Assembly: GCA_000967895.1 (NCBI GenBank)
Contig: FO203512.1
Coordinates: 2,875,350-2,939,349 of the forward strand
Origin: Oleispira antarctica RB-8
Lineage (GTDB): Bacteria > Pseudomonadota > Gammaproteobacteria > Pseudomonadales > Oceanobacteraceae
Reading direction: 5' to 3'
DNA length: 64,000 nucleotides
Shown: one piece after another, positions 1-64,000 of the stretch
How the letters are laid out: each line of letters opens with the position of its first letter
Numbering within the stretch: the stretch's first letter is position 1
Notes under the pieces: generated by a model
Databases searched by the model: none
Told to the model about the DNA's origin: nothing
The model's input: the letters and a program-made list of their open reading frames with translations, nothing else
Translations under genes and position numbers: made by a program

Positions 1-618
1 CACAATATCTTTATCGGTAATACCGGTGCTTAAGATCCAACCGGTTTTTTTAGCGGCAAACACAAACACAGGCTGTCCTGCTTTTACCAATTCATTGGGC
101 TCTAAGGCACGATTTAAAATGCGCCCTTCCGCTGGCGCTTTAATCACCGCATGGCGACGATTAAATTTAGCGACGGTCAGATCTGATTGCGCTACATCCA
201 TACGCGTTTGCGCCGATTGTAATTGATCCATCGACAAGGCATTTTGCCCTTGCAGTGATTGGAAACGTTCAAGATTACGCTGCGCATTGGCCAATACCGA
301 TTTCGCTTTCGCAACTTCTGCATCAATTTCTTCTAAATCCAAAGAAGCTAATAGCTGGCCTCTCTTAACAAATTGACCTTCATCCACGTAGACCTTACTC
401 ACTAGGCCCGGAACTTTAAAACCCAGAGATTGCTCCGATTTATTTTCTAATAAGCCACTAATCCTGATGGCTTTTGCGTATTCAGCGTAGTGAGCACTAA
501 CAACGTCAACAGGCACAGCCGTATCTTCTGCGAGTGTTTTAGCAATAACGCCAACGGATAAAAGTATTACAACTAAGGAGTTAAACAGCAGAGTAATAAA
601 CGTAGATGCAGGTTTCAT
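1..618 (-). CDS. RND efflux periplasmic adaptor (membrane fusion protein), 5' part
   Basis: Partial gene: 206 codons are readable on the minus strand from the ATG at 618 and it runs off the window start, so the C-terminal part is missing. The N-terminus is a signal/anchor segment (MKPASTFITLLFNSLVV...). A lipoyl-like half-motif follows (GLVSKVYVDEGQFVKRGQLLASLD), then an alpha-hairpin coiled coil rich in A, Q and K, then the second lipoyl half (VIKAPAEGRILNR). That order is typical of HlyD/AcrA-type adaptors that link an inner-membrane RND pump to an outer-membrane channel. It is divergent from a TetR-family gene, the usual layout for a drug- or toxicant-induced efflux operon. The substrate cannot be inferred. 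The transporter gene is expected just outside the window. Confidence 0.85.
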   Translation of the reverse strand, partial: MKPASTFITLLFNSLVVILLSVGVIAKTLAEDTAVPVDVVSAHYAEYAKAIRISGLLENKSEQSLGFKVPGLVSKVYVDEGQFVKRGQLLASLDLEEIDAEVAKAKSVLANAQRNLERFQSLQGQNALSMDQLQSAQTRMDVAQSDLTVAKFNRRHAVIKAPAEGRILNRALEPNELVKAGQPVFVFAAKKTGWILSTGITDKDIV

Positions 619-645
619 AATAAACGGCCTGTAGTGATTCGGTCA

Positions 646-705
646 TGTTGACAGTGAAAACATATAGGCATACATTCTATCTATTCAATGTATTCACCGT
701 CAACA
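646..705. promoter_or_regulatory. Symmetric divergent promoter/operator between efflux adaptor and TetR gene
   Basis: Two 13-bp arms, TGTTGACAGTGAA (646-658) and TTCACCGTCAACA (693-705), are inverted copies with one mismatch. Each arm contains a -35-like hexamer. On the plus strand TTGACA (648-653) lies 17 bp from TACATT (671-676). On the minus strand TTGACG lies 18 bp from TAGAAT. A second, nested palindrome with 7-bp arms (ATACATT...AATGTAT, 670-693) overlaps both -10 regions. Inference: overlapping divergent promoters controlled by the adjacent TetR-type protein. Confidence 0.55.
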
Positions 706-770
706 CTAATTGACATATCGTAATGAAAACAACAGACTTTAACGCACATTAAATAGGGCCAAACATCAGC

Positions 771-1415
771 ATGAGCAACGACCACCCGACCAACTATCAT
801 CACGGTAACTTACGCCTAGCGCTATTAGAGGCCGCCGTTGAACAGATCAAAGACGTGGGTGTCGAAAAGTTAAGCCTGCGCGGCATTGCCCGTACTGTCG
901 GAGTCTCACAAACAGCACCCTACCGCCACTTTAAAGACAAGAATGAACTGCTTGCAGAAGTCGCAGCCCAAGCGTATCTCGACTTATATCACGCAACTTC
1001 GAAGCACATCAGCAATGATCAAAGCGCAAATGAAAACATCCAAACCATAGGTGCTGCGTACCTGGCGTTTGCCATCGCCAACCCAGAAAAATACAAGCTG
1101 ATGTTTGGACCCAGCATTCAAAATCGACGCGCTTATGCCAATATGGTCGCCGCCGGTGAAAAATCGTTTAATGTGTTAATTAGCCAAGTCGAACGGGGAA
1201 TCTCTGACGGTGCATTTCTGAGCGGATGCTCTATGATCTTGGCCAATACCCTATGGACGCAAGTTCACGGTATGGCTTCTTTGATTATTGATGGTTTCTA
1301 TCAAGATAGAGACATGCCAATGCCATTTGATGAGTTCCTACGCACGCAAATCAGTATTGCCTCACGCGCAATTCAGCTCAATCCTAGACCTTTCACCCTC
1401 ACCAAAATTGACTAA
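771..1415 (+). CDS. TetR/AcrR-family transcriptional regulator
   Basis: 214-residue regulator. The N-terminal HTH is visible at about residues 34-64 (LSLRGIARTVGVSQTAPYRHF, then KDKNELLAEVA), the best conserved TetR block. The C-terminal ligand domain contains AIANPEKYKLMFGP, a pattern of the WHG-type TetR C-terminal family. The gene is divergent from the RND adaptor gene with about 150 bp between the starts, and that gap holds a large inverted repeat. By analogy with AcrR-type pairs it probably represses both itself and the efflux operon until an inducer binds. The inducer is unknown. No strong Shine-Dalgarno precedes the ATG at 771, but the reading frame and N-terminus fit the family. Confidence 0.9.
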   Translation: MSNDHPTNYHHGNLRLALLEAAVEQIKDVGVEKLSLRGIARTVGVSQTAPYRHFKDKNELLAEVAAQAYLDLYHATSKHISNDQSANENIQTIGAAYLAFAIANPEKYKLMFGPSIQNRRAYANMVAAGEKSFNVLISQVERGISDGAFLSGCSMILANTLWTQVHGMASLIIDGFYQDRDMPMPFDEFLRTQISIASRAIQLNPRPFTLTKID

Positions 1416-1643
1416 CAAGTCAGGTTTCATCAACATTTCAGGCAATTTCATCAAGCTCGAAAGTGTCAAGCTAGAATTAACCCTTCTTTTGAAGTACCAT
1501 CGTGCCAATATTGAGTATTTTAGCCATCATAATTAATCTGCAAGATGCCAAAGCCTGACTTTATCGGTATACTTGCGGGCCTTTTTTAGCGCGACTTTTA
1601 AACAAGCGGTTTTTAAACAGCGACTGTTACGGATCATAAAAAT

Positions 1644-2726
1644 ATGGGTAAGCAAACACCTCTGTACCAACAACATCTAGATGCTAACGGCAAAATTGTC
1701 GATTTTGGCGGCTGGGATATGCCCATTCACTACGGCTCGCAGTTACAAGAGCATAATGTAGTACGTGAAGACGCAGGCATGTTCGACGTATCGCACATGA
1801 CGATCGTTGATATTACAGGCCCAGAAGCGTTGGCTTACCTACAAAAAATCTTAGCTAACGATGTATCCAAGCTTGGCTTTACCGGTAAAGCTCTTTATAC
1901 CGGCATGTTGAACGAAGAAGGCGGCGTGATCGACGACCTTATCGTTTACAAAATGGATGGCTGGTACCGCACCGTTGTTAACTGCGGTACACGCGAAAAA
2001 GATTTGGCTTGGATGAACAAGCAAATCGCAGCGTTCGACGCCACTCTGACTGAGCGTCCTGAACTTGCAATGGTTGCTGTTCAAGGCCCTAACGCCATCG
2101 AAAAAGTAAAACAAGTTCGCCCACAAGACGCTGACGTGATTGGCGAATTAAAAGTATTCCAAGGCTTACCCGTCAACGAATGGTTCTATGCGCGCACAGG
2201 TTATACCGGTGAAGATGGTTTAGAAATCATTGTCCCGGAAGCAGAAGTTGTCGAGTTTTGGCAAGCACTGGTCGCTGCAGGCGTGGCACCGACGGGTTTA
2301 GGCGCTCGTGATACCTTGCGCTTAGAAGCTGGCATGAACTTGTACGGTAACGATATGGACGATTCAATTTCGCCATTAGAAGCAAGCATGGGCTGGACCA
2401 TTGCTTGGGAACCTGCTGATCGTGACTTCATTGGCCGTAAAGCCTTAGAAGCACAAAAAGCCGCTGGCATACCGACTAAGCTAGTCGGTATCGTATTAGA
2501 GACTCGCGGTGTTATGCGCTCACACCAAAAAGTAGTTGTAGAGGGCATAGGTGAAGGTGAAGTGACGTCTGGTACTTTCTCACCAACACTGCAGCACTCT
2601 ATCGCCATGGCGCGTGTTCCTTATGATACCGGCAGTGAATGTAATATTGAAATGCGTGGCAAGTTAATTCCTGCCCGCGTTGTAAAAATGCCGTTCGTAC
2701 GTAATGGCAAAAAAGTTTTCGAATAA
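1644..2726 (+). CDS. gcvT: Glycine cleavage system T protein (aminomethyltransferase)
   Basis: 360 residues, normal family length. GcvT moves the methylene group from the aminomethyl-lipoyl arm of GcvH to tetrahydrofolate and releases ammonia. Family landmarks are near the N-terminus ([20 protein letters not shown]), at [12 protein letters not shown], and at the folate-domain block [15 protein letters not shown]. It is first in a gcvT-gcvH unit, 35 bp before gcvH. I looked in the upstream gap (1416-1643) for a glycine-riboswitch core and found none, nor a convincing promoter. Regulation therefore cannot be read from the sequence. Confidence 0.97.
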
Positions 2727-2761
2727 TCGTTTTTTAAAATTTAGCTTGAGAGAATATTAAA

Positions 2762-3145
2762 ATGAGTAATATCCCTGCAGAATTAAAGTACGTTGAATCT
2801 CACGAATGGTTACGTAAAGAAGAAGACGGCACCATCACTGTTGGTATCACGGACTTCGCCCAAGCGGCCCTTGGCGATGTTGTATTCATCGAATTGCCAG
2901 AAGTTGGCGCTGAAGTAGAAGCTGACGAAGATATCGCTGTTGTTGAATCGGTTAAAGCCGCTTCTGACGTATACGCACCGATCGCCGGTACTATTGTTGC
3001 CGTAAACGAAGAGTTAGTAGACGCACCTGAAAAAGCCAACGAAGACCCATACGGCGACGCTTGGTTTTTCCGCATGGAACCAACCGATCCTAACGTTTTA
3101 GATACGTTAATGTCGGCTGAAGAATACGCTGCAAAGTGTGATTAA
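2762..3145 (+). CDS. gcvH: Glycine cleavage system H protein (lipoyl carrier)
   Basis: 127 residues. Small shuttle protein of the glycine cleavage complex that carries the aminomethyl group on a lipoyl-lysine between GcvP, GcvT and the L protein. The lipoylation site is K65 within VVESVKAAS, in the expected hammerhead turn. The C-terminus (YAAKCD) is typical in length. It follows gcvT by 35 bp, with an SD-like TTGAGAG upstream of the ATG. A long hairpin terminator directly follows the stop codon, so gcvP is probably not simply read through from this gene. Confidence 0.97.
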
Positions 3146-3158
3146 TTAGCAGTACATT

Positions 3159-3221
3159 AAGCCCTGCCCTTTTTAACTTTGTATTTTATAAAGTCACTCA
3201 AAAAGGCTGCAGGGCTTTTTA
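3159..3221 (+). terminator. Hairpin terminator between gcvH and gcvP
   Basis: AAGCCCTGC (3159-3167) pairs with GCAGGGCTT (3209-3217) and is followed by a T run. The stem continues inward with CCTTTTT (3168-3174) against AAAAAGG (3200-3206), and ACTTT/AAAGT can pair near the loop. This is long for an intrinsic terminator but has the right form. It would end or attenuate gcvTH transcription before gcvP. Confidence 0.65.
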
Positions 3222-3321
3222 TATTTCTTTTCTTCTATTTAAAGAGAAAAGAATTTTTCGTTCATTCCCTAACTTTCGTAAACTATTTAGCACACGCTTT
3301 CGTACGCTAAATTAGCACAAT

Positions 3322-6228
3322 ATGAGCAAGCCCATGAGCACACAAACCCTGGTACAACTGGAACAGCGCGACAACTTTATTGGTCGTCACATTGGTCCTG
3401 ATGCAAGCGAAGAAAAAGCCCTACTAGAAGCAGTCGGTGCTACTAGCCTAGAAGATCTTTCAACACAGATCGTTCCTGCTGATATTTTGCGTGAAGAATT
3501 TTTAGAAATTGCTGATGGCCGCACAGAATTTGAAGCGATTAACTATTTACGTTCTCTTGCAGACCAGAACAAGGTTTTCAAAAGCTACATTGGCATGGGT
3601 TATAACGATACGATTGTTCCGCCAGTTATCTTGCGTAACGTATTGGAAAATCCAGGTTGGTATACCGCTTATACACCTTACCAGCCAGAAATTGCTCAAG
3701 GTCGTTTGGAAGCACTATTAAACTTCCAGCAACTGGTTTGCGACATGACAGGCATGGAATTAGCAAACGCTTCCTTGCTTGATGAAGGTACTGCGGCGGC
3801 TGAAGCCATGGCAATGACCAAGCGTACTGTTCGTAAAAACAAATCGAATACCTTCTTCGTTGATGAGAATTGCCTACCGCAAACCATCGACGTTATTAAG
3901 ACCCGCGCCGAAGCATTCGGTTGGGAAGTCATTATTGCACCCGCCGCACAAGCCGCTGACGCCGATGTATTTGGGGCTATTTTCCAGTACCCAGGTAAAG
4001 GCGGTAATGTTGAAGATTTCACTGACATTATTACTGCTCTACATGCAAAAGATGCATTAGCCACTGTCGCCACCGACCTTATGGCCTTGGTTGCATTAAA
4101 AACCCCTGCTGAAATGGGCGCCGATATTGTATTGGGTAACGCGCAACACTTTGGTGTACCCATGGGTTTTGGCGGTCCACACGCTGCGTTTTTCGCGACT
4201 AAAGATAAGTACAAGCGCTCCATCCCAGGTCGCATCATCGGTGTTTCCATCGATGCTCAAGGCAACCAAGCATTGCGTATGGCATTGCAAACTCGCGAGC
4301 AACATATCCGCCGTGAGAAAGCGAACTCTAATATCTGTACAGCACAGGCATTATTGGCCAACCTTTCTTCTTTTTATGCGGTTTATCATGGTCCACAAGG
4401 TTTAAAAACCATTGCGGGGCGCATCCACCGCTTGACTGATATTTTAGCGCTGGGCTTGAAAAAAGCAGGCATTAAATTAGCGAACGATACTTGGTTCGAT
4501 ACGTTAACCGTAATCACTGACGATCGTGATGCCGTTATTCATCGCGCCCTTGCAGCTGAAGTCAACTTACGCCTTGATAGCGCTGTTACTGTTGGCGTAT
4601 CTATTTGTGAAAAAACATCCGCCGCTGACATTGCAGAATTATTTACAATTTTCTTAGGCGATGCCGCAGAAGATTTTAACCTAGATATTTATGAATTAGA
4701 CGCAGAAGTTGTAGCGGCTGACGCTACCTCGATTCCAGCGGACTTAATTCGTACTACCGAATTCCTAACGCACCCAACCTTCAACTCGTACCACAGCGAA
4801 CACGAAATGCTGCGCTATATGAAGAGTTTGGAAGTAAAAGATCTCGCGATGAATCATTCAATGATCACGCTGGGTTCTTGCACTATGAAATTGAACGCCA
4901 CGACTCAGATGATTCCTCTGTCTTGGCCTGAGTTCTCGACCATTCACCCATTTGCTCCAAAAGACCAAACCATCGGTTACGAGAAAATGATTGATGAGCT
5001 AGATGACTATTTAAAAGACATCACGGGTTTCTCCGCTATTTGCATGCAGCCTAACTCAGGCGCACAAGGTGAATACGCGGGTCTAATCGCGATTAAGAAA
5101 TATCACGAAAGCCGTGGCGAAGGTCACCGTAACGTGTGCTTAATTCCACGCTCTGCACACGGTACTAACCCTGCCTCTGCACAAATGGCTTCAATGAAAG
5201 TTGTAGTGACTAACTGTGATGAACTTGGCAACGTAGACTTCGCAGACTTGAAAGCGAAAGCCGAAGAAATTGGCGACAACCTTTCTTGCTTAATGATCAC
5301 CTACCCTTCAACACACGGCGTATACGAAGAAGGGATCAAAGAAATTTGCGAACTTGTTCATAGCCTAGGCGGCCAGGTGTACATGGATGGCGCCAACCTA
5401 AACGCACAGGTGGGTATTACTCAGCCTGCGTACTTAGGCGCTGACGTATCGCACATGAACTTGCACAAAACTTTCGCTATTCCACACGGTGGCGGTGGTC
5501 CAGGTATGGGTCCAATCGGCGTAGCAGCACACCTTGAACCGTTTGTTGCTAACCACGCAGTTCGTCCAATCGATAACGAAAGTAAAGGCCAAGGCGCGGT
5601 CTCTTCAGCTCCTTATGGCTCTGCGAGTATCTTAACGATCTCTTGGATGTACATTACATTAATGGGCGGCAAAGGTTTGCGTAAAGCGACTCAGCACGCT
5701 CTATTAAAAGCGAACTACCTAGCCAAACGTTTAGGCGAACATTACCCAATTTTGTATTCAGGTAATAAAGGCTTAGTGGCACACGAATGTATTATTGATT
5801 TGCGCCCATTAAAAGAGCAAACCGGTATCACAGAAGTTGATATCGCTAAGCGCTTAATGGATTACGGTTTCCACGCACCGACTATGTCGTTCCCTGTTGC
5901 GGGCACGTTCATGATTGAGCCAACGGAATCGGAAAGCAAAGCAGAAATCGATCGCTTCGCTAACGCAATGATCTCGATTAAAGGCGAAATCATGGCAATT
6001 CATAACGGCGAACTAGATGCGGAAAACAACCCGCTTAAAAATGCACCGCACACAGCAGCAGTTGTTACGGGTGATTGGGATCGTCCTTACTCGCAGCAGT
6101 TAGCGGCATTCCCAACTAAGAACCTAGGCGCTCACAAATTCTGGCCTTCAGTTGGCCGTATTGATGACGTGTACGGCGACCGTAACTTGATTTGTTCTTG
6201 CCCTGCTATTGAGAATTATGAAGATTAA
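3322..6228 (+). CDS. gcvP: Glycine dehydrogenase (decarboxylating), P protein
   Basis: 968 residues, the usual length of the single-chain GcvP. This PLP enzyme decarboxylates glycine and passes the aminomethyl group to lipoyl-GcvH. The N-terminal half opens with FIGRHIGPD. The C-terminal half has [13 protein letters not shown] and the PLP-binding lysine in [17 protein letters not shown]716 counted from the ATG at 3322. A second in-frame ATG (MSTQT, 3334) is possible; neither has a strong SD. The gene is separated from gcvH by 176 bp with a terminator, so a private promoter is likely. It ends in a perfect terminator at 6273. The last 270 bp are repeated downstream at 6932-7201. Confidence 0.97.
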
Positions 6229-6272
6229 AACTCTCTGAGCTTTAGGTCTTTTATAGTTTTTAATACAGACAT

Positions 6273-6299
6273 AAAAAAACCCGCGAGAGCGGGTTTTTT
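6273..6299 (+). terminator. Rho-independent terminator after gcvP
   Basis: A-rich left side, stem CCCGC (6280-6284), loop GAGA, stem GCGGG (6289-6293), then TTTTTT. The A and T runs extend the pairing, so it can act on both strands: for gcvP and for the convergent lipoprotein gene. Confidence 0.9.
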
Positions 6300-6316
6300 A
6301 TCGCCATTTTCTTATT

Positions 6317-6733
6317 CTAGAAGTCTGCATCTTCTAACGAGACAGGTTCAGGGAAAGTGACATTGCTTGCACCCTCCTCTTCAATATAAACAATGTCTAA
6401 AGTAGGCGCTAATTCTTTCATAGCCAAACAAGACCAATCACCATGTTCAATACTATCTACTGCAGTTTTAAACATGACATACCGCTCCTCAACAGGAACG
6501 ACATATCTAACAACAACTAATCCTTGTTTCGCATTGCTTTTAGCATCAAGGTCTCGAATCTCATGAAAAATAAAGAGATCTCGATCCCCACCAGATAATT
6601 CATTAAGCTTACTATCTTTGGATAATGCTTCAAATGCATTACACACTCTATCAAAATTAGTTACTTTATTGCCGACTTCGCCAGAACAGCCGACTAACAA
6701 CATAAGAAATACAGATACGATTGTTTTTTTCAT
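6317..6733 (-). CDS. Small predicted lipoprotein, function unknown
   Basis: 138 residues from the ATG at 6733, chosen because GAGG stands 8 bases upstream; an upstream in-frame ATG at 6748 adds five residues and lacks an SD. The N-terminus is a lipoprotein signal (MKKTIVSVFLMLLVGCSGE) with lipobox LVGC, so lipidation at C16 is expected. The rest is acidic, with no domain that I recognise. It is convergent with gcvP and shares its bidirectional terminator. It lies between gcvP and the second copy of the gcvP tail, so it probably arrived with the event that produced that duplication. Confidence 0.75.
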   Translation of the reverse strand: MKKTIVSVFLMLLVGCSGEVGNKVTNFDRVCNAFEALSKDSKLNELSGGDRDLFIFHEIRDLDAKSNAKQGLVVVRYVVPVEERYVMFKTAVDSIEHGDWSCLAMKELAPTLDIVYIEEEGASNVTFPEPVSLEDADF

Positions 6734-6931
6734 ATTTACCTCGAACAAGAATGACTACAAATCATAAAATCACCATAAGATACTAGCAAGGTTTGAGTCT
6801 AGTTTCTCAAATCGTAGATATTCTAATGAAGCACTTTATAGATTATGCTAATAATCTTCAACTGCCTAGAAGCATGAGTTTTGGCTAAATTCCAACCATC
6901 TATCTTCTATTGCATGCCCGCTCATGATAGA

Positions 6932-7201
6932 GCTAACGCAATGATCTCGATTAAAGGTGAAGTCATGGCGATTCATAACGGCGAACTAGATGCGGAAAAC
7001 AATCCGTTGAAAAATGCACCGCATACAGCAGCGGTTGTTACTGGTGATTGGGATCGTCCTTACTCGCAGACGTTAGCGGCATTCCCAACTAAGAACTTAG
7101 GCGCTCACAAATTCTGACCTTCAGTTGGCCGTATTAATGACGTGTACGGCGACCGTAACTTGATTTGTTCTTGCCCTACTATTGAAAACTATGAAGACTA
7201 A
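6932..7201 (+). pseudogene. Duplicated 3' end of gcvP (89 codons plus stop)
   Basis: This 270-bp stretch aligns without gaps to the last 270 bp of gcvP (5959-6228), through the same stop position. By eye about 18 positions differ, most of them third-position silent changes. One change turns the Trp codon of KFWPS into TGA, and another gives Asn for Asp further on. There is no start or N-terminal part, so it cannot make a P protein. The downstream bases resemble the gcvP trailer up to the left arm of a terminator (AAAAAACCCAGCC), where the IS3 element begins. It looks like the tail of a diverged gcvP allele, not a recent local copy. Confidence 0.85.
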
Positions 7202-7302
7202 TCTTCATTGCGAAATTAGCTTTTAGTTTTCACTGCTAAAATAAAAAACCCAGCCAAGTGAAGTGACCCCCAATAGTTAGACAAATAACTTTGGGGGACT
7301 TT

Positions 7303-7809
7303 ATGTCCAAATACAGTAGAAAACTTAAAATAATCATCGCCAAAAGATACCTAGGTGATGAATCCTCTCGCCAGTTAAGTCGAGAATACAATATATCCTC
7401 CAGACAAATTCGGTATTGGGGAGCCGTTTACTCCTTCAACTCTGAACAATCATTTCTCCCTCCTACCTCACCATATTCAGCTAAAGACAAGCTTAAAGTA
7501 CTCACCAAAATGCAGACAGAAGATTGGTCATTGGGGCATACTAGTGCCTTTTTTAACCTTTCATCACCTGGCACACTATTCGTTTGGCTACGCAATTACG
7601 AATCTTTGGGTATGGAAGGGTTAAGGCCTAAAAAGCGCGGTATCCCAATGAAAAAGACCCCTATTGCAAAACCAAAAGCTGCTAATGAAATGACTAAAGA
7701 CGAGCTAAAGGATGAGCTTGAATACCTTAGAGCGGAGAATGCCGTGCTAAAAAAGCTCGATGCCTTGCTCCAGGAGAAGAGGTTAAGAGCAAAGAAAAAA
7801 CAAAAATAA
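7303..7809 (+). CDS. IS3-family transposase OrfA (HTH protein)
   Basis: 168 residues from the ATG at 7303, preceded by GGGGGA; a TTG at 7291 is in frame but less likely. The N-terminal HTH (RQLSREYNISSRQIRYW) and a second HTH-like region (LGHTSAFFNLSSPGTLFVWLRNY) are the two DNA-binding units seen in IS150-type OrfA. The C-terminus is a leucine-zipper-like helix (ELEYLRAENAVLKKLDALL). The stop lies inside an A-rich run (GAAAAAAC at 7794-7801) where a -1 frameshift would fuse it to OrfB, the standard way these elements make the full transposase. Confidence 0.9.
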   Translation: MSKYSRKLKIIIAKRYLGDESSRQLSREYNISSRQIRYWGAVYSFNSEQSFLPPTSPYSAKDKLKVLTKMQTEDWSLGHTSAFFNLSSPGTLFVWLRNYESLGMEGLRPKKRGIPMKKTPIAKPKAANEMTKDELKDELEYLRAENAVLKKLDALLQEKRLRAKKKQK

Positions 7810-8648
7810 TCCTGGAGCTTAAGGCAAACCATACTCTAAATAACTTATTACGAGCATTCGATCTGGCTCGAAGTGTCTTTTATTATCACTGCAAAGCGTT
7901 GGTTAAACCTGACGTTTGTGCAGAAATAAAAGCAAAAATTAAAGAGATATTTCACCTACATAAAGGGCTGTACGGTTATCGACGCATTACGCTAGCGCTG
8001 CGTAATCTAGGCATGTTGATCAACCGTAAAAAAGTGCAGCGATTGATGCGAGAGTTGAATTTGAAATCAAAGGTGCGGCCTAAGCGATATAATTCTTACA
8101 AAGGACAAGAGGGAAAATCCGTTGATAATTTATTGCAGCGTAACTTTATGGCGGATAAGCCTAACCAGAAGTGGGTTACCGATGTTACTGAGTTTAATGT
8201 AAAGGGCCAGAAGGTGTATCTTTCACCTTTGATTGATCTTTTTAGCGGGGATGTGGTTGCGTATAGTATCGCTAAATCAGCGCATCTTTCTTTAGTTAAA
8301 GACATGTTTGAGGATGCTATCTCGAAATTAAAAGATGGTGAACAGCCAATACTGCATAGCGACCAAGGATGGCAATACCGACTACCGCAGATACAAAAAA
8401 TGCTGAAGAACTCAGGCTTGAAACAAAACATGTCACGGAAAGGTAATTGTTTGGATAACGCTGCTGCAGAAAGCTTCTTTGCAGTATTAAAAACAGAGAT
8501 GTTTCATCATCATGATTTTGAGAGTGCAGATGATCTAATCATGAAAATAGATGAATATATTGAGTATTACAATACAATGAGAATCAAGGTCAAACTAAAA
8601 GGCCTGACTCCGATAGAACATCGAAATCAGGCCTTAATGGCCGCTTAA
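7794..8648 (+). CDS. IS3-family transposase OrfB (DDE catalytic domain), made by -1 frameshift
   Basis: The reading frame is -1 relative to orfA and has no good start of its own; the listed start is the frameshift point. The frame reads on through LLRAFDLARSVFYYH and YGYRRITLAL, usual IS3 OrfB blocks. Catalytic residues, numbered from the shift site, are D130 (WVTDVTEF), D190 (LHSDQGWQY) and E226 (AAAESFF). There are 35 residues between the last two, as in DD(35)E transposases. The frame is intact to its normal end (LTPIEHRNQ). The protein may still be active in trans although the right end of the element is gone. Confidence 0.9.
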   Translation, partial: EKTKIILELKANHTLNNLLRAFDLARSVFYYHCKALVKPDVCAEIKAKIKEIFHLHKGLYGYRRITLALRNLGMLINRKKVQRLMRELNLKSKVRPKRYNSYKGQEGKSVDNLLQRNFMADKPNQKWVTDVTEFNVKGQKVYLSPLIDLFSGDVVAYSIAKSAHLSLVKDMFEDAISKLKDGEQPILHSDQGWQYRLPQIQKMLKNSGLKQNMSRKGNCLDNAAAESFFAVLKTEMFHHHDFESADDLIMKIDEYIEYYNTMRIKVKLKGLTPIEHRNQALMAA

Positions 8649-8660
8649 TAATAGTGTCCA

Positions 8661-9983
8661 AGAGGCTGTAAATAAATTTGTGTAACTGCTCATTATCTAT
8701 ACCCTAAACCTAGGATCAAATAATGAGCAATATCATGGATAAGAATAAATTGCAGGCGCTGGCCAATGAACTAGCCAAAGATGTTAAAACTCCAGAAGAC
8801 CTCAGCACGCTCAGTGCATTTCTGACCAAGCTGACTGTTGAAGCCGCTTTGAAGGCCGAGATGGATTACCACTTGGGTTACGATAAGAATGACACTTCAG
8901 GCCATCATAGCGGCAACAGCCGTAATGGTTTCTCTTCTAAGAAGCTCAAAGGCGACCATGGTGAAATCGAGATTCAAACGCCTCGGGATCGTAATGCTAA
9001 CTTCGAACCAGAGCTAATTAAGAAAGGCCAAACTCGTACTGCTAGCATGGACAAACAAATTCTAAGCCTCTATGCGAAGGGCATGAGCACTCGGGATATT
9101 ACCGAGGCTTTTCAAGAAATGTACGGTGCAGATATTTCAGCAGGACTGATTTCTCAAGTCACAAATGGGGTGATGGAAAAAGTCACTGAATGGCAGAATC
9201 GCCCCTTAGATGCAATTTACCCTATCGTTTATTTAGACTGTATCGTGCTGAAAATTCGCCAGGATAAACGCGTCATCAATAAAGCAATTTACCTAGTTTT
9301 AGGTATTAATATTGAGGGCCACAAAGAACTTTTGGGAATGTGGATATCAGAAAATGAAGGTGCTAAATTCTGGCTATCAGTATTAACTGATCTTCAGAAT
9401 CGAGGCATGAAGCACATGTTTATAGCCTGTGTAGACGGCCTCAAAGGCTTTCCAGATGCAATCAATGCTACGTTCCCTGATACTAAAATTCAACTGTGCA
9501 TCGTTCATATGGTGCGTAATTCGCTGAAGCTCGTGCCGTGGAAAGATTATAAGGAAATCACCTCCGACCTAAAACGTATTTATCAATCAATTACTGAGCA
9601 GGAGGCCAGTTTAGAGTTAGATCGTTTTGCCGAAAAGTGGGATGCTAAGTATCCGCAAATCAGCAAATCTTGGCGATCCCATTGGGTGAACTTAATTACG
9701 ATTTTTGATTATCCAGCGGATATCAGAAAGGTGATTTATACGACCAATGCGATTGAATCTTTGAAAAGTGTAGTTCGTAAATCTGTTAAAACTCGCAAGG
9801 TTTTTCCAAGCGATGATGCGGCACTGAAAGTTATTTATTTAGCGACAGAAGCAGCCTCTAAAAAATGGACAATGCCAATTAGAGATTGGAAACCTGCGTT
9901 AAATCGTTTTATGATTGAGTTTGAGGAGCAGTTAGCTCCTCATATTTAAAACGGGCAGTTACACAGTTTGTTTTACAGCCTCT
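8661..9983 (+). mobile_element. IS256-family insertion sequence, complete
   Basis: Ends are imperfect inverted repeats of about 34 bp: 8661-8694 starts AGAGGCTGTAAA, and the right end 9950-9983 read on the minus strand starts the same way. Both contain GTGTAACTGC. One transposase gene fills the element, and a 7-bp perfect hairpin (GAGGAGC/GCTCCTC, 9923-9941) lies at its 3' end. The flanks show no 8- or 9-bp target duplication: the left flank is IS3 DNA and the right flank is a WD40 pseudogene. This suggests a deletion or recombination after insertion. Confidence 0.88.
8723..9949 (+). CDS. IS256-family (mutator-type) transposase
   Basis: 408 residues, full length for the family. The N-terminal part has the conserved GNSRNG block and LSLYAKGMSTRDI, the helix-turn-helix-like signature of this group. 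The probable DDE triad is D172 (YLDCIVLK), D238 (CVDGLKGFPDAI) and E345 (TTNAIESLK). No frameshift or stop is present, so the gene looks functional. It spans almost the whole element between the inverted repeats. Confidence 0.95.
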   Translation: MSNIMDKNKLQALANELAKDVKTPEDLSTLSAFLTKLTVEAALKAEMDYHLGYDKNDTSGHHSGNSRNGFSSKKLKGDHGEIEIQTPRDRNANFEPELIKKGQTRTASMDKQILSLYAKGMSTRDITEAFQEMYGADISAGLISQVTNGVMEKVTEWQNRPLDAIYPIVYLDCIVLKIRQDKRVINKAIYLVLGINIEGHKELLGMWISENEGAKFWLSVLTDLQNRGMKHMFIACVDGLKGFPDAINATFPDTKIQLCIVHMVRNSLKLVPWKDYKEITSDLKRIYQSITEQEASLELDRFAEKWDAKYPQISKSWRSHWVNLITIFDYPADIRKVIYTTNAIESLKSVVRKSVKTRKVFPSDDAALKVIYLATEAASKKWTMPIRDWKPALNRFMIEFEEQLAPHI

Positions 9984-10608
9984 CCTTACCTTGCCATCAT
10001 AGCCGCCACTATAAATTAAGGGGCCGACAATGGTATTCCATCATTGCCAATGGAACACATCAATCCCTGCCCTATTGAACTAACCTGCCAGCACGAACCG
10101 TCATGTCCTTTAGTTTCATGCTGCAATAATAAATTTTCGTTCCAAAGCCTAATAATTCCGTCAGAACCACTACTAACAAGTTCATTCTCATTAAAAAAAT
10201 CAATACTTAGCACCGTACCATGAGTGGTGATAGCTTTTGCAGTTAGTTCATAACGATCATCAACTCGACTGTAACTAACGATTGCAGAATCTCTTGAGCA
10301 GCTAAATAATCGATCTCCATTAACAGCTAAATTTAATACGGAAGAGCTATGCTAATGAATCGTTTGAATAAGATTTTTATCTTCATCCCAAATTTTAATT
10401 TTTGCATCACGCCGCTGGTTATTAATAATTGATTGGCGTGAATGATTTTACAAATGTAGCTTAAAGGGTACTTATCATCTGCTCTATCGAAGCCTATGTT
10501 TTCAGCATGATTAACCAATCGCTCACATTCTACTGCTGACATAAAGCTCTTAATTAAAAAGCAGTTACCTTTCACAGTCCCTGAATAGTCAATGATATTC
10601 TGTTTCAT
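9984..10608 (-). pseudogene. Decayed WD40-repeat gene with oxygenase-like N-terminus
   Basis: The ATG at 10608 has a perfect SD (GGAGG, 7 bases upstream). The first ~50 codons (CFLIKSFMSAVECERLVNHAE...) resemble the start of prolyl-4-hydroxylase-like 2OG oxygenases. WD40 blades follow in shifted frames: DAKIKIWDEDKNL, then SSGSDGIIRLWNEN, then IVGPLIYSGGYDG. At least two frameshifts (near 10400 and 10035) and one in-frame TAG (near 10353) break it, and the IS256 element removes the 3' end. The join of oxygenase and WD40 parts may be original or a deletion scar. The original function is unknown. Confidence 0.7.
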
Positions 10609-10687
10609 AACCACGCCTCCAGCTGTTCAGAAATCTTCTGAGCGGCTGAATATTTATTAGAAGATTCGTTTTAAAACGGTCTATTCA

Positions 10688-10923
10688 TTATAACGCGATA
10701 GCAGACTCAACTATTTGCAATAATACCGTCGGATAACCGGTGCCACCGAGACTTCTAAAAAAGTCATCATCGCGTTTGTTATCTTCTGAGGGTATTTAAC
10801 TTTCACTACATTGCGTCAAATTCTAACGCCTTGTGGTGTATTAAACAGCCCTTTATCTAACTACGGCAATAGCTACACCAGTCGGTTGGAAATATAAAAA
10901 CCTGGTATGAGAAGATAATCTTA
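10688..10923 (-). pseudogene. Broken copy of the DUF4124-thioredoxin gene
   Basis: Similarity to the intact gene at 13101-13676 is clear: the shared trailer includes a 12-bp palindrome CGTTTTAAAACG (10667-10678, compare 13080-13091), followed by the TTA stop position and the cis-Pro region. About 85 bp are missing near the 3' end, apparently between short ACTAT-type repeats. A second larger gap removes most of the N-terminal half. Frameshifts remain in what is left. The tail of the copy (GAGAAGATAATC) matches the first codons of the intact gene. Confidence 0.7.
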
Positions 10924-11038
10924 ATTTAGAATAAGAATATTTTAATTATATAGCTCAAATTCTTAAAAGAATATGTTTAGGAGTTTGGCTGATAAAAAAA
11001 TCAGTGCAGTGGCTGGCTTCGTTAACTTTCAGGATAAA

Positions 11039-11395
11039 TCACATACAGCCATACTGTTTACGCTCATCCTCCGTAATTAGGCAGGGGTAAATTTTTCTTT
11101 ATTCATCTGGCCTATATCGACAGCACAACCTGTGCAGACGCTTTAGGTTGTTCCAATTCGGAAACTCACTAATCTTGATCTTGGTCAACACCAACTTCTT
11201 CAAGCAGAGGTAAATGGTCAGATTTTCGAACGTATTAATAAGCTTTTCTAAAACTCATATCTTAGTGATTTTATGGGTATTTAATATCAACTTTTTTAAT
11301 CGCGTATTATTATCAAGATGATCTATTAACTCACTATAATTTAGCTCAAGGATTTTTTGACACAAAGCAGTGTCTAGAAAACCAGGGGCGATTTA
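11039..11395 (-). pseudogene. Broken leucine-rich-repeat gene copy
   Basis: On the minus strand, translated pieces show LRR spacing (LKKLILNTHKITKI, then a stop, then LEKLINTFENL) and end in ITEDERKQYGCM plus stop. This matches the end of the LRR fragment at 14377-14682 (ITYEERKQHGCI). Several frames must be joined, so it is not translatable. The stretch 10924-11038 also matches the spacer beside the other copy (AATTATATAGCTCAAA...AGTATGTTTAGGA). The whole block is therefore one old duplication, but the DUF1287 gene present in the other copy is absent here. Confidence 0.6.
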
Positions 11396-11492
11396 TCAAT
11401 TAAATTGAATAAATATCTACCGACTGATGCTTTATTCTCACGTATTACTAAATATTGCCTATACTAGTGAGTAGTTTCTTATGGAGGTGCGT

Positions 11493-12704
11493 ATGCAGTG
11501 GGTTTTATCTATTTATAATCAGGTTGAGAAAGCATGTTTCTATACTCTAAATCGCAAGATTGTGGGGAACTTGGCCTTTCTATTCGCCATTCAGTTATTT
11601 TCGTATTTTCAACTCAGCAGTTTGATCCCAGACGATAAGCAAAACGGCTTGTATGGCGTCATACTACTCACTTCAATTGCCTTTGGTTTCACCCTATTTT
11701 ATTTGAATTACTTGATTGTTCGCCCCGTTAAACTGATGAAGAAGACCCTTGAGAACATCAATAAACAACAAGGGGATTTATCTCAAAGACTCCCCAGTTT
11801 TAGCCATGATGAATTTGGTGATTTAGCAAAAAACTACAACCACTTTGTCGAGAATTTACTGGCCATACTGCAAGATACCTACAGCCATGCCTTAAACGCC
11901 AGCAAGGTAAACGAACAGGTCTTACTGTCGGTAGAACAAGGGATTCATAATACCAACCAGCAAAATGAATTCGGGCAAGCGATTCATAATAGCAGCGACC
12001 AGCTCAAGCAGAGCATACGCTCTATTAGCGGTAATATTGAGCAGCTATCAACCACAACCAAGATCAATGTAACAACCGCCCAGCAATCGTCTTCAGATTT
12101 AATCGACATGCAAAGCAAAATTAACGACATCAACCAGTTACTGGGAAATTTCGCTCATACCGTTGTGCAATTAAGCGAGAGCGCAAACAACATACGTAGT
12201 ATCTTAAAATTGGTGGAAGGGTTTTCTGAACAGACCAACTTACTCGCACTGAATGCCGCAATTGAAGCCGCGAGAGCGGGTGAAAGTGGTCGAGGATTTG
12301 CTGTTGTTGCCGACGAGGTTCGTACTCTCGCGCAAAAAGTGAATACCGCTACCACAGAAATTAACGAGCATATTACCGGTATGGAAAAGCTGGTCAGCCA
12401 CACCAAGCAAGAGTCCTCTGAACTGTATGAAGAGTCAGATCGACTAAAAGCACAGATGGGAGAGAATTCTGAAAAATTCAGTCAAATGGTTGAAGCGTTT
12501 AATCACGACCTAGACGCTCTATCGGGTGTAGAGCAAGCAATAAAAATCGTTGATAATGCATTTGAAGAAAGCGATCAACTGGTGACTAACATTAACCAAC
12601 TGAGTCAAGACATTACCGACTCCATGCATGAAGTGAACAAAAATACACAAACCATGATGGAAGAAACCGCAACTACTCAGAAGCAACTGGCGCGTTTTTT
12701 ATAA
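11493..12704 (+). CDS. Methyl-accepting chemotaxis-type signalling protein
   Basis: 403 residues from the ATG at 11493, which has GGAGGTG just upstream; an in-frame ATG at 11481 lies inside that SD. Two transmembrane helices (about residues 25-45 and 55-80) are separated by only about ten residues ([10 protein letters not shown]), so there is no real periplasmic sensor domain. A HAMP segment follows ([25 protein letters not shown]). The signalling hairpin tip is highly conserved ([19 protein letters not shown], then [15 protein letters not shown]). No CheR-docking pentapeptide is present at the C-terminus. It probably talks to CheA/CheW; the signal is unknown. It stands alone among decayed genes. 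Confidence 0.9.
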
Positions 12705-12722
12705 ACAGCTAATAGATCAGTA

Positions 12723-12866
12723 TTATTCAATAATGCTCGCTTCACTTGCGGTATTATTTTGTTGTGTGCGCTCAATAGCTGATCCAACAATGTCATGCGC
12801 AAACTGACCTGCAAATAAAGTCTGAGTAAACACTAGAGAGCTCATCAACAAACTGTATATTTTCAT
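12723..12866 (-). CDS. 47-residue exported peptide, N-terminal remnant of a DUF1287 gene
   Basis: Short frame with a signal peptide (MKIYSLLMSSLVFTQTLFA) followed by HDIVGSAIERTQQN. This last part matches the segment just after the signal peptide in the two other DUF1287 copies of the region (DIVSAAIERTQHN and LDVVEAALERTNHN). After that the similarity stops and the frame ends at 12723. No convincing SD precedes the ATG. Most likely a gene remnant, possibly still translated. Confidence 0.45.
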   Translation of the reverse strand: MKIYSLLMSSLVFTQTLFAGQFAHDIVGSAIERTQQNNTASEASIIE

Positions 12867-13100
12867 GAGTTTTAAGTCGATATCCATTCCAGCCTTCGTG
12901 ATAAGCCAAATAAAGCTGTAGGGTCAGGATCTACCTATATTATCAGCAGCTGACCTTTCTATTTAAGTAAGTGGTGCAGCTATTATATGAATTCAGCCCT
13001 AATACAAAGATTTAAAATGTACGCAGGTATTTCGGCCAATCAGAAATCTTATGAGCGGCTGAATATTTATTAGAAGATTCGTTTTAAAACGGTCTATTCG

Positions 13101-13676
13101 TTATAACGCGGTAGCAGCTTCTACTATCTGCGAGAGTGTATCCACAGTCATCAGTTTTTTATTCGAAAACATTCGCACAGTTTGCGGACTGCTAATACTA
13201 TCTGTTTGCAACAATACCGTCGGATAACCAGTTCCACCGAGACGTCTAAAAAAATCATCATCGCGTTTGCTATCTTCTGGAGAAATTTTCACTTTCACAA
13301 CCTTGCGTAAAACTTTAGCCCCTCGTGGTGTATTAAGCAGCCCCTCATCTAACTTACGGCAATAGCTACACCAGTCGGCCTGAAAATAAATAAAGATCGG
13401 CGCATTATATTTTCTCTGTACTCGCAGTGCTCTTTTATAACCGGCATGTCCGTAGTACCACTGACTATTACTGTACACATTCTTTAATGGTTCATATTCA
13501 AATGGCTGCTCTTCGGCAGGCATTGAGTTGGTCTCACCCAGAGTAACTTTTTCACCGCCACAGGGCTGGTCGGTAAAAACCAACTTCCCTGCCACTGTAC
13601 ACTTATAAATTTCGGCTGATGAAACATTGGGTAATAGGGTAAATATACAAAGTAGGCACGAGAAGATAATCTTCAT
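13101..13676 (-). CDS. Exported DUF4124-thioredoxin-fold protein
   Basis: 191 residues from the ATG at 13676, which gives a clean signal peptide (MKIIFSCLLCIFTLLPNVSSA); an ATG at 13688, directly after the upstream stop, adds four residues. The mature N-terminus has the DUF4124 pattern (EIYKCTVAGKLVFTDQPCGG). The C-terminal part is a thioredoxin fold with active site ADWCSYCRKL (cysteines 103 and 106) and the cis-proline loop GYPTV. A periplasmic disulfide reductase or isomerase role is likely. It follows the DUF1287 gene with no gap and is probably translationally coupled to it. It may keep the partner's cysteine reduced (inference). Confidence 0.8.
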   Translation of the reverse strand: MKIIFSCLLCIFTLLPNVSSAEIYKCTVAGKLVFTDQPCGGEKVTLGETNSMPAEEQPFEYEPLKNVYSNSQWYYGHAGYKRALRVQRKYNAPIFIYFQADWCSYCRKLDEGLLNTPRGAKVLRKVVKVKISPEDSKRDDDFFRRLGGTGYPTVLLQTDSISSPQTVRMFSNKKLMTVDTLSQIVEAATAL

Positions 13677-13688
13677 GAGTAAATCCAT

Positions 13689-14300
13689 TTAGCGGCGGGG
13701 ATCACTATACTTGGCAGGAATGTATCGATAGTGTCCCGTAATACTATACGAAAAGAGCACATCATCAAGCTTGGGGCCAGCACCAATATTATGAACCACC
13801 ATAGGATTGCCAGTAAGCGCTGACATTTTGTTCGTTATTAAGCCAATATGCGGAAGGTTACCGGGCAACATCCAAGTCACAATATTGCCCGCTTTATAAT
13901 CAGAAGCGTCATCAGAAACGGCTAATACTTCACCATGTCTGGATAGAAAAGCCTGTAAGTTTGGCACTCGGCGATGATCAAAATTCTTATCCGTCCTGCT
14001 CAACCCCCAAATACGTTTAGACGGATAAGCTTCAAAGTTAGCCACCATATCTTCATGAACCAATTGTTGAAGATCGGTCCCTATGGCGCGATAAGTTCTG
14101 ACAATGACATCTGTACAAACACCAATATTCGCTGGAACATCACCATTCGGGTAAGGGATAGAGAGATAACGACCGTCGTAGCGTACATTGTGGTTGGTAC
14201 GTTCTAGGGCGGCTTCTACTACATCTAATTCAAAGTTTTGGCTGAAGGAATATTGAGAAGATAGGATTAACCCTATTAATAATAGTTTCTTAAATATCAT
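13689..14300 (-). CDS. Exported DUF1287 protein, papain/NlpC-like fold
   Basis: 203 residues with a signal peptide (MIFKKLLLIGLILSSQYSFS). The family core is intact: C62 in NIGVCTDVIVRTYRAIG and H151 in NLPHIGLITNK are the likely catalytic pair of a cysteine hydrolase. Related folds cut peptidoglycan or amide bonds, but no activity is established for this family. It is upstream of, and coupled to, a thioredoxin-fold gene. Parts of two further copies lie in the same region (12723-12866 and 14719-15222), so this module has been duplicated repeatedly. Whether it serves the neighbouring T6SS is unknown; the Sec signal argues against direct T6SS export. Confidence 0.8.
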   Translation of the reverse strand: MIFKKLLLIGLILSSQYSFSQNFELDVVEAALERTNHNVRYDGRYLSIPYPNGDVPANIGVCTDVIVRTYRAIGTDLQQLVHEDMVANFEAYPSKRIWGLSRTDKNFDHRRVPNLQAFLSRHGEVLAVSDDASDYKAGNIVTWMLPGNLPHIGLITNKMSALTGNPMVVHNIGAGPKLDDVLFSYSITGHYRYIPAKYSDPRR

Positions 14301-14376
14301 GTTAAAAATCTTGATGCCGAATAGGTATATTTAAATTATATAGCTCAAACACTCAAAAGAGTATGTTTAGGACCTA

Positions 14377-14682
14377 TCAAATACAGCCATGCTGTTTACG
14401 CTCTTCATAGGTAATAGGCTCAACATTTCTCATCTGCTCATCAAACCCCTGAATTGGTATTGTCCAGTATGCGTAATTAAGGTCGAATGCCTTTTCGTCT
14501 AGCGCATCGATAACAAAATCTAAATCTTTAAGCCGCTGGGCTTTTTCATAATTTGGAAAGGTTTTAATATGAGTGTTTTTAATTTCCAAGGAATACAGTA
14601 AAGGCAAATGAAATAAATTATCGAAGACTGGAATAGGGTTACTCTCTAGCCAAAATATTTCTAGACATAGGTTATTCTCCAA
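14377..14682 (-). pseudogene. Leucine-rich-repeat protein fragment, 5' truncated
   Basis: About 100 codons with LRR spacing (WLESNPIPVFDNLFHLPLL, then SLEIKNTHIKTFPN) and a C-terminal tail ending ITYEERKQHGCI. The only start is a TTG at 14682 with no SD. The open frame continues upstream for about 15 codons with LRR character (ISNNPLVFHNIF) before a stop, so the true N-terminus is lost, probably where it abuts the broken DUF1287 copy. A second, worse decayed copy is at 11039-11395. Confidence 0.55.
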
Positions 14683-14718
14683 GAAAATATTATGAAAGAC
14701 TAAAGGGTTATTTGAAAT

Positions 14719-15222
14719 TTATAATACGTTATTCGTAAATAAATCTATATAAGGAAAGTTACCTGGCATCATCCAAGTAACAATATCACCCGGTTTATAA
14801 TCACTACCTAAGCTAGAGACCGCCAACTCTTCACCATGACGAGAAAAGAACACCTGTAGGTTAGGTACGCGCCTATGATCTATATTCTTATCGGTAGAGC
14901 TCATCCCCCAAATGCGCTTTGACGGATAAGCCCGAAGTTAGCCAACATATCTTCATGAACAAGCTGCTGAAGGTCTGAGCCTATTGCACGATAGGTTCTG
15001 ATAACCACATCGGTACAAACGCCTATGTCTGCAGGCACATCACCATTGGTGATAAGGGATGGAAAGGTAGCGGCCATCGTAGCGTACGTTGTGCTGGGTA
15101 CGCTCGATGGCGGCTGATACAATATCAGCTTGAAAACTTTCAATTTCACCTTCAATAACATCACTGAATACGGTTGGAGTGAATACAAGCAACACGACCA
15201 ATAGAAATCTGTTAAATATCAT
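14719..15222 (-). pseudogene. Broken second DUF1287 gene
   Basis: Begins with a proper signal peptide at 15222 (MIFNRFLLVVLLVFTPTVFS) and follows the intact DUF1287 protein closely. There are frameshifts near 15045 (after GRYLSIPY) and near 14910 (after DMLANF). The cysteine motif GVCTDVVIRTYRAIG survives, but the histidine motif has changed to NFPYIDLFTNN and the protein stops there, about 45 residues short. It cannot be an active hydrolase. Confidence 0.85.
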
Positions 15223-15355
15223 ATTTAAAATCCAACTTAGAAAAGTAAAAACTTAAATAAGATTAGCTTAACAGTCGCGGATTAAACAAGGGAGTGAAAA
15301 TATCTAAATAGCATATTCATATTTCAAACAATCTAACCCCTGAGCACTTTCCAGG

Positions 15356-18300
15356 TTAATTTTTAAATGCCTTTAAATCCATATAACTTGGCGTAAGATT
15401 TTTAGCATCCTTAACAAGCCAATTTTTAACCAGGTTTTTTTGCTCGTCTGTTAAATCTTTCCCTGCTGCCTCCATATCAAGCCAAATCATTGCTGGGGTT
15501 TTAGGGTGAATCGGTGGTCTTGTAGCAATGTGACCACCATTCGTTTCTTCAGGTGTCCCTGACAATTTCAGATTAGCTTTTCTTTCCGCTTCTTTAATCG
15601 CATAGTTTTTAACGATTTTTTTATTGGTTTCGACAGTCGCAAAAGCTGTGGCCTTGTCTCCATCAGATATTTCATACCAATGGCTATTTTTATCTTTAAG
15701 ACCTTCAGGATATGGCAAGTTAAAAACACCTTGCGCGGTATCATTACTTAAACCAGATTCACCCTGAGAACTGACTTTAACAAATAAATTCCAATCCCAA
15801 CCAAATTGAGAAGAAGATTCGAAAGTATTTGCAGAAAATGGTTTTATTCCCTCTGTTTTACCCCCGACAATACTGTGGTAATCAAGTGGAGTACTTGCTA
15901 TGTATACAGGTTTTTTATCCTTCTCACCAAAAACCTCATCTTTTTGCTTTTCGAACCACTTAGTTACTCCCCACTTATTTTCATCATTACTCTCATCAAC
16001 CTCAACACTCATTCCAGAAAGTCTAGCCAATACAAGTGGATTCTTCAGCTGCTCTTCAATATCATTATATGCAGGTATATTAGTAGAAGCTGGATCTAGT
16101 TCAAACCTAAGCCCTACAACATCATCTTTGACTATATGGCCAAATGGCGTTAAAGAAGCAGAGTATTCTGGGCCTTCCGTTTCACTTCTAGACGATGTAG
16201 GTAACGGACGATCTCCATTCTTACCCCTTTCACCAAGGTTCATCCCCTTCCGCATTAGCTGAATTCTAGCAGGAACAGATCTAATATCTTTCTTGCGCTT
16301 GCGCTTATCGTAAGCCTCAACATCAAGATCATCGCTTACCACCAGAACAAGTAAATCAACAGGGGAAGTCCATTTGAATGACGGTAAACTCAAAGCGCCA
16401 TTATCGAAAATTGGTGCCTTCACGTTTCCATTTTTACCGTACCAATTTTTATCAGAGAAATGATAATTAGTAGGAGTATCAGAGTCAGCATCTGGATTAA
16501 TAAAACAGAAAGCTTTTGGATTTTTAAATAAAGGCGGATAGTCCTCAGTGCCTGACCCAACTTGAAGGAAATGGCGATCTAGAAAATTTTCTTCACCGCT
16601 ATAAGGTGCTTCTTTGTTGTCAGAAGAGCAAATGGCATAGGGGAAATCTTCAAATTTCTTAATCATTGTCCCACGCCCTGTGAGAACTTCTCTTTTATAA
16701 CTAATTGTTTTCAGTGTTTCGTTATTATACCCAAGCCTAACTTGGTAGCCATAATCCATACTCCACACTTTATCCAGATTATACAGTGACCTTAGCTCAT
16801 GCTCTGCATTCACGTTTAACCAAGCGCTGTATTGATCAGCCATGGGTTTAGTGCCACGGTGCATATTTTTACCAAATTTAAACATAGGATATACAATGGC
16901 GCCATAAACCTCATCTTCACCACCTGTCAATAAAGACTTTTCATTCGCGGTAAGTTTTTCAACATCGATTTTACTTATAAAGCCATCCATAGACGGCCCC
17001 GTCATATCACAAATATCAACTCTCACTGGCCATACACTGTAAGGAATTCTAGTAATCGTACCGGAAGCGATATGTTTTTTTACGCTATCATTGGCATTGT
17101 CAACTAAGAAGCAAACCCTGATTTGATCCAGAGGAGATATCCACTTCCTCTTTGTTTCAAGCCAATTCGGCATTGAAATCCAACCTTCATCACCGCTTGA
17201 GCCACCCTCTCTTACTGAATACGTAATACCACTATAGATATTAGAGTCTAAAGACGAAAACTCAGGTTTCGCCAGTGTGCAAAAATATTCTAGAGATTCT
17301 TCAAGTGAATAATGTATTGGGAAATATTTTTGAAAGTTTGCTTTAAATAAATACTCTTTTTCTGGGGTCATCAACGTTCTGGCATTCTCATAAATAAACT
17401 GCACCGATGAGAATAGATTGGAGGCAATATCAAGAGACTCGTCTCCAAGCAGATCAAGTGCAGATATTGCTGTGGCTGCGGCTTCATAGACTTCATCCCC
17501 CATATCTTTCCATGCCCAATCACGCTCTGCTGGATCTACTTTAACTTCCAATCGATTTGTTTTAATTAAGAACAGCCAGTATTCATCCAGTGCCAGTGTA
17601 GAAACCCCAACATTAGGGATTACCCAGCCATCACTAAGAACGTAGCGTTTAATATATTCAGCTACTTTATAATGCTCTAAGTTATCTTTATAGGTAAATA
17701 CCGTACGGCCATCCATTACATTGTCAAAATCAAACTTGTTTTTATCTGAAAAAGTCTCATCCTCATTCTCCACCTCAACAGAACAACGAATCAATAACTG
17801 CATCAGCCCCGTCAGAGCCTCAGCTCGTAAACGCATTTGTGATTCAAGGTAATAAGCAGGATTAATTACAGCATTTGGTTCTAGCCCTGCTAATAACAAG
17901 GTTTGATTGGCGCGCGATAAATCGTCATTATTTTTAAAGTCCCTTAATACGTTTAAAAATGCTTCGCCATAAATATGCTTTTGCAATAGATCAAAACCGT
18001 CAGACAATAAACCGTTACCAGCTCTAACCACGGTCCACGTAAGTGAAAAAGCTGCATGCGCTGGATTTAATGGCGGCAGACCCGCAATCAAATCGATACT
18101 GCTAAGCAAAGCTTGCCCAACTTTTTCATCCACCCCTGCCATTTGAATCGTCGATAAAGCTCTAATTTTTTCTAAGTGCACCATACCTTCTCTTGAAGGT
18201 TTATATTGCTTGCTAGTATGTAATATTATGATTGCTTCAACGCGACGATTTTTGCGGCGGTTCTCTGCATTATTATTACTTGCGACAGGTTCCGAAAAAC

Positions 18301-20368
18301 CCCGGCCCTCAATTTTTATATTAATCGCCTGATCACTACCAATGCTATTTTTAGCCAATACCTCTTGAACAGACAAGGCACGCTTCACTGATAAAATTTG
18401 GTTGTATTTTTCACTGCCTTTATTATCAGTATGCCCCACCAGTGTGATTTGGTAATCACCCTTAACAGACTTCAATAAAACAATTAGATCATTGAATGTC
18501 TTATCTGGTGCAAAAGCCGCGCTATCGAATACGAAAGTAACATTAACAAAATACGCATCACCAACCCGCGTACTCTGGGTTGTTGTCGCATATTTTTGTT
18601 GAAATTTATCCAGCTCAGCATACTCATCTTCAGTTTCTTTTACTGAAAGTGTAGCCTTAGGATTAGACTCAGAACTATCTGCATCACCCTGCTGACCAGT
18701 CGTGTTAGCAGAGCCTTCCGCAATAGCAATGTCTTCTACAAAAACCTTATGTGAGTAATCTACAAAAACTTTACCCGTATCTTTGATAGCTTTATTTAAG
18801 TCTTTAAAGCCTACATAGGCGCCGCCGATATCATTAAAGGCAGTATAAAGTTCCATTCCTTTAACGACTTTCCCAGCCACTGGCTGAATACTTTTATAGG
18901 CCTTCTTTAAGCTTGCTGGTAAGCCAACGGGGGAAGCTTCTCCTCCTACCTGGGTGGCAAAACTAGAAACACTTGCGGCAATACGTGCTCTGGCAGTTAA
19001 ACCTGAATTATTCACATGATAATCAACAAATTTATCCAGCGCGCCATCGATTGCTCCTGCAGCATCAAACACACCAAAAGCTAAATTAATACTTTCTCGG
19101 GTACGTAAAAATCCTGGCTTATCGTCTGCCATCGAGCCATAAATACCTAGCCCTAAGGTTTTCATAAAAGAAAACTTTGTATCTGCCGAAATAACTTCGG
19201 CAGCCAGTTTAATTTTTCCACTATTGGTTTTCATGGCATGACCAAGGGATTCAATACCCGCCATCTGATTTTCTTGCTTCTGGGTACTTTGTAAACCTTT
19301 TAATACATCGGGATAACGCTGAGGAAACTGGCGCAATAAGCTTTCTTCCATACTAATGGCATCGCCATTAATTATGTCAAACTCACCAGCAAAAGATTGA
19401 ATAGGAAAGCGTAAGCGCTCTACTAAGGTATAACAGAATTCATCACTGCCTTTTGGCCCAGGGCTTATGTTAAATCGTTCACGTGAGGCTGTTACTGTTA
19501 TCTGATACATCTGATCTTGAGCATCAGCACTGGCTTGGAATTGATTTGTTATATCGAAGAAGGTGGCACAATAAATAGTATTTTTTTGATTTTCATCGCC
19601 TGGATTTCGAACAATTGCCTGTCTTTTTTCTGCCGCCTCTGTGCTATCCGCTTTATTGCCACCTAACGCCTCTAAACCACTAAAAAAAACACTCTCGCCT
19701 TTGCGATTTTTAATCGTTACCGTTGCATCGACATAACGTTCATCAGAAAAGGTAATAATAACAGCACGGCTTCTACCCATGACTAAGGCATCGATAATAT
19801 CGCCATCGTAATCATCGCCACGAGAATTTTTCCATTTCGCATATTCTTCGTCAGAAAACTTCTTTTTAACATTCACTTTCTGCAAGATCATTTCGCTAGT
19901 AGCAGCATCAACAGCGTCACTAACAGATTTATTATTTCTAGTAATGATCGTATCGATACTTGCATGAAATTCAGTAATCCACTTTTCATAGCCATAAGCC
20001 GCAAAGCTGTATTTAACCAGATGCATAGGGGGGATATAAACTTTAGGTTTCACATTAGCATCTAATACCACCCCCGAAGCTAAAGAAAAGCCCTGTTTAA
20101 GTGCGGCATCTTCTGTTTTTACGTTCTTACCTGTAACAAAGCTACAAATAGCGCCATGGCTATCTGTCATATACAGATGACGGCTAGTTGTAATTTTTTC
20201 CTTAGTACCAGGTGTGCCTTCTACTTGGGCAGTCGATTTTTTTACCTCAGCTTGATCTTCCACTGTAATAAAACGATTATGTATTGGCCGTGCACTGCCC
20301 TTAGCGATCTCCCCAAGTGCTGTCAAGTTCGCCGACAGTAGATATACATTGCCTATTTTCTTTACCAT
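15356..20368 (-). CDS. Giant T6SS-linked protein with an internal OmpA-like domain
   Basis: 1670 residues; the start at 20368 has AAGGAAG upstream. There is no signal peptide and no clear membrane helix. The only domain I recognise is OmpA-like, at about residues 605-715 (VTFVFDSAAF, TLVGHTDNKGSEKYN, then NAENRRKNRRVEAI), which normally binds peptidoglycan diaminopimelate. The N-terminal 600 residues and C-terminal 950 residues are unfamiliar; the C-terminal part is rich in W, D and Y. It is last in the vgrG unit, 101 bp after a lipoprotein gene. Inference: a T6SS cargo or effector that docks on the cell wall of the target. A structural role is also possible. No toxin active site was identified. 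Confidence 0.7.
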   Translation of the reverse strand: MVKKIGNVYLLSANLTALGEIAKGSARPIHNRFITVEDQAEVKKSTAQVEGTPGTKEKITTSRHLYMTDSHGAICSFVTGKNVKTEDAALKQGFSLASGVVLDANVKPKVYIPPMHLVKYSFAAYGYEKWITEFHASIDTIITRNNKSVSDAVDAATSEMILQKVNVKKKFSDEEYAKWKNSRGDDYDGDIIDALVMGRSRAVIITFSDERYVDATVTIKNRKGESVFFSGLEALGGNKADSTEAAEKRQAIVRNPGDENQKNTIYCATFFDITNQFQASADAQDQMYQITVTASRERFNISPGPKGSDEFCYTLVERLRFPIQSFAGEFDIINGDAISMEESLLRQFPQRYPDVLKGLQSTQKQENQMAGIESLGHAMKTNSGKIKLAAEVISADTKFSFMKTLGLGIYGSMADDKPGFLRTRESINLAFGVFDAAGAIDGALDKFVDYHVNNSGLTARARIAASVSSFATQVGGEASPVGLPASLKKAYKSIQPVAGKVVKGMELYTAFNDIGGAYVGFKDLNKAIKDTGKVFVDYSHKVFVEDIAIAEGSANTTGQQGDADSSESNPKATLSVKETEDEYAELDKFQQKYATTTQSTRVGDAYFVNVTFVFDSAAFAPDKTFNDLIVLLKSVKGDYQITLVGHTDNKGSEKYNQILSVKRALSVQEVLAKNSIGSDQAINIKIEGRGFSEPVASNNNAENRRKNRRVEAIIILHTSKQYKPSREGMVHLEKIRALSTIQMAGVDEKVGQALLSSIDLIAGLPPLNPAHAAFSLTWTVVRAGNGLLSDGFDLLQKHIYGEAFLNVLRDFKNNDDLSRANQTLLLAGLEPNAVINPAYYLESQMRLRAEALTGLMQLLIRCSVEVENEDETFSDKNKFDFDNVMDGRTVFTYKDNLEHYKVAEYIKRYVLSDGWVIPNVGVSTLALDEYWLFLIKTNRLEVKVDPAERDWAWKDMGDEVYEAAATAISALDLLGDESLDIASNLFSSVQFIYENARTLMTPEKEYLFKANFQKYFPIHYSLEESLEYFCTLAKPEFSSLDSNIYSGITYSVREGGSSGDEGWISMPNWLETKRKWISPLDQIRVCFLVDNANDSVKKHIASGTITRIPYSVWPVRVDICDMTGPSMDGFISKIDVEKLTANEKSLLTGGEDEVYGAIVYPMFKFGKNMHRGTKPMADQYSAWLNVNAEHELRSLYNLDKVWSMDYGYQVRLGYNNETLKTISYKREVLTGRGTMIKKFEDFPYAICSSDNKEAPYSGEENFLDRHFLQVGSGTEDYPPLFKNPKAFCFINPDADSDTPTNYHFSDKNWYGKNGNVKAPIFDNGALSLPSFKWTSPVDLLVLVVSDDLDVEAYDKRKRKKDIRSVPARIQLMRKGMNLGERGKNGDRPLPTSSRSETEGPEYSASLTPFGHIVKDDVVGLRFELDPASTNIPAYNDIEEQLKNPLVLARLSGMSVEVDESNDENKWGVTKWFEKQKDEVFGEKDKKPVYIASTPLDYHSIVGGKTEGIKPFSANTFESSSQFGWDWNLFVKVSSQGESGLSNDTAQGVFNLPYPEGLKDKNSHWYEISDGDKATAFATVETNKKIVKNYAIKEAERKANLKLSGTPEETNGGHIATRPPIHPKTPAMIWLDMEAAGKDLTDEQKNLVKNWLVKDAKNLTPSYMDLKAFKN

Positions 20369-20469
20369 GGGGCTACTTCCTTGTTGCTATTCGCTGTCAT
20401 GCTTACACTCTTATAAATCGATTTTATAGAGTTATATTATTTATCTTTCTACGAGCTATCGAATAGAAA

Positions 20470-21480
20470 TTAATAGCCCGTATTGTAAAAACTAAGATTC
20501 CCTGGTGTACGTTCTCTATTCGGGAAAATGAAATTACTGGGTTTGGCTAGATCACCATCAATTACCTCGATCCCTTCTCTATTTTTACCAGAATAGGATG
20601 AGTAAAGTCTCTGCCCTAATGTCATCCCTGCGAACGATTCCCCCCCCCCCCCTAAGTCGGGTATTTTCTGGATAACAGTATTAGGTTCTTCTACTGAGAC
20701 CCAAGACCCGCCACGACTGCTTGCTTTAATATAATATTTGCCATCGGCACTTAATTTTTGCCTTCTCCTAGAATCAAAATCGCCTGGGCGCTTATCTAAT
20801 AGCTCACCACTGGCAAAATCATAGGTGTAAATGCCGTCCCAACCTTCCATAGTGATGACCCGGCCACCGTCTAATAAAAACCAGTGCCCCCAAATCCCAT
20901 CATCGCGAAAACGAGGCTCTATAAAATCGTCTTTTCCCGTAGCTAAGTGATATTGCTTAACGCCTTTTGCAGTATTATAAAGCAAAGAGTCACTATCGGG
21001 CAGCCATTGAAAACTTGGCCAATCCCTACCCCGCGATAATTCAATGACCTGTTTGGTTTCAAGGTCTATTATTAAATTTTGCGTGCCTAATTTTATCGCA
21101 ATATAGCGATTATTGGGTGAGCGTGGCATTGACCAGACAGAACGCCCCGCCCCCCTCTCCGTGCTGAATAATAACTCAGGGCTTACCACTTCTCTAATAT
21201 CGCTGCCATCTAAGCGCATACTCCAGATACCCATATCTTTGTAATCACTTAAGCCTGGTCTGGCCCATCTAAACTGCACTCGCGGGGTACTTAATACATC
21301 GGGGTCATCCCATACTTCGGTTTGATATTCGTAATGAACTTCATACGAAGTTGACCACTTACTTTCTTTTATAAACTTAGGTAGAATCGGCTGACCACAG
21401 CCCGCTAGCAGTAAAACGACCAGCAATAACACGGTATTTATCACTGTGTTAGACAATCTATTCAGCAAGGTATTTTTCAT
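20470..21480 (-). CDS. Lipoprotein with TolB-like beta-propeller repeats and a G13 tract
   Basis: 336 residues. The signal peptide ends in lipobox LAGC (NTVLLLVVLLLAGCGQP). The mature part has TolB/WD-like blades (MRLDGSDIREVVS, SPNNRYIAIKLG, FQWLPDSDSLLYN, SADGKYYIKASS). It starts six bases after the previous gene, with GGATAA as a coupled SD. Codons 276-280 contain 13 consecutive G on the coding strand (plus-strand C run 20640-20652). With 12 or 14 G the frame stops within about 6 or 18 codons, losing the last ~55 residues. It lies directly before the giant OmpA gene; an immunity or accessory role is possible (inference). Confidence 0.75.
   Translation of the reverse strand: MKNTLLNRLSNTVINTVLLLVVLLLAGCGQPILPKFIKESKWSTSYEVHYEYQTEVWDDPDVLSTPRVQFRWARPGLSDYKDMGIWSMRLDGSDIREVVSPELLFSTERGAGRSVWSMPRSPNNRYIAIKLGTQNLIIDLETKQVIELSRGRDWPSFQWLPDSDSLLYNTAKGVKQYHLATGKDDFIEPRFRDDGIWGHWFLLDGGRVITMEGWDGIYTYDFASGELLDKRPGDFDSRRRQKLSADGKYYIKASSRGGSWVSVEEPNTVIQKIPDLGGGGESFAGMTLGQRLYSSYSGKNREGIEVIDGDLAKPSNFIFPNRERTPGNLSFYNTGY
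20640..20652. repeat. Homopolymer of 13 C (13 G in coding sense)
   Basis: Uninterrupted mononucleotide run inside the lipoprotein gene, encoding part of LGGGGE. Runs of this length slip during replication, so the count may vary between cells and between sequencing reads. Confidence 0.95.
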
Positions 21481-21486
21481 TTTAAA

Positions 21487-22710
21487 TTATCCAAAAAGAG
21501 CCTCAAGCCCCTCATCACGAAGTTGCGATGGTGAAGGTTGGTCGCTCATTATTTCATCTTCTTCAGGCTGCGCTATTTCAGCCTCTTCAAGTTCGACATT
21601 CGTTGTTAGTTCTGCGTAGTCAATATTTTGGAACAATACGATAGGCGATGCATATCCGTCGATTGGCGTGCTGTATAAACTGAACTTGCCGCTACTGGGC
21701 AGGTTTTCAAACCTCAATTCATACCAGCCGTCTTTCACGCGGCTTAGCTGATCGCCTTTTAAGGATGAATTGACTTCTATCGTTTGAATCCAATCGGAGT
21801 CTTCGTGCTGTAAAACATATTCATCAAGAGGAATTTTGGAATTATGCGCACCAAATTCACGATGAATAATTAACATTCTATTTTCAGGAATTATGTACTC
21901 AACCGCATGAACAATCACATTATCCGCGCGGGTGTAAGTATCGGTAATTCGCAGAGCTGCAATTGATTTATTAAGTACGGATTGCTTAAGATTTTTATTC
22001 TCTTGGAAATCCTTTTTAACCGTTTTAAATCGATCAGGGATGGCAAAAACTTCAAAGCTGTCGCCATGCTTGGCTCTGAATATTTGACTTTCAAAGTCAT
22101 GCGCCACGTTATTTTTTTGATCAACGGGTAAAGTATTCTGCGTTTTATTAAAGCCGACTAAGTTAATGTAAACTTCGTCGGAAATCGGGGCGTCATTTTC
22201 ACTTTCGACTTCCAGAACAAACATATGACGCTCATTCTGAGATATGTAGCTAACGGGTATCGCTTGCGCTATCTCGACTTCAGGCGCGTTATAAACCGAC
22301 ATCGGCTTAGCCGGCTCGATTTGTTTTAATAGAATGCTAAGTTTATTACATAAGGGAGCAGGAACATGGTCATATACCTCCCAGCCACCATTAACGCCTA
22401 AAAAACTATTATTACTTGATTCAGCAGGCTTCCAATAAACTAATGGGCGCGCTGGCTTGTCCATATCACGATGTACGTAATAACTTGTGCCATTTTTTAA
22501 GCTATTTAGAACGGCATGATTTAAATCGTTTAATGGCAGGCGAGTACGGTCTAGCCATACCTGGAAATTAGTAATCCCACGATTAGGTACTATGCCCCGA
22601 GCCTTGTGCGTTTTTACAGCACTCTCGACATCGGCTTTGGCAAAGAAAGGGTCCTCCAATAGGTGAAGGTGCCGCCAAGATAAATTTTTTGCGTGAATCA
22701 ATTCAGCCAT
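21487..22710 (-). CDS. Uncharacterised protein between vgrG and the lipoprotein gene
   Basis: 407 residues, no signal peptide, no membrane helix and no domain that I recognise. The C-terminus is strongly acidic (ELEEAEIAQPEEDEIMSDQ), which suggests a flexible tail or a partner-binding region. Aromatic and hydrophobic content suggests a folded soluble protein. The start at 22710 is 97 bp after vgrG, and the stop lies six bases before the lipoprotein gene. Genes in this position are often adaptors that load an effector onto VgrG, but there is no visible similarity to the DUF4123 or DUF1795 adaptors. The role is therefore inferred from position only. Confidence 0.6.
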   Translation of the reverse strand: MAELIHAKNLSWRHLHLLEDPFFAKADVESAVKTHKARGIVPNRGITNFQVWLDRTRLPLNDLNHAVLNSLKNGTSYYVHRDMDKPARPLVYWKPAESSNNSFLGVNGGWEVYDHVPAPLCNKLSILLKQIEPAKPMSVYNAPEVEIAQAIPVSYISQNERHMFVLEVESENDAPISDEVYINLVGFNKTQNTLPVDQKNNVAHDFESQIFRAKHGDSFEVFAIPDRFKTVKKDFQENKNLKQSVLNKSIAALRITDTYTRADNVIVHAVEYIIPENRMLIIHREFGAHNSKIPLDEYVLQHEDSDWIQTIEVNSSLKGDQLSRVKDGWYELRFENLPSSGKFSLYSTPIDGYASPIVLFQNIDYAELTTNVELEEAEIAQPEEDEIMSDQPSPSQLRDEGLEALFG

Positions 22711-22807
22711 AGTATTTTAACAACCACTGCTCATTCCATGAGGGCAACATATTAATATTCGTATGCGCCAACTACAAGCGCAACACTTTTAATTTAAGAA
22801 GCAATAA

Positions 22808-24874
22808 CTAGTTCTGTTGAACCTTGCTACCTTTAAGAATGACGTTACCCGAACCTTCTATTGTGATGTTCGCGCCTTTAATGGATATATCACCATTTTT
22901 GCTCATGGTAATTTGTGCTGAGCCCGCCTTGAATACGATTTCATCACCTGCTTGTACGGTAATGGTTTTACCCACATCAAGGGTTTCTGCTGTACCGATC
23001 GAGGTTGTTCGGTTTGCACCAATATCGCGCTGCTCATCGGTGCCAACGGTTATGGTGTAGTTCGCACCAATGTTGGTGGTATCGTCAGTGGTAACGTCGG
23101 TTATGCGGTTATTACCTACCGATAAAGTTTCATCGGTCGCAATGGTATGGGTACGGTTATTATTAACGGTTAGGTTTTCATCATTGCCAACCGTTTGGGC
23201 ACGATCGTTTACGACTTCAACTATTTCATCATTGCCAACTTTTTCAGTGCGGTCGTGACCAATGGTAATGGTTTCATCGTTAATAACTTCGTCAGTACGA
23301 TCATTACCCACAAAATGACTTTCATCATTTTCGACACTGAGGTTCTGATCTTTTTCGGCGTGAATTGTTAATGTCTCAGAACCTAACGTATCGTCAAAAC
23401 GCAGTTCGTTGAAGGTTTCTACTGAACCGCCCTTGCTACTGCGAGTTTTAATACCGCTTTGATTTTGATTTTCAGGTAGCGCATACGGAGGCATGTTGTC
23501 TGCGTTATACACACGCCCAACAATCATAGGTTTATCAGGGTTGCCTTCAATAAAGTCGACAATCACTTCCTGGCCCATACGTGGAGTAAAGATTGAACCC
23601 CAGTTACCGCCTGCCCAAAGTTGCGATACACGCACCCAACAAGAACTACTTTCGTTGCGCTCGCTGTACCTGTCCCAATGGAAGTGCAGTTTTACACGGC
23701 CATACTCATCGGTCCAAATTTCTTCACCTACAGGCCCTACGACAATCGCTGTTTGATGCCCAGCAATGACTGGCGCAGGCGAATGGAGTGCTGGACGGTA
23801 TTGGGTTTGACTAGGCATGCAAGAAAAACCTATTTCCATTTGAACGTCTTGCTGCTCGCCACTCTCATACGACCCTGTCGAAATGTAGTAATACACCTTG
23901 GTTAATAGATACTCACCATTATTAGCATCCACTGGGTGTTTTGATATGTTAAACAACCCGCCAGCATGAAAATAAGCGCAGTTACTGACACCGCTAAATT
24001 CTTGGGTTGCACAGTGCAGCTGCTCCATTCGTAATTGAGCATAGCGAGTGCCATCGCTTCGCTCGGTATAACCGTTTTGGTAGTCATACACTTCCATATG
24101 AGCATGATCATGATCTTGCGCAATGGAGATATTAGTTTCTAGCCCTGCTCTTGGCTTTTCAAAATCAAAAGCGTTTAGAGCATAACTGCCCGACCCGACA
24201 GCGACGGTATTACTCCAAGACTCAATAAAATGTTTATCACGAACAACTGAGCCAGGAGGGTAAAAAGGAATGTCTTGGCAACCGGTAATTATTTCATGGG
24301 CACCTGGGGAGTCACTGAGTACTAATATGTGCTTATCTTCAAGCTGTTCGAAGTGATAATAAATACCTTCTTGCTCGATTAAGCGATTGATAAAATTCAT
24401 ATCGGTTTCGCGATACTGTACGCAATATTCAATGGGGTTGTAAGTGTCGCTCAAATTAATCTTATAATCCGAAAACCCATTTTCTTCAAAAATATTAGTG
24501 AAAATATCAACCACACTTTGATGCTGAAATATTCGACAATCTTTTGTTTTATCTAAAAATCCAAGCCAAGGTGCAAGTTCGATTTCATATTTTGCGAATT
24601 TACCCTGCCACCCGCGATGACTAATGGCCATTACATGACCATGAAAGTATTTTGCACCAACCAGATGATGCCCTTGCACTTTAATCGATATTGTTGTTCC
24701 TAATAATGATTTCAAATCTAAATCATTATTCTGACAAAGGGTTGTCAGCCTGTGCTGAAATAAAGAATTTAATGCTTCATCACTATTGAACTCTAGCAGC
24801 AGTAAGTCGTTATCAAAGCTGCCAATCGAATTACTAGCAATGATTTCAATCTCGCGATTATCAGAAAAACTCAT
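22808..24874 (-). CDS. vgrG: VgrG/TssI spike protein of the T6SS
   Basis: 688 residues from the ATG at 24874, which has AAGGA in front; an in-frame ATG at 24931 would add 19 residues and is less likely. VgrG trimers form the spike at the tip of the Hcp tube. The gp27-like part contains ETDMNFINRLIEQEGIYYHFE. The gp5-like OB region has GEEIWTDEYGRVKLHFHWD, SSSCWVRVSQLWAGGNWG and GNPDKPMIVGRVYN. From about residue 508 to 625 there is a long beta-helix stalk of V-x-N-D/R-x-T type repeats, ending in KNGDISIKGANITIEGSG. No effector domain is fused. It heads the minus-strand cargo unit and is divergent from tssE. Confidence 0.95.
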   Translation of the reverse strand: MSFSDNREIEIIASNSIGSFDNDLLLLEFNSDEALNSLFQHRLTTLCQNNDLDLKSLLGTTISIKVQGHHLVGAKYFHGHVMAISHRGWQGKFAKYEIELAPWLGFLDKTKDCRIFQHQSVVDIFTNIFEENGFSDYKINLSDTYNPIEYCVQYRETDMNFINRLIEQEGIYYHFEQLEDKHILVLSDSPGAHEIITGCQDIPFYPPGSVVRDKHFIESWSNTVAVGSGSYALNAFDFEKPRAGLETNISIAQDHDHAHMEVYDYQNGYTERSDGTRYAQLRMEQLHCATQEFSGVSNCAYFHAGGLFNISKHPVDANNGEYLLTKVYYYISTGSYESGEQQDVQMEIGFSCMPSQTQYRPALHSPAPVIAGHQTAIVVGPVGEEIWTDEYGRVKLHFHWDRYSERNESSSCWVRVSQLWAGGNWGSIFTPRMGQEVIVDFIEGNPDKPMIVGRVYNADNMPPYALPENQNQSGIKTRSSKGGSVETFNELRFDDTLGSETLTIHAEKDQNLSVENDESHFVGNDRTDEVINDETITIGHDRTEKVGNDEIVEVVNDRAQTVGNDENLTVNNNRTHTIATDETLSVGNNRITDVTTDDTTNIGANYTITVGTDEQRDIGANRTTSIGTAETLDVGKTITVQAGDEIVFKAGSAQITMSKNGDISIKGANITIEGSGNVILKGSKVQQN

Positions 24875-25087
24875 TTGAATTCCTTCCCTGGAAGATATGC
24901 GCTTAAACACAAATTTTGTAGAATATTTCACTTACATTAATATTATTAATGATACTATATTTCAAATATTATTGAACGGTCTTATTAGCTTATAAATCGT
25001 TGTTTGATCACAAAAAAACGTAAGGTTTTTGTATTAGTTTTTAATTTATTACTGGTACTTTTTAATGATTACCTTTAAGGAAAAACA

Positions 25088-25591
25088 GTGACATTAAATA
25101 GCAATACACGTGAGAAGCTCCAACCGTCTCTTCTCGACCGCCTAATCGATGACAATCCAGAGCAACTTAATGAGTCGCGCTATAAGCGCATAATGAATAT
25201 TTCTAAGTTGCGAGATTGCGTTATTCGCGATATCAGTCATTTATTAAATACACATCACATGGAAGGTAATACCGATATTGACAATTATTCAGAGGTTTCT
25301 AGCTCTGTTGTCAATTACGGTATATCAGGCCTTACCGGCTTTTCTCTGCATAACATTGACATCCATGAAGCTGAACGTCAAATACGTCAGGCAATCATAA
25401 ACTTTGAACCTAGAATTCTTAAGCATACTCTCAAGGTAAACATGACTCGAGACACTGAAAAATCGAGTAATCATGCCATGGTATTTAAAATCGAAGGACA
25501 AATTTGGGCAATCCCAATTCCTTTAATGCTAATGCTTAAAACTGAAATTGATCTAGAGACAGGCAGCGTTAATGTTGTCCAAACAAACTAA
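25088..25591 (+). CDS. tssE: TssE, T6SS baseplate wedge protein (gp25-like)
   Basis: 167 residues. The GTG start at 25088 has AAGGA upstream. Family landmarks are LLDRLIDDNPE near the N-terminus, a gp25-type middle (SSVVNYGISGLTGFSL) and EAERQIRQAIINFEPRI in the C-terminal half. The protein belongs to the baseplate that docks on the TssJLM membrane complex. It is first of a plus-strand tssE-tssF-tssG unit, divergent from vgrG. The 156-bp gap to vgrG should hold both promoters, but none stands out. Confidence 0.9.
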   Translation: MTLNSNTREKLQPSLLDRLIDDNPEQLNESRYKRIMNISKLRDCVIRDISHLLNTHHMEGNTDIDNYSEVSSSVVNYGISGLTGFSLHNIDIHEAERQIRQAIINFEPRILKHTLKVNMTRDTEKSSNHAMVFKIEGQIWAIPIPLMLMLKTEIDLETGSVNVVQTN

Positions 25592-25611
25592 CTTGGCTGT
25601 GAGCAATTAGA

Positions 25612-27489
25612 GTGAACGATAATTTTTTAAAATATTACAATAAAGAACTTAGACATATTCGTGAAACAGCTCACGAGTTTAGTCAACAATACCCTAAAAT
25701 TGCAGGTCGACTTGGTATTGAAACACTTGAAGTTGCAGATCCTTACGTTGAACGACTGCTCGAAGGTTTTGCTTTTATGGCTGCTCGCGTTCAACTTAAG
25801 ATAGATGCTAAGCATCCTGAGCTGACTCAGCAGTTAATGAATATTATCTATCCGCATTATCAAGCGCAGACCCCGTCCTGTGCCATTGTTCAATTCTCTC
25901 CTATTGCTGGCGAAGGGTCCTTACTTTCGGGTTTTGATATTGAAAACCATACACAGATGTGGAGCCGAACAGGTAATGATAAGCAAGCAACGCCTTGCCA
26001 GTTTCGCACAACGCAAGCAACAACACTTTGGCCAATTGAACTATCTGGCGTTAAATACTTCTCTAGCAACTCGGCTTTGTCAGCCGCAGGCTGGCATGGT
26101 CCTGAAAAGTGCAAAGCCGGAATTCGTTTTCAATTATCGACTCAGCCAGGTATAAACTTTTCACAGCTCCCTATTGATGAATTGGTTCTGCACATTGCGG
26201 GTGAAGATGATTTACCTATGAAACTCTATGAGCAAATATTTGCAAATGGTCTAGGTTTCATTGTTAAAGATAAAGAAAAACCAGAAAGCCAAGGGCAGTA
26301 TTTCAGCGCAGATCACATTGCACAGTCTGGTTTTGAAGATGAAGAAGCACTATTACCCTATCCAGATCGATCTTTTCAAGGCTATCGTTTACTGCAAGAG
26401 TACTTTACCTTCCCTAAGCGTTTTCTATTTTTTAAATTTACTGCATTGCAAAAGTTCTTAAAAGATTTTTCAGGCAGTGATATTGAAATCACCATTCTAC
26501 TTGATAAGTCTCACTCAGAGCTAACCACGCTCACCACCCAAGATCAGTTCAAGCTGTTCTGCACACCAGCAATTAATCTTTTCCAAAAAAATAGTGAGCG
26601 GATACGGTTAGAAAAAGGACAATATCAATACCACATTAGTCCTGATAGAACTCGGCCAATGGACTTTGAGATATATCAAGTCGATAAGGTAAGGGGCTAT
26701 AAGAGTGGAGCACAAACTTCACAGAGCTTTTTACCTTTCTATGGTCATAAAGATCATGTTCAAGATCATTTAGATTCTGGATTTTTCACAACAATTAGAA
26801 AGCCTAGAAAACACTCAAGCCAGCAAAAGCGTTTTGGTGCTCGCTCAAATAGCTATTTAGGCAGTGAAATACACCTATCGATTGTCGACAGCAATAACGC
26901 CCCTTTTCAATTTGATCTCAAACAATTAGGGGTTGATTTGTTATGCACTAACCGCGATTTACCGTTACACATGCCTACAGGTCGTGGAAATACTGATTTT
27001 ACGCTAGAAACTGGCGCTCCGATTGAATGCATCAAAGTTATTACGGGCCCATCAACCCCCATTCAGGCAAAGCCGCCTTCTGAAATTAGCTGGCAGTTTG
27101 TAAATCAACTATCACTTAACTACTTATCATTGTGCGATAGCGATGAAGGTGCAGATAAAATTAGGCAGCTGCTAAGACTGTACTCAAATTCTCAAAACCC
27201 CAGTATTGAAAAGCAAATTGAAGCGATTAAAAAAATTCGTTCAAAACCTATCAACCGCCAACTAATGTTTTCCGATAAAGTTGCTTACTGCCGTGGGTTA
27301 GAAATCGAACTTGAATGCGATGAAAGTGGCTTCGAGGGCCAAGGCATCTATTTATTGGGAGCCGTATTGGAAAAGTTCTTTTCTAAATATGTCTCGATTA
27401 ATAGCTTTACCCAACTCACACTAACGTCAACGCGTCGTGGAAAAATACACACCTGGCCACCCAAAGTAGGAGGCCAACCCATACTATGA
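25612..27489 (+). CDS. tssF: TssF, T6SS baseplate protein
   Basis: 625 residues, normal length. The start is a GTG at 25612, 20 bases after tssE. The N-terminus (FLKYYNKELRHIRETAHEFSQQYPKIAGRLG) and VERLLEGFAFMAARVQLKID are near-consensus for TssF. The C-terminal region (RGLEIELECDESGFEGQGIYLLG) is also typical. With TssG, TssE and TssK it builds the baseplate wedge. Its stop overlaps the tssG start by four bases (ATGA), showing translational coupling. Confidence 0.95.
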   Translation: MNDNFLKYYNKELRHIRETAHEFSQQYPKIAGRLGIETLEVADPYVERLLEGFAFMAARVQLKIDAKHPELTQQLMNIIYPHYQAQTPSCAIVQFSPIAGEGSLLSGFDIENHTQMWSRTGNDKQATPCQFRTTQATTLWPIELSGVKYFSSNSALSAAGWHGPEKCKAGIRFQLSTQPGINFSQLPIDELVLHIAGEDDLPMKLYEQIFANGLGFIVKDKEKPESQGQYFSADHIAQSGFEDEEALLPYPDRSFQGYRLLQEYFTFPKRFLFFKFTALQKFLKDFSGSDIEITILLDKSHSELTTLTTQDQFKLFCTPAINLFQKNSERIRLEKGQYQYHISPDRTRPMDFEIYQVDKVRGYKSGAQTSQSFLPFYGHKDHVQDHLDSGFFTTIRKPRKHSSQQKRFGARSNSYLGSEIHLSIVDSNNAPFQFDLKQLGVDLLCTNRDLPLHMPTGRGNTDFTLETGAPIECIKVITGPSTPIQAKPPSEISWQFVNQLSLNYLSLCDSDEGADKIRQLLRLYSNSQNPSIEKQIEAIKKIRSKPINRQLMFSDKVAYCRGLEIELECDESGFEGQGIYLLGAVLEKFFSKYVSINSFTQLTLTSTRRGKIHTWPPKVGGQPIL

Positions 27490-28508
27490 GCTTTTTTGAT
27501 CAGATCACTCAAGACCCCAGCGGGTTTAGTCTTTTTAATACCTTGCGATTCGTCGATGCAAAATATTCTGATGCCCCTAGGATAGGACAAGCCGGAAAAT
27601 CGACAGAAGAACACATTGTATTGCGACAGCAACCCTCCATGGCTTTTGCTAACACCCCCTTAAGCCACTTCATCCCTGCTAATGAAGACTTTGAAAAAGA
27701 TCAGCTCTTTAATTTATCGTTTGGGCTATTTGGCCCTATGGGCGCCATGCCTTATCATTTAACTGAGCATGCCCATAGTCGAGAACATCAATATAAAGAT
27801 CCAACGTTTGCACGTTTTGCGGATGTTTTTCACCATCGTATGATCAGCCTATTTTATCGGGCGGAAGCAAATATTCAGCCTTGCATAGAAATGGATAGGC
27901 CAGAAGAAAATGAGTTTGATCTATTTATTGGTGCGTTAGCAGGTTTATCGCAACTTGAAAGCAACCATTCAACGACAATCGAAAATCAAACAGCGCAATC
28001 GATTCATAAAAATAAGTGGGATCGCCTATATCGCAGCGGCCTATTTTCAATGGCGACTCGGCCTGCCGATGGCTTAAAAAGCTTGATATTAGATTTTTTA
28101 CAATTACCGGTAAAGATTGAACAACTTACCGGCGGCTGGTTGCAGTTAGCAGAAGAAGATCAATTTAATATTGGCGTATTTTCTAATAACAATCAGCTCG
28201 GCATTAATACTAGCTTAGGAGAACAGGTTTTTGATGTCCAACATAAATTTACTGTAAAGATAGGACCATTAAGCATTGAAGATTTTTACAGCCTACTCCC
28301 CAATACTGATTTATTTCAACAATTACGAGAAATGATTCGTCTTTATAGCAATGATGAGCATGACTGGGATATTGAACTGGAACTTAAATCTCATCATGTA
28401 CCAAAATTTCAGCTAGGTGTTCAGTCTCAACTAGGCTGGACAACTTGGGCTGGCTCACCAACGCAAATTGCAGATCAAAAAGTTCTATTAGAATCTAAAG
28501 GTTTCTAG
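27486..28508 (+). CDS. tssG: TssG, T6SS baseplate protein
   Basis: 340 residues. Typical TssG blocks are GFSLFNTLRFVDAKY, the FGLFGPMGAMPYHLTE loop and FHHRMISLFYRAEA. It is encoded with a four-base overlap to tssF, as expected for proteins that form a 2:1 TssF-TssG complex. A bidirectional terminator follows at 28545, shared with the convergent hcp gene. Confidence 0.95.
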   Translation: MSFFDQITQDPSGFSLFNTLRFVDAKYSDAPRIGQAGKSTEEHIVLRQQPSMAFANTPLSHFIPANEDFEKDQLFNLSFGLFGPMGAMPYHLTEHAHSREHQYKDPTFARFADVFHHRMISLFYRAEANIQPCIEMDRPEENEFDLFIGALAGLSQLESNHSTTIENQTAQSIHKNKWDRLYRSGLFSMATRPADGLKSLILDFLQLPVKIEQLTGGWLQLAEEDQFNIGVFSNNNQLGINTSLGEQVFDVQHKFTVKIGPLSIEDFYSLLPNTDLFQQLREMIRLYSNDEHDWDIELELKSHHVPKFQLGVQSQLGWTTWAGSPTQIADQKVLLESKGF

Positions 28509-28544
28509 ACTTACTATATTTTATATTCATATCAGATTAAAACG

Positions 28545-28570
28545 AAAAAACCCGCTAGAAGCGGGTTTTT
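28545..28570. terminator. Bidirectional terminator between tssG and hcp
   Basis: AAAAAA then CCCGC (28551-28555), loop TAGAA, GCGGG (28561-28565), then TTTTT. A and T tracts on both sides let it work for both convergent operons. The stem is the same CCCGC/GCGGG used after gcvP. Confidence 0.9.
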
Positions 28571-28598
28571 GTTTACCTATCACATATTTAATTAAAAA

Positions 28599-29072
28599 TT
28601 AAACAGCAATATTTTTCTCGATGTTGAAACCAGTTTCAACAGCTGCTTCACCAGAACCATCTTCTTTCTGAGGAGTATATTCAACTTTGTATTCTGCAAA
28701 GTTTAAAGTAACAGTTTCAGAAATATCGCCAGAACCACCAACAGTAACGTTAGAAACGATAGCGCGCTTCAAAGTAATTCGTAGGTATTCTAGAGCAGAT
28801 TTACCTGCTTTACGTACCGTTAGAACGACTTCAGGAACGTGTTCGCCAGATGCACAATGAGCCATCAAGGTTGCTGATGCACGGTCGATATTCTTAACAA
28901 TCACCAAATCCTGCACACTAACACGACCAGCACCACCGCCGCCGCCAACATGCATAGAACCGCTTTGGCTCATGCCCCAATCCCAACTAAGAACGTCAAT
29001 TTCATCTGCATGAACGCTGTCCTTAGATTCGCCTTTAATACTTCCAATCTTGATAAACATATCCGAAGCCAT
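28599..29072 (-). CDS. hcp: Hcp/TssD, T6SS tube protein
   Basis: 157 residues. Starts MASDMFIKIGSIKGES, has the conserved DVLSWDWGMSQSG and a glycine-rich loop leading into RVSVQDLVIVK, and ends with a beta-strand region (NFAEYKVEYTPQ). Hexamers stack into the tube that is propelled out by the TssBC sheath. A strong SD (AAGGAA) precedes the ATG, in line with high expression. It is last in the minus-strand unit after tssB and tssC, 65 bp downstream of tssC. Confidence 0.97.
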   Translation of the reverse strand: MASDMFIKIGSIKGESKDSVHADEIDVLSWDWGMSQSGSMHVGGGGGAGRVSVQDLVIVKNIDRASATLMAHCASGEHVPEVVLTVRKAGKSALEYLRITLKRAIVSNVTVGGSGDISETVTLNFAEYKVEYTPQKEDGSGEAAVETGFNIEKNIAV

Positions 29073-29137
29073 GGTAAATTCCTTTTTTTAAGGTTTAGAG
29101 AAGCTATATCAATTGGCGATGATATAGCAGTGAAAAA

Positions 29138-30631
29138 CTACGACTTGCCCGAAGGCAATTTTGAAACCAAGCTCAAAGACACAGTCAAACCTTCTAACTG
29201 GTAATGAGGTCGTAAAGAAAACTTAGCTGAATAATATCCAGGAGAACCTTCAATTTCAGCTACGCTTACTTCTGCTTCAGCCAGAGGTTTTCTGGCCTTT
29301 GTTTCTTCTGTTGATGTTTCAGGGCTGCCATCAACATACTGCATAACCCAGTTCTGCAACCAGCGCTGCATATCAGCACGATCAGAAAAAGTACCGACTT
29401 TGTCACGCACAATACATTTTAAATAATGCGCAAAACGACAGGTTGAGAATAAGTATGGAAGACGAGCACCTAAAGCAGCACTTGAGGTTGCATCAGGGTC
29501 ATCAAACTCTGCTGGCTTATGCAAAGACTGAGCACCAATAAAGGCGGCCATGTCAGTATTCTTTCTGTGCAGTAATGGCATAAAACCATTACTTGATAAT
29601 TCAGCTTCACGGCGATCACTAATAGCAACTTCCGTAGGACACTTCATGTCTACACCGCCATCATCTGATGGGAAAGTATGACAAGGAAGACCTTCTACCA
29701 AGCCACCTGATTCAACACCACGAATACGAGAGCACCAGCCATATTCTTTAAAAGCACGGTTAATGTTAACCGCCATAGCAAAAGCTGAATTAGCCCAGCA
29801 GTAATTACCGGTATCACCAGAATCAGTCAGCTCTTCAAAAGCAAACTCATCAACAGGATCAGTCGCTTCACCATACGGCAAGCGTGCTAAGAAACGCGGC
29901 ATTGTCAGCGCAAGATAGCGAGAATCCGAAGATTCACGCAGAGAGCGCCAAGGAGCATAATCTGGAGTAGAGAAAATATTGGTTAAATCACGAGGATTGG
30001 AAAGTTCCTGCCAAGAATCCATACCCATAACTTCTGAACCAGCACCGGTAATAAACGGCGCATGAGAAGCGGCTGCAATCTTAGAGATACTCGTCAACAT
30101 ATCTACGTCTTTAGGGCTGTGGTCAAAGTGATAATCACCAACCAAACAACCGTAAGGTTCGCCACCTAGCTGACCAAATTCTTCTTCATAAATGCGTTTG
30201 AACATTGGGCTTTGATCCCAAGCGGTTCCCTTAAATTTCTTTAAGTTTTTGCGCAAGTCATCTTTAGAAGCATTCATCACACTAATTTTTAGTTGCTCAT
30301 CTGTCTCAGTATTATTAACTAAGTGATGCAAGCCTCTCCATGAACCTTCAAGCTTTTGAAAGTCATCATGGTGTAAAATAGCATTAACTTGAGCATTCAA
30401 TTTTTCATCAATGCTAGCGATCAACTGCTTAATAGTAGCAACGGCATCTTCTGGCACGATATTGACGTTAGACAATACGTTTTCAGCAAGGGTCTGCACA
30501 GCAGAGCTTACTGCTTCAGAAGCACGCTCGGATTTTGGCTTAAACTCTTGCTGCAATAAGGCAGAAAAATCGTCTGCTGCAATTGTTTGTGTTGCTTCTT
30601 CTAACTTCTCAGGAGCTTCGACTTCAGACAT
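29138..30631 (-). CDS. tssC: TssC, T6SS contractile sheath large subunit
   Basis: 497 residues, standard length. Recognisable by LEGSWRGLHHLVNNTETDE, EEFGQLGGEPYGCLVGDY and the C-terminal FSDRADMQRWLQNW with the strand-exchange region near EVSVAEIEGSPGYY. It forms the sheath with TssB and is disassembled by TssH. The gene starts two bases after tssB ends. Confidence 0.97.
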   Translation of the reverse strand: MSEVEAPEKLEEATQTIAADDFSALLQQEFKPKSERASEAVSSAVQTLAENVLSNVNIVPEDAVATIKQLIASIDEKLNAQVNAILHHDDFQKLEGSWRGLHHLVNNTETDEQLKISVMNASKDDLRKNLKKFKGTAWDQSPMFKRIYEEEFGQLGGEPYGCLVGDYHFDHSPKDVDMLTSISKIAAASHAPFITGAGSEVMGMDSWQELSNPRDLTNIFSTPDYAPWRSLRESSDSRYLALTMPRFLARLPYGEATDPVDEFAFEELTDSGDTGNYCWANSAFAMAVNINRAFKEYGWCSRIRGVESGGLVEGLPCHTFPSDDGGVDMKCPTEVAISDRREAELSSNGFMPLLHRKNTDMAAFIGAQSLHKPAEFDDPDATSSAALGARLPYLFSTCRFAHYLKCIVRDKVGTFSDRADMQRWLQNWVMQYVDGSPETSTEETKARKPLAEAEVSVAEIEGSPGYYSAKFSLRPHYQLEGLTVSLSLVSKLPSGKS

Positions 30632-30633
30632 GA

Positions 30634-31137
30634 TTAAACTTCCTCTGTCTCTGGGGCTTTACTACCAACCAAGGATTGTAATAATGCTTGGTCACCTAAA
30701 ATTTTAGTAATCAGTTCTTCTGCGCCAGCTTTACCATCCATATAAGTCACTAGGTTAGCCAACTGAGTGCGTGCCTCTAATAACTCATCAAGACCTGGAA
30801 CTTTTTTAGCGATTTGACCAGGAGAGAAGTCATGCATATCGTCAAAAGTGATATCGACAGGCAGATCGCCGCCTTTATCATTGATCAAGTTAGGAACATT
30901 AAAAGCAACTCTAGGTTTCATTGCTTTTAAGCGATCATCAAAATTATCAACACTGATATCAGAGAATTCACGTTCATGAATACCTGGCAATTCGCTATTG
31001 TTTTTGCCAGATAAGTCAGATAAAACTCCCATCACAAAGGGAACTTGTACTTTCTTCTCTGCACCATACAGCTCTACATCGTATTCAATCTGAACACGTG
31101 GCGCTCTATTTCTGCCAATAAATTTTTGACTGCTCAT
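30634..31137 (-). CDS. tssB: TssB, T6SS contractile sheath small subunit
   Basis: 167 residues. Typical N-terminus (SSQKFIGRNRAPRVQIEYDVE) and the FVMGVLSDLSGK block, followed by FNVPNLINDKGGDLPVDITF. It pairs with TssC in the sheath. It lies 93 bp after tssA and only two bases before tssC, so tssB-tssC are co-translated. Confidence 0.97.
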   Translation of the reverse strand: MSSQKFIGRNRAPRVQIEYDVELYGAEKKVQVPFVMGVLSDLSGKNNSELPGIHEREFSDISVDNFDDRLKAMKPRVAFNVPNLINDKGGDLPVDITFDDMHDFSPGQIAKKVPGLDELLEARTQLANLVTYMDGKAGAEELITKILGDQALLQSLVGSKAPETEEV

Positions 31138-31230
31138 TTCATATCCTCGAAATAGTTTATTTTTAATCCATTCCAGTGCTTTAGATAAGACACTGCTGTT
31201 TTCTATAATTTACTAATACGCTAGCAGTTG

Positions 31231-32256
31231 CTAACTATCAGCATCAACACCTGCAATTAATTCAACCTGCTTAACCCCATCAGGGCTAAGTTCTTTCATA
31301 ATGGACATAAAGTCCATTGTTACTAATTTTTTTGTTCTTTCTACTAAAATTGGAACAGGGCTTGAAGGTTCATATTTTTCGTAATACTCACAAATCCTCC
31401 CTAACGCCTCTAATACATCAGTCCGATTATTAATCCCAGTGCTTTTTACGATCACTTGCATATCGTTTGCCCCAGATTCATTATCAGGTTCATTCTCTAT
31501 CATTTCTTCGACTTCAACAGCTACGCTTACATACTTAGAATACACACCCGATATATATTTTAAATCGCTTATTAACTTATCCCAGTCATATCGAGCATGA
31601 CTGCACTCACTAGTAGTGAGTTGATCTTGTAACTGAGTAAGATCATCCTGAATCTGATTAACAAAGCTCAACGATGCGGATAAAACTTCTTGCTCACATT
31701 CTTGAAAAGCCGCTTCTACCAAACCCATTTCAGGAATAATTTCTTCTGAGCCCTCTACTAATAGAATCTCACCTCTAGCTAATCTAATATCTCTTAGCGT
31801 AAATCTACCCGCCTGCTTTGACTCAACAATAGGCATAGCAGTAAGCAAACTAATCAGCGAATCACCTGACAGCTCATTCAACGTCATTATTCGCCAAGGC
31901 GTTTCATCTTTCGCATCATCCAGTATCGGATGAGCTTCGGCCCAATAACTCGATAAGGTTTTTTTAATCAACTGAACCGCACTGGCTAATCCAGGTAAAC
32001 GCTTAAGCTGTAATGCCGCTTGCGCAAGAAAAACATACACTCGAACATCTTTAGTCTGCTTCGCTAGATCTTCGCAGCGGGCAAGCATATCTCGCCAATC
32101 AACATTTTCGTCATCACCATCTAAGGTTAAAGACTCCTGATTAATCCGTGCAATACTTTCTAGCATTACAAAATCATCTTCAAGAGCTTCATCATCATCG
32201 ATAAAAGGGCCGCATGGCAGATCTAATGAAACTTCTTCCGTAAATTTTTCAAACAT
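31231..32256 (-). CDS. tssA: TssA, T6SS assembly/cap protein
   Basis: 341 residues. The N-terminal ImpA-type domain is clear (LDLPCGPFIDDDEALEDDF, DWRDMLARCEDLAKQTKDVRV, then YWAEAHPILDDAKDETPWR). The C-terminus is short (EKYEPSSPVPILVERTKKLV, then MDFMSIMKELSPDG), like the compact TssA class. TssA caps the growing sheath and tube and helps start baseplate assembly. It begins 389 bp after tpsA ends, so it may have its own promoter as well as readthrough from the ppkA-tpsB-tpsA genes. Confidence 0.92.
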   Translation of the reverse strand: MFEKFTEEVSLDLPCGPFIDDDEALEDDFVMLESIARINQESLTLDGDDENVDWRDMLARCEDLAKQTKDVRVYVFLAQAALQLKRLPGLASAVQLIKKTLSSYWAEAHPILDDAKDETPWRIMTLNELSGDSLISLLTAMPIVESKQAGRFTLRDIRLARGEILLVEGSEEIIPEMGLVEAAFQECEQEVLSASLSFVNQIQDDLTQLQDQLTTSECSHARYDWDKLISDLKYISGVYSKYVSVAVEVEEMIENEPDNESGANDMQVIVKSTGINNRTDVLEALGRICEYYEKYEPSSPVPILVERTKKLVTMDFMSIMKELSPDGVKQVELIAGVDADS

Positions 32257-32645
32257 ACATCAAATCTGCTCTAACAATTTCTGCTCAATAATTATAATAA
32301 ACTAGAGAAACTGAACACGAATAAAAACACTAATTAAAAGTGCTGTAAACCTTCAAACCTAGACTTTGAAGCAAATCTAACGCTTATGTATCAAGGCGGT
32401 AGAGGCATCTATTTTTAACGGGCTACTTTCTAGTTAAATAACCGTAAAATCACTAAGTTTATAAAGGGTGCATTATCAATCCTGACATAATACATGTCTT
32501 TTAAAATTAAATAATTCACCCCAATATTACTACTTTCTCATTACTTTTATTTTTATAGCGAACCCTATTCCTCTCTATTTTTTGCCAGTACTGATTCATC
32601 AATACAATTGCAGCGGCTCACTATTATTTTTTATGCCAGTAATGG
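32257..32645. other. Intergenic gap between tpsA and tssA
   Basis: 389 bp with no credible gene. On the minus strand a TATAAT (complement of 32291-32296) lies about 35 bp upstream of the tssA start, but no good -35 box is at the right distance. No strong terminator is visible directly after the tpsA stop. Confidence 0.5.
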
Positions 32646-35600
32646 TCATAATTCCAACTCTGTTTCTTCAAGTAAACGCTTTAATCGATCGGCGTTGTCA
32701 ATTTCATCTTTTCTTAGTATTGAACTGTCACTTGCTAAGAAGATATCAATTGAATTAAAAATTGATGCATTAATATCCTGACCGATATCCGTAGCCACAC
32801 TACGCTCGGCGTTAACATCAGCATCAATATCACCCTCAACATTCAATTTATTAGCAGCAATTGCAAACGTATTACTAGCAATTTTCAAACCACCTCTAAA
32901 GCTAACATTATCACCCGATACACTCACATCTTTTCCTGTGAACTCAACATCATTCAAAAAGATTAAATCACCTTTAGTATTAATAGTAAGGTCATTCGTA
33001 ATATCGAAATCATTAAACGTGATATCTTCAGATGTGTTAATCGATAAGTTACTAGCATCTATTGTTAAGTACTCAAAGCCCGATGTTGAATTAACATCTC
33101 CAGTTGTGACTATGTCCACAACTTCAATATTTTTAAAATCAAAACTAAAACCAGCTTGATTACCAGATTGGCTAAAGCTGTCAACGCCATCTCCTTGAGT
33201 GATGGCTATACTGTTATTGCTATTAGTAATGAATTTATCTGCTGCCGCGACCTGATCAACATTATTCAAATTATTCTGCTGAGCATCTAAATCAGCGGAA
33301 TAAGTTAATGTTAGGCCAGGATTATCACCATCTAACAAGGTAACATTTTCAAAATACACATCATTTGCAATAACTGTATTAGTAATGTCTGTTGTCACAA
33401 ATACATCTTCTGAAATACTACCCATAACAGTCGAAGCTGCTGCGTTCGCTCTCTCTATATTGCTGAGTAAGATTCCATTAACAATAAAATTATTATCATC
33501 AGCCAGCTGCCATGTTTGCTCGATATCAGATGTTACAACATCTTCACCCAATTCACTTTCACCCGCATCGATACTACCAATATTAGAAAATACTAGCTGA
33601 TTAACCATAACGGCATTGTCAGTCGCACTGCCATTAGATGAAACCAGTACAAACTGATCAGCTTGATCAGACCCTATTAAAATACCCAAGCCAGAATTAG
33701 AGACCGTTTCTATTTCGGAAAATCGAATATCTTGCGCTACTATCGTATTATCGATATTCGATACCTGCCAGCGCTGACCATCTTGGCCAATCAAGTTATC
33801 TTCTCCATCAGCGGCAACAACTGCTTGTATATTATTGAAAGTCATATTATTAGATATCAACTCCTGACGAGTGTCTGTGAGCTGAAAACTATCGCTACCC
33901 GCGGATCCATGTACTCGGTTCTCACCAGTACCACCGTCAATATGAGTAATGCTAGCGAAGTCTATTTCTTGGCTAGTCACTTTGTTGCTGCCAGCAGCTG
34001 AACTAGTGGAAAAAAGATTAAACTCATCAGCAGTCTCCATACCTACAAGTTTATTATCCCCAGCCTTTGCATTAACTGATGTTACTTGATTAAACGTTGT
34101 ATTATTTACAGTAACTGATTGCAGCCCCGCTAAATAAAATTCATCCGTATTACTCGTTCCATTTATGCTGCCTTTATTGCCGCTATTAGCAACCTCAGTA
34201 TTCAGAAAACTAATCTCAGATGCTTTAAAGCCTTCCGATAATAGATCCCAAGTATTGGAGCCAGAAACAGTATCAAGTTCGCCCTCTACTGTATTTCCTT
34301 TAGCATCGACTTGCGTTATTTGGTTAAAGGTTATGCCATTAATAGCAACAGACTGAGTGCCTGTAATTTCAAATTCATCTTTAAGCTCAGTACCGTTTAC
34401 CAAGCCAGCGGCACCGCTATTAGCGACTTCAACATTAAAGAAGTTAATCGCAGAAGCCTTAAAGCCATTAGAAAGAATATCCCAGGCATTTGATCCTGAA
34501 ACCGTATCGAATTGACCAAGTGTATTATTCTTAGCATCAACCTTACTTACTTGATTAAACGTTGTGCCATTAGCTTTAACAGATTGAATACCTGAGATGA
34601 CAAATTCATCGTTAAACTCAGTTCCGTTTACAGTGCCAAGCTCTTCACTATTTGCAACTTCGGTATTAGTGAAATGAATATCTTCTGCGCTAAACCCTAC
34701 AGATAAAAGGTCCCAAGTATTTGAACCAGAAACTGTATCCATACCACCGAATGAAGAAGCATCTCTTGCATCAACATCGACCACTTGATTAAAGGTTGTA
34801 CCATTGGCGGCTACTGACTGCGATCCCTTAATAATAAATTGATCATCATTATTAGTTCCATTTAACTTACCTGCGCTCCCACTGTTAGCAATTTCGATAT
34901 GAGTAAATCTGATACCAGTAGATTCAAAACCATCTGATAGAAGAGTCCAAATACTTGAACCAGAAACCGTATCCAGCTCATTCGTTCCTGAACTATCTTT
35001 CGCATCAATACTGGCTACTTGATTAAACGTCGTACCATTAGCGATAACTGATTGATTACCTATAATCATAAACTCATCTTTAAGTTCAGTTCCGTTTAAC
35101 GAACCATTAGCGCTGCTATTAGCCATTTCAGTATTGATGAAACGAATACCTGAAGATTCAAACCCTGCTGCTAAAAGATTCCAAGTATTTGAACCTGATA
35201 CCGTATCTATACCACTCGCTGCCGCCCCCCCCTTTGCATCAACATGTGCTATCTGGTTAAAGGTCGTACCATTTGCAGTAATTGACTGCGTCCCTTTAAT
35301 AACAAATGCATCATCATAATCACTACCATTCAATGTGCCGTTTTCACCACTGTTCACAACGTCAACATTTGTGAAACTAATACCTGAAGATTCAAAGCTA
35401 TTTACTAAAAGAGTCCAATCATTTGAGCCTGAGACGGTATCTAAGTCACCCGAAAATGCATTATCTTTCGTATCAACGTTGGTTACTTGATTAAAACGAG
35501 TACCATTAGCAGCCACTGACTGAGTATTCAAGATGACGATGTCATCTTTAGAATTAGTACCGTTTACAGTGCCGTTATTTCCACTGTTTGCGACTTCTAT

Positions 35601-38600
35601 ATTAAAGAAACTAATACCTGATGCCTTAAAGCCAGTTGTTAACAGATCCCAAGCATTGCTACCCGATACCGTATCAAGTTGCCCAGCGCCTGTTTTACCA
35701 TCAACCTTACCAATACCGTAATAAGTAATACCATTTGCACTGATTGCGTTAGTGCCTTTTATATTGAATTGGTTTTTTCCGTAAGTACCATTAAGGTTGC
35801 GATTCGTAACACCTAGGCTATTAAATTTATTAATAGTTTCAATATTCGTGAACGATATGCCATCAAGTCTTGTTGCTTTCGCTCCCGCCATTGTCCAGTT
35901 AGCTGAATCATTTTGAACGTCATCATCGCCATCACCTGCGGTGACTGCTGTAACTTGATTAAAGGTCGTGCCGTTGGCAGCAACTGATTGAGTACCTGTA
36001 ACAACAAATTTATCTGCAGCGTTTGTACCGTTTAATGTACCTGCTGCACCACTGTTCGCAATTTCTACACCCGTAAAGCTGATATCAAACGCTTCAAATC
36101 CTGAGGCTAATAAATTCCAAGTTGTGCTGCCTGATACCGTATCAAGATCTACTTCAGAATTTCCAAGAGCATCTACCGAACCGATACCGTAATAGGTTAT
36201 GCCATTAGCACTGATTGCATTCGTGCCTTCGATATTTAGCAAGTCTTGTCCAGCCGTACCGTTAAGGTTGCGAGTAGTAATGCCGGTACTATTGAATTGG
36301 TTAATGCTTTCTACATCGGTAAATGCGATGCCTTCAATACTGCTCGCTTCTGTTCCTTGAATGGTCCAGTCTGCTGAATCGTATTGCACATCATCATCGC
36401 CATCACCGGCCGTGACCGAAGTAACTTGATTAAAGGTCGTGCCGTTTGCGGTAACTGATTGAGTACCTGCAACAACAAACTTATCGGCATCGGTTGTACC
36501 GTTTAATGTACCCGCTGCACCACTGTCTGCAATTTCAACACCTGCAAAACTGATATCAAACGCTTCAAACCCTGAGGCTAATAAATCCCAAGTTGTACTT
36601 CCTGATACTGTATCAAGATCTACTTCAGAATTTCCAAGAGTATCTACCGAGCCGATACCGTAATACGTAATCCCCTTGGCATTGATTGCATTCGTGCCTT
36701 CGATATTTAGCAAGTCTTGTCCAGCCGTACCGTTAAGGTTGCGAGTAGTAATGCCGGTACTATTGAATTGGTTAATGCTTTCTACATCGGTAAATGCGAT
36801 GCCTTCAATACTGCTCGCTTCTGTTCCTTGAATGGTCCAGTCTGCTGAATCGTATTGCACATCATCATCGCCATCATTCGCTGTGACCGAAGTAACTTGA
36901 TTAAAGGTCGTGCCGTTGGCGGCAACTGATTGAGTACCTGCAACCACAAACTTATCAACAGCGGTTGTGCCATTTAAAATACCTGCTGCACTGCTGTTTG
37001 CAACTTCAACACCCGTAAAGCTGATACCAAAGGCTTTAAAACCATCAGCTAATAAATCCCAAGTTGTGCTACCTGATACAGTATCAAGATCTGCTGTAGA
37101 ATTTCCAAGTGCGTCAACCGTACCAATACCATAATAAGTAATGCCATTAGCACTGATTGTATTAGTGCCTTCGATATTTAGTAGGTCTTGTCCAGTCGTA
37201 CCGTTAAGGTTGCGATTGGTAATGTTAGTACTGTTGAACTGGTTAATGCTTTCAACATCGGTAAACGCGATGCCTTCAATAGTGGTCGCTTCCGTTCCTT
37301 GAATGGTCCAACCCGCTGAGTCATATTGCACATCATCATCGCCATCACCTGCAGTGACCGAGGTAACCTGATTAAAGGTCGTGCCATTGGCGGCGACTGA
37401 TTGAGTGCCTGCAACAACAAACTTATCCTCAGCGGTTGTACCGTTTAAAATACCTGCTGCACCACTGTTAGCCGTTTCAACGCTGGTAAAGCTGATACCA
37501 AAGGCTGCAAAACCACCCGCTAATAAATCCCAAGTCGTGCTGCCCGTTACCGTATCAAGATCTACTTCAGAATTTCCAAGAGCATCTACCGAACCGATAC
37601 CGTAATAGGTTATGCCATTAGCACTGATTGCATTCGTGCCTTCGATATTGAACAGGTCTTGTCCAGCGGTGCCGTTAAGGTTTCGATTGGTAATGTCTGT
37701 ACTGTTGAACTGGTTAATGCTTTCAACATCGGTAAACGCGATGCCTTCAATACTGGTCGCTTCTGTTCCTTGAATGGTCCAATCCGCTGAGTCGTATTGC
37801 ACATCATCATCGCCATCGTTCGCAGTGACCGAAGTAACTTGATTAAAAGTAGTGCCGTTAGCCGCTACTGATTGAGTACCTGCGACAACAAACTTATCCG
37901 CAGTGGTTGTACCGTTTAAAATACCCGCCACACCACTGTTTGCAGCTTCAACGCTGGTAAAGCTGATACCAAAGGCTTTAAAACCATTAGCTAATAAGTC
38001 CCAAGTCGTGCTGCCTGATACCATATCAAGATCAGCTTCAGAATTCCCCAGAGCATCTACCGTACCAATACCGTAATAAGTAATGCCATTAGCATTGATT
38101 GTATTAGTGCCTACGATATTTAGTAGGTCTTGACCAGTCGTACCATCAAGGTTGCGATTGGTAATGTCTGTGCTATTGAATTTGTTAATACTTTCAACAC
38201 CGGAGAATGCTATGCCATTAACCGTTGTTGCTTTTTCACCCTCGATCGTCCAGTTAACGACATCGCTCTGAACATCATCATCGCCATCACCGGCCGTGAC
38301 TGAAGTAACTTGATTAAAGGTCGTGCCGTTGGCGGCAACTGATTGAGTACCTGCAACAACAAACTTATCGGCAGCGGTTGTGCCATTTAATGTTCCAGCC
38401 GCACCGCTGTTCGCAATTTCTACTCCCGTAAAGTTGATACCAAAGGCTCCAAAACCTTCAACTAATAAATTCCAAGATGTGCTACCTGATACCGTATCAA
38501 AATCAGTTTCAGAATTTCCAAGAGCATCTACCGAACCAATACCGTAATACGTAATACCGTTAGCACTGATTGCATTAGTGCCTTCGATATTTAATAGGTC

Positions 38601-41600
38601 TTGGCCAGTCGTACCATTAAGGTTGCGATTGGTAATGTTAGTACTGTTGAACTGGTTAATGCTTTCGACATCGGTAAACGCCATGCCTTCAATACTGGTC
38701 GCTTCCGTTCCTTGAATGGTCCAACCCGCTGAATCGTATTGCACATCATCATCGCCATCACCTGCTGTGACCGAGGTAACCTGATTAAAGGTCGTGCCAT
38801 TGGCGGCGACTGATTGAGTGCCTGCAACAACAAACTTATCCTCAGCGGTTGTACCGTTTAAAATACCTGCTGCACCGCTGTTTGCAGTTTCTACTCCCGT
38901 AAAGTTGATACCAAAAGCTTCAAAGCCACCCGCTAATAAATCCCAAGTCGTGCTGCCCGTTACCGTATCAAGATCTACTTCAGAATTTCCAAGAGCATCT
39001 ACCGAACCGATACCGTAATAGGTTATGCCATTAGCACTGATTGCATTCGTGCCTTCGATATTTAGCAAGTCTTGTCCAGCCGTACCATTAAGGTTGCGAG
39101 TAGTAATGCCGGTACTATTGAATTGGTTAATGCTTTCAATATTTTTGAAAGAGATACCTTCAATACTTGTTTCTTCTGATCGCTGGATAGTCCAGTTATC
39201 AGAATCATATTGAACATCATCATTATCGAATACTGCCACATCTTCACTTTCTCCCGCATCAACAGTGCCAATACCATAATACGTAATGCCATTAGCACTG
39301 ACAGCATTGGAATTGCCTTTTTCTACGCTAAAGGAATCATTACCTGTTGTTCCTGCTAAAGAGCGGTTGGTGGTATTAAGACTATTATCTTTATTGACTG
39401 TATCTATACCAGTGAAATCAATACTTCCTATTTTGGTTTCATTAGCATCTTTTACAAACCAGCTATTTGAATCATGTGCAATGTCATCATTACCTTTACC
39501 AGCATTGACCGTACCAATATCATTAAACACGATACCGTTAGCTGTTAATCTATTATCTGAGATGGCCGAAAACCTATCTGCTTGGTCTGAGCCTGCTAAG
39601 GTATTTAATAAATCACCTTCAATTGGGGTATAACTGGAAGTAACATTTTTGAAACCGTAAAACTCTGTTCCACCAAAAGATAGCTGATTATCTATACCAC
39701 TAACCAAAGAGAAGGTAGAGGCAGTTGAACTAGTAAAACTAATAGTTTTTAGTTCATCTAATTGCGATAAGTCATAGATTTTAAAATTGGAGAATAATGT
39801 GGCATCAGCCCCGGTTAGCGAAGCGTTGAATGAATTAGAGCTGGCATCAAAACTTATAACAGATTCAAGAGTTACTTTGGAGTCAAATATAAATTTATCG
39901 TTATTATCGATGCCATCGACCGATAATAACGTTAAAAAACCAGATGACGTAACTACTTCCTTTCCATTAACTACAACGACGACTTGATAGTTCCCACCGT
40001 CTTTCTTTAATAAGAATGTTTCTGTACCGGCTTCAGTTAAACCAAAAAATTTAACCTCATTGATATTCCCCCCAACAGTATAATTTGTAGAGTTTATTCC
40101 CTCATCAGAACCAACACTAAAGTTTTTTTGAAAACTATATGCACCATTATCTAAATTTAAACTATATCCCAGTGTAGAACCTGGAGCAGCTAGAGTATCA
40201 CCGACTTCCCCTTCCATTCTTTCAAAATCACTAAAAGTAATGCCTCTATTATTATCAGTGATAGTGCTGTTTGTATCTAACGTGAATGATTCATCAACGC
40301 TGTTCTTCGTATTTAAAATATCACCATACAAACTCTTTTTAGCATCAACTCTCTCAATACCATTAAAAGTAAAAGTAAGATCAGTTGTAAACTTCACCTG
40401 ATTACTAACTTCAGTAGTTTCATACACCTCGGTTCTAGACGTGCCAATTAAAGAACCACCCGACTGACTATTCGCTACTTCAGTATTCGTAAATGACATC
40501 CCTGATCCAGCGAAGCCAAGAACTCTATAACTACCGTCGGAGCCAGCAATCTCTATTTGCCAAGTCTGGCCAACTCCAACTACTGTATCTAAATCATTAC
40601 CCTTAGCATCTACAGTACCAATACCGTAATAGGTAATACCGTTGGCACTGATTGTATTAGTGCCTTCGATATTTAGTAGGTCTTGGCCAGTCGTACCATT
40701 AAGGTTGCGATTGGTAATACCAGAACTGTTATTTTTATTGATAGTTTCAACATCAGAAAACGTTATGCCGTCAACACTTGTTTCTTCTGTTCCTTGAATC
40801 GTCCAATTAACCGAATTACTCTGAATGTCATCGTCGCCATCACCAGCATTAACGGTACCAATACCATAGTAAGTAATGCCATTAGCACTGACTGCATTGC
40901 TTCCTGCAGCTGTAAAGAAATCTTCTCCTGCGGTTCCTGCTAAAGAGCGGTCGGTAATACTAGCACTGTTATATTTATTAATGCTTTCAATATCAGAAAA
41001 TGCGATACCTTCAATACTGGTCGCTTCCGCTCCTTGAATAGTCCAATCACTTGAATCACTCTGAACATCATCACTTCCATTACTACCATTAACAACAGTA
41101 ACATTAGTAAACGTTGTACCACTCACTAAAACAGATTTACTGCCCTTAATTACGAAACTGTCCGCAATCAGAGAACCATTTACCGTTCCATCTGAACCAC
41201 TATCGGCGGTTTCAACATCGATGAAGCTGATTTCATTAGCTTTAAAACCAGTCGATAATAAATCCCAAGTCGTGCTACCAGAAACACTGTCAAGATGTTC
41301 AGCATTGGTATTAGCTTGAGCATTAACCGTAGTGATGTTGTTAAAGGTGGTACCGTTGACTAGAACAGATTGATCACCGGTAATTGTAAAACTGTCCGCA
41401 ATCAGAGAACCGTTTACAGTACCTGCTGAACCACTATCGGCGGTTTCAACATCGACAAAGTTAATTTGGTTAGCCGTGAAACCGTTTTCTGAAAGACCCC
41501 AAGTCGCGCTGCCGGAAACACTATCAAGATGTTCGGTATTGGTATTGGTTTTTGCATTGACGGTTGTAATATTGCTAAAGGTGGTGCCATTGACTAGAAC

Positions 41601-44600
41601 CGATTGATCGCCGGTAATTGTAAAACTGTCCGCAATCAGAGAACCGTTTACCGTTCCATCTGAACCACTATCGGCGGTTTCAACATCGATGAAGCTGATT
41701 TCATTAGCTTTAAAACCAGTCGATAATAAATCCCAAGTCGTGCTACCAGAAACACTGTCAAGATGTTCAGCATTGGTATTAGCTTGAGCATTAACCGTAG
41801 TGATGTTGTTAAAGGTGGTACCGTTGACTAGAACAGATTGATCACCGGTAATTGTAAAACTGTCCGCAATCAGAGAACCGTTTACAGTACCTGCTGAACC
41901 ACTATCGGCGGTTTCAACATCGACAAAGTTAATTTGGTTAGCCGTGAAACCGTTTTCTGAAAGACCCCAAGTCGCGCTGCCGGAAACACTATCAAGATGT
42001 TCGGTATTTGTATTAGCTTGTGCATTAACCGTAGTGATGTTGTTAAAGGTGGTACCGTTTACTAGAACAGATTGGTCACCCGTAATGGCAAAACTGTCCG
42101 CAATCAGAGAACCGTTTACAGTACCTGCTGAACCACTATCGGCGGTTTCAACATCGACAAAGTTAATTTGGTTAGCCGTGAAACCGTTTTCTGAAAGACC
42201 CCAAGTCGTGCTGCCGGAAACACTATCAAGATGTTCGGTATTGGTATTAGCTTGTGCATTAACCGTAGTGATGTTGTTAAAGGTGGTACCGTTTACTAGA
42301 ACAGATTGATCACCCGTAATTTCGAAACTGTCCGCAATCAGAGAACCGTTTACTGTACCTGCTGAACCACTATCGGCGGTTTCAACATCGATGAAGCTGA
42401 TTTCATTAGCTTTAAAACCAGTCGATAATAAATCCCAAGTCGTGCTACCAGAAACACTGTCAAGATGTTCAGCATTGGTATTAGCTTGTGCATTAACGGT
42501 AGTGATGTTGTTAAAGGTAGTACCGTTGACTAGAACAGATTGATCACCCGTAATTTCGAAACTGTCCGCAATAAGAGAACCGTTTACCGTTCCATCTGAA
42601 CCACTATCGGCGGTTTCAACATCGATAAAGCTGATTTCATTAGCTTTAAAACCAGTCGATAATAAATCCCAAGTCGTGCTACCAGAAACACTATCAAGAT
42701 GTTCGGTATTGGTATTGGTTTTTGCATTGACGGTTGTAATATTGCTAAAGGTGGTGCCATTGACTAGAACCGATTGATCGCCGGTAATTGTAAAACTGTC
42801 CGCAATCAGAGAACCGTTTACCGTTCCATCTGAACCACTATCGGCGGTTTCAACATCGATGAAGCTGATTTCATTAGCTTTAAAACCAGTCGATAATAAA
42901 TCCCAAGTCGTGCTACCAGAAACACTGTCAAGATGTTCAGCATTGGTATTAGCTTGTGCATTAACGGTAGTGATGTTGTTAAAGGTGGTACCGTTGACTA
43001 GAACAGATTGATCACCCGTAATTTCGAAACTGTCGGCAATAAGTGAACCGTTTACCGTACCTTCTGAACCACTATCGGCGGTTTCAACATCGATAAAATT
43101 TATTTGGTTAGCAGTAAAACCGTTTTCTGAAAGACCCCAAGTCGTGCTACCAGAAACACTATCAAGATGCTCAGTATTTGTATTAGCTTGTGCATTAACC
43201 GTAGTGATGTTGTTAAAGGTGGTACCGTTTACTAGAACAGATTGGTCACCCGTAATGGCAAAACTGTCCGCAATCAGAGAACCGTTTACAGTACCTGCTG
43301 AACCACTATCGGCGGTTTCAACATCGATAAAGTTTATTTGGTTAGCAGTAAAACCGTTTTCTGAAAGACCCCAAGTCGTGCTGCCGGAAACACTATCAAG
43401 ATGTTCGGTATTGGTATTAGCTTGTGCATTAACCGTAGTGATGTTGTTAAAGGTGGTACCGTTTACTAGAACAGATTGATCACCCGTAATTTCGAAACTG
43501 TCCGCAATCAGAGAACCGTTTACTGTACCTGCTGAACCACTATCGGCGGTTTCAACATCGATGAAGCTGATTTCATTAGCTTTAAAACCAGTCGATAATA
43601 AATCCCAAGTCGTGCTACCAGAAACACTGTCAAGATGTTCAGCATTGGTATTAGCTTGTGCATTAACGGTAGTGATGTTGTTAAAGGTAGTACCGTTGAC
43701 TAGAACAGATTGATCACCCGTAATTTCGAAACTGTCCGCAATCAGAGAACCGTTTACTGTACCTGCTGAACCACTATCGGCGGTTTCAACATCGATGAAA
43801 CTGATTTCATTAGCTTTAAAACCAGTCGATAATAAATCCCAAGTCGTGCTACCAGAAACACTGTCAAGATGTTCGGTATTGGTATTAGTTTTTGCATTGA
43901 CGGTTGTAATATTGCTAAAGGTGGTGCCATTGACTAGAACCGATTGATCACCCGTAATTGCAAAACTGTCGGCAATAAGTGAACCGTTTACCGTACCTTC
44001 TGAACCACTATCGGCGGTTTCAACATCGATAAAGCTGATTTCATTAGCTTTAAAACCAGTCGATAATAAATCCCAAGTCGTGCTACCAGAAACACTGTCA
44101 AGATGTTCGGTATTGGTATTAGCTTGAGCATTAACCGTAGTGATGTTGTTAAAGGTGGTACCGTTGACTAGAACAGATTGATCACCCGTAATTGTAAAAC
44201 TGTCCGCAATAAGAGAACCGTTTACTGTACCTTCTGAATCACTATCGGCGGTTTCAACATCGACAAAGTTAATTTGGTTAGCCGTGAAACCGTTTTCTGA
44301 AAGACCCCAAGTCGCGCTGCCGGAAACACTATCAAGATGTTCGGTATTGGTATTGGTTTTTGCATTGACGGTTGTAATATTGCTAAAGGTGGTGCCATTG
44401 ACTAGAACCGATTGATCGCCGGTAATTGTAAAACTGTCCGCAATCAGAGAACCGTTTACCGTTCCATCTGAACCACTATCGGCGGTTTCAACATCGATGA
44501 AGTTGATTTCATTAGCTTTAAAACCAGTCGATAATAAATCCCAAGTCGTGCTACCAGAAACACTGTCAAGATGTTCAGCATTGGTATTAGCTTGTGCATT

Positions 44601-47162
44601 AACGGTAATGATGTTGTTAAAGGTGGTACCGTTTACTAGAACCGATTGATCGCCGGTAATTGTAAAACTGTCCGCAATCAGAGAACCGTTTACAGTACCT
44701 TCTGAATCACTATCGGCGGTTTCAACATCGACAAAGTTAATTTGGTTAGCCGTGAAACCGTTTTCTGAAAGACCCCAAGTCGCGCTGCCGGAAACACTAT
44801 CAAGATGTTCGGTATTGGTATTAGCTTGAGCATTAACCGTAGTGATGTTGTTAAAGGTGGTACCGTTGACTAGAACAGATTGATCACCCGTAATTTCGAA
44901 ACTGTCCGCAATAAGAGAACCGTTTACAGTACCTGCTGAACCACTATCGGCGGTTTCAACATCGACAAAGTTAATTTGGTTAGCCGTGAAACCGTTTTCT
45001 GAAAGACCCCAAGTCGCGCTGCCGGAAACACTATCAAGATGTTCGGTATTGGTATTGGTTTTTGCATTGACTGTTGTAATATTGCTAAAGGTGGTGCCAT
45101 TGACTAGAACCGATTGATCACCCGTAATTGCAAAACTGTCGGCAATAAGTGAACCGTTTACCGTACCTTCTGAACCTGAATTTACATCAGTAAATCCCTG
45201 AAAAGACGCATCCGATATTTTAAATCCGGCAGCATTTAGATCAAAGGTATTATTGTTCGCATTCGTCCCAGAAACCAAACTTGCTGACGAGCCAGTCACC
45301 AGGCCTGAGTATTTGATTCCTCCAGCAATTTCAATTTCAGAAATATTTAGTGAACTACCTACATCAATAGTTCCACTTCCAGTTAAGCCTAATCCAGTTA
45401 ATGTGATTGTTTCAGCCGAAAGACCTGCTACCAAATTAATAATGCCTGATGTTCCTGCGGTATCCCCAACAGTTCCAGCCACAGTTCCTTCTGCCTCCAA
45501 TACTAAACGGCCACCAACCCTAATAAGTTGATTAACATTGATATTGCCATTTGAAAACAGTTCAAGAGTACCTGTAAAACCAGTATCTATAGCCGAATCA
45601 ACAATAATAGAATCTGTTGCTGTTAATCTTACATTGTTTGTTTCCAATAAATTAACGACGGTACTAGCTTTTATTGAGGCATCGTCTGGCTCTGGCACAT
45701 CAAAAGTTACCTGCCCTATAGCATCATCAACATGAGTATGTGGAGTCTCAGCCTCAGCTTCCCCCACAATAGTCAGCGTTGCAGGATCAAGCAATAACTC
45801 ACCAGAAAAACCATTCTCAGCACTAGTATCAACCGAACCATCAAAGCTAAGCGTCTGTTTACCCGAGACTTCAACATCGCCGCCATTTCCACTTTGGCTT
45901 CCGCCCTTCGCTTCAATATCACCATAATAACGAGTGGTATTATCTGCCCAAACGACAACTTCACCACCGTCACCAGCAGTGCCTGCGTTAGCGCTAATCT
46001 TAGTGCCTTCACCTACATAGGTTGCTTCGGCATTTTTTACCTGGCTATCTTTGCCTTGGTAACTACCACCAACTTGAATATCACCGCCACCTTGTTCGCC
46101 ATCGGCGTTTACGATAGCGCCACCGGCTAGACCGACTTGGTCACCAAGAATATCAACCTTGCCACCTTTACCAAAATCACTACTGACATCAATGGTGCCC
46201 GTATGAATTACTTGCTTGCCTTCAATGACTACTTGGCCGCCATTGGTTTGAACTGGAGTTTTACTGTTTGAAGCAGTTAGGTTGTTTGAAGCATCCAATG
46301 TGCCACTATTATTGATATCGCCATTTGAATTTAGGCTGATGCTTGGAGATTCATCGGCGGTGGGTAAGTTAAAACCTGTGGCTCTAATCATGCCTGTATT
46401 GTTGATAGCGCGATCGAATAAACCACTGGTCACTTTAGCCGAAATAGCTACTCGTCCACCTGCGCTTAATTCACCGTTGTTTTCAATTGCTTGCTCTAAA
46501 CCCAGTTCATTATTAATAACGTCCTGGTCAATTTTAACCCCTAGAAAACCTTGTTCATCAAAACTTAGAAAGGCTTGCTTACCTGCCGCTAAATTAATAT
46601 AGCCAAGCTCGGCCTGAATAATACCGTTGTTAATTACCGACTCACCCAGCAGTGTAATACCACCACTAGACGCATGGATTGCACCATTATTGATAATAAC
46701 GCCTTGGCTATCATCTAAATCTTTAAAAGCAAACTCACCATTTAAAAAGGATTTTTTAGCAATCGATAAACTACTAACAATTAGCCCTGCTGTATTGATC
46801 TCAGCACCAGAACCAAAAATAAGGCCGCGAGGATTAATCAGTATCACTTGGCCATTTGCGTTTATCTGACCGTTAATTCTACTGGCGTCATATTGCAAAA
46901 TATTATTCAGTGCAACTGAGCTTGCACCAGGCTGATGGAAGTTAACCGTTTCATTCGAATTTACGTTAAAGCTGTTCCAATCGATCATTAATTGATTGCT
47001 GTTTTGCAGAATACTAGTGGTATTGCCTTGCGTACCAATTGAGCCAGAACCATGAGTTATATTACCACCCTGAGGGCCAGCATAACTGCTCGCGCCCAAT
47101 AAGGCATTCGCCAACAAGATACTCGTAAATAATGTTTTACGTGGTAATGCTTTAATACTCAT
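32646..47162 (-). CDS. TpsA: giant two-partner-secreted, filamentous-hemagglutinin-like repeat protein
   Basis: 4838 residues. Signal peptide (about 28 residues, ending SSYA). The TPS secretion domain covers roughly residues 29-280 (GNTTSILQNSNQLMIDWNSF, FHQPGASSVALNNIL, INPRGLIFGSGAEINTAGL), which TpsB recognises. The rest is repeat-built: 17 repeats of 78 residues from residue 672, then 156-residue double units (ISANGITYYGIG plus VAANGTTFNQVTSV), then seven 78-residue units near the C-terminus. GDGDDD pieces recall acidic calcium-binding turns. The C-terminus (KRLLEETELEL) carries no VENN motif or toxin domain, so it is not a typical CdiA. Probable role: surface or released adhesin. It lies 117 bp after tpsB. 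Confidence 0.9.
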   Translation of the reverse strand: MSIKALPRKTLFTSILLANALLGASSYAGPQGGNITHGSGSIGTQGNTTSILQNSNQLMIDWNSFNVNSNETVNFHQPGASSVALNNILQYDASRINGQINANGQVILINPRGLIFGSGAEINTAGLIVSSLSIAKKSFLNGEFAFKDLDDSQGVIINNGAIHASSGGITLLGESVINNGIIQAELGYINLAAGKQAFLSFDEQGFLGVKIDQDVINNELGLEQAIENNGELSAGGRVAISAKVTSGLFDRAINNTGMIRATGFNLPTADESPSISLNSNGDINNSGTLDASNNLTASNSKTPVQTNGGQVVIEGKQVIHTGTIDVSSDFGKGGKVDILGDQVGLAGGAIVNADGEQGGGDIQVGGSYQGKDSQVKNAEATYVGEGTKISANAGTAGDGGEVVVWADNTTRYYGDIEAKGGSQSGNGGDVEVSGKQTLSFDGSVDTSAENGFSGELLLDPATLTIVGEAEAETPHTHVDDAIGQVTFDVPEPDDASIKASTVVNLLETNNVRLTATDSIIVDSAIDTGFTGTLELFSNGNINVNQLIRVGGRLVLEAEGTVAGTVGDTAGTSGIINLVAGLSAETITLTGLGLTGSGTIDVGSSLNISEIEIAGGIKYSGLVTGSSASLVSGTNANNNTFDLNAAGFKISDASFQGFTDVNSGSEGTVNGSLIADSFAITGDQSVLVNGTTFSNITTVNAKTNTNTEHLDSVSGSATWGLSENGFTANQINFVDVETADSGSAGTVNGSLIADSFEITGDQSVLVNGTTFNNITTVNAQANTNTEHLDSVSGSATWGLSENGFTANQINFVDVETADSDSEGTVNGSLIADSFTITGDQSVLVNGTTFNNIITVNAQANTNAEHLDSVSGSTTWDLLSTGFKANEINFIDVETADSGSDGTVNGSLIADSFTITGDQSVLVNGTTFSNITTVNAKTNTNTEHLDSVSGSATWGLSENGFTANQINFVDVETADSDSEGTVNGSLIADSFTITGDQSVLVNGTTFNNITTVNAQANTNTEHLDSVSGSTTWDLLSTGFKANEISFIDVETADSGSEGTVNGSLIADSFAITGDQSVLVNGTTFSNITTVNAKTNTNTEHLDSVSGSTTWDLLSTGFKANEISFIDVETADSGSAGTVNGSLIADSFEITGDQSVLVNGTTFNNITTVNAQANTNAEHLDSVSGSTTWDLLSTGFKANEISFIDVETADSGSAGTVNGSLIADSFEITGDQSVLVNGTTFNNITTVNAQANTNTEHLDSVSGSTTWGLSENGFTANQINFIDVETADSGSAGTVNGSLIADSFAITGDQSVLVNGTTFNNITTVNAQANTNTEHLDSVSGSTTWGLSENGFTANQINFIDVETADSGSEGTVNGSLIADSFEITGDQSVLVNGTTFNNITTVNAQANTNAEHLDSVSGSTTWDLLSTGFKANEISFIDVETADSGSDGTVNGSLIADSFTITGDQSVLVNGTTFSNITTVNAKTNTNTEHLDSVSGSTTWDLLSTGFKANEISFIDVETADSGSDGTVNGSLIADSFEITGDQSVLVNGTTFNNITTVNAQANTNAEHLDSVSGSTTWDLLSTGFKANEISFIDVETADSGSAGTVNGSLIADSFEITGDQSVLVNGTTFNNITTVNAQANTNTEHLDSVSGSTTWGLSENGFTANQINFVDVETADSGSAGTVNGSLIADSFAITGDQSVLVNGTTFNNITTVNAQANTNTEHLDSVSGSATWGLSENGFTANQINFVDVETADSGSAGTVNGSLIADSFTITGDQSVLVNGTTFNNITTVNAQANTNAEHLDSVSGSTTWDLLSTGFKANEISFIDVETADSGSDGTVNGSLIADSFTITGDQSVLVNGTTFSNITTVNAKTNTNTEHLDSVSGSATWGLSENGFTANQINFVDVETADSGSAGTVNGSLIADSFTITGDQSVLVNGTTFNNITTVNAQANTNAEHLDSVSGSTTWDLLSTGFKANEISFIDVETADSGSDGTVNGSLIADSFVIKGSKSVLVSGTTFTNVTVVNGSNGSDDVQSDSSDWTIQGAEATSIEGIAFSDIESINKYNSASITDRSLAGTAGEDFFTAAGSNAVSANGITYYGIGTVNAGDGDDDIQSNSVNWTIQGTEETSVDGITFSDVETINKNNSSGITNRNLNGTTGQDLLNIEGTNTISANGITYYGIGTVDAKGNDLDTVVGVGQTWQIEIAGSDGSYRVLGFAGSGMSFTNTEVANSQSGGSLIGTSRTEVYETTEVSNQVKFTTDLTFTFNGIERVDAKKSLYGDILNTKNSVDESFTLDTNSTITDNNRGITFSDFERMEGEVGDTLAAPGSTLGYSLNLDNGAYSFQKNFSVGSDEGINSTNYTVGGNINEVKFFGLTEAGTETFLLKKDGGNYQVVVVVNGKEVVTSSGFLTLLSVDGIDNNDKFIFDSKVTLESVISFDASSNSFNASLTGADATLFSNFKIYDLSQLDELKTISFTSSTASTFSLVSGIDNQLSFGGTEFYGFKNVTSSYTPIEGDLLNTLAGSDQADRFSAISDNRLTANGIVFNDIGTVNAGKGNDDIAHDSNSWFVKDANETKIGSIDFTGIDTVNKDNSLNTTNRSLAGTTGNDSFSVEKGNSNAVSANGITYYGIGTVDAGESEDVAVFDNDDVQYDSDNWTIQRSEETSIEGISFKNIESINQFNSTGITTRNLNGTAGQDLLNIEGTNAISANGITYYGIGSVDALGNSEVDLDTVTGSTTWDLLAGGFEAFGINFTGVETANSGAAGILNGTTAEDKFVVAGTQSVAANGTTFNQVTSVTAGDGDDDVQYDSAGWTIQGTEATSIEGMAFTDVESINQFNSTNITNRNLNGTTGQDLLNIEGTNAISANGITYYGIGSVDALGNSETDFDTVSGSTSWNLLVEGFGAFGINFTGVEIANSGAAGTLNGTTAADKFVVAGTQSVAANGTTFNQVTSVTAGDGDDDVQSDVVNWTIEGEKATTVNGIAFSGVESINKFNSTDITNRNLDGTTGQDLLNIVGTNTINANGITYYGIGTVDALGNSEADLDMVSGSTTWDLLANGFKAFGISFTSVEAANSGVAGILNGTTTADKFVVAGTQSVAANGTTFNQVTSVTANDGDDDVQYDSADWTIQGTEATSIEGIAFTDVESINQFNSTDITNRNLNGTAGQDLFNIEGTNAISANGITYYGIGSVDALGNSEVDLDTVTGSTTWDLLAGGFAAFGISFTSVETANSGAAGILNGTTAEDKFVVAGTQSVAANGTTFNQVTSVTAGDGDDDVQYDSAGWTIQGTEATTIEGIAFTDVESINQFNSTNITNRNLNGTTGQDLLNIEGTNTISANGITYYGIGTVDALGNSTADLDTVSGSTTWDLLADGFKAFGISFTGVEVANSSAAGILNGTTAVDKFVVAGTQSVAANGTTFNQVTSVTANDGDDDVQYDSADWTIQGTEASSIEGIAFTDVESINQFNSTGITTRNLNGTAGQDLLNIEGTNAINAKGITYYGIGSVDTLGNSEVDLDTVSGSTTWDLLASGFEAFDISFAGVEIADSGAAGTLNGTTDADKFVVAGTQSVTANGTTFNQVTSVTAGDGDDDVQYDSADWTIQGTEASSIEGIAFTDVESINQFNSTGITTRNLNGTAGQDLLNIEGTNAISANGITYYGIGSVDALGNSEVDLDTVSGSTTWNLLASGFEAFDISFTGVEIANSGAAGTLNGTNAADKFVVTGTQSVAANGTTFNQVTAVTAGDGDDDVQNDSANWTMAGAKATRLDGISFTNIETINKFNSLGVTNRNLNGTYGKNQFNIKGTNAISANGITYYGIGKVDGKTGAGQLDTVSGSNAWDLLTTGFKASGISFFNIEVANSGNNGTVNGTNSKDDIVILNTQSVAANGTRFNQVTNVDTKDNAFSGDLDTVSGSNDWTLLVNSFESSGISFTNVDVVNSGENGTLNGSDYDDAFVIKGTQSITANGTTFNQIAHVDAKGGAAASGIDTVSGSNTWNLLAAGFESSGIRFINTEMANSSANGSLNGTELKDEFMIIGNQSVIANGTTFNQVASIDAKDSSGTNELDTVSGSSIWTLLSDGFESTGIRFTHIEIANSGSAGKLNGTNNDDQFIIKGSQSVAANGTTFNQVVDVDARDASSFGGMDTVSGSNTWDLLSVGFSAEDIHFTNTEVANSEELGTVNGTEFNDEFVISGIQSVKANGTTFNQVSKVDAKNNTLGQFDTVSGSNAWDILSNGFKASAINFFNVEVANSGAAGLVNGTELKDEFEITGTQSVAINGITFNQITQVDAKGNTVEGELDTVSGSNTWDLLSEGFKASEISFLNTEVANSGNKGSINGTSNTDEFYLAGLQSVTVNNTTFNQVTSVNAKAGDNKLVGMETADEFNLFSTSSAAGSNKVTSQEIDFASITHIDGGTGENRVHGSAGSDSFQLTDTRQELISNNMTFNNIQAVVAADGEDNLIGQDGQRWQVSNIDNTIVAQDIRFSEIETVSNSGLGILIGSDQADQFVLVSSNGSATDNAVMVNQLVFSNIGSIDAGESELGEDVVTSDIEQTWQLADDNNFIVNGILLSNIERANAAASTVMGSISEDVFVTTDITNTVIANDVYFENVTLLDGDNPGLTLTYSADLDAQQNNLNNVDQVAAADKFITNSNNSIAITQGDGVDSFSQSGNQAGFSFDFKNIEVVDIVTTGDVNSTSGFEYLTIDASNLSINTSEDITFNDFDITNDLTINTKGDLIFLNDVEFTGKDVSVSGDNVSFRGGLKIASNTFAIAANKLNVEGDIDADVNAERSVATDIGQDINASIFNSIDIFLASDSSILRKDEIDNADRLKRLLEETELEL
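34060..35580 (-). repeat. Seven diverged 78-residue repeats near the TpsA C-terminus
   Basis: Coding repeats of the form DEFxIxGxQSVxANGTTFNQV, then LDTVSGSNTWDLLS, then GFxA...ANSG. Units vary in length by a few residues. They are related to the half-units of the 156-residue repeats upstream. Boundaries are approximate. Confidence 0.75.
35580..41171 (-). repeat. 156-residue double repeats of TpsA, with a unique insert
   Basis: About eight units alternate a TYYGIG-type half and a TTFNQV-type half, each near 78 residues, linked by WTIQGTEAT and ESINQFNS. The stretch of roughly 39200-40600 interrupts the array with less repetitive sequence. Boundaries are approximate. Confidence 0.7.
41172..45149 (-). 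repeat. Seventeen tandem 234-bp repeats in tpsA
   Basis: Each 78-codon unit runs from LIADSF (A/E/T)ITGDQSVLVNG to ETADSGS(A/D/E)GTVNGS. Seventeen units fill 3978 bp exactly: the first L codon is at 45149 and the equivalent L codon of the following diverged unit is at 41171. Variation is confined to a few mosaic blocks: TTWDLLSTGFKANE or WGLSENGFTANQ, NAKTNTNTE or NAQANTNAE. This is the pattern of recent unequal recombination and gene conversion. Confidence 0.95.
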
Positions 47163-47279
47163 AATCCCTTACCTCGAACAAACCTTACTTTCGGCTTATT
47201 CGTATATATTTTGATCCATTAGTCATCAATAACTAAATTTTTATATTGATGCATTTTTATATTAAAAATTTTTAACTAG

Positions 47280-49619
47280 CTAAAATGTATAGCGAACATT
47301 CACTAACCATTTTCCATTATCGCCTTCATCGGAGAACTGATAGTCATCTTCAGAAAATTGTTTATCAACAAAAGAAATACTCGAGTCGACAGTTAAGTTT
47401 CGACGCCAGCTGTATCGTAGTATTGCACCATAACCGCTAACTTCTGCATTCACTGGCACAGTGCTTTCATAACCATTTAATCGCGCACCCGCTTTTTCAA
47501 TAAATAAACCAGCATCAAACTGATGATTAGCGGCGAAGCGTCCTTGATTAATTAGATCGAAGATATCTGTTGTCCATTCTAAGTGGCCGAACAAACCAGA
47601 GTCACCGACAAATACCGATGATGAGAATGCTTTTACCTTATCAGGACCACCAATACTAAATTGCTCATAGCTGGGTAATGCTTCATCGCTGTAACTCCCC
47701 ATTGCATAGAAAGAAAGTCTCGATTTAAAATAATGGCTAATATTAAGCAAGGTACTGGTATTAAAAGAAATTGTGTATTTTTCAAAACTGTCATCAACAC
47801 GTATCTCATCAGCATCTTTAACAGATCCTACATACCCTGAAATATCAAATAAAACAGCAGTTTTAATGGGATTAACAAGAAAATCAAGATTCATATTCAA
47901 TCCCAAGATATCTGCTTTTTCAGTGCGTTTTTCTTTTGTTCTATTTGCATCTAAAATAAAACTTGAATCAACTAACGCAGACTTTTTATTGGCCATCAAC
48001 TGTAATTGTAGGTTGATATCTTTACTCGCTAATAAATTTTGCAATACCGAAAAACCTAAGTTTTCTGTCTTACCTTCTACTGAAACAGGAATACCACCGC
48101 CAATATCTCGCAGTGCTGAATATAAATTCTGATCATAAGAAAAACGTAAACGGGTATTTGGAAGAACGATTGGGTATTCATAATTAACAAATCCAAGTTG
48201 CGTTTTTTCAGGGTTAAAAGCGTGAAGATACCCTAACGCTAAATTATCCCCATGCCCCAATGGGTTCCACCAAACAACAGAAGCCATCGCCCTGTTCTTC
48301 CCGGTGAGCTCTGTGCCGTAATTATCTCCGGATAGAGAAACAGAACCCCACGTCCTTTCTACATCAACAATTAGATTTGTTTCTCCTGGCTTATCCCCTA
48401 CTTCAAATAACCCCGATTTCACTGTAAGCCCAGGTAACAAACCCAGAGTATAATAAGTGTCTGAAATATCTGTGGTGACACCCTGGCCAATATAAGCTTC
48501 AAAAATATCAGCGATAATTTCATCACTGTAGGCGAATCCATGATCACTGTTAATTTTCACTTTACCCAATACGCCACTCTGCAAGGTTAACTGAACAATA
48601 CCATTGGCATTCGAAAAGTCTTGCTGAGGCACATAGACCGTCGACATAATAAAACCACGACTGCGATAAAATGCTTTTAATGTATCTGCAATTTCACCCA
48701 ACCTGAAGAATGTAAGCCCCCTAGATCGATACACATCCGTTAGCTGCTGAATTAATAAGCGATTTTGAAAATCATTTAATTCACCACCATTAGTGCTGTA
48801 ATACAGATCAGCAATAGAACCCGCGAGTAGTATTAGCTGCTCGCTCGAAAAGCCATTGACACCCATAGGGTTATAGTTTGTTTTTTCTTTCAGTTGACGA
48901 TCAAGTAATTCTTTAGCTTCTTCGCTGTATCTTTCGATATTTTCATTATTGGAGGTATTCATAACAATTTCGTTAACCCACAGCATTTCTGCACGAGTTA
49001 TCTTGCTATTAATCTTGTTGTAGCAGTTTTCTTCATCAGTGGACGATTCGCTATGCTCTATCACTGACAAATTAACCGATAGCTGAGATTTCCCTTTAAT
49101 ACGATACCATTGAGCCTTAACTGTGCAATTCAGCTCAGACAAATAGAATTTTTCAATTTCACCCGAAGTATCTTTGATCTGGCTACCAATAGATTCTAAG
49201 CTCGCGATTCCAATGTTCGCGGCAACTTTTTTATTAGCAGAGCTGATATCGTAAGCTAGGTTAAATATTTTTGTCAGTTGAGAGTTTGTAAGTGTCCCTC
49301 TTCGCTCCACATCCATCTCTGGAAAAAGCTTGGTCAAATATTCGGCAAACTCATTTAGCCCTTCTACAGAACTTGCAACCGCTTTATCATCACCTTCTAG
49401 CTCATTAATAATTAATGGCGCAATCTGATAAAAACCAAAACCTGGCGAATCTGTTTCTACTTGATTATCAAGAAATATATTCCATCCCTGATAACTTCCG
49501 ACTTGAATTTGCTGGTCTATGCTGTCAATTTCAACGATATTATTGATGCTGCTTTCTAAAGACCATGCAGGTTGTAAATACATCATCCACAACACACAGC
49601 ATGCATATAGTTTTTTCAC
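47280..49619 (-). CDS. TpsB: outer-membrane transporter for TpsA (FhaC/ShlB type)
   Basis: 779 residues, GTG start at 49619. The signal peptide ends near LQPAWS. A POTRA-type region lies at about residues 300-350 (LGEIADTLKAFYRSRGFIMSTVYVPQQDF), followed by QSGVLGKVKI. The ShlB barrel follows (TNLIVDVERTWGSVSLSGDNYGTE) and ends in a terminal phenylalanine (VNVRYTF), as outer-membrane barrels do. Usual TpsB proteins have about 550-600 residues; here some 200 extra residues lie between the signal peptide and the POTRA part. It starts eight bases after ppkA and is followed by its substrate gene tpsA. Confidence 0.9.
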   Translation of the reverse strand: MKKLYACCVLWMMYLQPAWSLESSINNIVEIDSIDQQIQVGSYQGWNIFLDNQVETDSPGFGFYQIAPLIINELEGDDKAVASSVEGLNEFAEYLTKLFPEMDVERRGTLTNSQLTKIFNLAYDISSANKKVAANIGIASLESIGSQIKDTSGEIEKFYLSELNCTVKAQWYRIKGKSQLSVNLSVIEHSESSTDEENCYNKINSKITRAEMLWVNEIVMNTSNNENIERYSEEAKELLDRQLKEKTNYNPMGVNGFSSEQLILLAGSIADLYYSTNGGELNDFQNRLLIQQLTDVYRSRGLTFFRLGEIADTLKAFYRSRGFIMSTVYVPQQDFSNANGIVQLTLQSGVLGKVKINSDHGFAYSDEIIADIFEAYIGQGVTTDISDTYYTLGLLPGLTVKSGLFEVGDKPGETNLIVDVERTWGSVSLSGDNYGTELTGKNRAMASVVWWNPLGHGDNLALGYLHAFNPEKTQLGFVNYEYPIVLPNTRLRFSYDQNLYSALRDIGGGIPVSVEGKTENLGFSVLQNLLASKDINLQLQLMANKKSALVDSSFILDANRTKEKRTEKADILGLNMNLDFLVNPIKTAVLFDISGYVGSVKDADEIRVDDSFEKYTISFNTSTLLNISHYFKSRLSFYAMGSYSDEALPSYEQFSIGGPDKVKAFSSSVFVGDSGLFGHLEWTTDIFDLINQGRFAANHQFDAGLFIEKAGARLNGYESTVPVNAEVSGYGAILRYSWRRNLTVDSSISFVDKQFSEDDYQFSDEGDNGKWLVNVRYTF

Positions 49620-49627
49620 GTTATACC

Positions 49628-52525
49628 CTACTTGGTCAATTCCATTTGTCTAACAACCCTGAAGCCTGTCACATCATTATCCTCAGGACTATAGTCCTGG
49701 AGTGCTAATGTATTACAGCTTTCCATTGGGGTAAGTTTCGATCCTCCTGCAGAACGATATTTATCTCCGTCACGCACAATTTCTTGTGCATTACCGATAT
49801 GACTAATCAACCCCCAACCATTTGCTTGACCAATATCAACGGGTAATAAACGATTACCTTTTACCAAACCACGAGAGTCAAGTTGGCAGTTTCTATTAAT
49901 ATCTAACTCTCTATTCCTTGCCTTTGCTGCATGCAACCACTCTTGGTATGCTGGCAAGCGATAAGAAAATCCAGTTTCTTTGCTTAACCATTGCAAATAG
50001 CTATCAACCAGCTCTAAAGAATAATCCGTAGCGGGTAACTGGTAGTCCTTCTCTGCAGGCACCTCACATTCACCACTGCTCTGACAGAAAATGGCCATTT
50101 GACCTTGAGTGACTTCATACTTACCCATTGAATAAATACCTAACGTATCACTTTGAACAACGACTAACTCCGGACCGCGAATAGTCAAATCATTAATAAG
50201 CCGATCGGTACAGGTATAACGTCTTCCCTTACCTGCAAAAGCAGGAGAGCAAGAATCAAATGGTCGAATATTGACTTTATTAAGTTCAGAAATGTAGCTA
50301 GGGAATAGTGCTTTAGCTTGAAGCAATACCGCCTTTCCTGCATTAGGATCAGTCTCACCAAATAAACGAATACACTGCCCTAAATTGTTTATATGAGTGG
50401 TATTACCTTGGCTGACATCATTGGGAATCAAACGATAACTTCTAGTCATTTTCGCCAATGTCTTTTGCAGAGCGTTCATATCAAAGGTAAAGCTACTGCT
50501 TACAACTGACAATTGCTCTGAACACGAATCAACTTGGCGAGTCACTAGTTCATTTTTAGTTTTATAAGAACTTAAACTCGCTTGCCTAAGAACCTCTTGA
50601 TCTTCTGACTTTTGAGCTTCCCATTTTTGGGTTAATAACGCCTGGGTAGCCGGAATTTGCTGATTACCTTTATCATACTGACGCGCCAGCCCAATCATTT
50701 TTTGTGCAGCAGAAAAGTCTTCTATATAGACTTTATCTCTTGCTTGCGAAAGGTAAACATTAGAAACTTTTTGATAATAGCTTTGTAACCAATTTTCAAC
50801 CGCAAGCTTGTCGGCATCAAACATACTCTCAGCTGTTTTAATAATTGGCTGTAAATAATCTTGTGAGTTTTCTTTTGAAAATTCACTAAACCAATCAGTC
50901 TCTTGATAAACATTTCCCAAAGACGAGATATTACGACCTACCGACAACTGCCACTCTAAGCTATCAGAAGATGATGATACAAAGGCATGATCGTCGAGTC
51001 TTTTCTTCAATCGAGTCGCATTTTTCTCATAGGCTTCAATCTGAAGATCAAGCTCATACTTCGCCTTATTAATAATTCTATTTTGGGCCCTTTCTTTCGC
51101 GATTCGTTGGTTCTCAAGTTCTATTTCTTTTTGCGAGGCTAGCTGCTCTTCTTGAATTCGCTGCTGCTCTTTAATCAAAGCTTGCTCTTTAATTAAAATT
51201 TCTTGCTGCTGCTGATAGTACAATACACCACTGCCACAAAGTGCAAGAACCAAAGCAGCCAACACCAGTTTCGCACTGCGTCCTAATTTGTTTCTCTCTG
51301 GTAAAAAATCATTGAGAAATGCATCCACTGTTTCATAGCGATCTTTACGCTCGATAGCAATAGACTTTTGAAGCGCCTTTACCTGTCTACGCTTCAATCC
51401 CTCAACAACTGGCAACTTAACCTGCTTAGGCGTTACTTTGTTGGCCGGTATTTTTCCATAAGGATGCCTGCCCGTTAACACTTCATAGGCAACACAGCCT
51501 AATGCATAAACATCATCACTCTTACAAGCATCTTGGCCGTTATGCATCTCTTTACTGGCGTAAGCCGGAGTTAATGCATTTAATGTTGATGCATCAAACA
51601 TCGTATGATCACGATTATCAGTATTAACATCACCCAATGCCATCGGCCCAGTGCCAATTTCGGAAACCGCACGGGCAATACCAAAATCAAATACTTTAGC
51701 AACCTTGCTTGTGGTGTAAAAAATATTTCCTGGTTTAAAATCTGAGTGAACAATATTGTGTTTGTGTGCTTCAGCTAGAGCACCACCCACCTGGCGGATA
51801 ATATTTAATGCGTCTTCTTGCTTAAAGCCTTTTTTGTTACGTTTAATAATATGATTTAAATCTTCACCACGCAAAAGCTCCATGGTCATAAAGACCGTTT
51901 CACCATCACGGTCAAAATCGTATACACGTACAATATTAGGATGTGCAAGCTTTTGGCTTTTCTGAGCTTCGCGTTGCAGGGCGATAAAGGCAGAAGGATG
52001 CTCTTTAAAAGCGTCGTTCAATAATTTAACAGCAACCCAAGGGTTTTTGTCTTGAGCTTCGACTTTTCGTAAGTCTTTTGCCCTATAAACTGTTCCCATG
52101 CCCCCAACGCCTAATTTGGAAGCTAATAAAAATCTTTGGTTAATTATCTTTAAACGTCGATTTTTATTTTTAAGCCCTTGTACTTCTTGGTTTGTTCGAT
52201 GGATCGCATCTGTAAGGGAAGCACCAGAAGTGGTACTTGTTGTATCCGTTTTAGATATAGAAATACCATCAGATATTTGAGTGGCATCATCAATAATAGG
52301 AAGGCTAATTGATCTAGACCGAAGTTGAGTCCGGTCTCCGACTAGCACTTTTTCATTAGTACCTTTTTCATTCTTTATCGTCGGGCGTCTTTTACCTTGC
52401 GCAAGTTGCGTAGCATCGTCTACATCAAAACTTTTGAGTGCCTTACTATTAGATTTTTTAAGAACGACAGTACCATCCTTCTGGTTTTTGCCACTCGTTA
52501 CATCATTCTTTATATCATCTGACAC
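49628..52525 (-). CDS. ppkA: PpkA-type Ser/Thr protein kinase with C-terminal sulfatase-modifying-factor-like domain
   Basis: 965 residues. The kinase domain is at about residues 130-400: glycine loop LGVGGMGTVYRAKD, ATP lysine K167 (WVAVKLL), catalytic loop HSDFKPGN with D262, and FDFGIA. One membrane helix (about 413-432, KLVLAALVLALCGSGVLYY) is followed by a Q/E-rich coiled coil. The last ~190 residues resemble the formylglycine-generating-enzyme fold (MGKYEVTQGQMAIFC, YRLPAYQEWLHAAKA, GNAQEIVRDGDKYRSAGGS, TGFRVVR), probably a sensor. In the T6SS threonine-phosphorylation pathway PpkA phosphorylates Fha to start assembly. It is divergent from fha and heads the unit containing tpsB, tpsA and tssA. 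Confidence 0.9.
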   Translation of the reverse strand: MSDDIKNDVTSGKNQKDGTVVLKKSNSKALKSFDVDDATQLAQGKRRPTIKNEKGTNEKVLVGDRTQLRSRSISLPIIDDATQISDGISISKTDTTSTTSGASLTDAIHRTNQEVQGLKNKNRRLKIINQRFLLASKLGVGGMGTVYRAKDLRKVEAQDKNPWVAVKLLNDAFKEHPSAFIALQREAQKSQKLAHPNIVRVYDFDRDGETVFMTMELLRGEDLNHIIKRNKKGFKQEDALNIIRQVGGALAEAHKHNIVHSDFKPGNIFYTTSKVAKVFDFGIARAVSEIGTGPMALGDVNTDNRDHTMFDASTLNALTPAYASKEMHNGQDACKSDDVYALGCVAYEVLTGRHPYGKIPANKVTPKQVKLPVVEGLKRRQVKALQKSIAIERKDRYETVDAFLNDFLPERNKLGRSAKLVLAALVLALCGSGVLYYQQQQEILIKEQALIKEQQRIQEEQLASQKEIELENQRIAKERAQNRIINKAKYELDLQIEAYEKNATRLKKRLDDHAFVSSSSDSLEWQLSVGRNISSLGNVYQETDWFSEFSKENSQDYLQPIIKTAESMFDADKLAVENWLQSYYQKVSNVYLSQARDKVYIEDFSAAQKMIGLARQYDKGNQQIPATQALLTQKWEAQKSEDQEVLRQASLSSYKTKNELVTRQVDSCSEQLSVVSSSFTFDMNALQKTLAKMTRSYRLIPNDVSQGNTTHINNLGQCIRLFGETDPNAGKAVLLQAKALFPSYISELNKVNIRPFDSCSPAFAGKGRRYTCTDRLINDLTIRGPELVVVQSDTLGIYSMGKYEVTQGQMAIFCQSSGECEVPAEKDYQLPATDYSLELVDSYLQWLSKETGFSYRLPAYQEWLHAAKARNRELDINRNCQLDSRGLVKGNRLLPVDIGQANGWGLISHIGNAQEIVRDGDKYRSAGGSKLTPMESCNTLALQDYSPEDNDVTGFRVVRQMELTK

Positions 52526-52771
52526 GTCAAAAATTCCTTATTTGAGCGGCCTAATACTTTAGCATTACGCATGATTAATATTTCTTCATACATAAAAATT
52601 ATGCGGGAGAAGATAACAGAAATCACACTAGGAATGTATAGAAAATGATTCATTAATTTATTTCTGTAGTACACCACTTAAAAAAACACAAAAAAAAAGG
52701 CAAATATTTTTTTTAATGTTACTATCCGACTTCTCATGCGTAATTACGAATAAACTCTAATTTATTGTGAA

Positions 52772-54319
52772 ATGGATTTCATGAAGTTAATTTTTACAAT
52801 CATAAATAATCCTTCCTGTGGTACTCCGCTAGAAAAGCAAAAGATTTTCGATTCGGATTTTGCTGTAATTGGTCGAAGCCCTAGTTCTGACTGGGCTTTA
52901 CCCGATCCTGATCGTTTTATTTCTTCAAAACATGCAGAAGTCAATTTTCGCGATAATCAATTTTTTTTAAAAGACGTTAGTTCCAATGGAACCATCAACG
53001 GCCTAACTGATGAAGCTATCGGCAATGGTCAAGAAATACTTATTGGCGACGGCCAGACCTTCTTAATTGGTGAGTATTTAATTCAGGCTGAACTGGAAGG
53101 TTTTTCAAATCACAGTGAACATCAGCCAACTCGGTCAATCGCAAGTGAGAATGCTGATTGGGATAACCAAATGGATGATTTTTGGGGGAATAGTTCAGAC
53201 CCACTAGACTTGCTAGCTCCAAATAGAGCCCCATCTGTGGCGAGCACCGCGAATGAAAATGCCCCGTCATTAGCAAATAGCCTAGAGCGTACTCCCGCTT
53301 TCAAGCAAGCTATGAACTTTTCTAACAATGCCACTAAGTCACCTGAATCAACAGCTGAAGATGACGTTAATTCAGGCATACCTGAGAACTGGGACAATAC
53401 GAGCTTTTCATTTCCCGAACCTGAAATGGAAAGATCACCAGCAGCACCATCCCCTGCAATACAACATCTAACTCAGCAACCAGTTATTGAAATAGAAGAT
53501 ATTGCAACGGATGACGATTTTTTCTCAGGCCTTGCAGAAGACAGTTTCTTTAGTGATGAACTACCCCAAGCCATAAGCCCAAGCCCAAGCCCAAGCCCAA
53601 GCCCAAGCCCAAGCCCAAGCCCAAGCCCAAGCCCAAGCCCAAGCCAGTTTGAACGCCCAGCAAGTACTCGTCCACGAAAAAGACAGCATAAAGAAGAGGC
53701 GATTAAACCACCACCCAAGTCTAGTGATAATTTATTAGATAAAGCTCGATTAGAATTTGAGCGACAAGGGCTTGATCAAGAATTGTTAACAACAGAAGTC
53801 GCCGCTCAATGGCTTTCTCTTATGCCAACTGTAATGCAAAGCACTATCGAATTATTACAAGCAAGAGCTGCGATTAAAAATGAATTTAGAGTGAGTAAAA
53901 CACTACTAACAACGACTGAAAATAATCCATTGAAATTTTCGACTAATGCGGCAGATGCTATAAATTCATTATTCCATCAAAATCGACCTGGTTTTTTGAC
54001 CAGTGACCTTGCCTTTCAACAAGCATTTAAAGATATTAACCAACATCAGTCAGCGTTATTGCACGGAGTTCGAGTTGCAATGATGGATCTATTAAAACAA
54101 TTTGATGCAGATTCTTTAGAAGATAGCTTTACTAAATCCAGTAAAAATAATGGACTGCTGGATAAGTTCAGTTCGACAAAATCCTCTCAAGCTAAACTCT
54201 GGCAGCAATACAAAGAGCTTTATAAGAGTGAATACAAAGTAGACTCTGACGATAGCTTCCAACGTATTTTTGGTGAAACGTTTGCCCAGGCCTATGATGA
54301 ATTCAGTACAAATGATTAA
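52772..54319 (+). CDS. fha: Fha/TagH forkhead-associated protein of the T6SS
   Basis: 515 residues; MKLIFTII at 52781 is an equally likely start. The N-terminal FHA domain (about 1-105) has the phosphothreonine-binding pattern GRSPSSDWALPD, ISSKHAEVNF and LKDVSSNGTING. A long low-complexity linker follows, including (SP)11 at residues 269-290. The C-terminal TagH-type domain (about 315-510) contains ARLEFERQGLD and an FGETFAQAYDEF ending. Fha is the target of PpkA and PppA in the post-translational T6SS switch. The gene is first of the plus-strand unit and 246 bp from the divergent ppkA. Confidence 0.92.
   Translation: MDFMKLIFTIINNPSCGTPLEKQKIFDSDFAVIGRSPSSDWALPDPDRFISSKHAEVNFRDNQFFLKDVSSNGTINGLTDEAIGNGQEILIGDGQTFLIGEYLIQAELEGFSNHSEHQPTRSIASENADWDNQMDDFWGNSSDPLDLLAPNRAPSVASTANENAPSLANSLERTPAFKQAMNFSNNATKSPESTAEDDVNSGIPENWDNTSFSFPEPEMERSPAAPSPAIQHLTQQPVIEIEDIATDDDFFSGLAEDSFFSDELPQAISPSPSPSPSPSPSPSPSPSPSPSQFERPASTRPRKRQHKEEAIKPPPKSSDNLLDKARLEFERQGLDQELLTTEVAAQWLSLMPTVMQSTIELLQARAAIKNEFRVSKTLLTTTENNPLKFSTNAADAINSLFHQNRPGFLTSDLAFQQAFKDINQHQSALLHGVRVAMMDLLKQFDADSLEDSFTKSSKNNGLLDKFSSTKSSQAKLWQQYKELYKSEYKVDSDDSFQRIFGETFAQAYDEFSTND
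53576..53645 (+). repeat. AGCCCA hexanucleotide tandem array in fha
   Basis: Eleven perfect AGCCCA units (53576-53641) plus a partial AGCC, encoding a Ser-Pro linker. The unit is two codons, so a change in copy number lengthens or shortens the linker without shifting the frame. Confidence 0.95.
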
Positions 54320-54334
54320 GTTGGATTAACAATA

Positions 54335-54835
54335 ATGAAACACTGTATAACCTTAACAAGCTTACTATTAATATTAATTTCAACGTGTATTGGATGCAGC
54401 ACTATAAAAAAAGAAGGTGTTGATGCACAATTTGAAATAATAACTTCAGATTACATTAATCCAGATCATAAAAAAGAAAGTAGACCATTAAACATCTCAC
54501 TTTTTTATTTAACAGACACTGAAGCATTTTTAAAGGCTGATTACTTTGATTTATTTCAATCAGATATAGACCCTCTGGCCGGTAGCTTGGTGCAACAATC
54601 AAACGTGCTGGTATTACCTAACAGTCGCAAGTTATACAGTGAAGAAGTCCCAGAAAAAGTACGTGCTATTGGCGTTATTTATCAGTTTCGACAACTTGAT
54701 AAATCGCAGTGGCGCACAGTAGTAGACACACCTGAAACATGCTTCTTGGGCCTCTATTGCAGGTCTATTTTACACAGTTCAAAAGTATTCATCTCAATCG
54801 ATGAGCTGAATACTAAAATAAAATTAGTTGATTAA
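54335..54835 (+). CDS. tssJ: TssJ outer-membrane lipoprotein of the T6SS
   Basis: 166 residues. Lipoprotein signal MKHCITLTSLLLILISTCIGC, with the lipidated Cys followed by STIKK. The mature part has the TssJ beta-sandwich pattern (SRPLNISLFYLTDTEAFLKADYF, RKLYSEEVPEKVRAIGVIYQFRQLD). It anchors the TssM periplasmic domain to the outer membrane. It lies 15 bases after fha and three before tssK, inside one operon. Confidence 0.9.
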   Translation: MKHCITLTSLLLILISTCIGCSTIKKEGVDAQFEIITSDYINPDHKKESRPLNISLFYLTDTEAFLKADYFDLFQSDIDPLAGSLVQQSNVLVLPNSRKLYSEEVPEKVRAIGVIYQFRQLDKSQWRTVVDTPETCFLGLYCRSILHSSKVFISIDELNTKIKLVD

Positions 54836-54838
54836 ATT

Positions 54839-56176
54839 ATGTCTAGAGAAAATAAAGTACTGTGGACCGAAGGGCTATTTATTAAACCCGCTCATTTCCA
54901 ACAAAATGATCGCTATTTCGAATCATATATCAATAAGGTGAGACAACTCAGTGGTCCTTATGGTTGGGGTTTTGACGAATTAACGATTGATAGCCAGCTA
55001 TTAGACCAAGGCAAAATCGCTATTAGAAGCGCTTCTGGCATAATGCCCGATGGCACTCCGTTTAATATTCCTGAAGAAGACCCAGCACCTGCGCCTATCG
55101 ACTTAAAGGAAGGTGTTATTAATCAGCAGGTATATTTGTGCCTGCCAATACGCTCTACTGAAGTTGAGGTATTTTATCCTGATTCAGAGAAAGGCCTACA
55201 ACGATATACCTCTAAAACACTAGAGGCTAATGACAGCTCTACCAATCGCCCCAGCAGTACCACACTCATGGTCGGCGGCCTGCGCTTCAATATAATGCAA
55301 GAAAATGATACTCGCTCTCAATACAGCTGTTTATCAATTGCAAAAGTGCTTGAGTGCTCTAAAGATAAACAAATTAGCTTTGATAATAGCTTCATTCCAC
55401 CACTCATTAATTGCCGTGCCAGTGATAATTTATCTGACCTATTAATACTGACAAAAGACCTACTCAACCAGCGTGCACTGGATTTAAGTGGAAGAATTTC
55501 TGCCAGCGCATCCGGTACTGGGGGAGTAGCAGAAGTAGAAGATTTTTTAAGCTTACAACTGATTAATCGCTTCACGCAACTGATGCAACATCTCATTGGC
55601 TTACCAAGATTGCATCCTGAACAAGCCTATCAGCACATGATCATGCTGGTTGGTGAACTGGCCTCGTTCTCAGAAAAAAGGATCATGCCCGAACTTGAAG
55701 GCTATCGTCATGACAATATTGCAGATACCTTCTCACCCCTCGCGAATTTAATTAAAGACAGCTTATCGTCGCTCTCAACCAAAGCGCGAGCATTTAATAT
55801 TCCACTGAAAGAGCCTAAATATGGAATTTATCGTGCTATTTTAGCGGATCCTCAACTGATCCAAAGTTCTACTTTTGTATTAACCATCAAAGCTGACATT
55901 CCTAGCGAAGAGTTACAACGTAACTTCCCTAACTTGGTAAAAATCAGCTCTATCGAAAAAATTCGTGAATTAATCATGGTGAGCTTACCGGGCGTGAGCA
56001 TAAAGCTACTTCCATATATGCCTCGAGAGCTGCCCTATCATGATGGTTTTATTCCCTTTGAACTGGATAAAAACTGCGAAGCATGGCAAGACTTAAAAAA
56101 TAGTAGTGGCATGGCCATTCATATTGGCGATCAAGTGCCTGGTCTTAAATTACAGCTCTGGGCAATTCAAAGGTAA
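54839..56176 (+). CDS. tssK: TssK, T6SS baseplate-membrane complex connector
   Basis: 445 residues. Typical N-terminus (NKVLWTEGLFIKPAHFQQNDRYFE) and central blocks (LQLINRFTQLMQHLIGLPRLHPEQAY). The C-terminal part has FVLTIKADIPSEELQRNFP and LPYHDGFIPFELDK. Trimers of TssK link the baseplate to TssL/TssM. The start is three bases after the tssJ stop. Confidence 0.96.
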   Translation: MSRENKVLWTEGLFIKPAHFQQNDRYFESYINKVRQLSGPYGWGFDELTIDSQLLDQGKIAIRSASGIMPDGTPFNIPEEDPAPAPIDLKEGVINQQVYLCLPIRSTEVEVFYPDSEKGLQRYTSKTLEANDSSTNRPSSTTLMVGGLRFNIMQENDTRSQYSCLSIAKVLECSKDKQISFDNSFIPPLINCRASDNLSDLLILTKDLLNQRALDLSGRISASASGTGGVAEVEDFLSLQLINRFTQLMQHLIGLPRLHPEQAYQHMIMLVGELASFSEKRIMPELEGYRHDNIADTFSPLANLIKDSLSSLSTKARAFNIPLKEPKYGIYRAILADPQLIQSSTFVLTIKADIPSEELQRNFPNLVKISSIEKIRELIMVSLPGVSIKLLPYMPRELPYHDGFIPFELDKNCEAWQDLKNSSGMAIHIGDQVPGLKLQLWAIQR

Positions 56177-56182
56177 AGTATT

Positions 56183-57541
56183 ATGAGCCAGGATGATCGT
56201 TTCTTTCAGGATAACAATGCTACGGACGATGACAGTGACCGTACCGTATTCATTTCGCGCCCGGCGAGCAATCGTCAGCGTAACCGTGCAAGCTCACCAC
56301 CGCCAGCACAACCTGCGTTTAGTCAGCAACAACCTGTGCCGCCTCCAATGCAACAGTCTCGATCAATATCTGAAGTATCTCTGCACTCAGACGTCAACGT
56401 TATTGTTTCAGCGGCAACTCCTCTACTAACGCTGGGCATTAACGTTCGTTCGATGAGTCATCACCCAGACCCTAAAGCCCTTTATCAACAAATAGCCGAA
56501 AGTTTGAAAAATATCGACTTGCAGCTAAAAAATCAAGGACTGCCAAAAGAATCGATCATTAGCGCACGCTATATAATTTGTGCCTATTTAGATGAAATGG
56601 TTATGTCGACACCTTGGGGTGGGCAAAGTCTATGGGCCACTCGTAATCTGTTAATGACTTTTCATAAGAATAATCAAGGGGGTGCTCAATTTTTTGAAAT
56701 TATTAAACTGCTAACCCAAAGCCCCGCGATGAATCTTGATTTAATAGAGCTGTGCTACCTCGTTTTGGATTTAGGTTTTCAAGGCCGTTATCGTATTAGT
56801 GATACGGGTTCCATTGAAATTGCCAGCATTCAAGATAACTTATATCAAATCATCTCAACTTACCGTCCAGCTCCTGTTAAACAGCTTTCTAATCATTGGC
56901 GTGGCGCGATCAATGACCAGAAAAAGAGTCTGTCGGGTAATAATCGACTATTCATAACAGCAGGTATTGCACTGTTAATAACCGCCATCGTCTTTACCTT
57001 ATTTTTAATGCTGCTTAGTCAAAAATCAGATCCAGTAGCGATTAAAGCAGCATCAGTTGCGAGTAACTTACAGCCCATTGTTAGAAACAACCGACCGATC
57101 AAGCGCACAACACACTTAAGCTACATTCGCGATCAATTAAACCATGACATCACCCAGAAAAACTTGTCTGTTGAAGATATTTCAGGCGGCGTTCGTATCA
57201 TTGTTTTTGGATCTAACTTATTCAAATCATCGACTGCCAAGCTCACAAGACAAAAAGAAATAACGGTTGCTAATATTATTGCCACCTTAAAAAACACACC
57301 AGGCTTCATCCAGATAACCGGGCATACCGATGATATTCCCATTAGAACATTACAATTTCCTTCTAATTGGGAACTCTCAAAAAAACGTGCAGATGAAATC
57401 GTGAAACTGCTTCAAAAGCAGATGCCCGATAGAGAAATTGTTGGTGAAGGTGTGGCTGATTCAGCGCCAATTGTACCCAACAATTCAAGAGAAAATAGAG
57501 CGATCAACCGTCGAATCGAAATTAACTTATATACGATATAA
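56183..57541 (+). CDS. tssL: TssL (DotU/IcmH-like) with fused OmpA peptidoglycan-binding domain
   Basis: 452 residues. A proline/glutamine-rich N-terminus precedes the DotU cytoplasmic domain (VSAATPLLTLGINVRSM, ARYIICAYLDEMVMSTPWGG, QGRYRI). One membrane helix follows (about residues 253-277). The C-terminal OmpA domain (about 335-452) has ITGHTDDIPI, NWELSKKRADEIVKLL and ENRAINRRIEI. This is the extended TssL form that holds the membrane complex to peptidoglycan by itself; minimal TssL proteins need a separate partner such as TagL. Confidence 0.95.
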   Translation: MSQDDRFFQDNNATDDDSDRTVFISRPASNRQRNRASSPPPAQPAFSQQQPVPPPMQQSRSISEVSLHSDVNVIVSAATPLLTLGINVRSMSHHPDPKALYQQIAESLKNIDLQLKNQGLPKESIISARYIICAYLDEMVMSTPWGGQSLWATRNLLMTFHKNNQGGAQFFEIIKLLTQSPAMNLDLIELCYLVLDLGFQGRYRISDTGSIEIASIQDNLYQIISTYRPAPVKQLSNHWRGAINDQKKSLSGNNRLFITAGIALLITAIVFTLFLMLLSQKSDPVAIKAASVASNLQPIVRNNRPIKRTTHLSYIRDQLNHDITQKNLSVEDISGGVRIIVFGSNLFKSSTAKLTRQKEITVANIIATLKNTPGFIQITGHTDDIPIRTLQFPSNWELSKKRADEIVKLLQKQMPDREIVGEGVADSAPIVPNNSRENRAINRRIEINLYTI

Positions 57542-57543
57542 AT

Positions 57544-60500
57544 ATGATGAATAGATTAAAGAGTTTTTTCAGCAGTCCTTGGACAATCGGCATCTTTTTA
57601 TTAATTATTTTTGCCGTATTTGTATTTCTAATAGGCCCATTGATTAGCATTGGTGAATGGAATCCTTTATCAGATTCTACAAATCAGTGGCTAACCATTT
57701 TTGTCGTAGCATTATTTTGGTTAATTAAAAGACTTGTCTCCATTATTGTCACGAACAAAAAAGAACAAGGCATGGTCGAAGCAATTGTAGAGGACAACTC
57801 TAGCGATGATATTAATCAAGAAGAGTTAAAAGTCCTACAAAGCCGTTTCTCCGAAGCCATGGCACTATTGAATAAAGGAACGGGGTTTTTTAAGAAAAAA
57901 TTAAACCTTTATTCCTTACCTTGGTACATCATAATTGGCCCTCCTGGTAGCGGTAAAACAACGGCGCTGATCAACTCTGGTCTCAAGTTCCCCCTTACTG
58001 AAAGCACCGGTAAACAGTCTATTGAAGGCGTTGGTGGTACGCGGAATTGTGATTGGTGGTTTACCGATCAGGCCGTAATGATCGATACCGCTGGTCGTTA
58101 TGTGACCCAAGACAGCAATCAAGATACTGATAGCAGCGGTTGGTTAAATTTCTTATCTCTCTTAAAGAAGTACCGTAAGCGCCAACCTATTAATGGTGCT
58201 TTTGTTACCATCAGTGCCAGCGATTTATTACTACAAACACCTCATCAGCGCCAGCAGCACACTGCTGCCATAAAAATGCGGATTCAAGAGTTGCATACTC
58301 AATTGGGAATAAACTTTCCAATTTACGTCATGATCACAAAGTCAGACTTAATCAGCGGCTTTAGTGAGTTTTTCTCTAATCTTGATCAAGAAGATCGTAA
58401 ACAAGTTTGGGGGACCACTTTTTTACTGAATGACCAAAATCATCCTTGCCACACATTCGAAGAAGAATTTGATGCTTTAGTGCATCGCCTACAAGAGCAA
58501 TCTCTAGGTCGTGTTAATACTGAAAAGTCAATTGAGCGTCGAGCGGCGATTATTGGCTTCCCGAAACAACTGCAGTTACTAAAGTCTGAGTTAAATGAGT
58601 TTTTGTCTGACATTTTTGAAAACACCCATTATGAAAAAGAAACGATGCTGCGGGGTGTTTACTTTACTAGCGGTACTCAAGAAGGAATGCCCATTGATCG
58701 CCTAGTGAATCAACTAGCCTACAATCAGCAGCAAAGTGCGAATCAATCCACGGGAAAAAGTTACTTTATTTCTGACATGTTAATAAAAGTCGCATTTGCC
58801 GAATCCAGTTTGGCTGGACTTGACCTTAAACTCGAACAAAAACTTAGCTGGTTACGTCGCTTCTCTGGCGCAGGTCTAGTAGCAGCAACCCTTGTTGTAT
58901 CTTCAATTTGGACTGGCGGCTTTCTTTACAGTCAAGAATATATCACTGACGTCGAAAAAAATATTGATCAGTCTATCCTACAAGCTCAAAATATATCCCG
59001 CTACGAGAGCTCACCTATTAGTACGCTACCGTTATTAAACTCGTTAAAGCTAGCAGCTTTCCCCATTAATGAGCTACAGCAAGAAGAGATACGTCAAGAA
59101 CAAGCTCAAATATTTACTGCCCCTTGGTACAATAGCTTTGGTTTATCGCAGCAAGATAAGCTGGCGCAACAAACAAACAATGCTTATATAAAAACATTAA
59201 AAACGGCGTTCTATTCCCGATTGATATTAGAGCTAGAAACTATTTTAACTAAGGGTCAGCTTCCGCTTTCGCTTAAGTACATAACATTAAGAACCTATTT
59301 AATGCTAGGGTCAGAAGAGCATTACCAGGCCAGTGAAGTGATCGCATTTTTTAATGAAGTTTGGCTAAAATCTCAAAGCGCTAGCTTAACCCAACAGCAA
59401 CAAATTCAATTGTCTGAGCATATAAATATACTGTTTGCTAAACGACCATTACCGATGCCACTGACGCTAGATGGACGCCTAATTAATGAAACACGGGCTA
59501 GCTTGCAGTCAATCAGTTTCGACGAACAGATTTATGCACGAATTAAACAAAAGAACTTTGGACAGAATAACAGCGCCCTCAGCGTAAAAGGTTTTTCTAT
59601 TTTCAGAGGTGCAGGAAAATCGTTATCTGAGCTCGTATTTATTCGGAAAAGCGGACAATCTTTATCCGAAGGTTTATCACCGCTATACACAAAACCTGTC
59701 TATAAGTTCTTAATCGCTGGCGGCATTAACGACGTTGCGGATAGCGTATTAGGCGAAGCATGGGTTTATGGTGAAGATCATCCAGCCATTCAACATATGG
59801 ATCGCACAGCCATTATTGAACAAGTTAAATCTCGCTACCTGTATGACTATCGTAAGCAATATCGTGACTTGCTTGCCGATTTAGACATTATGCCATTCAC
59901 ATCTTTTGAAGAAGCGCGCCGAGTACTGGATGTAATGACCTCCCCTGCTTCGCCTTTCGTGATGCTAATGCAGTCGATAACAGCACAAACACAATTAACC
60001 AAACCCAATATCTTATTTAAGAAAACAGGTGAAGATGGTGCTTTACAACAAGCTCAAGAAACCTTGACTAAATTACTAGGAAACTCCTCAGTGGACGCTA
60101 TTGGTAATCTTGCTTCGCAACGAAAAGACATCGTAACAGAGGAATTCGCAGAGATTCATGCCCTTGTTAATGCTGATGAAGGTGAGCAAGCAGGGAATAT
60201 TATTCTTCTCGCCAACTTAGAAGAGTTAAAAAAGATCATTACCGCCATTGCCTTCGAGAATTTCGAAGGTGCTGTTCCTCCTGCCCTAGCAGATAAGGTA
60301 GGAACGGTTGCCACTAAAATAAATTACATTAGTGAAAATCAATCAAAGATCTACATTCAACCTGTCTTACAAAGCATCGTCTCGCGCAGCCTATCATTAT
60401 CGCAAAGTGGTGTAATTACTCACCTTAACCAGCTTTGGAAAGATGAAATACTCAGTTTCTGTAAAGCCGCTATTGAAAATCGCTACCCTCTTGTACAAAC

Positions 60501-61119
60501 GTCAAAAAATGATGTTCACCTTGACGATTTCTCACGCTTCTTCGGTTATACCGGCATGATGGATACTTTCTTTAATTCACACTTAAGAAAATACATCGAT
60601 ATTTCCGCGTCCCCCTGGAAAGTGCGCTCTTCACAAATGACACCAATTGTTATTTCATCTGCGGCACTTAAGACCTTCGAAACAGCAGAAAAAATTAAAC
60701 GGGCTTATTTTGCTTATGATAGTGCAGAAGCAGGCGTTGATTTCTCTCTGCGTCCAAATAGCATGAGCGCATCAATCAGCCGAACTAGTTTTAATATTAA
60801 TGGCCAAAAAGAACAATACTCTCACGGCCCCTTACTAACCAATAAAATGACTTGGCCTGGCCCAGAAGCCGAGTTTGGAGTAAGAATTAATACTCAGCAT
60901 ACCGATGGTTCCAGCAGCAGTATGGTTGAAACAGGCGTATGGGCTTGGATGAAGGTTTTGAATAAGGTTTCACTATCAGCCACATCCAAACCTGAAAAGT
61001 ATAATTTGAGATTAAATAGTAATGGTTATGAAGTACGCTATGACCTAATTGCAAGCACAAGTAACAATCCATTTGCATTATCAAAGAACCTTAAATTTAG
61101 CTGTCCTACTAGAATCTAG
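57544..61119 (+). CDS. tssM: TssM (IcmF-like) inner-membrane protein of the T6SS
   Basis: 1191 residues, normal length. Two N-terminal membrane helices (SPWTIGIFLLIIFAVFVFL and WLTIFVVALFWLIKRLV) precede the cytoplasmic NTPase domain with an intact Walker A from residue 132 (GPPGSGKTT) and DTAGRYVTQD. A third helix (GAGLVAATLVVSSIWTGGFL) leads to the periplasmic part that contacts TssJ. The C-terminal beta region (WPGPEAEFGVRI) is typical. It follows tssL by two bases. Confidence 0.96.
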   Translation: MMNRLKSFFSSPWTIGIFLLIIFAVFVFLIGPLISIGEWNPLSDSTNQWLTIFVVALFWLIKRLVSIIVTNKKEQGMVEAIVEDNSSDDINQEELKVLQSRFSEAMALLNKGTGFFKKKLNLYSLPWYIIIGPPGSGKTTALINSGLKFPLTESTGKQSIEGVGGTRNCDWWFTDQAVMIDTAGRYVTQDSNQDTDSSGWLNFLSLLKKYRKRQPINGAFVTISASDLLLQTPHQRQQHTAAIKMRIQELHTQLGINFPIYVMITKSDLISGFSEFFSNLDQEDRKQVWGTTFLLNDQNHPCHTFEEEFDALVHRLQEQSLGRVNTEKSIERRAAIIGFPKQLQLLKSELNEFLSDIFENTHYEKETMLRGVYFTSGTQEGMPIDRLVNQLAYNQQQSANQSTGKSYFISDMLIKVAFAESSLAGLDLKLEQKLSWLRRFSGAGLVAATLVVSSIWTGGFLYSQEYITDVEKNIDQSILQAQNISRYESSPISTLPLLNSLKLAAFPINELQQEEIRQEQAQIFTAPWYNSFGLSQQDKLAQQTNNAYIKTLKTAFYSRLILELETILTKGQLPLSLKYITLRTYLMLGSEEHYQASEVIAFFNEVWLKSQSASLTQQQQIQLSEHINILFAKRPLPMPLTLDGRLINETRASLQSISFDEQIYARIKQKNFGQNNSALSVKGFSIFRGAGKSLSELVFIRKSGQSLSEGLSPLYTKPVYKFLIAGGINDVADSVLGEAWVYGEDHPAIQHMDRTAIIEQVKSRYLYDYRKQYRDLLADLDIMPFTSFEEARRVLDVMTSPASPFVMLMQSITAQTQLTKPNILFKKTGEDGALQQAQETLTKLLGNSSVDAIGNLASQRKDIVTEEFAEIHALVNADEGEQAGNIILLANLEELKKIITAIAFENFEGAVPPALADKVGTVATKINYISENQSKIYIQPVLQSIVSRSLSLSQSGVITHLNQLWKDEILSFCKAAIENRYPLVQTSKNDVHLDDFSRFFGYTGMMDTFFNSHLRKYIDISASPWKVRSSQMTPIVISSAALKTFETAEKIKRAYFAYDSAEAGVDFSLRPNSMSASISRTSFNINGQKEQYSHGPLLTNKMTWPGPEAEFGVRINTQHTDGSSSSMVETGVWAWMKVLNKVSLSATSKPEKYNLRLNSNGYEVRYDLIASTSNNPFALSKNLKFSCPTRI

Positions 61120-61178
61120 CGATCCTATTAATGTTCAACTGTATAAATAATGTGAAACAAAAAGATAACGGAATAGAT

Positions 61179-62858
61179 ATGAGTAATTTAGGTTTTTTTG
61201 GCAAGATTCCTTTGACGGGTGACTTCATTCACCGTCGCATGGGCAGCGTATTTATGAACCGCTGGGATGAGTGGCTAAAGATCAATATTCTTCATAGCCA
61301 AAAGCAACTCGGGGAACGCTGGTTGCCGGTATATAGCCAAAGTCCTATGTGGCGATTTTGCATTGCGCCTGGAGTGATCGATGACAAAGCTTATCTTGGA
61401 ATAATGATTCCAAGTGTTGATTCTGTGGGTCGATACTTTCCATTAACCGTTGCCCAAGCCGTCGATCCTAAAGCAATTCCTTTCATGCTGTCAGATACGG
61501 CCAATCAATGGTTTCAAAATATCGAAGACTTACTACTCGATTTATTGGAAGGTTACGAACCCAATCTACAAGTTTTTGATGCCAAAATTGCAGCACTACA
61601 ACCTAAATGGATCGACGGTATAGAAGAAATTCCTGCGGGCCAAACATCGATGAATAAAGCTTTTAACTTACGTTTAGAAGTTAATTCAGCCGCGACCATT
61701 AATCATAGCGTATCGTCCTTTATGCTACATAATCTAATCGACTCAAAAAAAGGATTCACCTTTTGGTGGAACGAAGGATCTGAAGCTTACCAGCCAAGCA
61801 TCTTATTTTCGGATAAATTACCCGCATTGGAACAGTTCTGCGGACTGCTTGACGGCAGCTGGCATGAACATCAATGGATATCATTACCGCTATCAAGCCC
61901 AGTATTAAAGAAAAGTGATCGTATTGAGAAACCTAATGATAAATCTTTAACAGATATTGTTAAGCCAAATTTAGATAACGCCGCTCAACATGCTCAACTA
62001 GCAAACGAATTCAATAATCAACAAGCCCCCTTAGAGCCATTAAATTCTCTATCAGATTTGAATACTCATCATGCGCTAGACAGTGAGCTAGATGATATTA
62101 CAATTTCGCCATTAGTATCAGCACCTTATTTTCGTCCGCAAACATTTAAAGCAATACCTGAATCCTTCGGATTTACAGATCCAGGTAATAGCCGAAAACA
62201 AAATGAAGATGCACTATTACTCAAACCCTCTGCGGGTTTGTGGTTAGTGGCTGATGGTATGGGAGGCCATAGTTATGGCTCTTACGCCAGTCAGTTAGTT
62301 GTTAATCGCATCGCGGCGACCGACATATCGGGTAATTTAGAACAAGCACTCAATAAAATTCATATCGCACTGCAAGATGTCAATACGCATTTAATAGAGT
62401 ATGCCCAACAACAAGATCAAAGTGTCTGCGGCAGCACTGTCATTGGCATGATGATGAACAATCAAACCTGCGTCTTCTTTTGGGCCGGTGATAGTCGTTT
62501 ATATTTAGTTCGTAATCAAAAGATTATTCAATTAAGCAAAGACCACAGTGTAGAACAAGAACAAATTGATCAGGGACTTATTGAAAAAGATGATCCTAAT
62601 TTTAGTGGTAAAAATTTAATTACACGCGCCGTTGGCGGCGATCATCATTTAGCACTCGAAATCTGTTATCACCAACCGCTACCCGGTGATCAATTTTTCT
62701 TATGCTCAGATGGCGTTTATAACGAAATATCAGATCAAGAAATAGAAAATATTATTAACATGCCTAACAGTGCAAAAGAACGCTGCTTAACCATGAATGA
62801 AGAGATCATAAGCCGGGCGGCACGCGATAACTTCACCGGTATTATTGTCGAAGTTTAG
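61179..62858 (+). CDS. TagF-PppA fusion: T6SS regulator plus PP2C phosphatase
   Basis: 559 residues from the ATG at 61179 (MSNLGFFGKIPLTGDFI), which matches TagF N-termini; an upstream in-frame ATG at 61131 adds 16 residues without family similarity. The TagF domain (about 1-230) has GRYFPLTVAQA and WWNEGS. A linker follows. The PP2C domain (about 328-559) has the metal-binding motifs NSRKQNEDA, VADGMGGHSYGS, WAGDSRLY and LCSDGVYNEIS. PppA reverses PpkA phosphorylation of Fha, and TagF blocks assembly by binding Fha. The fusion therefore puts both negative regulators in one chain. Confidence 0.93.
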   Translation: MSNLGFFGKIPLTGDFIHRRMGSVFMNRWDEWLKINILHSQKQLGERWLPVYSQSPMWRFCIAPGVIDDKAYLGIMIPSVDSVGRYFPLTVAQAVDPKAIPFMLSDTANQWFQNIEDLLLDLLEGYEPNLQVFDAKIAALQPKWIDGIEEIPAGQTSMNKAFNLRLEVNSAATINHSVSSFMLHNLIDSKKGFTFWWNEGSEAYQPSILFSDKLPALEQFCGLLDGSWHEHQWISLPLSSPVLKKSDRIEKPNDKSLTDIVKPNLDNAAQHAQLANEFNNQQAPLEPLNSLSDLNTHHALDSELDDITISPLVSAPYFRPQTFKAIPESFGFTDPGNSRKQNEDALLLKPSAGLWLVADGMGGHSYGSYASQLVVNRIAATDISGNLEQALNKIHIALQDVNTHLIEYAQQQDQSVCGSTVIGMMMNNQTCVFFWAGDSRLYLVRNQKIIQLSKDHSVEQEQIDQGLIEKDDPNFSGKNLITRAVGGDHHLALEICYHQPLPGDQFFLCSDGVYNEISDQEIENIINMPNSAKERCLTMNEEIISRAARDNFTGIIVEV

Positions 62859-62922
62859 ACAAGCTATTGGATTAAAAAATTGAACATAAATAAATAGACA
62901 TACATTTAAAGGAACTAAATAA

Positions 62923-64000
62923 ATGGCGACGATTCAACGCACCGCACTCTTCGGAAAACTTAACCCGGTTATCTTTAAAGCCGCTGAAAGTGCCAGTGTA
63001 TTTTGCAAGCTTAGAAACAATCCAACCATCGAAATGGCCCATTGGATTCATCAAATATTGCAACTTGAAAATACCGACTTGCGCAAAATATTAGCGTACT
63101 TCGATATTAACAATGCCAAGCTGGCGGAAGAAGTGATCGCCTTCATGGACAACCTGCCTGTCGGTACTCGCAGCTTAATGAACTTCTCAGCCGATTTTGA
63201 AGAAACCATCGAACGTGCCTGGGTACAATCTTCATTAGCCTTCAACCAAACGCAAATCCGTTCGGGTTATTTAATTATTGGCATGCTGTCTGATAGAAAT
63301 CTGAAAAATGTTTTATGCTCTATCAGTAATGAATTCAGCAAAATCAGCGATGAGCAGCTATCCGATCAGTTTAATAAAATTGTTGAAGGTTCATGCGAAG
63401 ATAGCCTTTCTGCGAACGATGGTTTCTCTATTCCTGGTGAATCCAGCCATGCGACCGCACCGCAAATGGGTGGTACTGAAGCCCTGTCTCAATATACTGT
63501 AGACCTTACTCAGCAAGCGAGAGATGGCAAGATCGACCCGATTGTTGGCCGCGATGAAGAAATTCGTCAAATGGTTGATATTCTAATGCGTCGTCGCCAA
63601 AACAACCCACTATTAACCGGTGAAGCCGGTGTGGGTAAAACCGCTGTGGTTGAAGGCTTTGCTCACCGTATTGCCTCGGGTGATGTACCGCCACCATTAC
63701 AAAACATCAAATTATTATCATTAGACATTGGTTTATTACAAGCCGGTGCCAGCATGAAGGGTGAGTTCGAAAATCGCCTACGCTCAGTAATCGAAGAAGT
63801 ACAATCGTCAGAAACCCCCATCATAATGTTCATCGATGAAGCCCACACCTTAATTGGTGCTGGCGGCGCAGCGGGAACAGGTGATGCCGCTAACTTATTA
63901 AAACCGGCTTTAGCTCGTGGTGATTTAAGAACAATCGCAGCAACAACCTGGGCAGAATACAAAAAACACATTGAAAAAGATCCAGCCCTAACCCGTCGTT
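62923..64000 (+). CDS. tssH: TssH/ClpV AAA+ ATPase of the T6SS, 5' part
   Basis: Partial: 359 codons, running off the window end. The ATG at 62923 is preceded by AAAGGA. The N-terminal Clp-N domain (about 1-150) begins [20 protein letters not shown]. The first AAA+ domain has Walker A from residue 233 (GEAGVGKTA), a pore loop near [13 protein letters not shown], and Walker B FIDEAHT with D305 and E306. TssH unfolds contracted TssBC sheaths for reuse. It closes the run of thirteen T6SS core components found here. Confidence 0.95.

Follow-up and report, generated by a model that had tools for sequence, protein, structure and literature searches.

The Gene Neighbourhood of the G Tract

Oleispira antarctica RB-8 is an oil degrader of cold seas. 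The window analysed here (the whole stretch of 64,000 nucleotides of its contig FO203512.1) contains a T6SS region with genes for TssE, TssF, TssG, TssC, TssB, TssA, a kinase, Fha, TssJ, TssK, TssL, TssM and a TagF-phosphatase, together with an Hcp-like gene that scores below the cut-off of its family. The genes at issue lie on the minus strand in the order vgrG, unknown gene, lipoprotein gene and gene of a giant OmpA-domain protein, as a preliminary description of this DNA had stated, and its view that the gene carrying the tract encodes a lipoprotein is likewise borne out by the lipobox LLLAGC. The features are as follows:

22808..24931, minus strand: gene of the spike protein VgrG (TssI), first in the likely operon (domain search)
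21487..22710, minus strand: 407-aa protein of no known family, adaptor-like by position only, its stop 6 bases before the start of the lipoprotein gene
20470..21480, minus strand: 336-aa lipoprotein, predicted beta-propeller and likely immunity protein (lipobox LLLAGC, then Gly; no Pfam family)
20640..20652, minus strand: G13 tract of the lipoprotein gene, from codon 277 to the first base of codon 281 (offset 828)
20622..20624, minus strand: TGA reached at 12 or 15 G, overlapping the in-frame Met286 codon as ATGA
20585..20587, minus strand: TAA reached at 11 or 14 G (frame arithmetic)
15356..20368, minus strand: probable T6SS effector partnered with the lipoprotein, 1670 aa, its single OmpA domain at residues 622-708 (domain search; linkage in 17 of 21 loci)

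Relatives of the 407-aa gene occupy the same place in loci L013 and L015, and in most Vibrio loci this position is taken by a different protein, of about 575 aa. A gap of 101 bases separates the lipoprotein gene from the OmpA-domain gene downstream. Domain searches detected no toxin domain in the 1670-aa protein, the model of its C-terminal part was poor (pLDDT 50), and its GxSxG-like and metal motifs showed no consistency among homologues. At 20362-20400 lies a frame of 12 codons (MTANSNKEVAPW, then a stop) that runs into the beginning of the OmpA gene in another reading frame; the same leader reads in frame with the OmpA protein in P0029 and P0030, and possible explanations are the way the start was annotated or a C4 that has changed slightly in length.

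Other repeats were observed in the T6SS region. A gene at 32646-47162 encodes a 4838-aa protein without a Pfam call, whose start, by our reading of the sequence, resembles a two-partner-secretion (haemagglutinin-type) exoprotein; a ShlB/FhaC-type transporter is encoded beside it at 47280-49619, and the gene contains repeat arrays of 471 bp (7.5 copies) and 234 bp (17.3 copies). Within the T6SS Fha gene (52772-54319; FHA and T6SS_FHA_C domains), CCCAAG is repeated about 13 times at 53565-53645. Since this unit is a multiple of three, the array would encode a linker of variable length and would not act as an on/off switch.

The G13 Tract and Its Reading Frames

Positions 20640-20652 read as C13 on the plus strand, that is, as G13 in the coding sense of the minus-strand lipoprotein frame. 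The coordinates and sense given in the preliminary description were exact; its placement of the tract within the gene also stood, and its codon numbering (276-280) was one codon off. When tract lengths of 8-18 were simulated in silico, the frame was open at 10, 13 and 16 G, with products of 335-337 aa. At 12 or 15 G the reading met the TGA stop and gave products of 285-286 aa, and at 11 or 14 G it met the TAA stop and gave products of 297-298 aa. At 12 G the TGA lies 5 more codons on, ending the product at 285 aa, and at 14 G the TAA lies 17 more codons on, ending it at 298 aa, in agreement with the earlier estimates of about six and about 18 codons and with the claim that the frame is open at 13 G. 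Thus, as is characteristic of contingency loci, a change of one base shuts the frame in silico and a change of three bases keeps it.

The possibility that the tract exists for the sake of a glycine linker was rejected on codon usage. In the 26 other genes of the window, GGG accounts for 115 of 1331 glycine codons (8.6%), and the four runs of at least three glycines in those genes are written with GGT and GGC only. With GGG so rare among glycine codons, the G13 is to be regarded as a feature of the DNA and not as a glycine linker.

Polarity on the downstream giant gene, which had been put forward as possible, is unsupported, as an AAGGAAG of its own precedes the ATG of the OmpA gene by seven bases, and the DNA between the tract and that gene showed nothing resembling a terminator. 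Promoter-like sites showed no excess (10 versus 12 in shuffles). The ATGA overlap at 12 G could also permit restart at Met286, further lessening polarity.

Predicted Structure of the Lipoprotein

Under the usual +2 rule, glycine after the lipobox cysteine predicts the outer membrane, and the lipoprotein would sit on its periplasmic face. The AlphaFold2 model, for which the input consisted of 21 aligned sequences from the 27 homologues listed (own included), reached a mean pLDDT of 84.6 and a pTM of 0.83, and it has the repeated antiparallel blades and closed ring of a beta-propeller. The best Foldseek matches were TolB and WD40 propellers, with TM-scores of about 0.5 and 12-19% identity, and a weak sequence match to TolB was also obtained (E 0.001). 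The predicted fold is thus like that of TolB/WD40 propellers; however, the protein described here is lipidated, and its gene is associated with vgrG instead of tol-pal genes, and the fold resemblance is to be read at those low values of TM-score and identity. In the excerpted part of a 2012 survey, beta-propellers are described as not yet encountered among immunity proteins (PMC3482391). No later case of a beta-propeller immunity protein appeared by title among the best-ranked literature matches, and later work may differ.

In the predicted model, the strand at residues 269-274 precedes the tract, and the last blade (about 283-318) and then a closing strand (327-332) come after it. Among nine segments of the protein, mean conservation was lowest for residues 275-285 (0.34), with means of 0.66-0.75 for residues 31-150 and of 0.45-0.58 for residues 151-336 apart from the loop. 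The tail lost on slippage contains K313, Y332 and N333, which are invariant in the homologue alignment, and, judged on the model, one blade and the closing strand would probably be missing from the slipped product.

Rarity of the Tract in the Genome and in the Order

The genome of O. antarctica is one contig of 4,406,383 bases. On both strands together it contains 69, 16, 2 and 1 G runs of at least 7, 8, 9 and 10, respectively; the G13 described here is the sole run of at least 10 in these 4.41 Mb, and the next longest is 9. The expected number of runs of at least 13 per genome was 0.011 by extrapolation of the tail and 0.007 from base composition. By chance, such a run would therefore occur with a probability of about 1% in a genome, which makes the tract an outlier but not an impossible one; with 13 versus 9 and about 0.01 expected, it stands far above the genome background in the manner of a contingency locus. 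The other run of 9 is a G9 inside a frame of 479 codons, which we take to be mpl. Since 13 of the 16 runs of at least 8 in the whole genome, the G13 included, sit in open frames exceeding 160 codons with the G's in the coding sense, the shorter G runs of this genome carry no message. Two of the 16 fall inside the window, one of them a G8 at 35225-35232, which reads as G in the coding direction of the 4838-aa gene at codon 3977. Besides the G13 tract, the homopolymers of at least 8 in the window comprise two T8, an A8, an A9 and a C8.

Across the order, G runs of at least 10 were found in 58 of 93 genomes, own included, and in two of the six of the genus. In a survey of 30 loci from 15 genomes with such runs, amounting to 21 distinct tracts, five tracts formed G runs in the coding sense of a frame of at least 150 codons, and the 21 were not concentrated in T6SS genes. 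A poly-G habit of the family aimed at T6SS immunity genes is thus unsupported. In L082 (8000-8012) and L083 (7951-7961), poly-G tracts of 13 and 11 occupy the same intergenic place in two species of one genus of the family, 123 bases from a 225-aa gene that looks MotA/ExbB-like, and this is a natural length difference within the family. L084 (7466-8296) has an in-frame G10 in a 276-aa gene without a Pfam family, following a 402-aa gene that also lacks one, and in L085 (6666-8150) an in-frame G10 belongs to an Rhs-repeat gene of 494 aa, after which comes a small gene without a family.

The Tract Site in Homologues

Matches to the lipoprotein were found in six of the 93 genomes of the order (own included), one of them weak, and the scan of genome contigs for homologues gave 17 loci. 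Plasmid records added four Vibrio matches; two of these loci were fetched, and neither has a G run of at least 8. No G run above 7 was present in the 24 homologous genes with DNA, several of which are close kin or tandem copies of one another (G051, with E 4.7e-4 and a frame of 1083 codons, was left out of the homologue counts, and L020, at a contig end, out of the run count). The longest run, of 7, belongs to L015, an uncultured Oleispira, and lies at a different place. The three closest proteins, which are 80-83% identical and come from protein-only records, read LEGGAF or LRERYTF where LGGGGESF is found here; as the codons of LEGGAF permit at most 8 G and those of LRERYTF at most 3, these proteins exclude 13 G. 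A homologue check for a conserved run at this place, proposed in the preliminary description, thus came out negative, and a conserved switch was ruled out. The refuting test set in that description likewise finds the run lacking in homologues. Retention of the repeat at its place in relatives, which is usual in contingency loci and not obligatory, is seen in 0 of the 24.

The tract site measures 6, 4, 4 and 5 residues in the four close sequences, and just one other internal indel separates them. This variation in length suits a recent expansion by slippage and equally suits a loose loop.

Copies of the Lipoprotein Gene and a Likely Role in Immunity

Lipoproteins of this family were compared in 21 loci (G008, G077, L015-L031, and L120 and L121, which are two of the four Vibrio plasmid records), some of them of one species. 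The gene is directly upstream of an OmpA-domain T6SS protein in 17 of the 21, among which the OmpA protein of L023 looks split into two frames. Where no OmpA match lies next door, L017 and L019 have no such protein, L025 has a frame of 243 aa, and L020 reaches the contig edge. Adjacency to the effector gene across genomes, as expected of an immunity gene, is thus the rule among these 21 loci.

The lipoprotein gene is repeated in 6 of the 21 loci, with three copies in L018 and two in G008, G077, L027, L016 and L120; the copies of L120 flank the effector, and one of the two in L016 is broken. In G077, L018 and L027, neighbouring copies are separated by stubs, which over 63-109 residues are 72-94% identical to the beginning of the OmpA protein of their own locus. 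Tandem lipoprotein copies separated by such cut-off 5' pieces of OmpA genes are found at:

L018, 7893-11680
L027, 6279-8858
L014 1285 to L011 2382 (one G077 region)

In L016 (6330-7444), the second copy is downstream of the effector and is broken into two frames. The contig, titled Blastopirellula, may be misbinned, as its genes are Oleispira-like (for example, a DUF1287 protein with 81% identity).

Extra or orphan copies associated with effector remnants, another mark of immunity genes, thus occur as repeats in 6 of the 21 loci, stubs in three, and orphans in L017 and L019. The lipobox predicts the periplasmic side, and the OmpA domain suggests that the putative effector works there. In Vibrio cholerae, extra immunity genes are similarly kept beside the effector module, and the excerpted account ascribes them to displacement of older effectors (PMC5361080). 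Because the extra copies beside effector leftovers, and the orphans, resemble these arrays, we regard the lipoprotein, on gene position and arrays, as the probable immunity protein of the OmpA protein, which would be its effector. The preliminary description had suggested an immunity factor as one option, and the arrays in relatives strengthen this predicted role. The resemblance has its differences, since here the lipoprotein gene is upstream of the effector, the stubs are 5' ends of effector genes, and the copies are 78-91% alike. Identity at this level also fits plain duplication, and duplication may have made the copies in relatives, unlike in the V. cholerae arrays; the window itself has a single copy.

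Slippage, Switching and Competing Explanations

The reading that we tentatively prefer, at somewhat short of even confidence, is that the G13 lies in a working, hypermutable gene for a likely immunity protein, in which slippage would likely switch the product between a whole propeller and one lacking the last blade. The mutation would be replication slippage at the G13, and the run would be a recent expansion in this lineage, placed in a loop that tolerates length changes of whole codons. Tracts of 10, 13 or 16 G would give the whole propeller and other lengths the form without the last blade. With 12 or 14 G a cell would no longer be protected from the predicted effector of its siblings, so OFF cells should persist only where the T6SS is silent. 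In Neisseria meningitidis, according to the excerpted account, homopolymers of at least 8 mostly proved variable on re-sequencing, and G/C runs form the largest class of the strong candidates, half of the genes (PMC5084427). By analogy, the G13 should slip more than its surroundings. The contingency loci of N. meningitidis, with Campylobacter jejuni named alongside, likewise carry a long G run in coding sequence in which slips of one base truncate the product (PMC5084427); however, they comprise many tracts, against a single one in this genome, and concern surface antigens, against a likely immunity protein, and here MutS and MutL are intact, the run is not common to relatives, and the tract is known from one assembly. 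MutS (an open frame of 884 codons) and MutL (682) being intact, the rate of slippage should be lower. The 90% protein cluster of the lipoprotein has one member, and the tract length is known from one genome. The phase variation by G13 predicted in the preliminary description is partly supported: the tract, its length and its frames are as given there, and conservation in relatives has no support (0 of 24).

Nearly as likely as a working switch is a neutral history, a quite possible if doubtful alternative, in which the run expanded by chance in a tolerant loop, mismatch repair and selection for an open frame hold it at about 13 G, and OFF cells are purged mutants, with no switch at all. The absence of the run from all homologues examined, the position of the tract in the least conserved segment and the intact MutS and MutL all favour this explanation, as does the order-wide picture, where long G runs occur in most genomes (58 of 93) and just 5 of 21 tracts are in the G sense of a long frame. 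The loss of immunity ought moreover to be costly when siblings fire, which counts against a switch. On the other hand, the genome's own G runs jump from 9 to 13, and a G13 is within the range that slips readily in other bacteria in the account cited (PMC5084427).

The more specific proposal of phase-variable immunity, in which poly-G slippage would flip a beta-propeller lipoprotein that protects from the cell's own effector on and off, is unlikely. Clearly less probable still is that the tract switches and the lipoprotein is not an immunity protein, aiding instead the loading or delivery of the OmpA protein or having a surface role, so that switching would alter cargo delivery or contact. The position of the gene upstream of the OmpA gene, between the adaptor-like gene and the effector, is consistent with such a role, as are the better conservation of the N-terminal half than of the C-terminal half and the fact that surface factors are the usual phase-variable targets (PMC5084427). 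A precedent is TasL of Vibrio fischeri, likewise a predicted outer-membrane lipoprotein encoded with a T6SS, which serves contact; however, TasL exceeds 380 kDa and has fibronectin type III repeats in the excerpted account (PMC9040878). Our protein has 336 aa and no Pfam family and shows no sign of kinship, and on size and domains it was ruled out as a TasL homologue. The extra copies with effector stubs and the copies without an effector also fit immunity better than delivery.

An error of sequencing or finishing, with a true tract of 12 or 14 G or a mixture, would mean that the gene is shut or already variable in this strain. Long homopolymers are hard for several sequencing methods, but 13 G gives exactly the frame that homologues conserve to their last residues (for example, Y332 and N333), which makes an error very unlikely. 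Transcriptional slippage, by which single cells would mix whole and shortened lipoprotein with the DNA unchanged, is hardly credible, as G/C runs are regarded as less liable to it than A/T runs (PMC5084427), even though long homopolymers can slip during transcription and the ATGA shared by the 12-G stop and Met286 could permit a restart.

Implications for T6SS Self-Protection

Were the tract to slip in living cells, as in the reading that we prefer, T6SS self-protection would be stochastic within a clone; no such case appeared by title among the literature matches on T6SS with phase variation or repeats. If immunity were truly phase-variable, each clone would seed a few cells that siblings can kill, or cells that live only while the weapon is silent, and kin protection would itself be a contingency trait. 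Apart from the tract, the results point to a T6SS module in Oleispira, Paraglaciecola, Vibrio and Aliivibrio that pairs a predicted beta-propeller lipoprotein with a giant protein carrying an OmpA domain.
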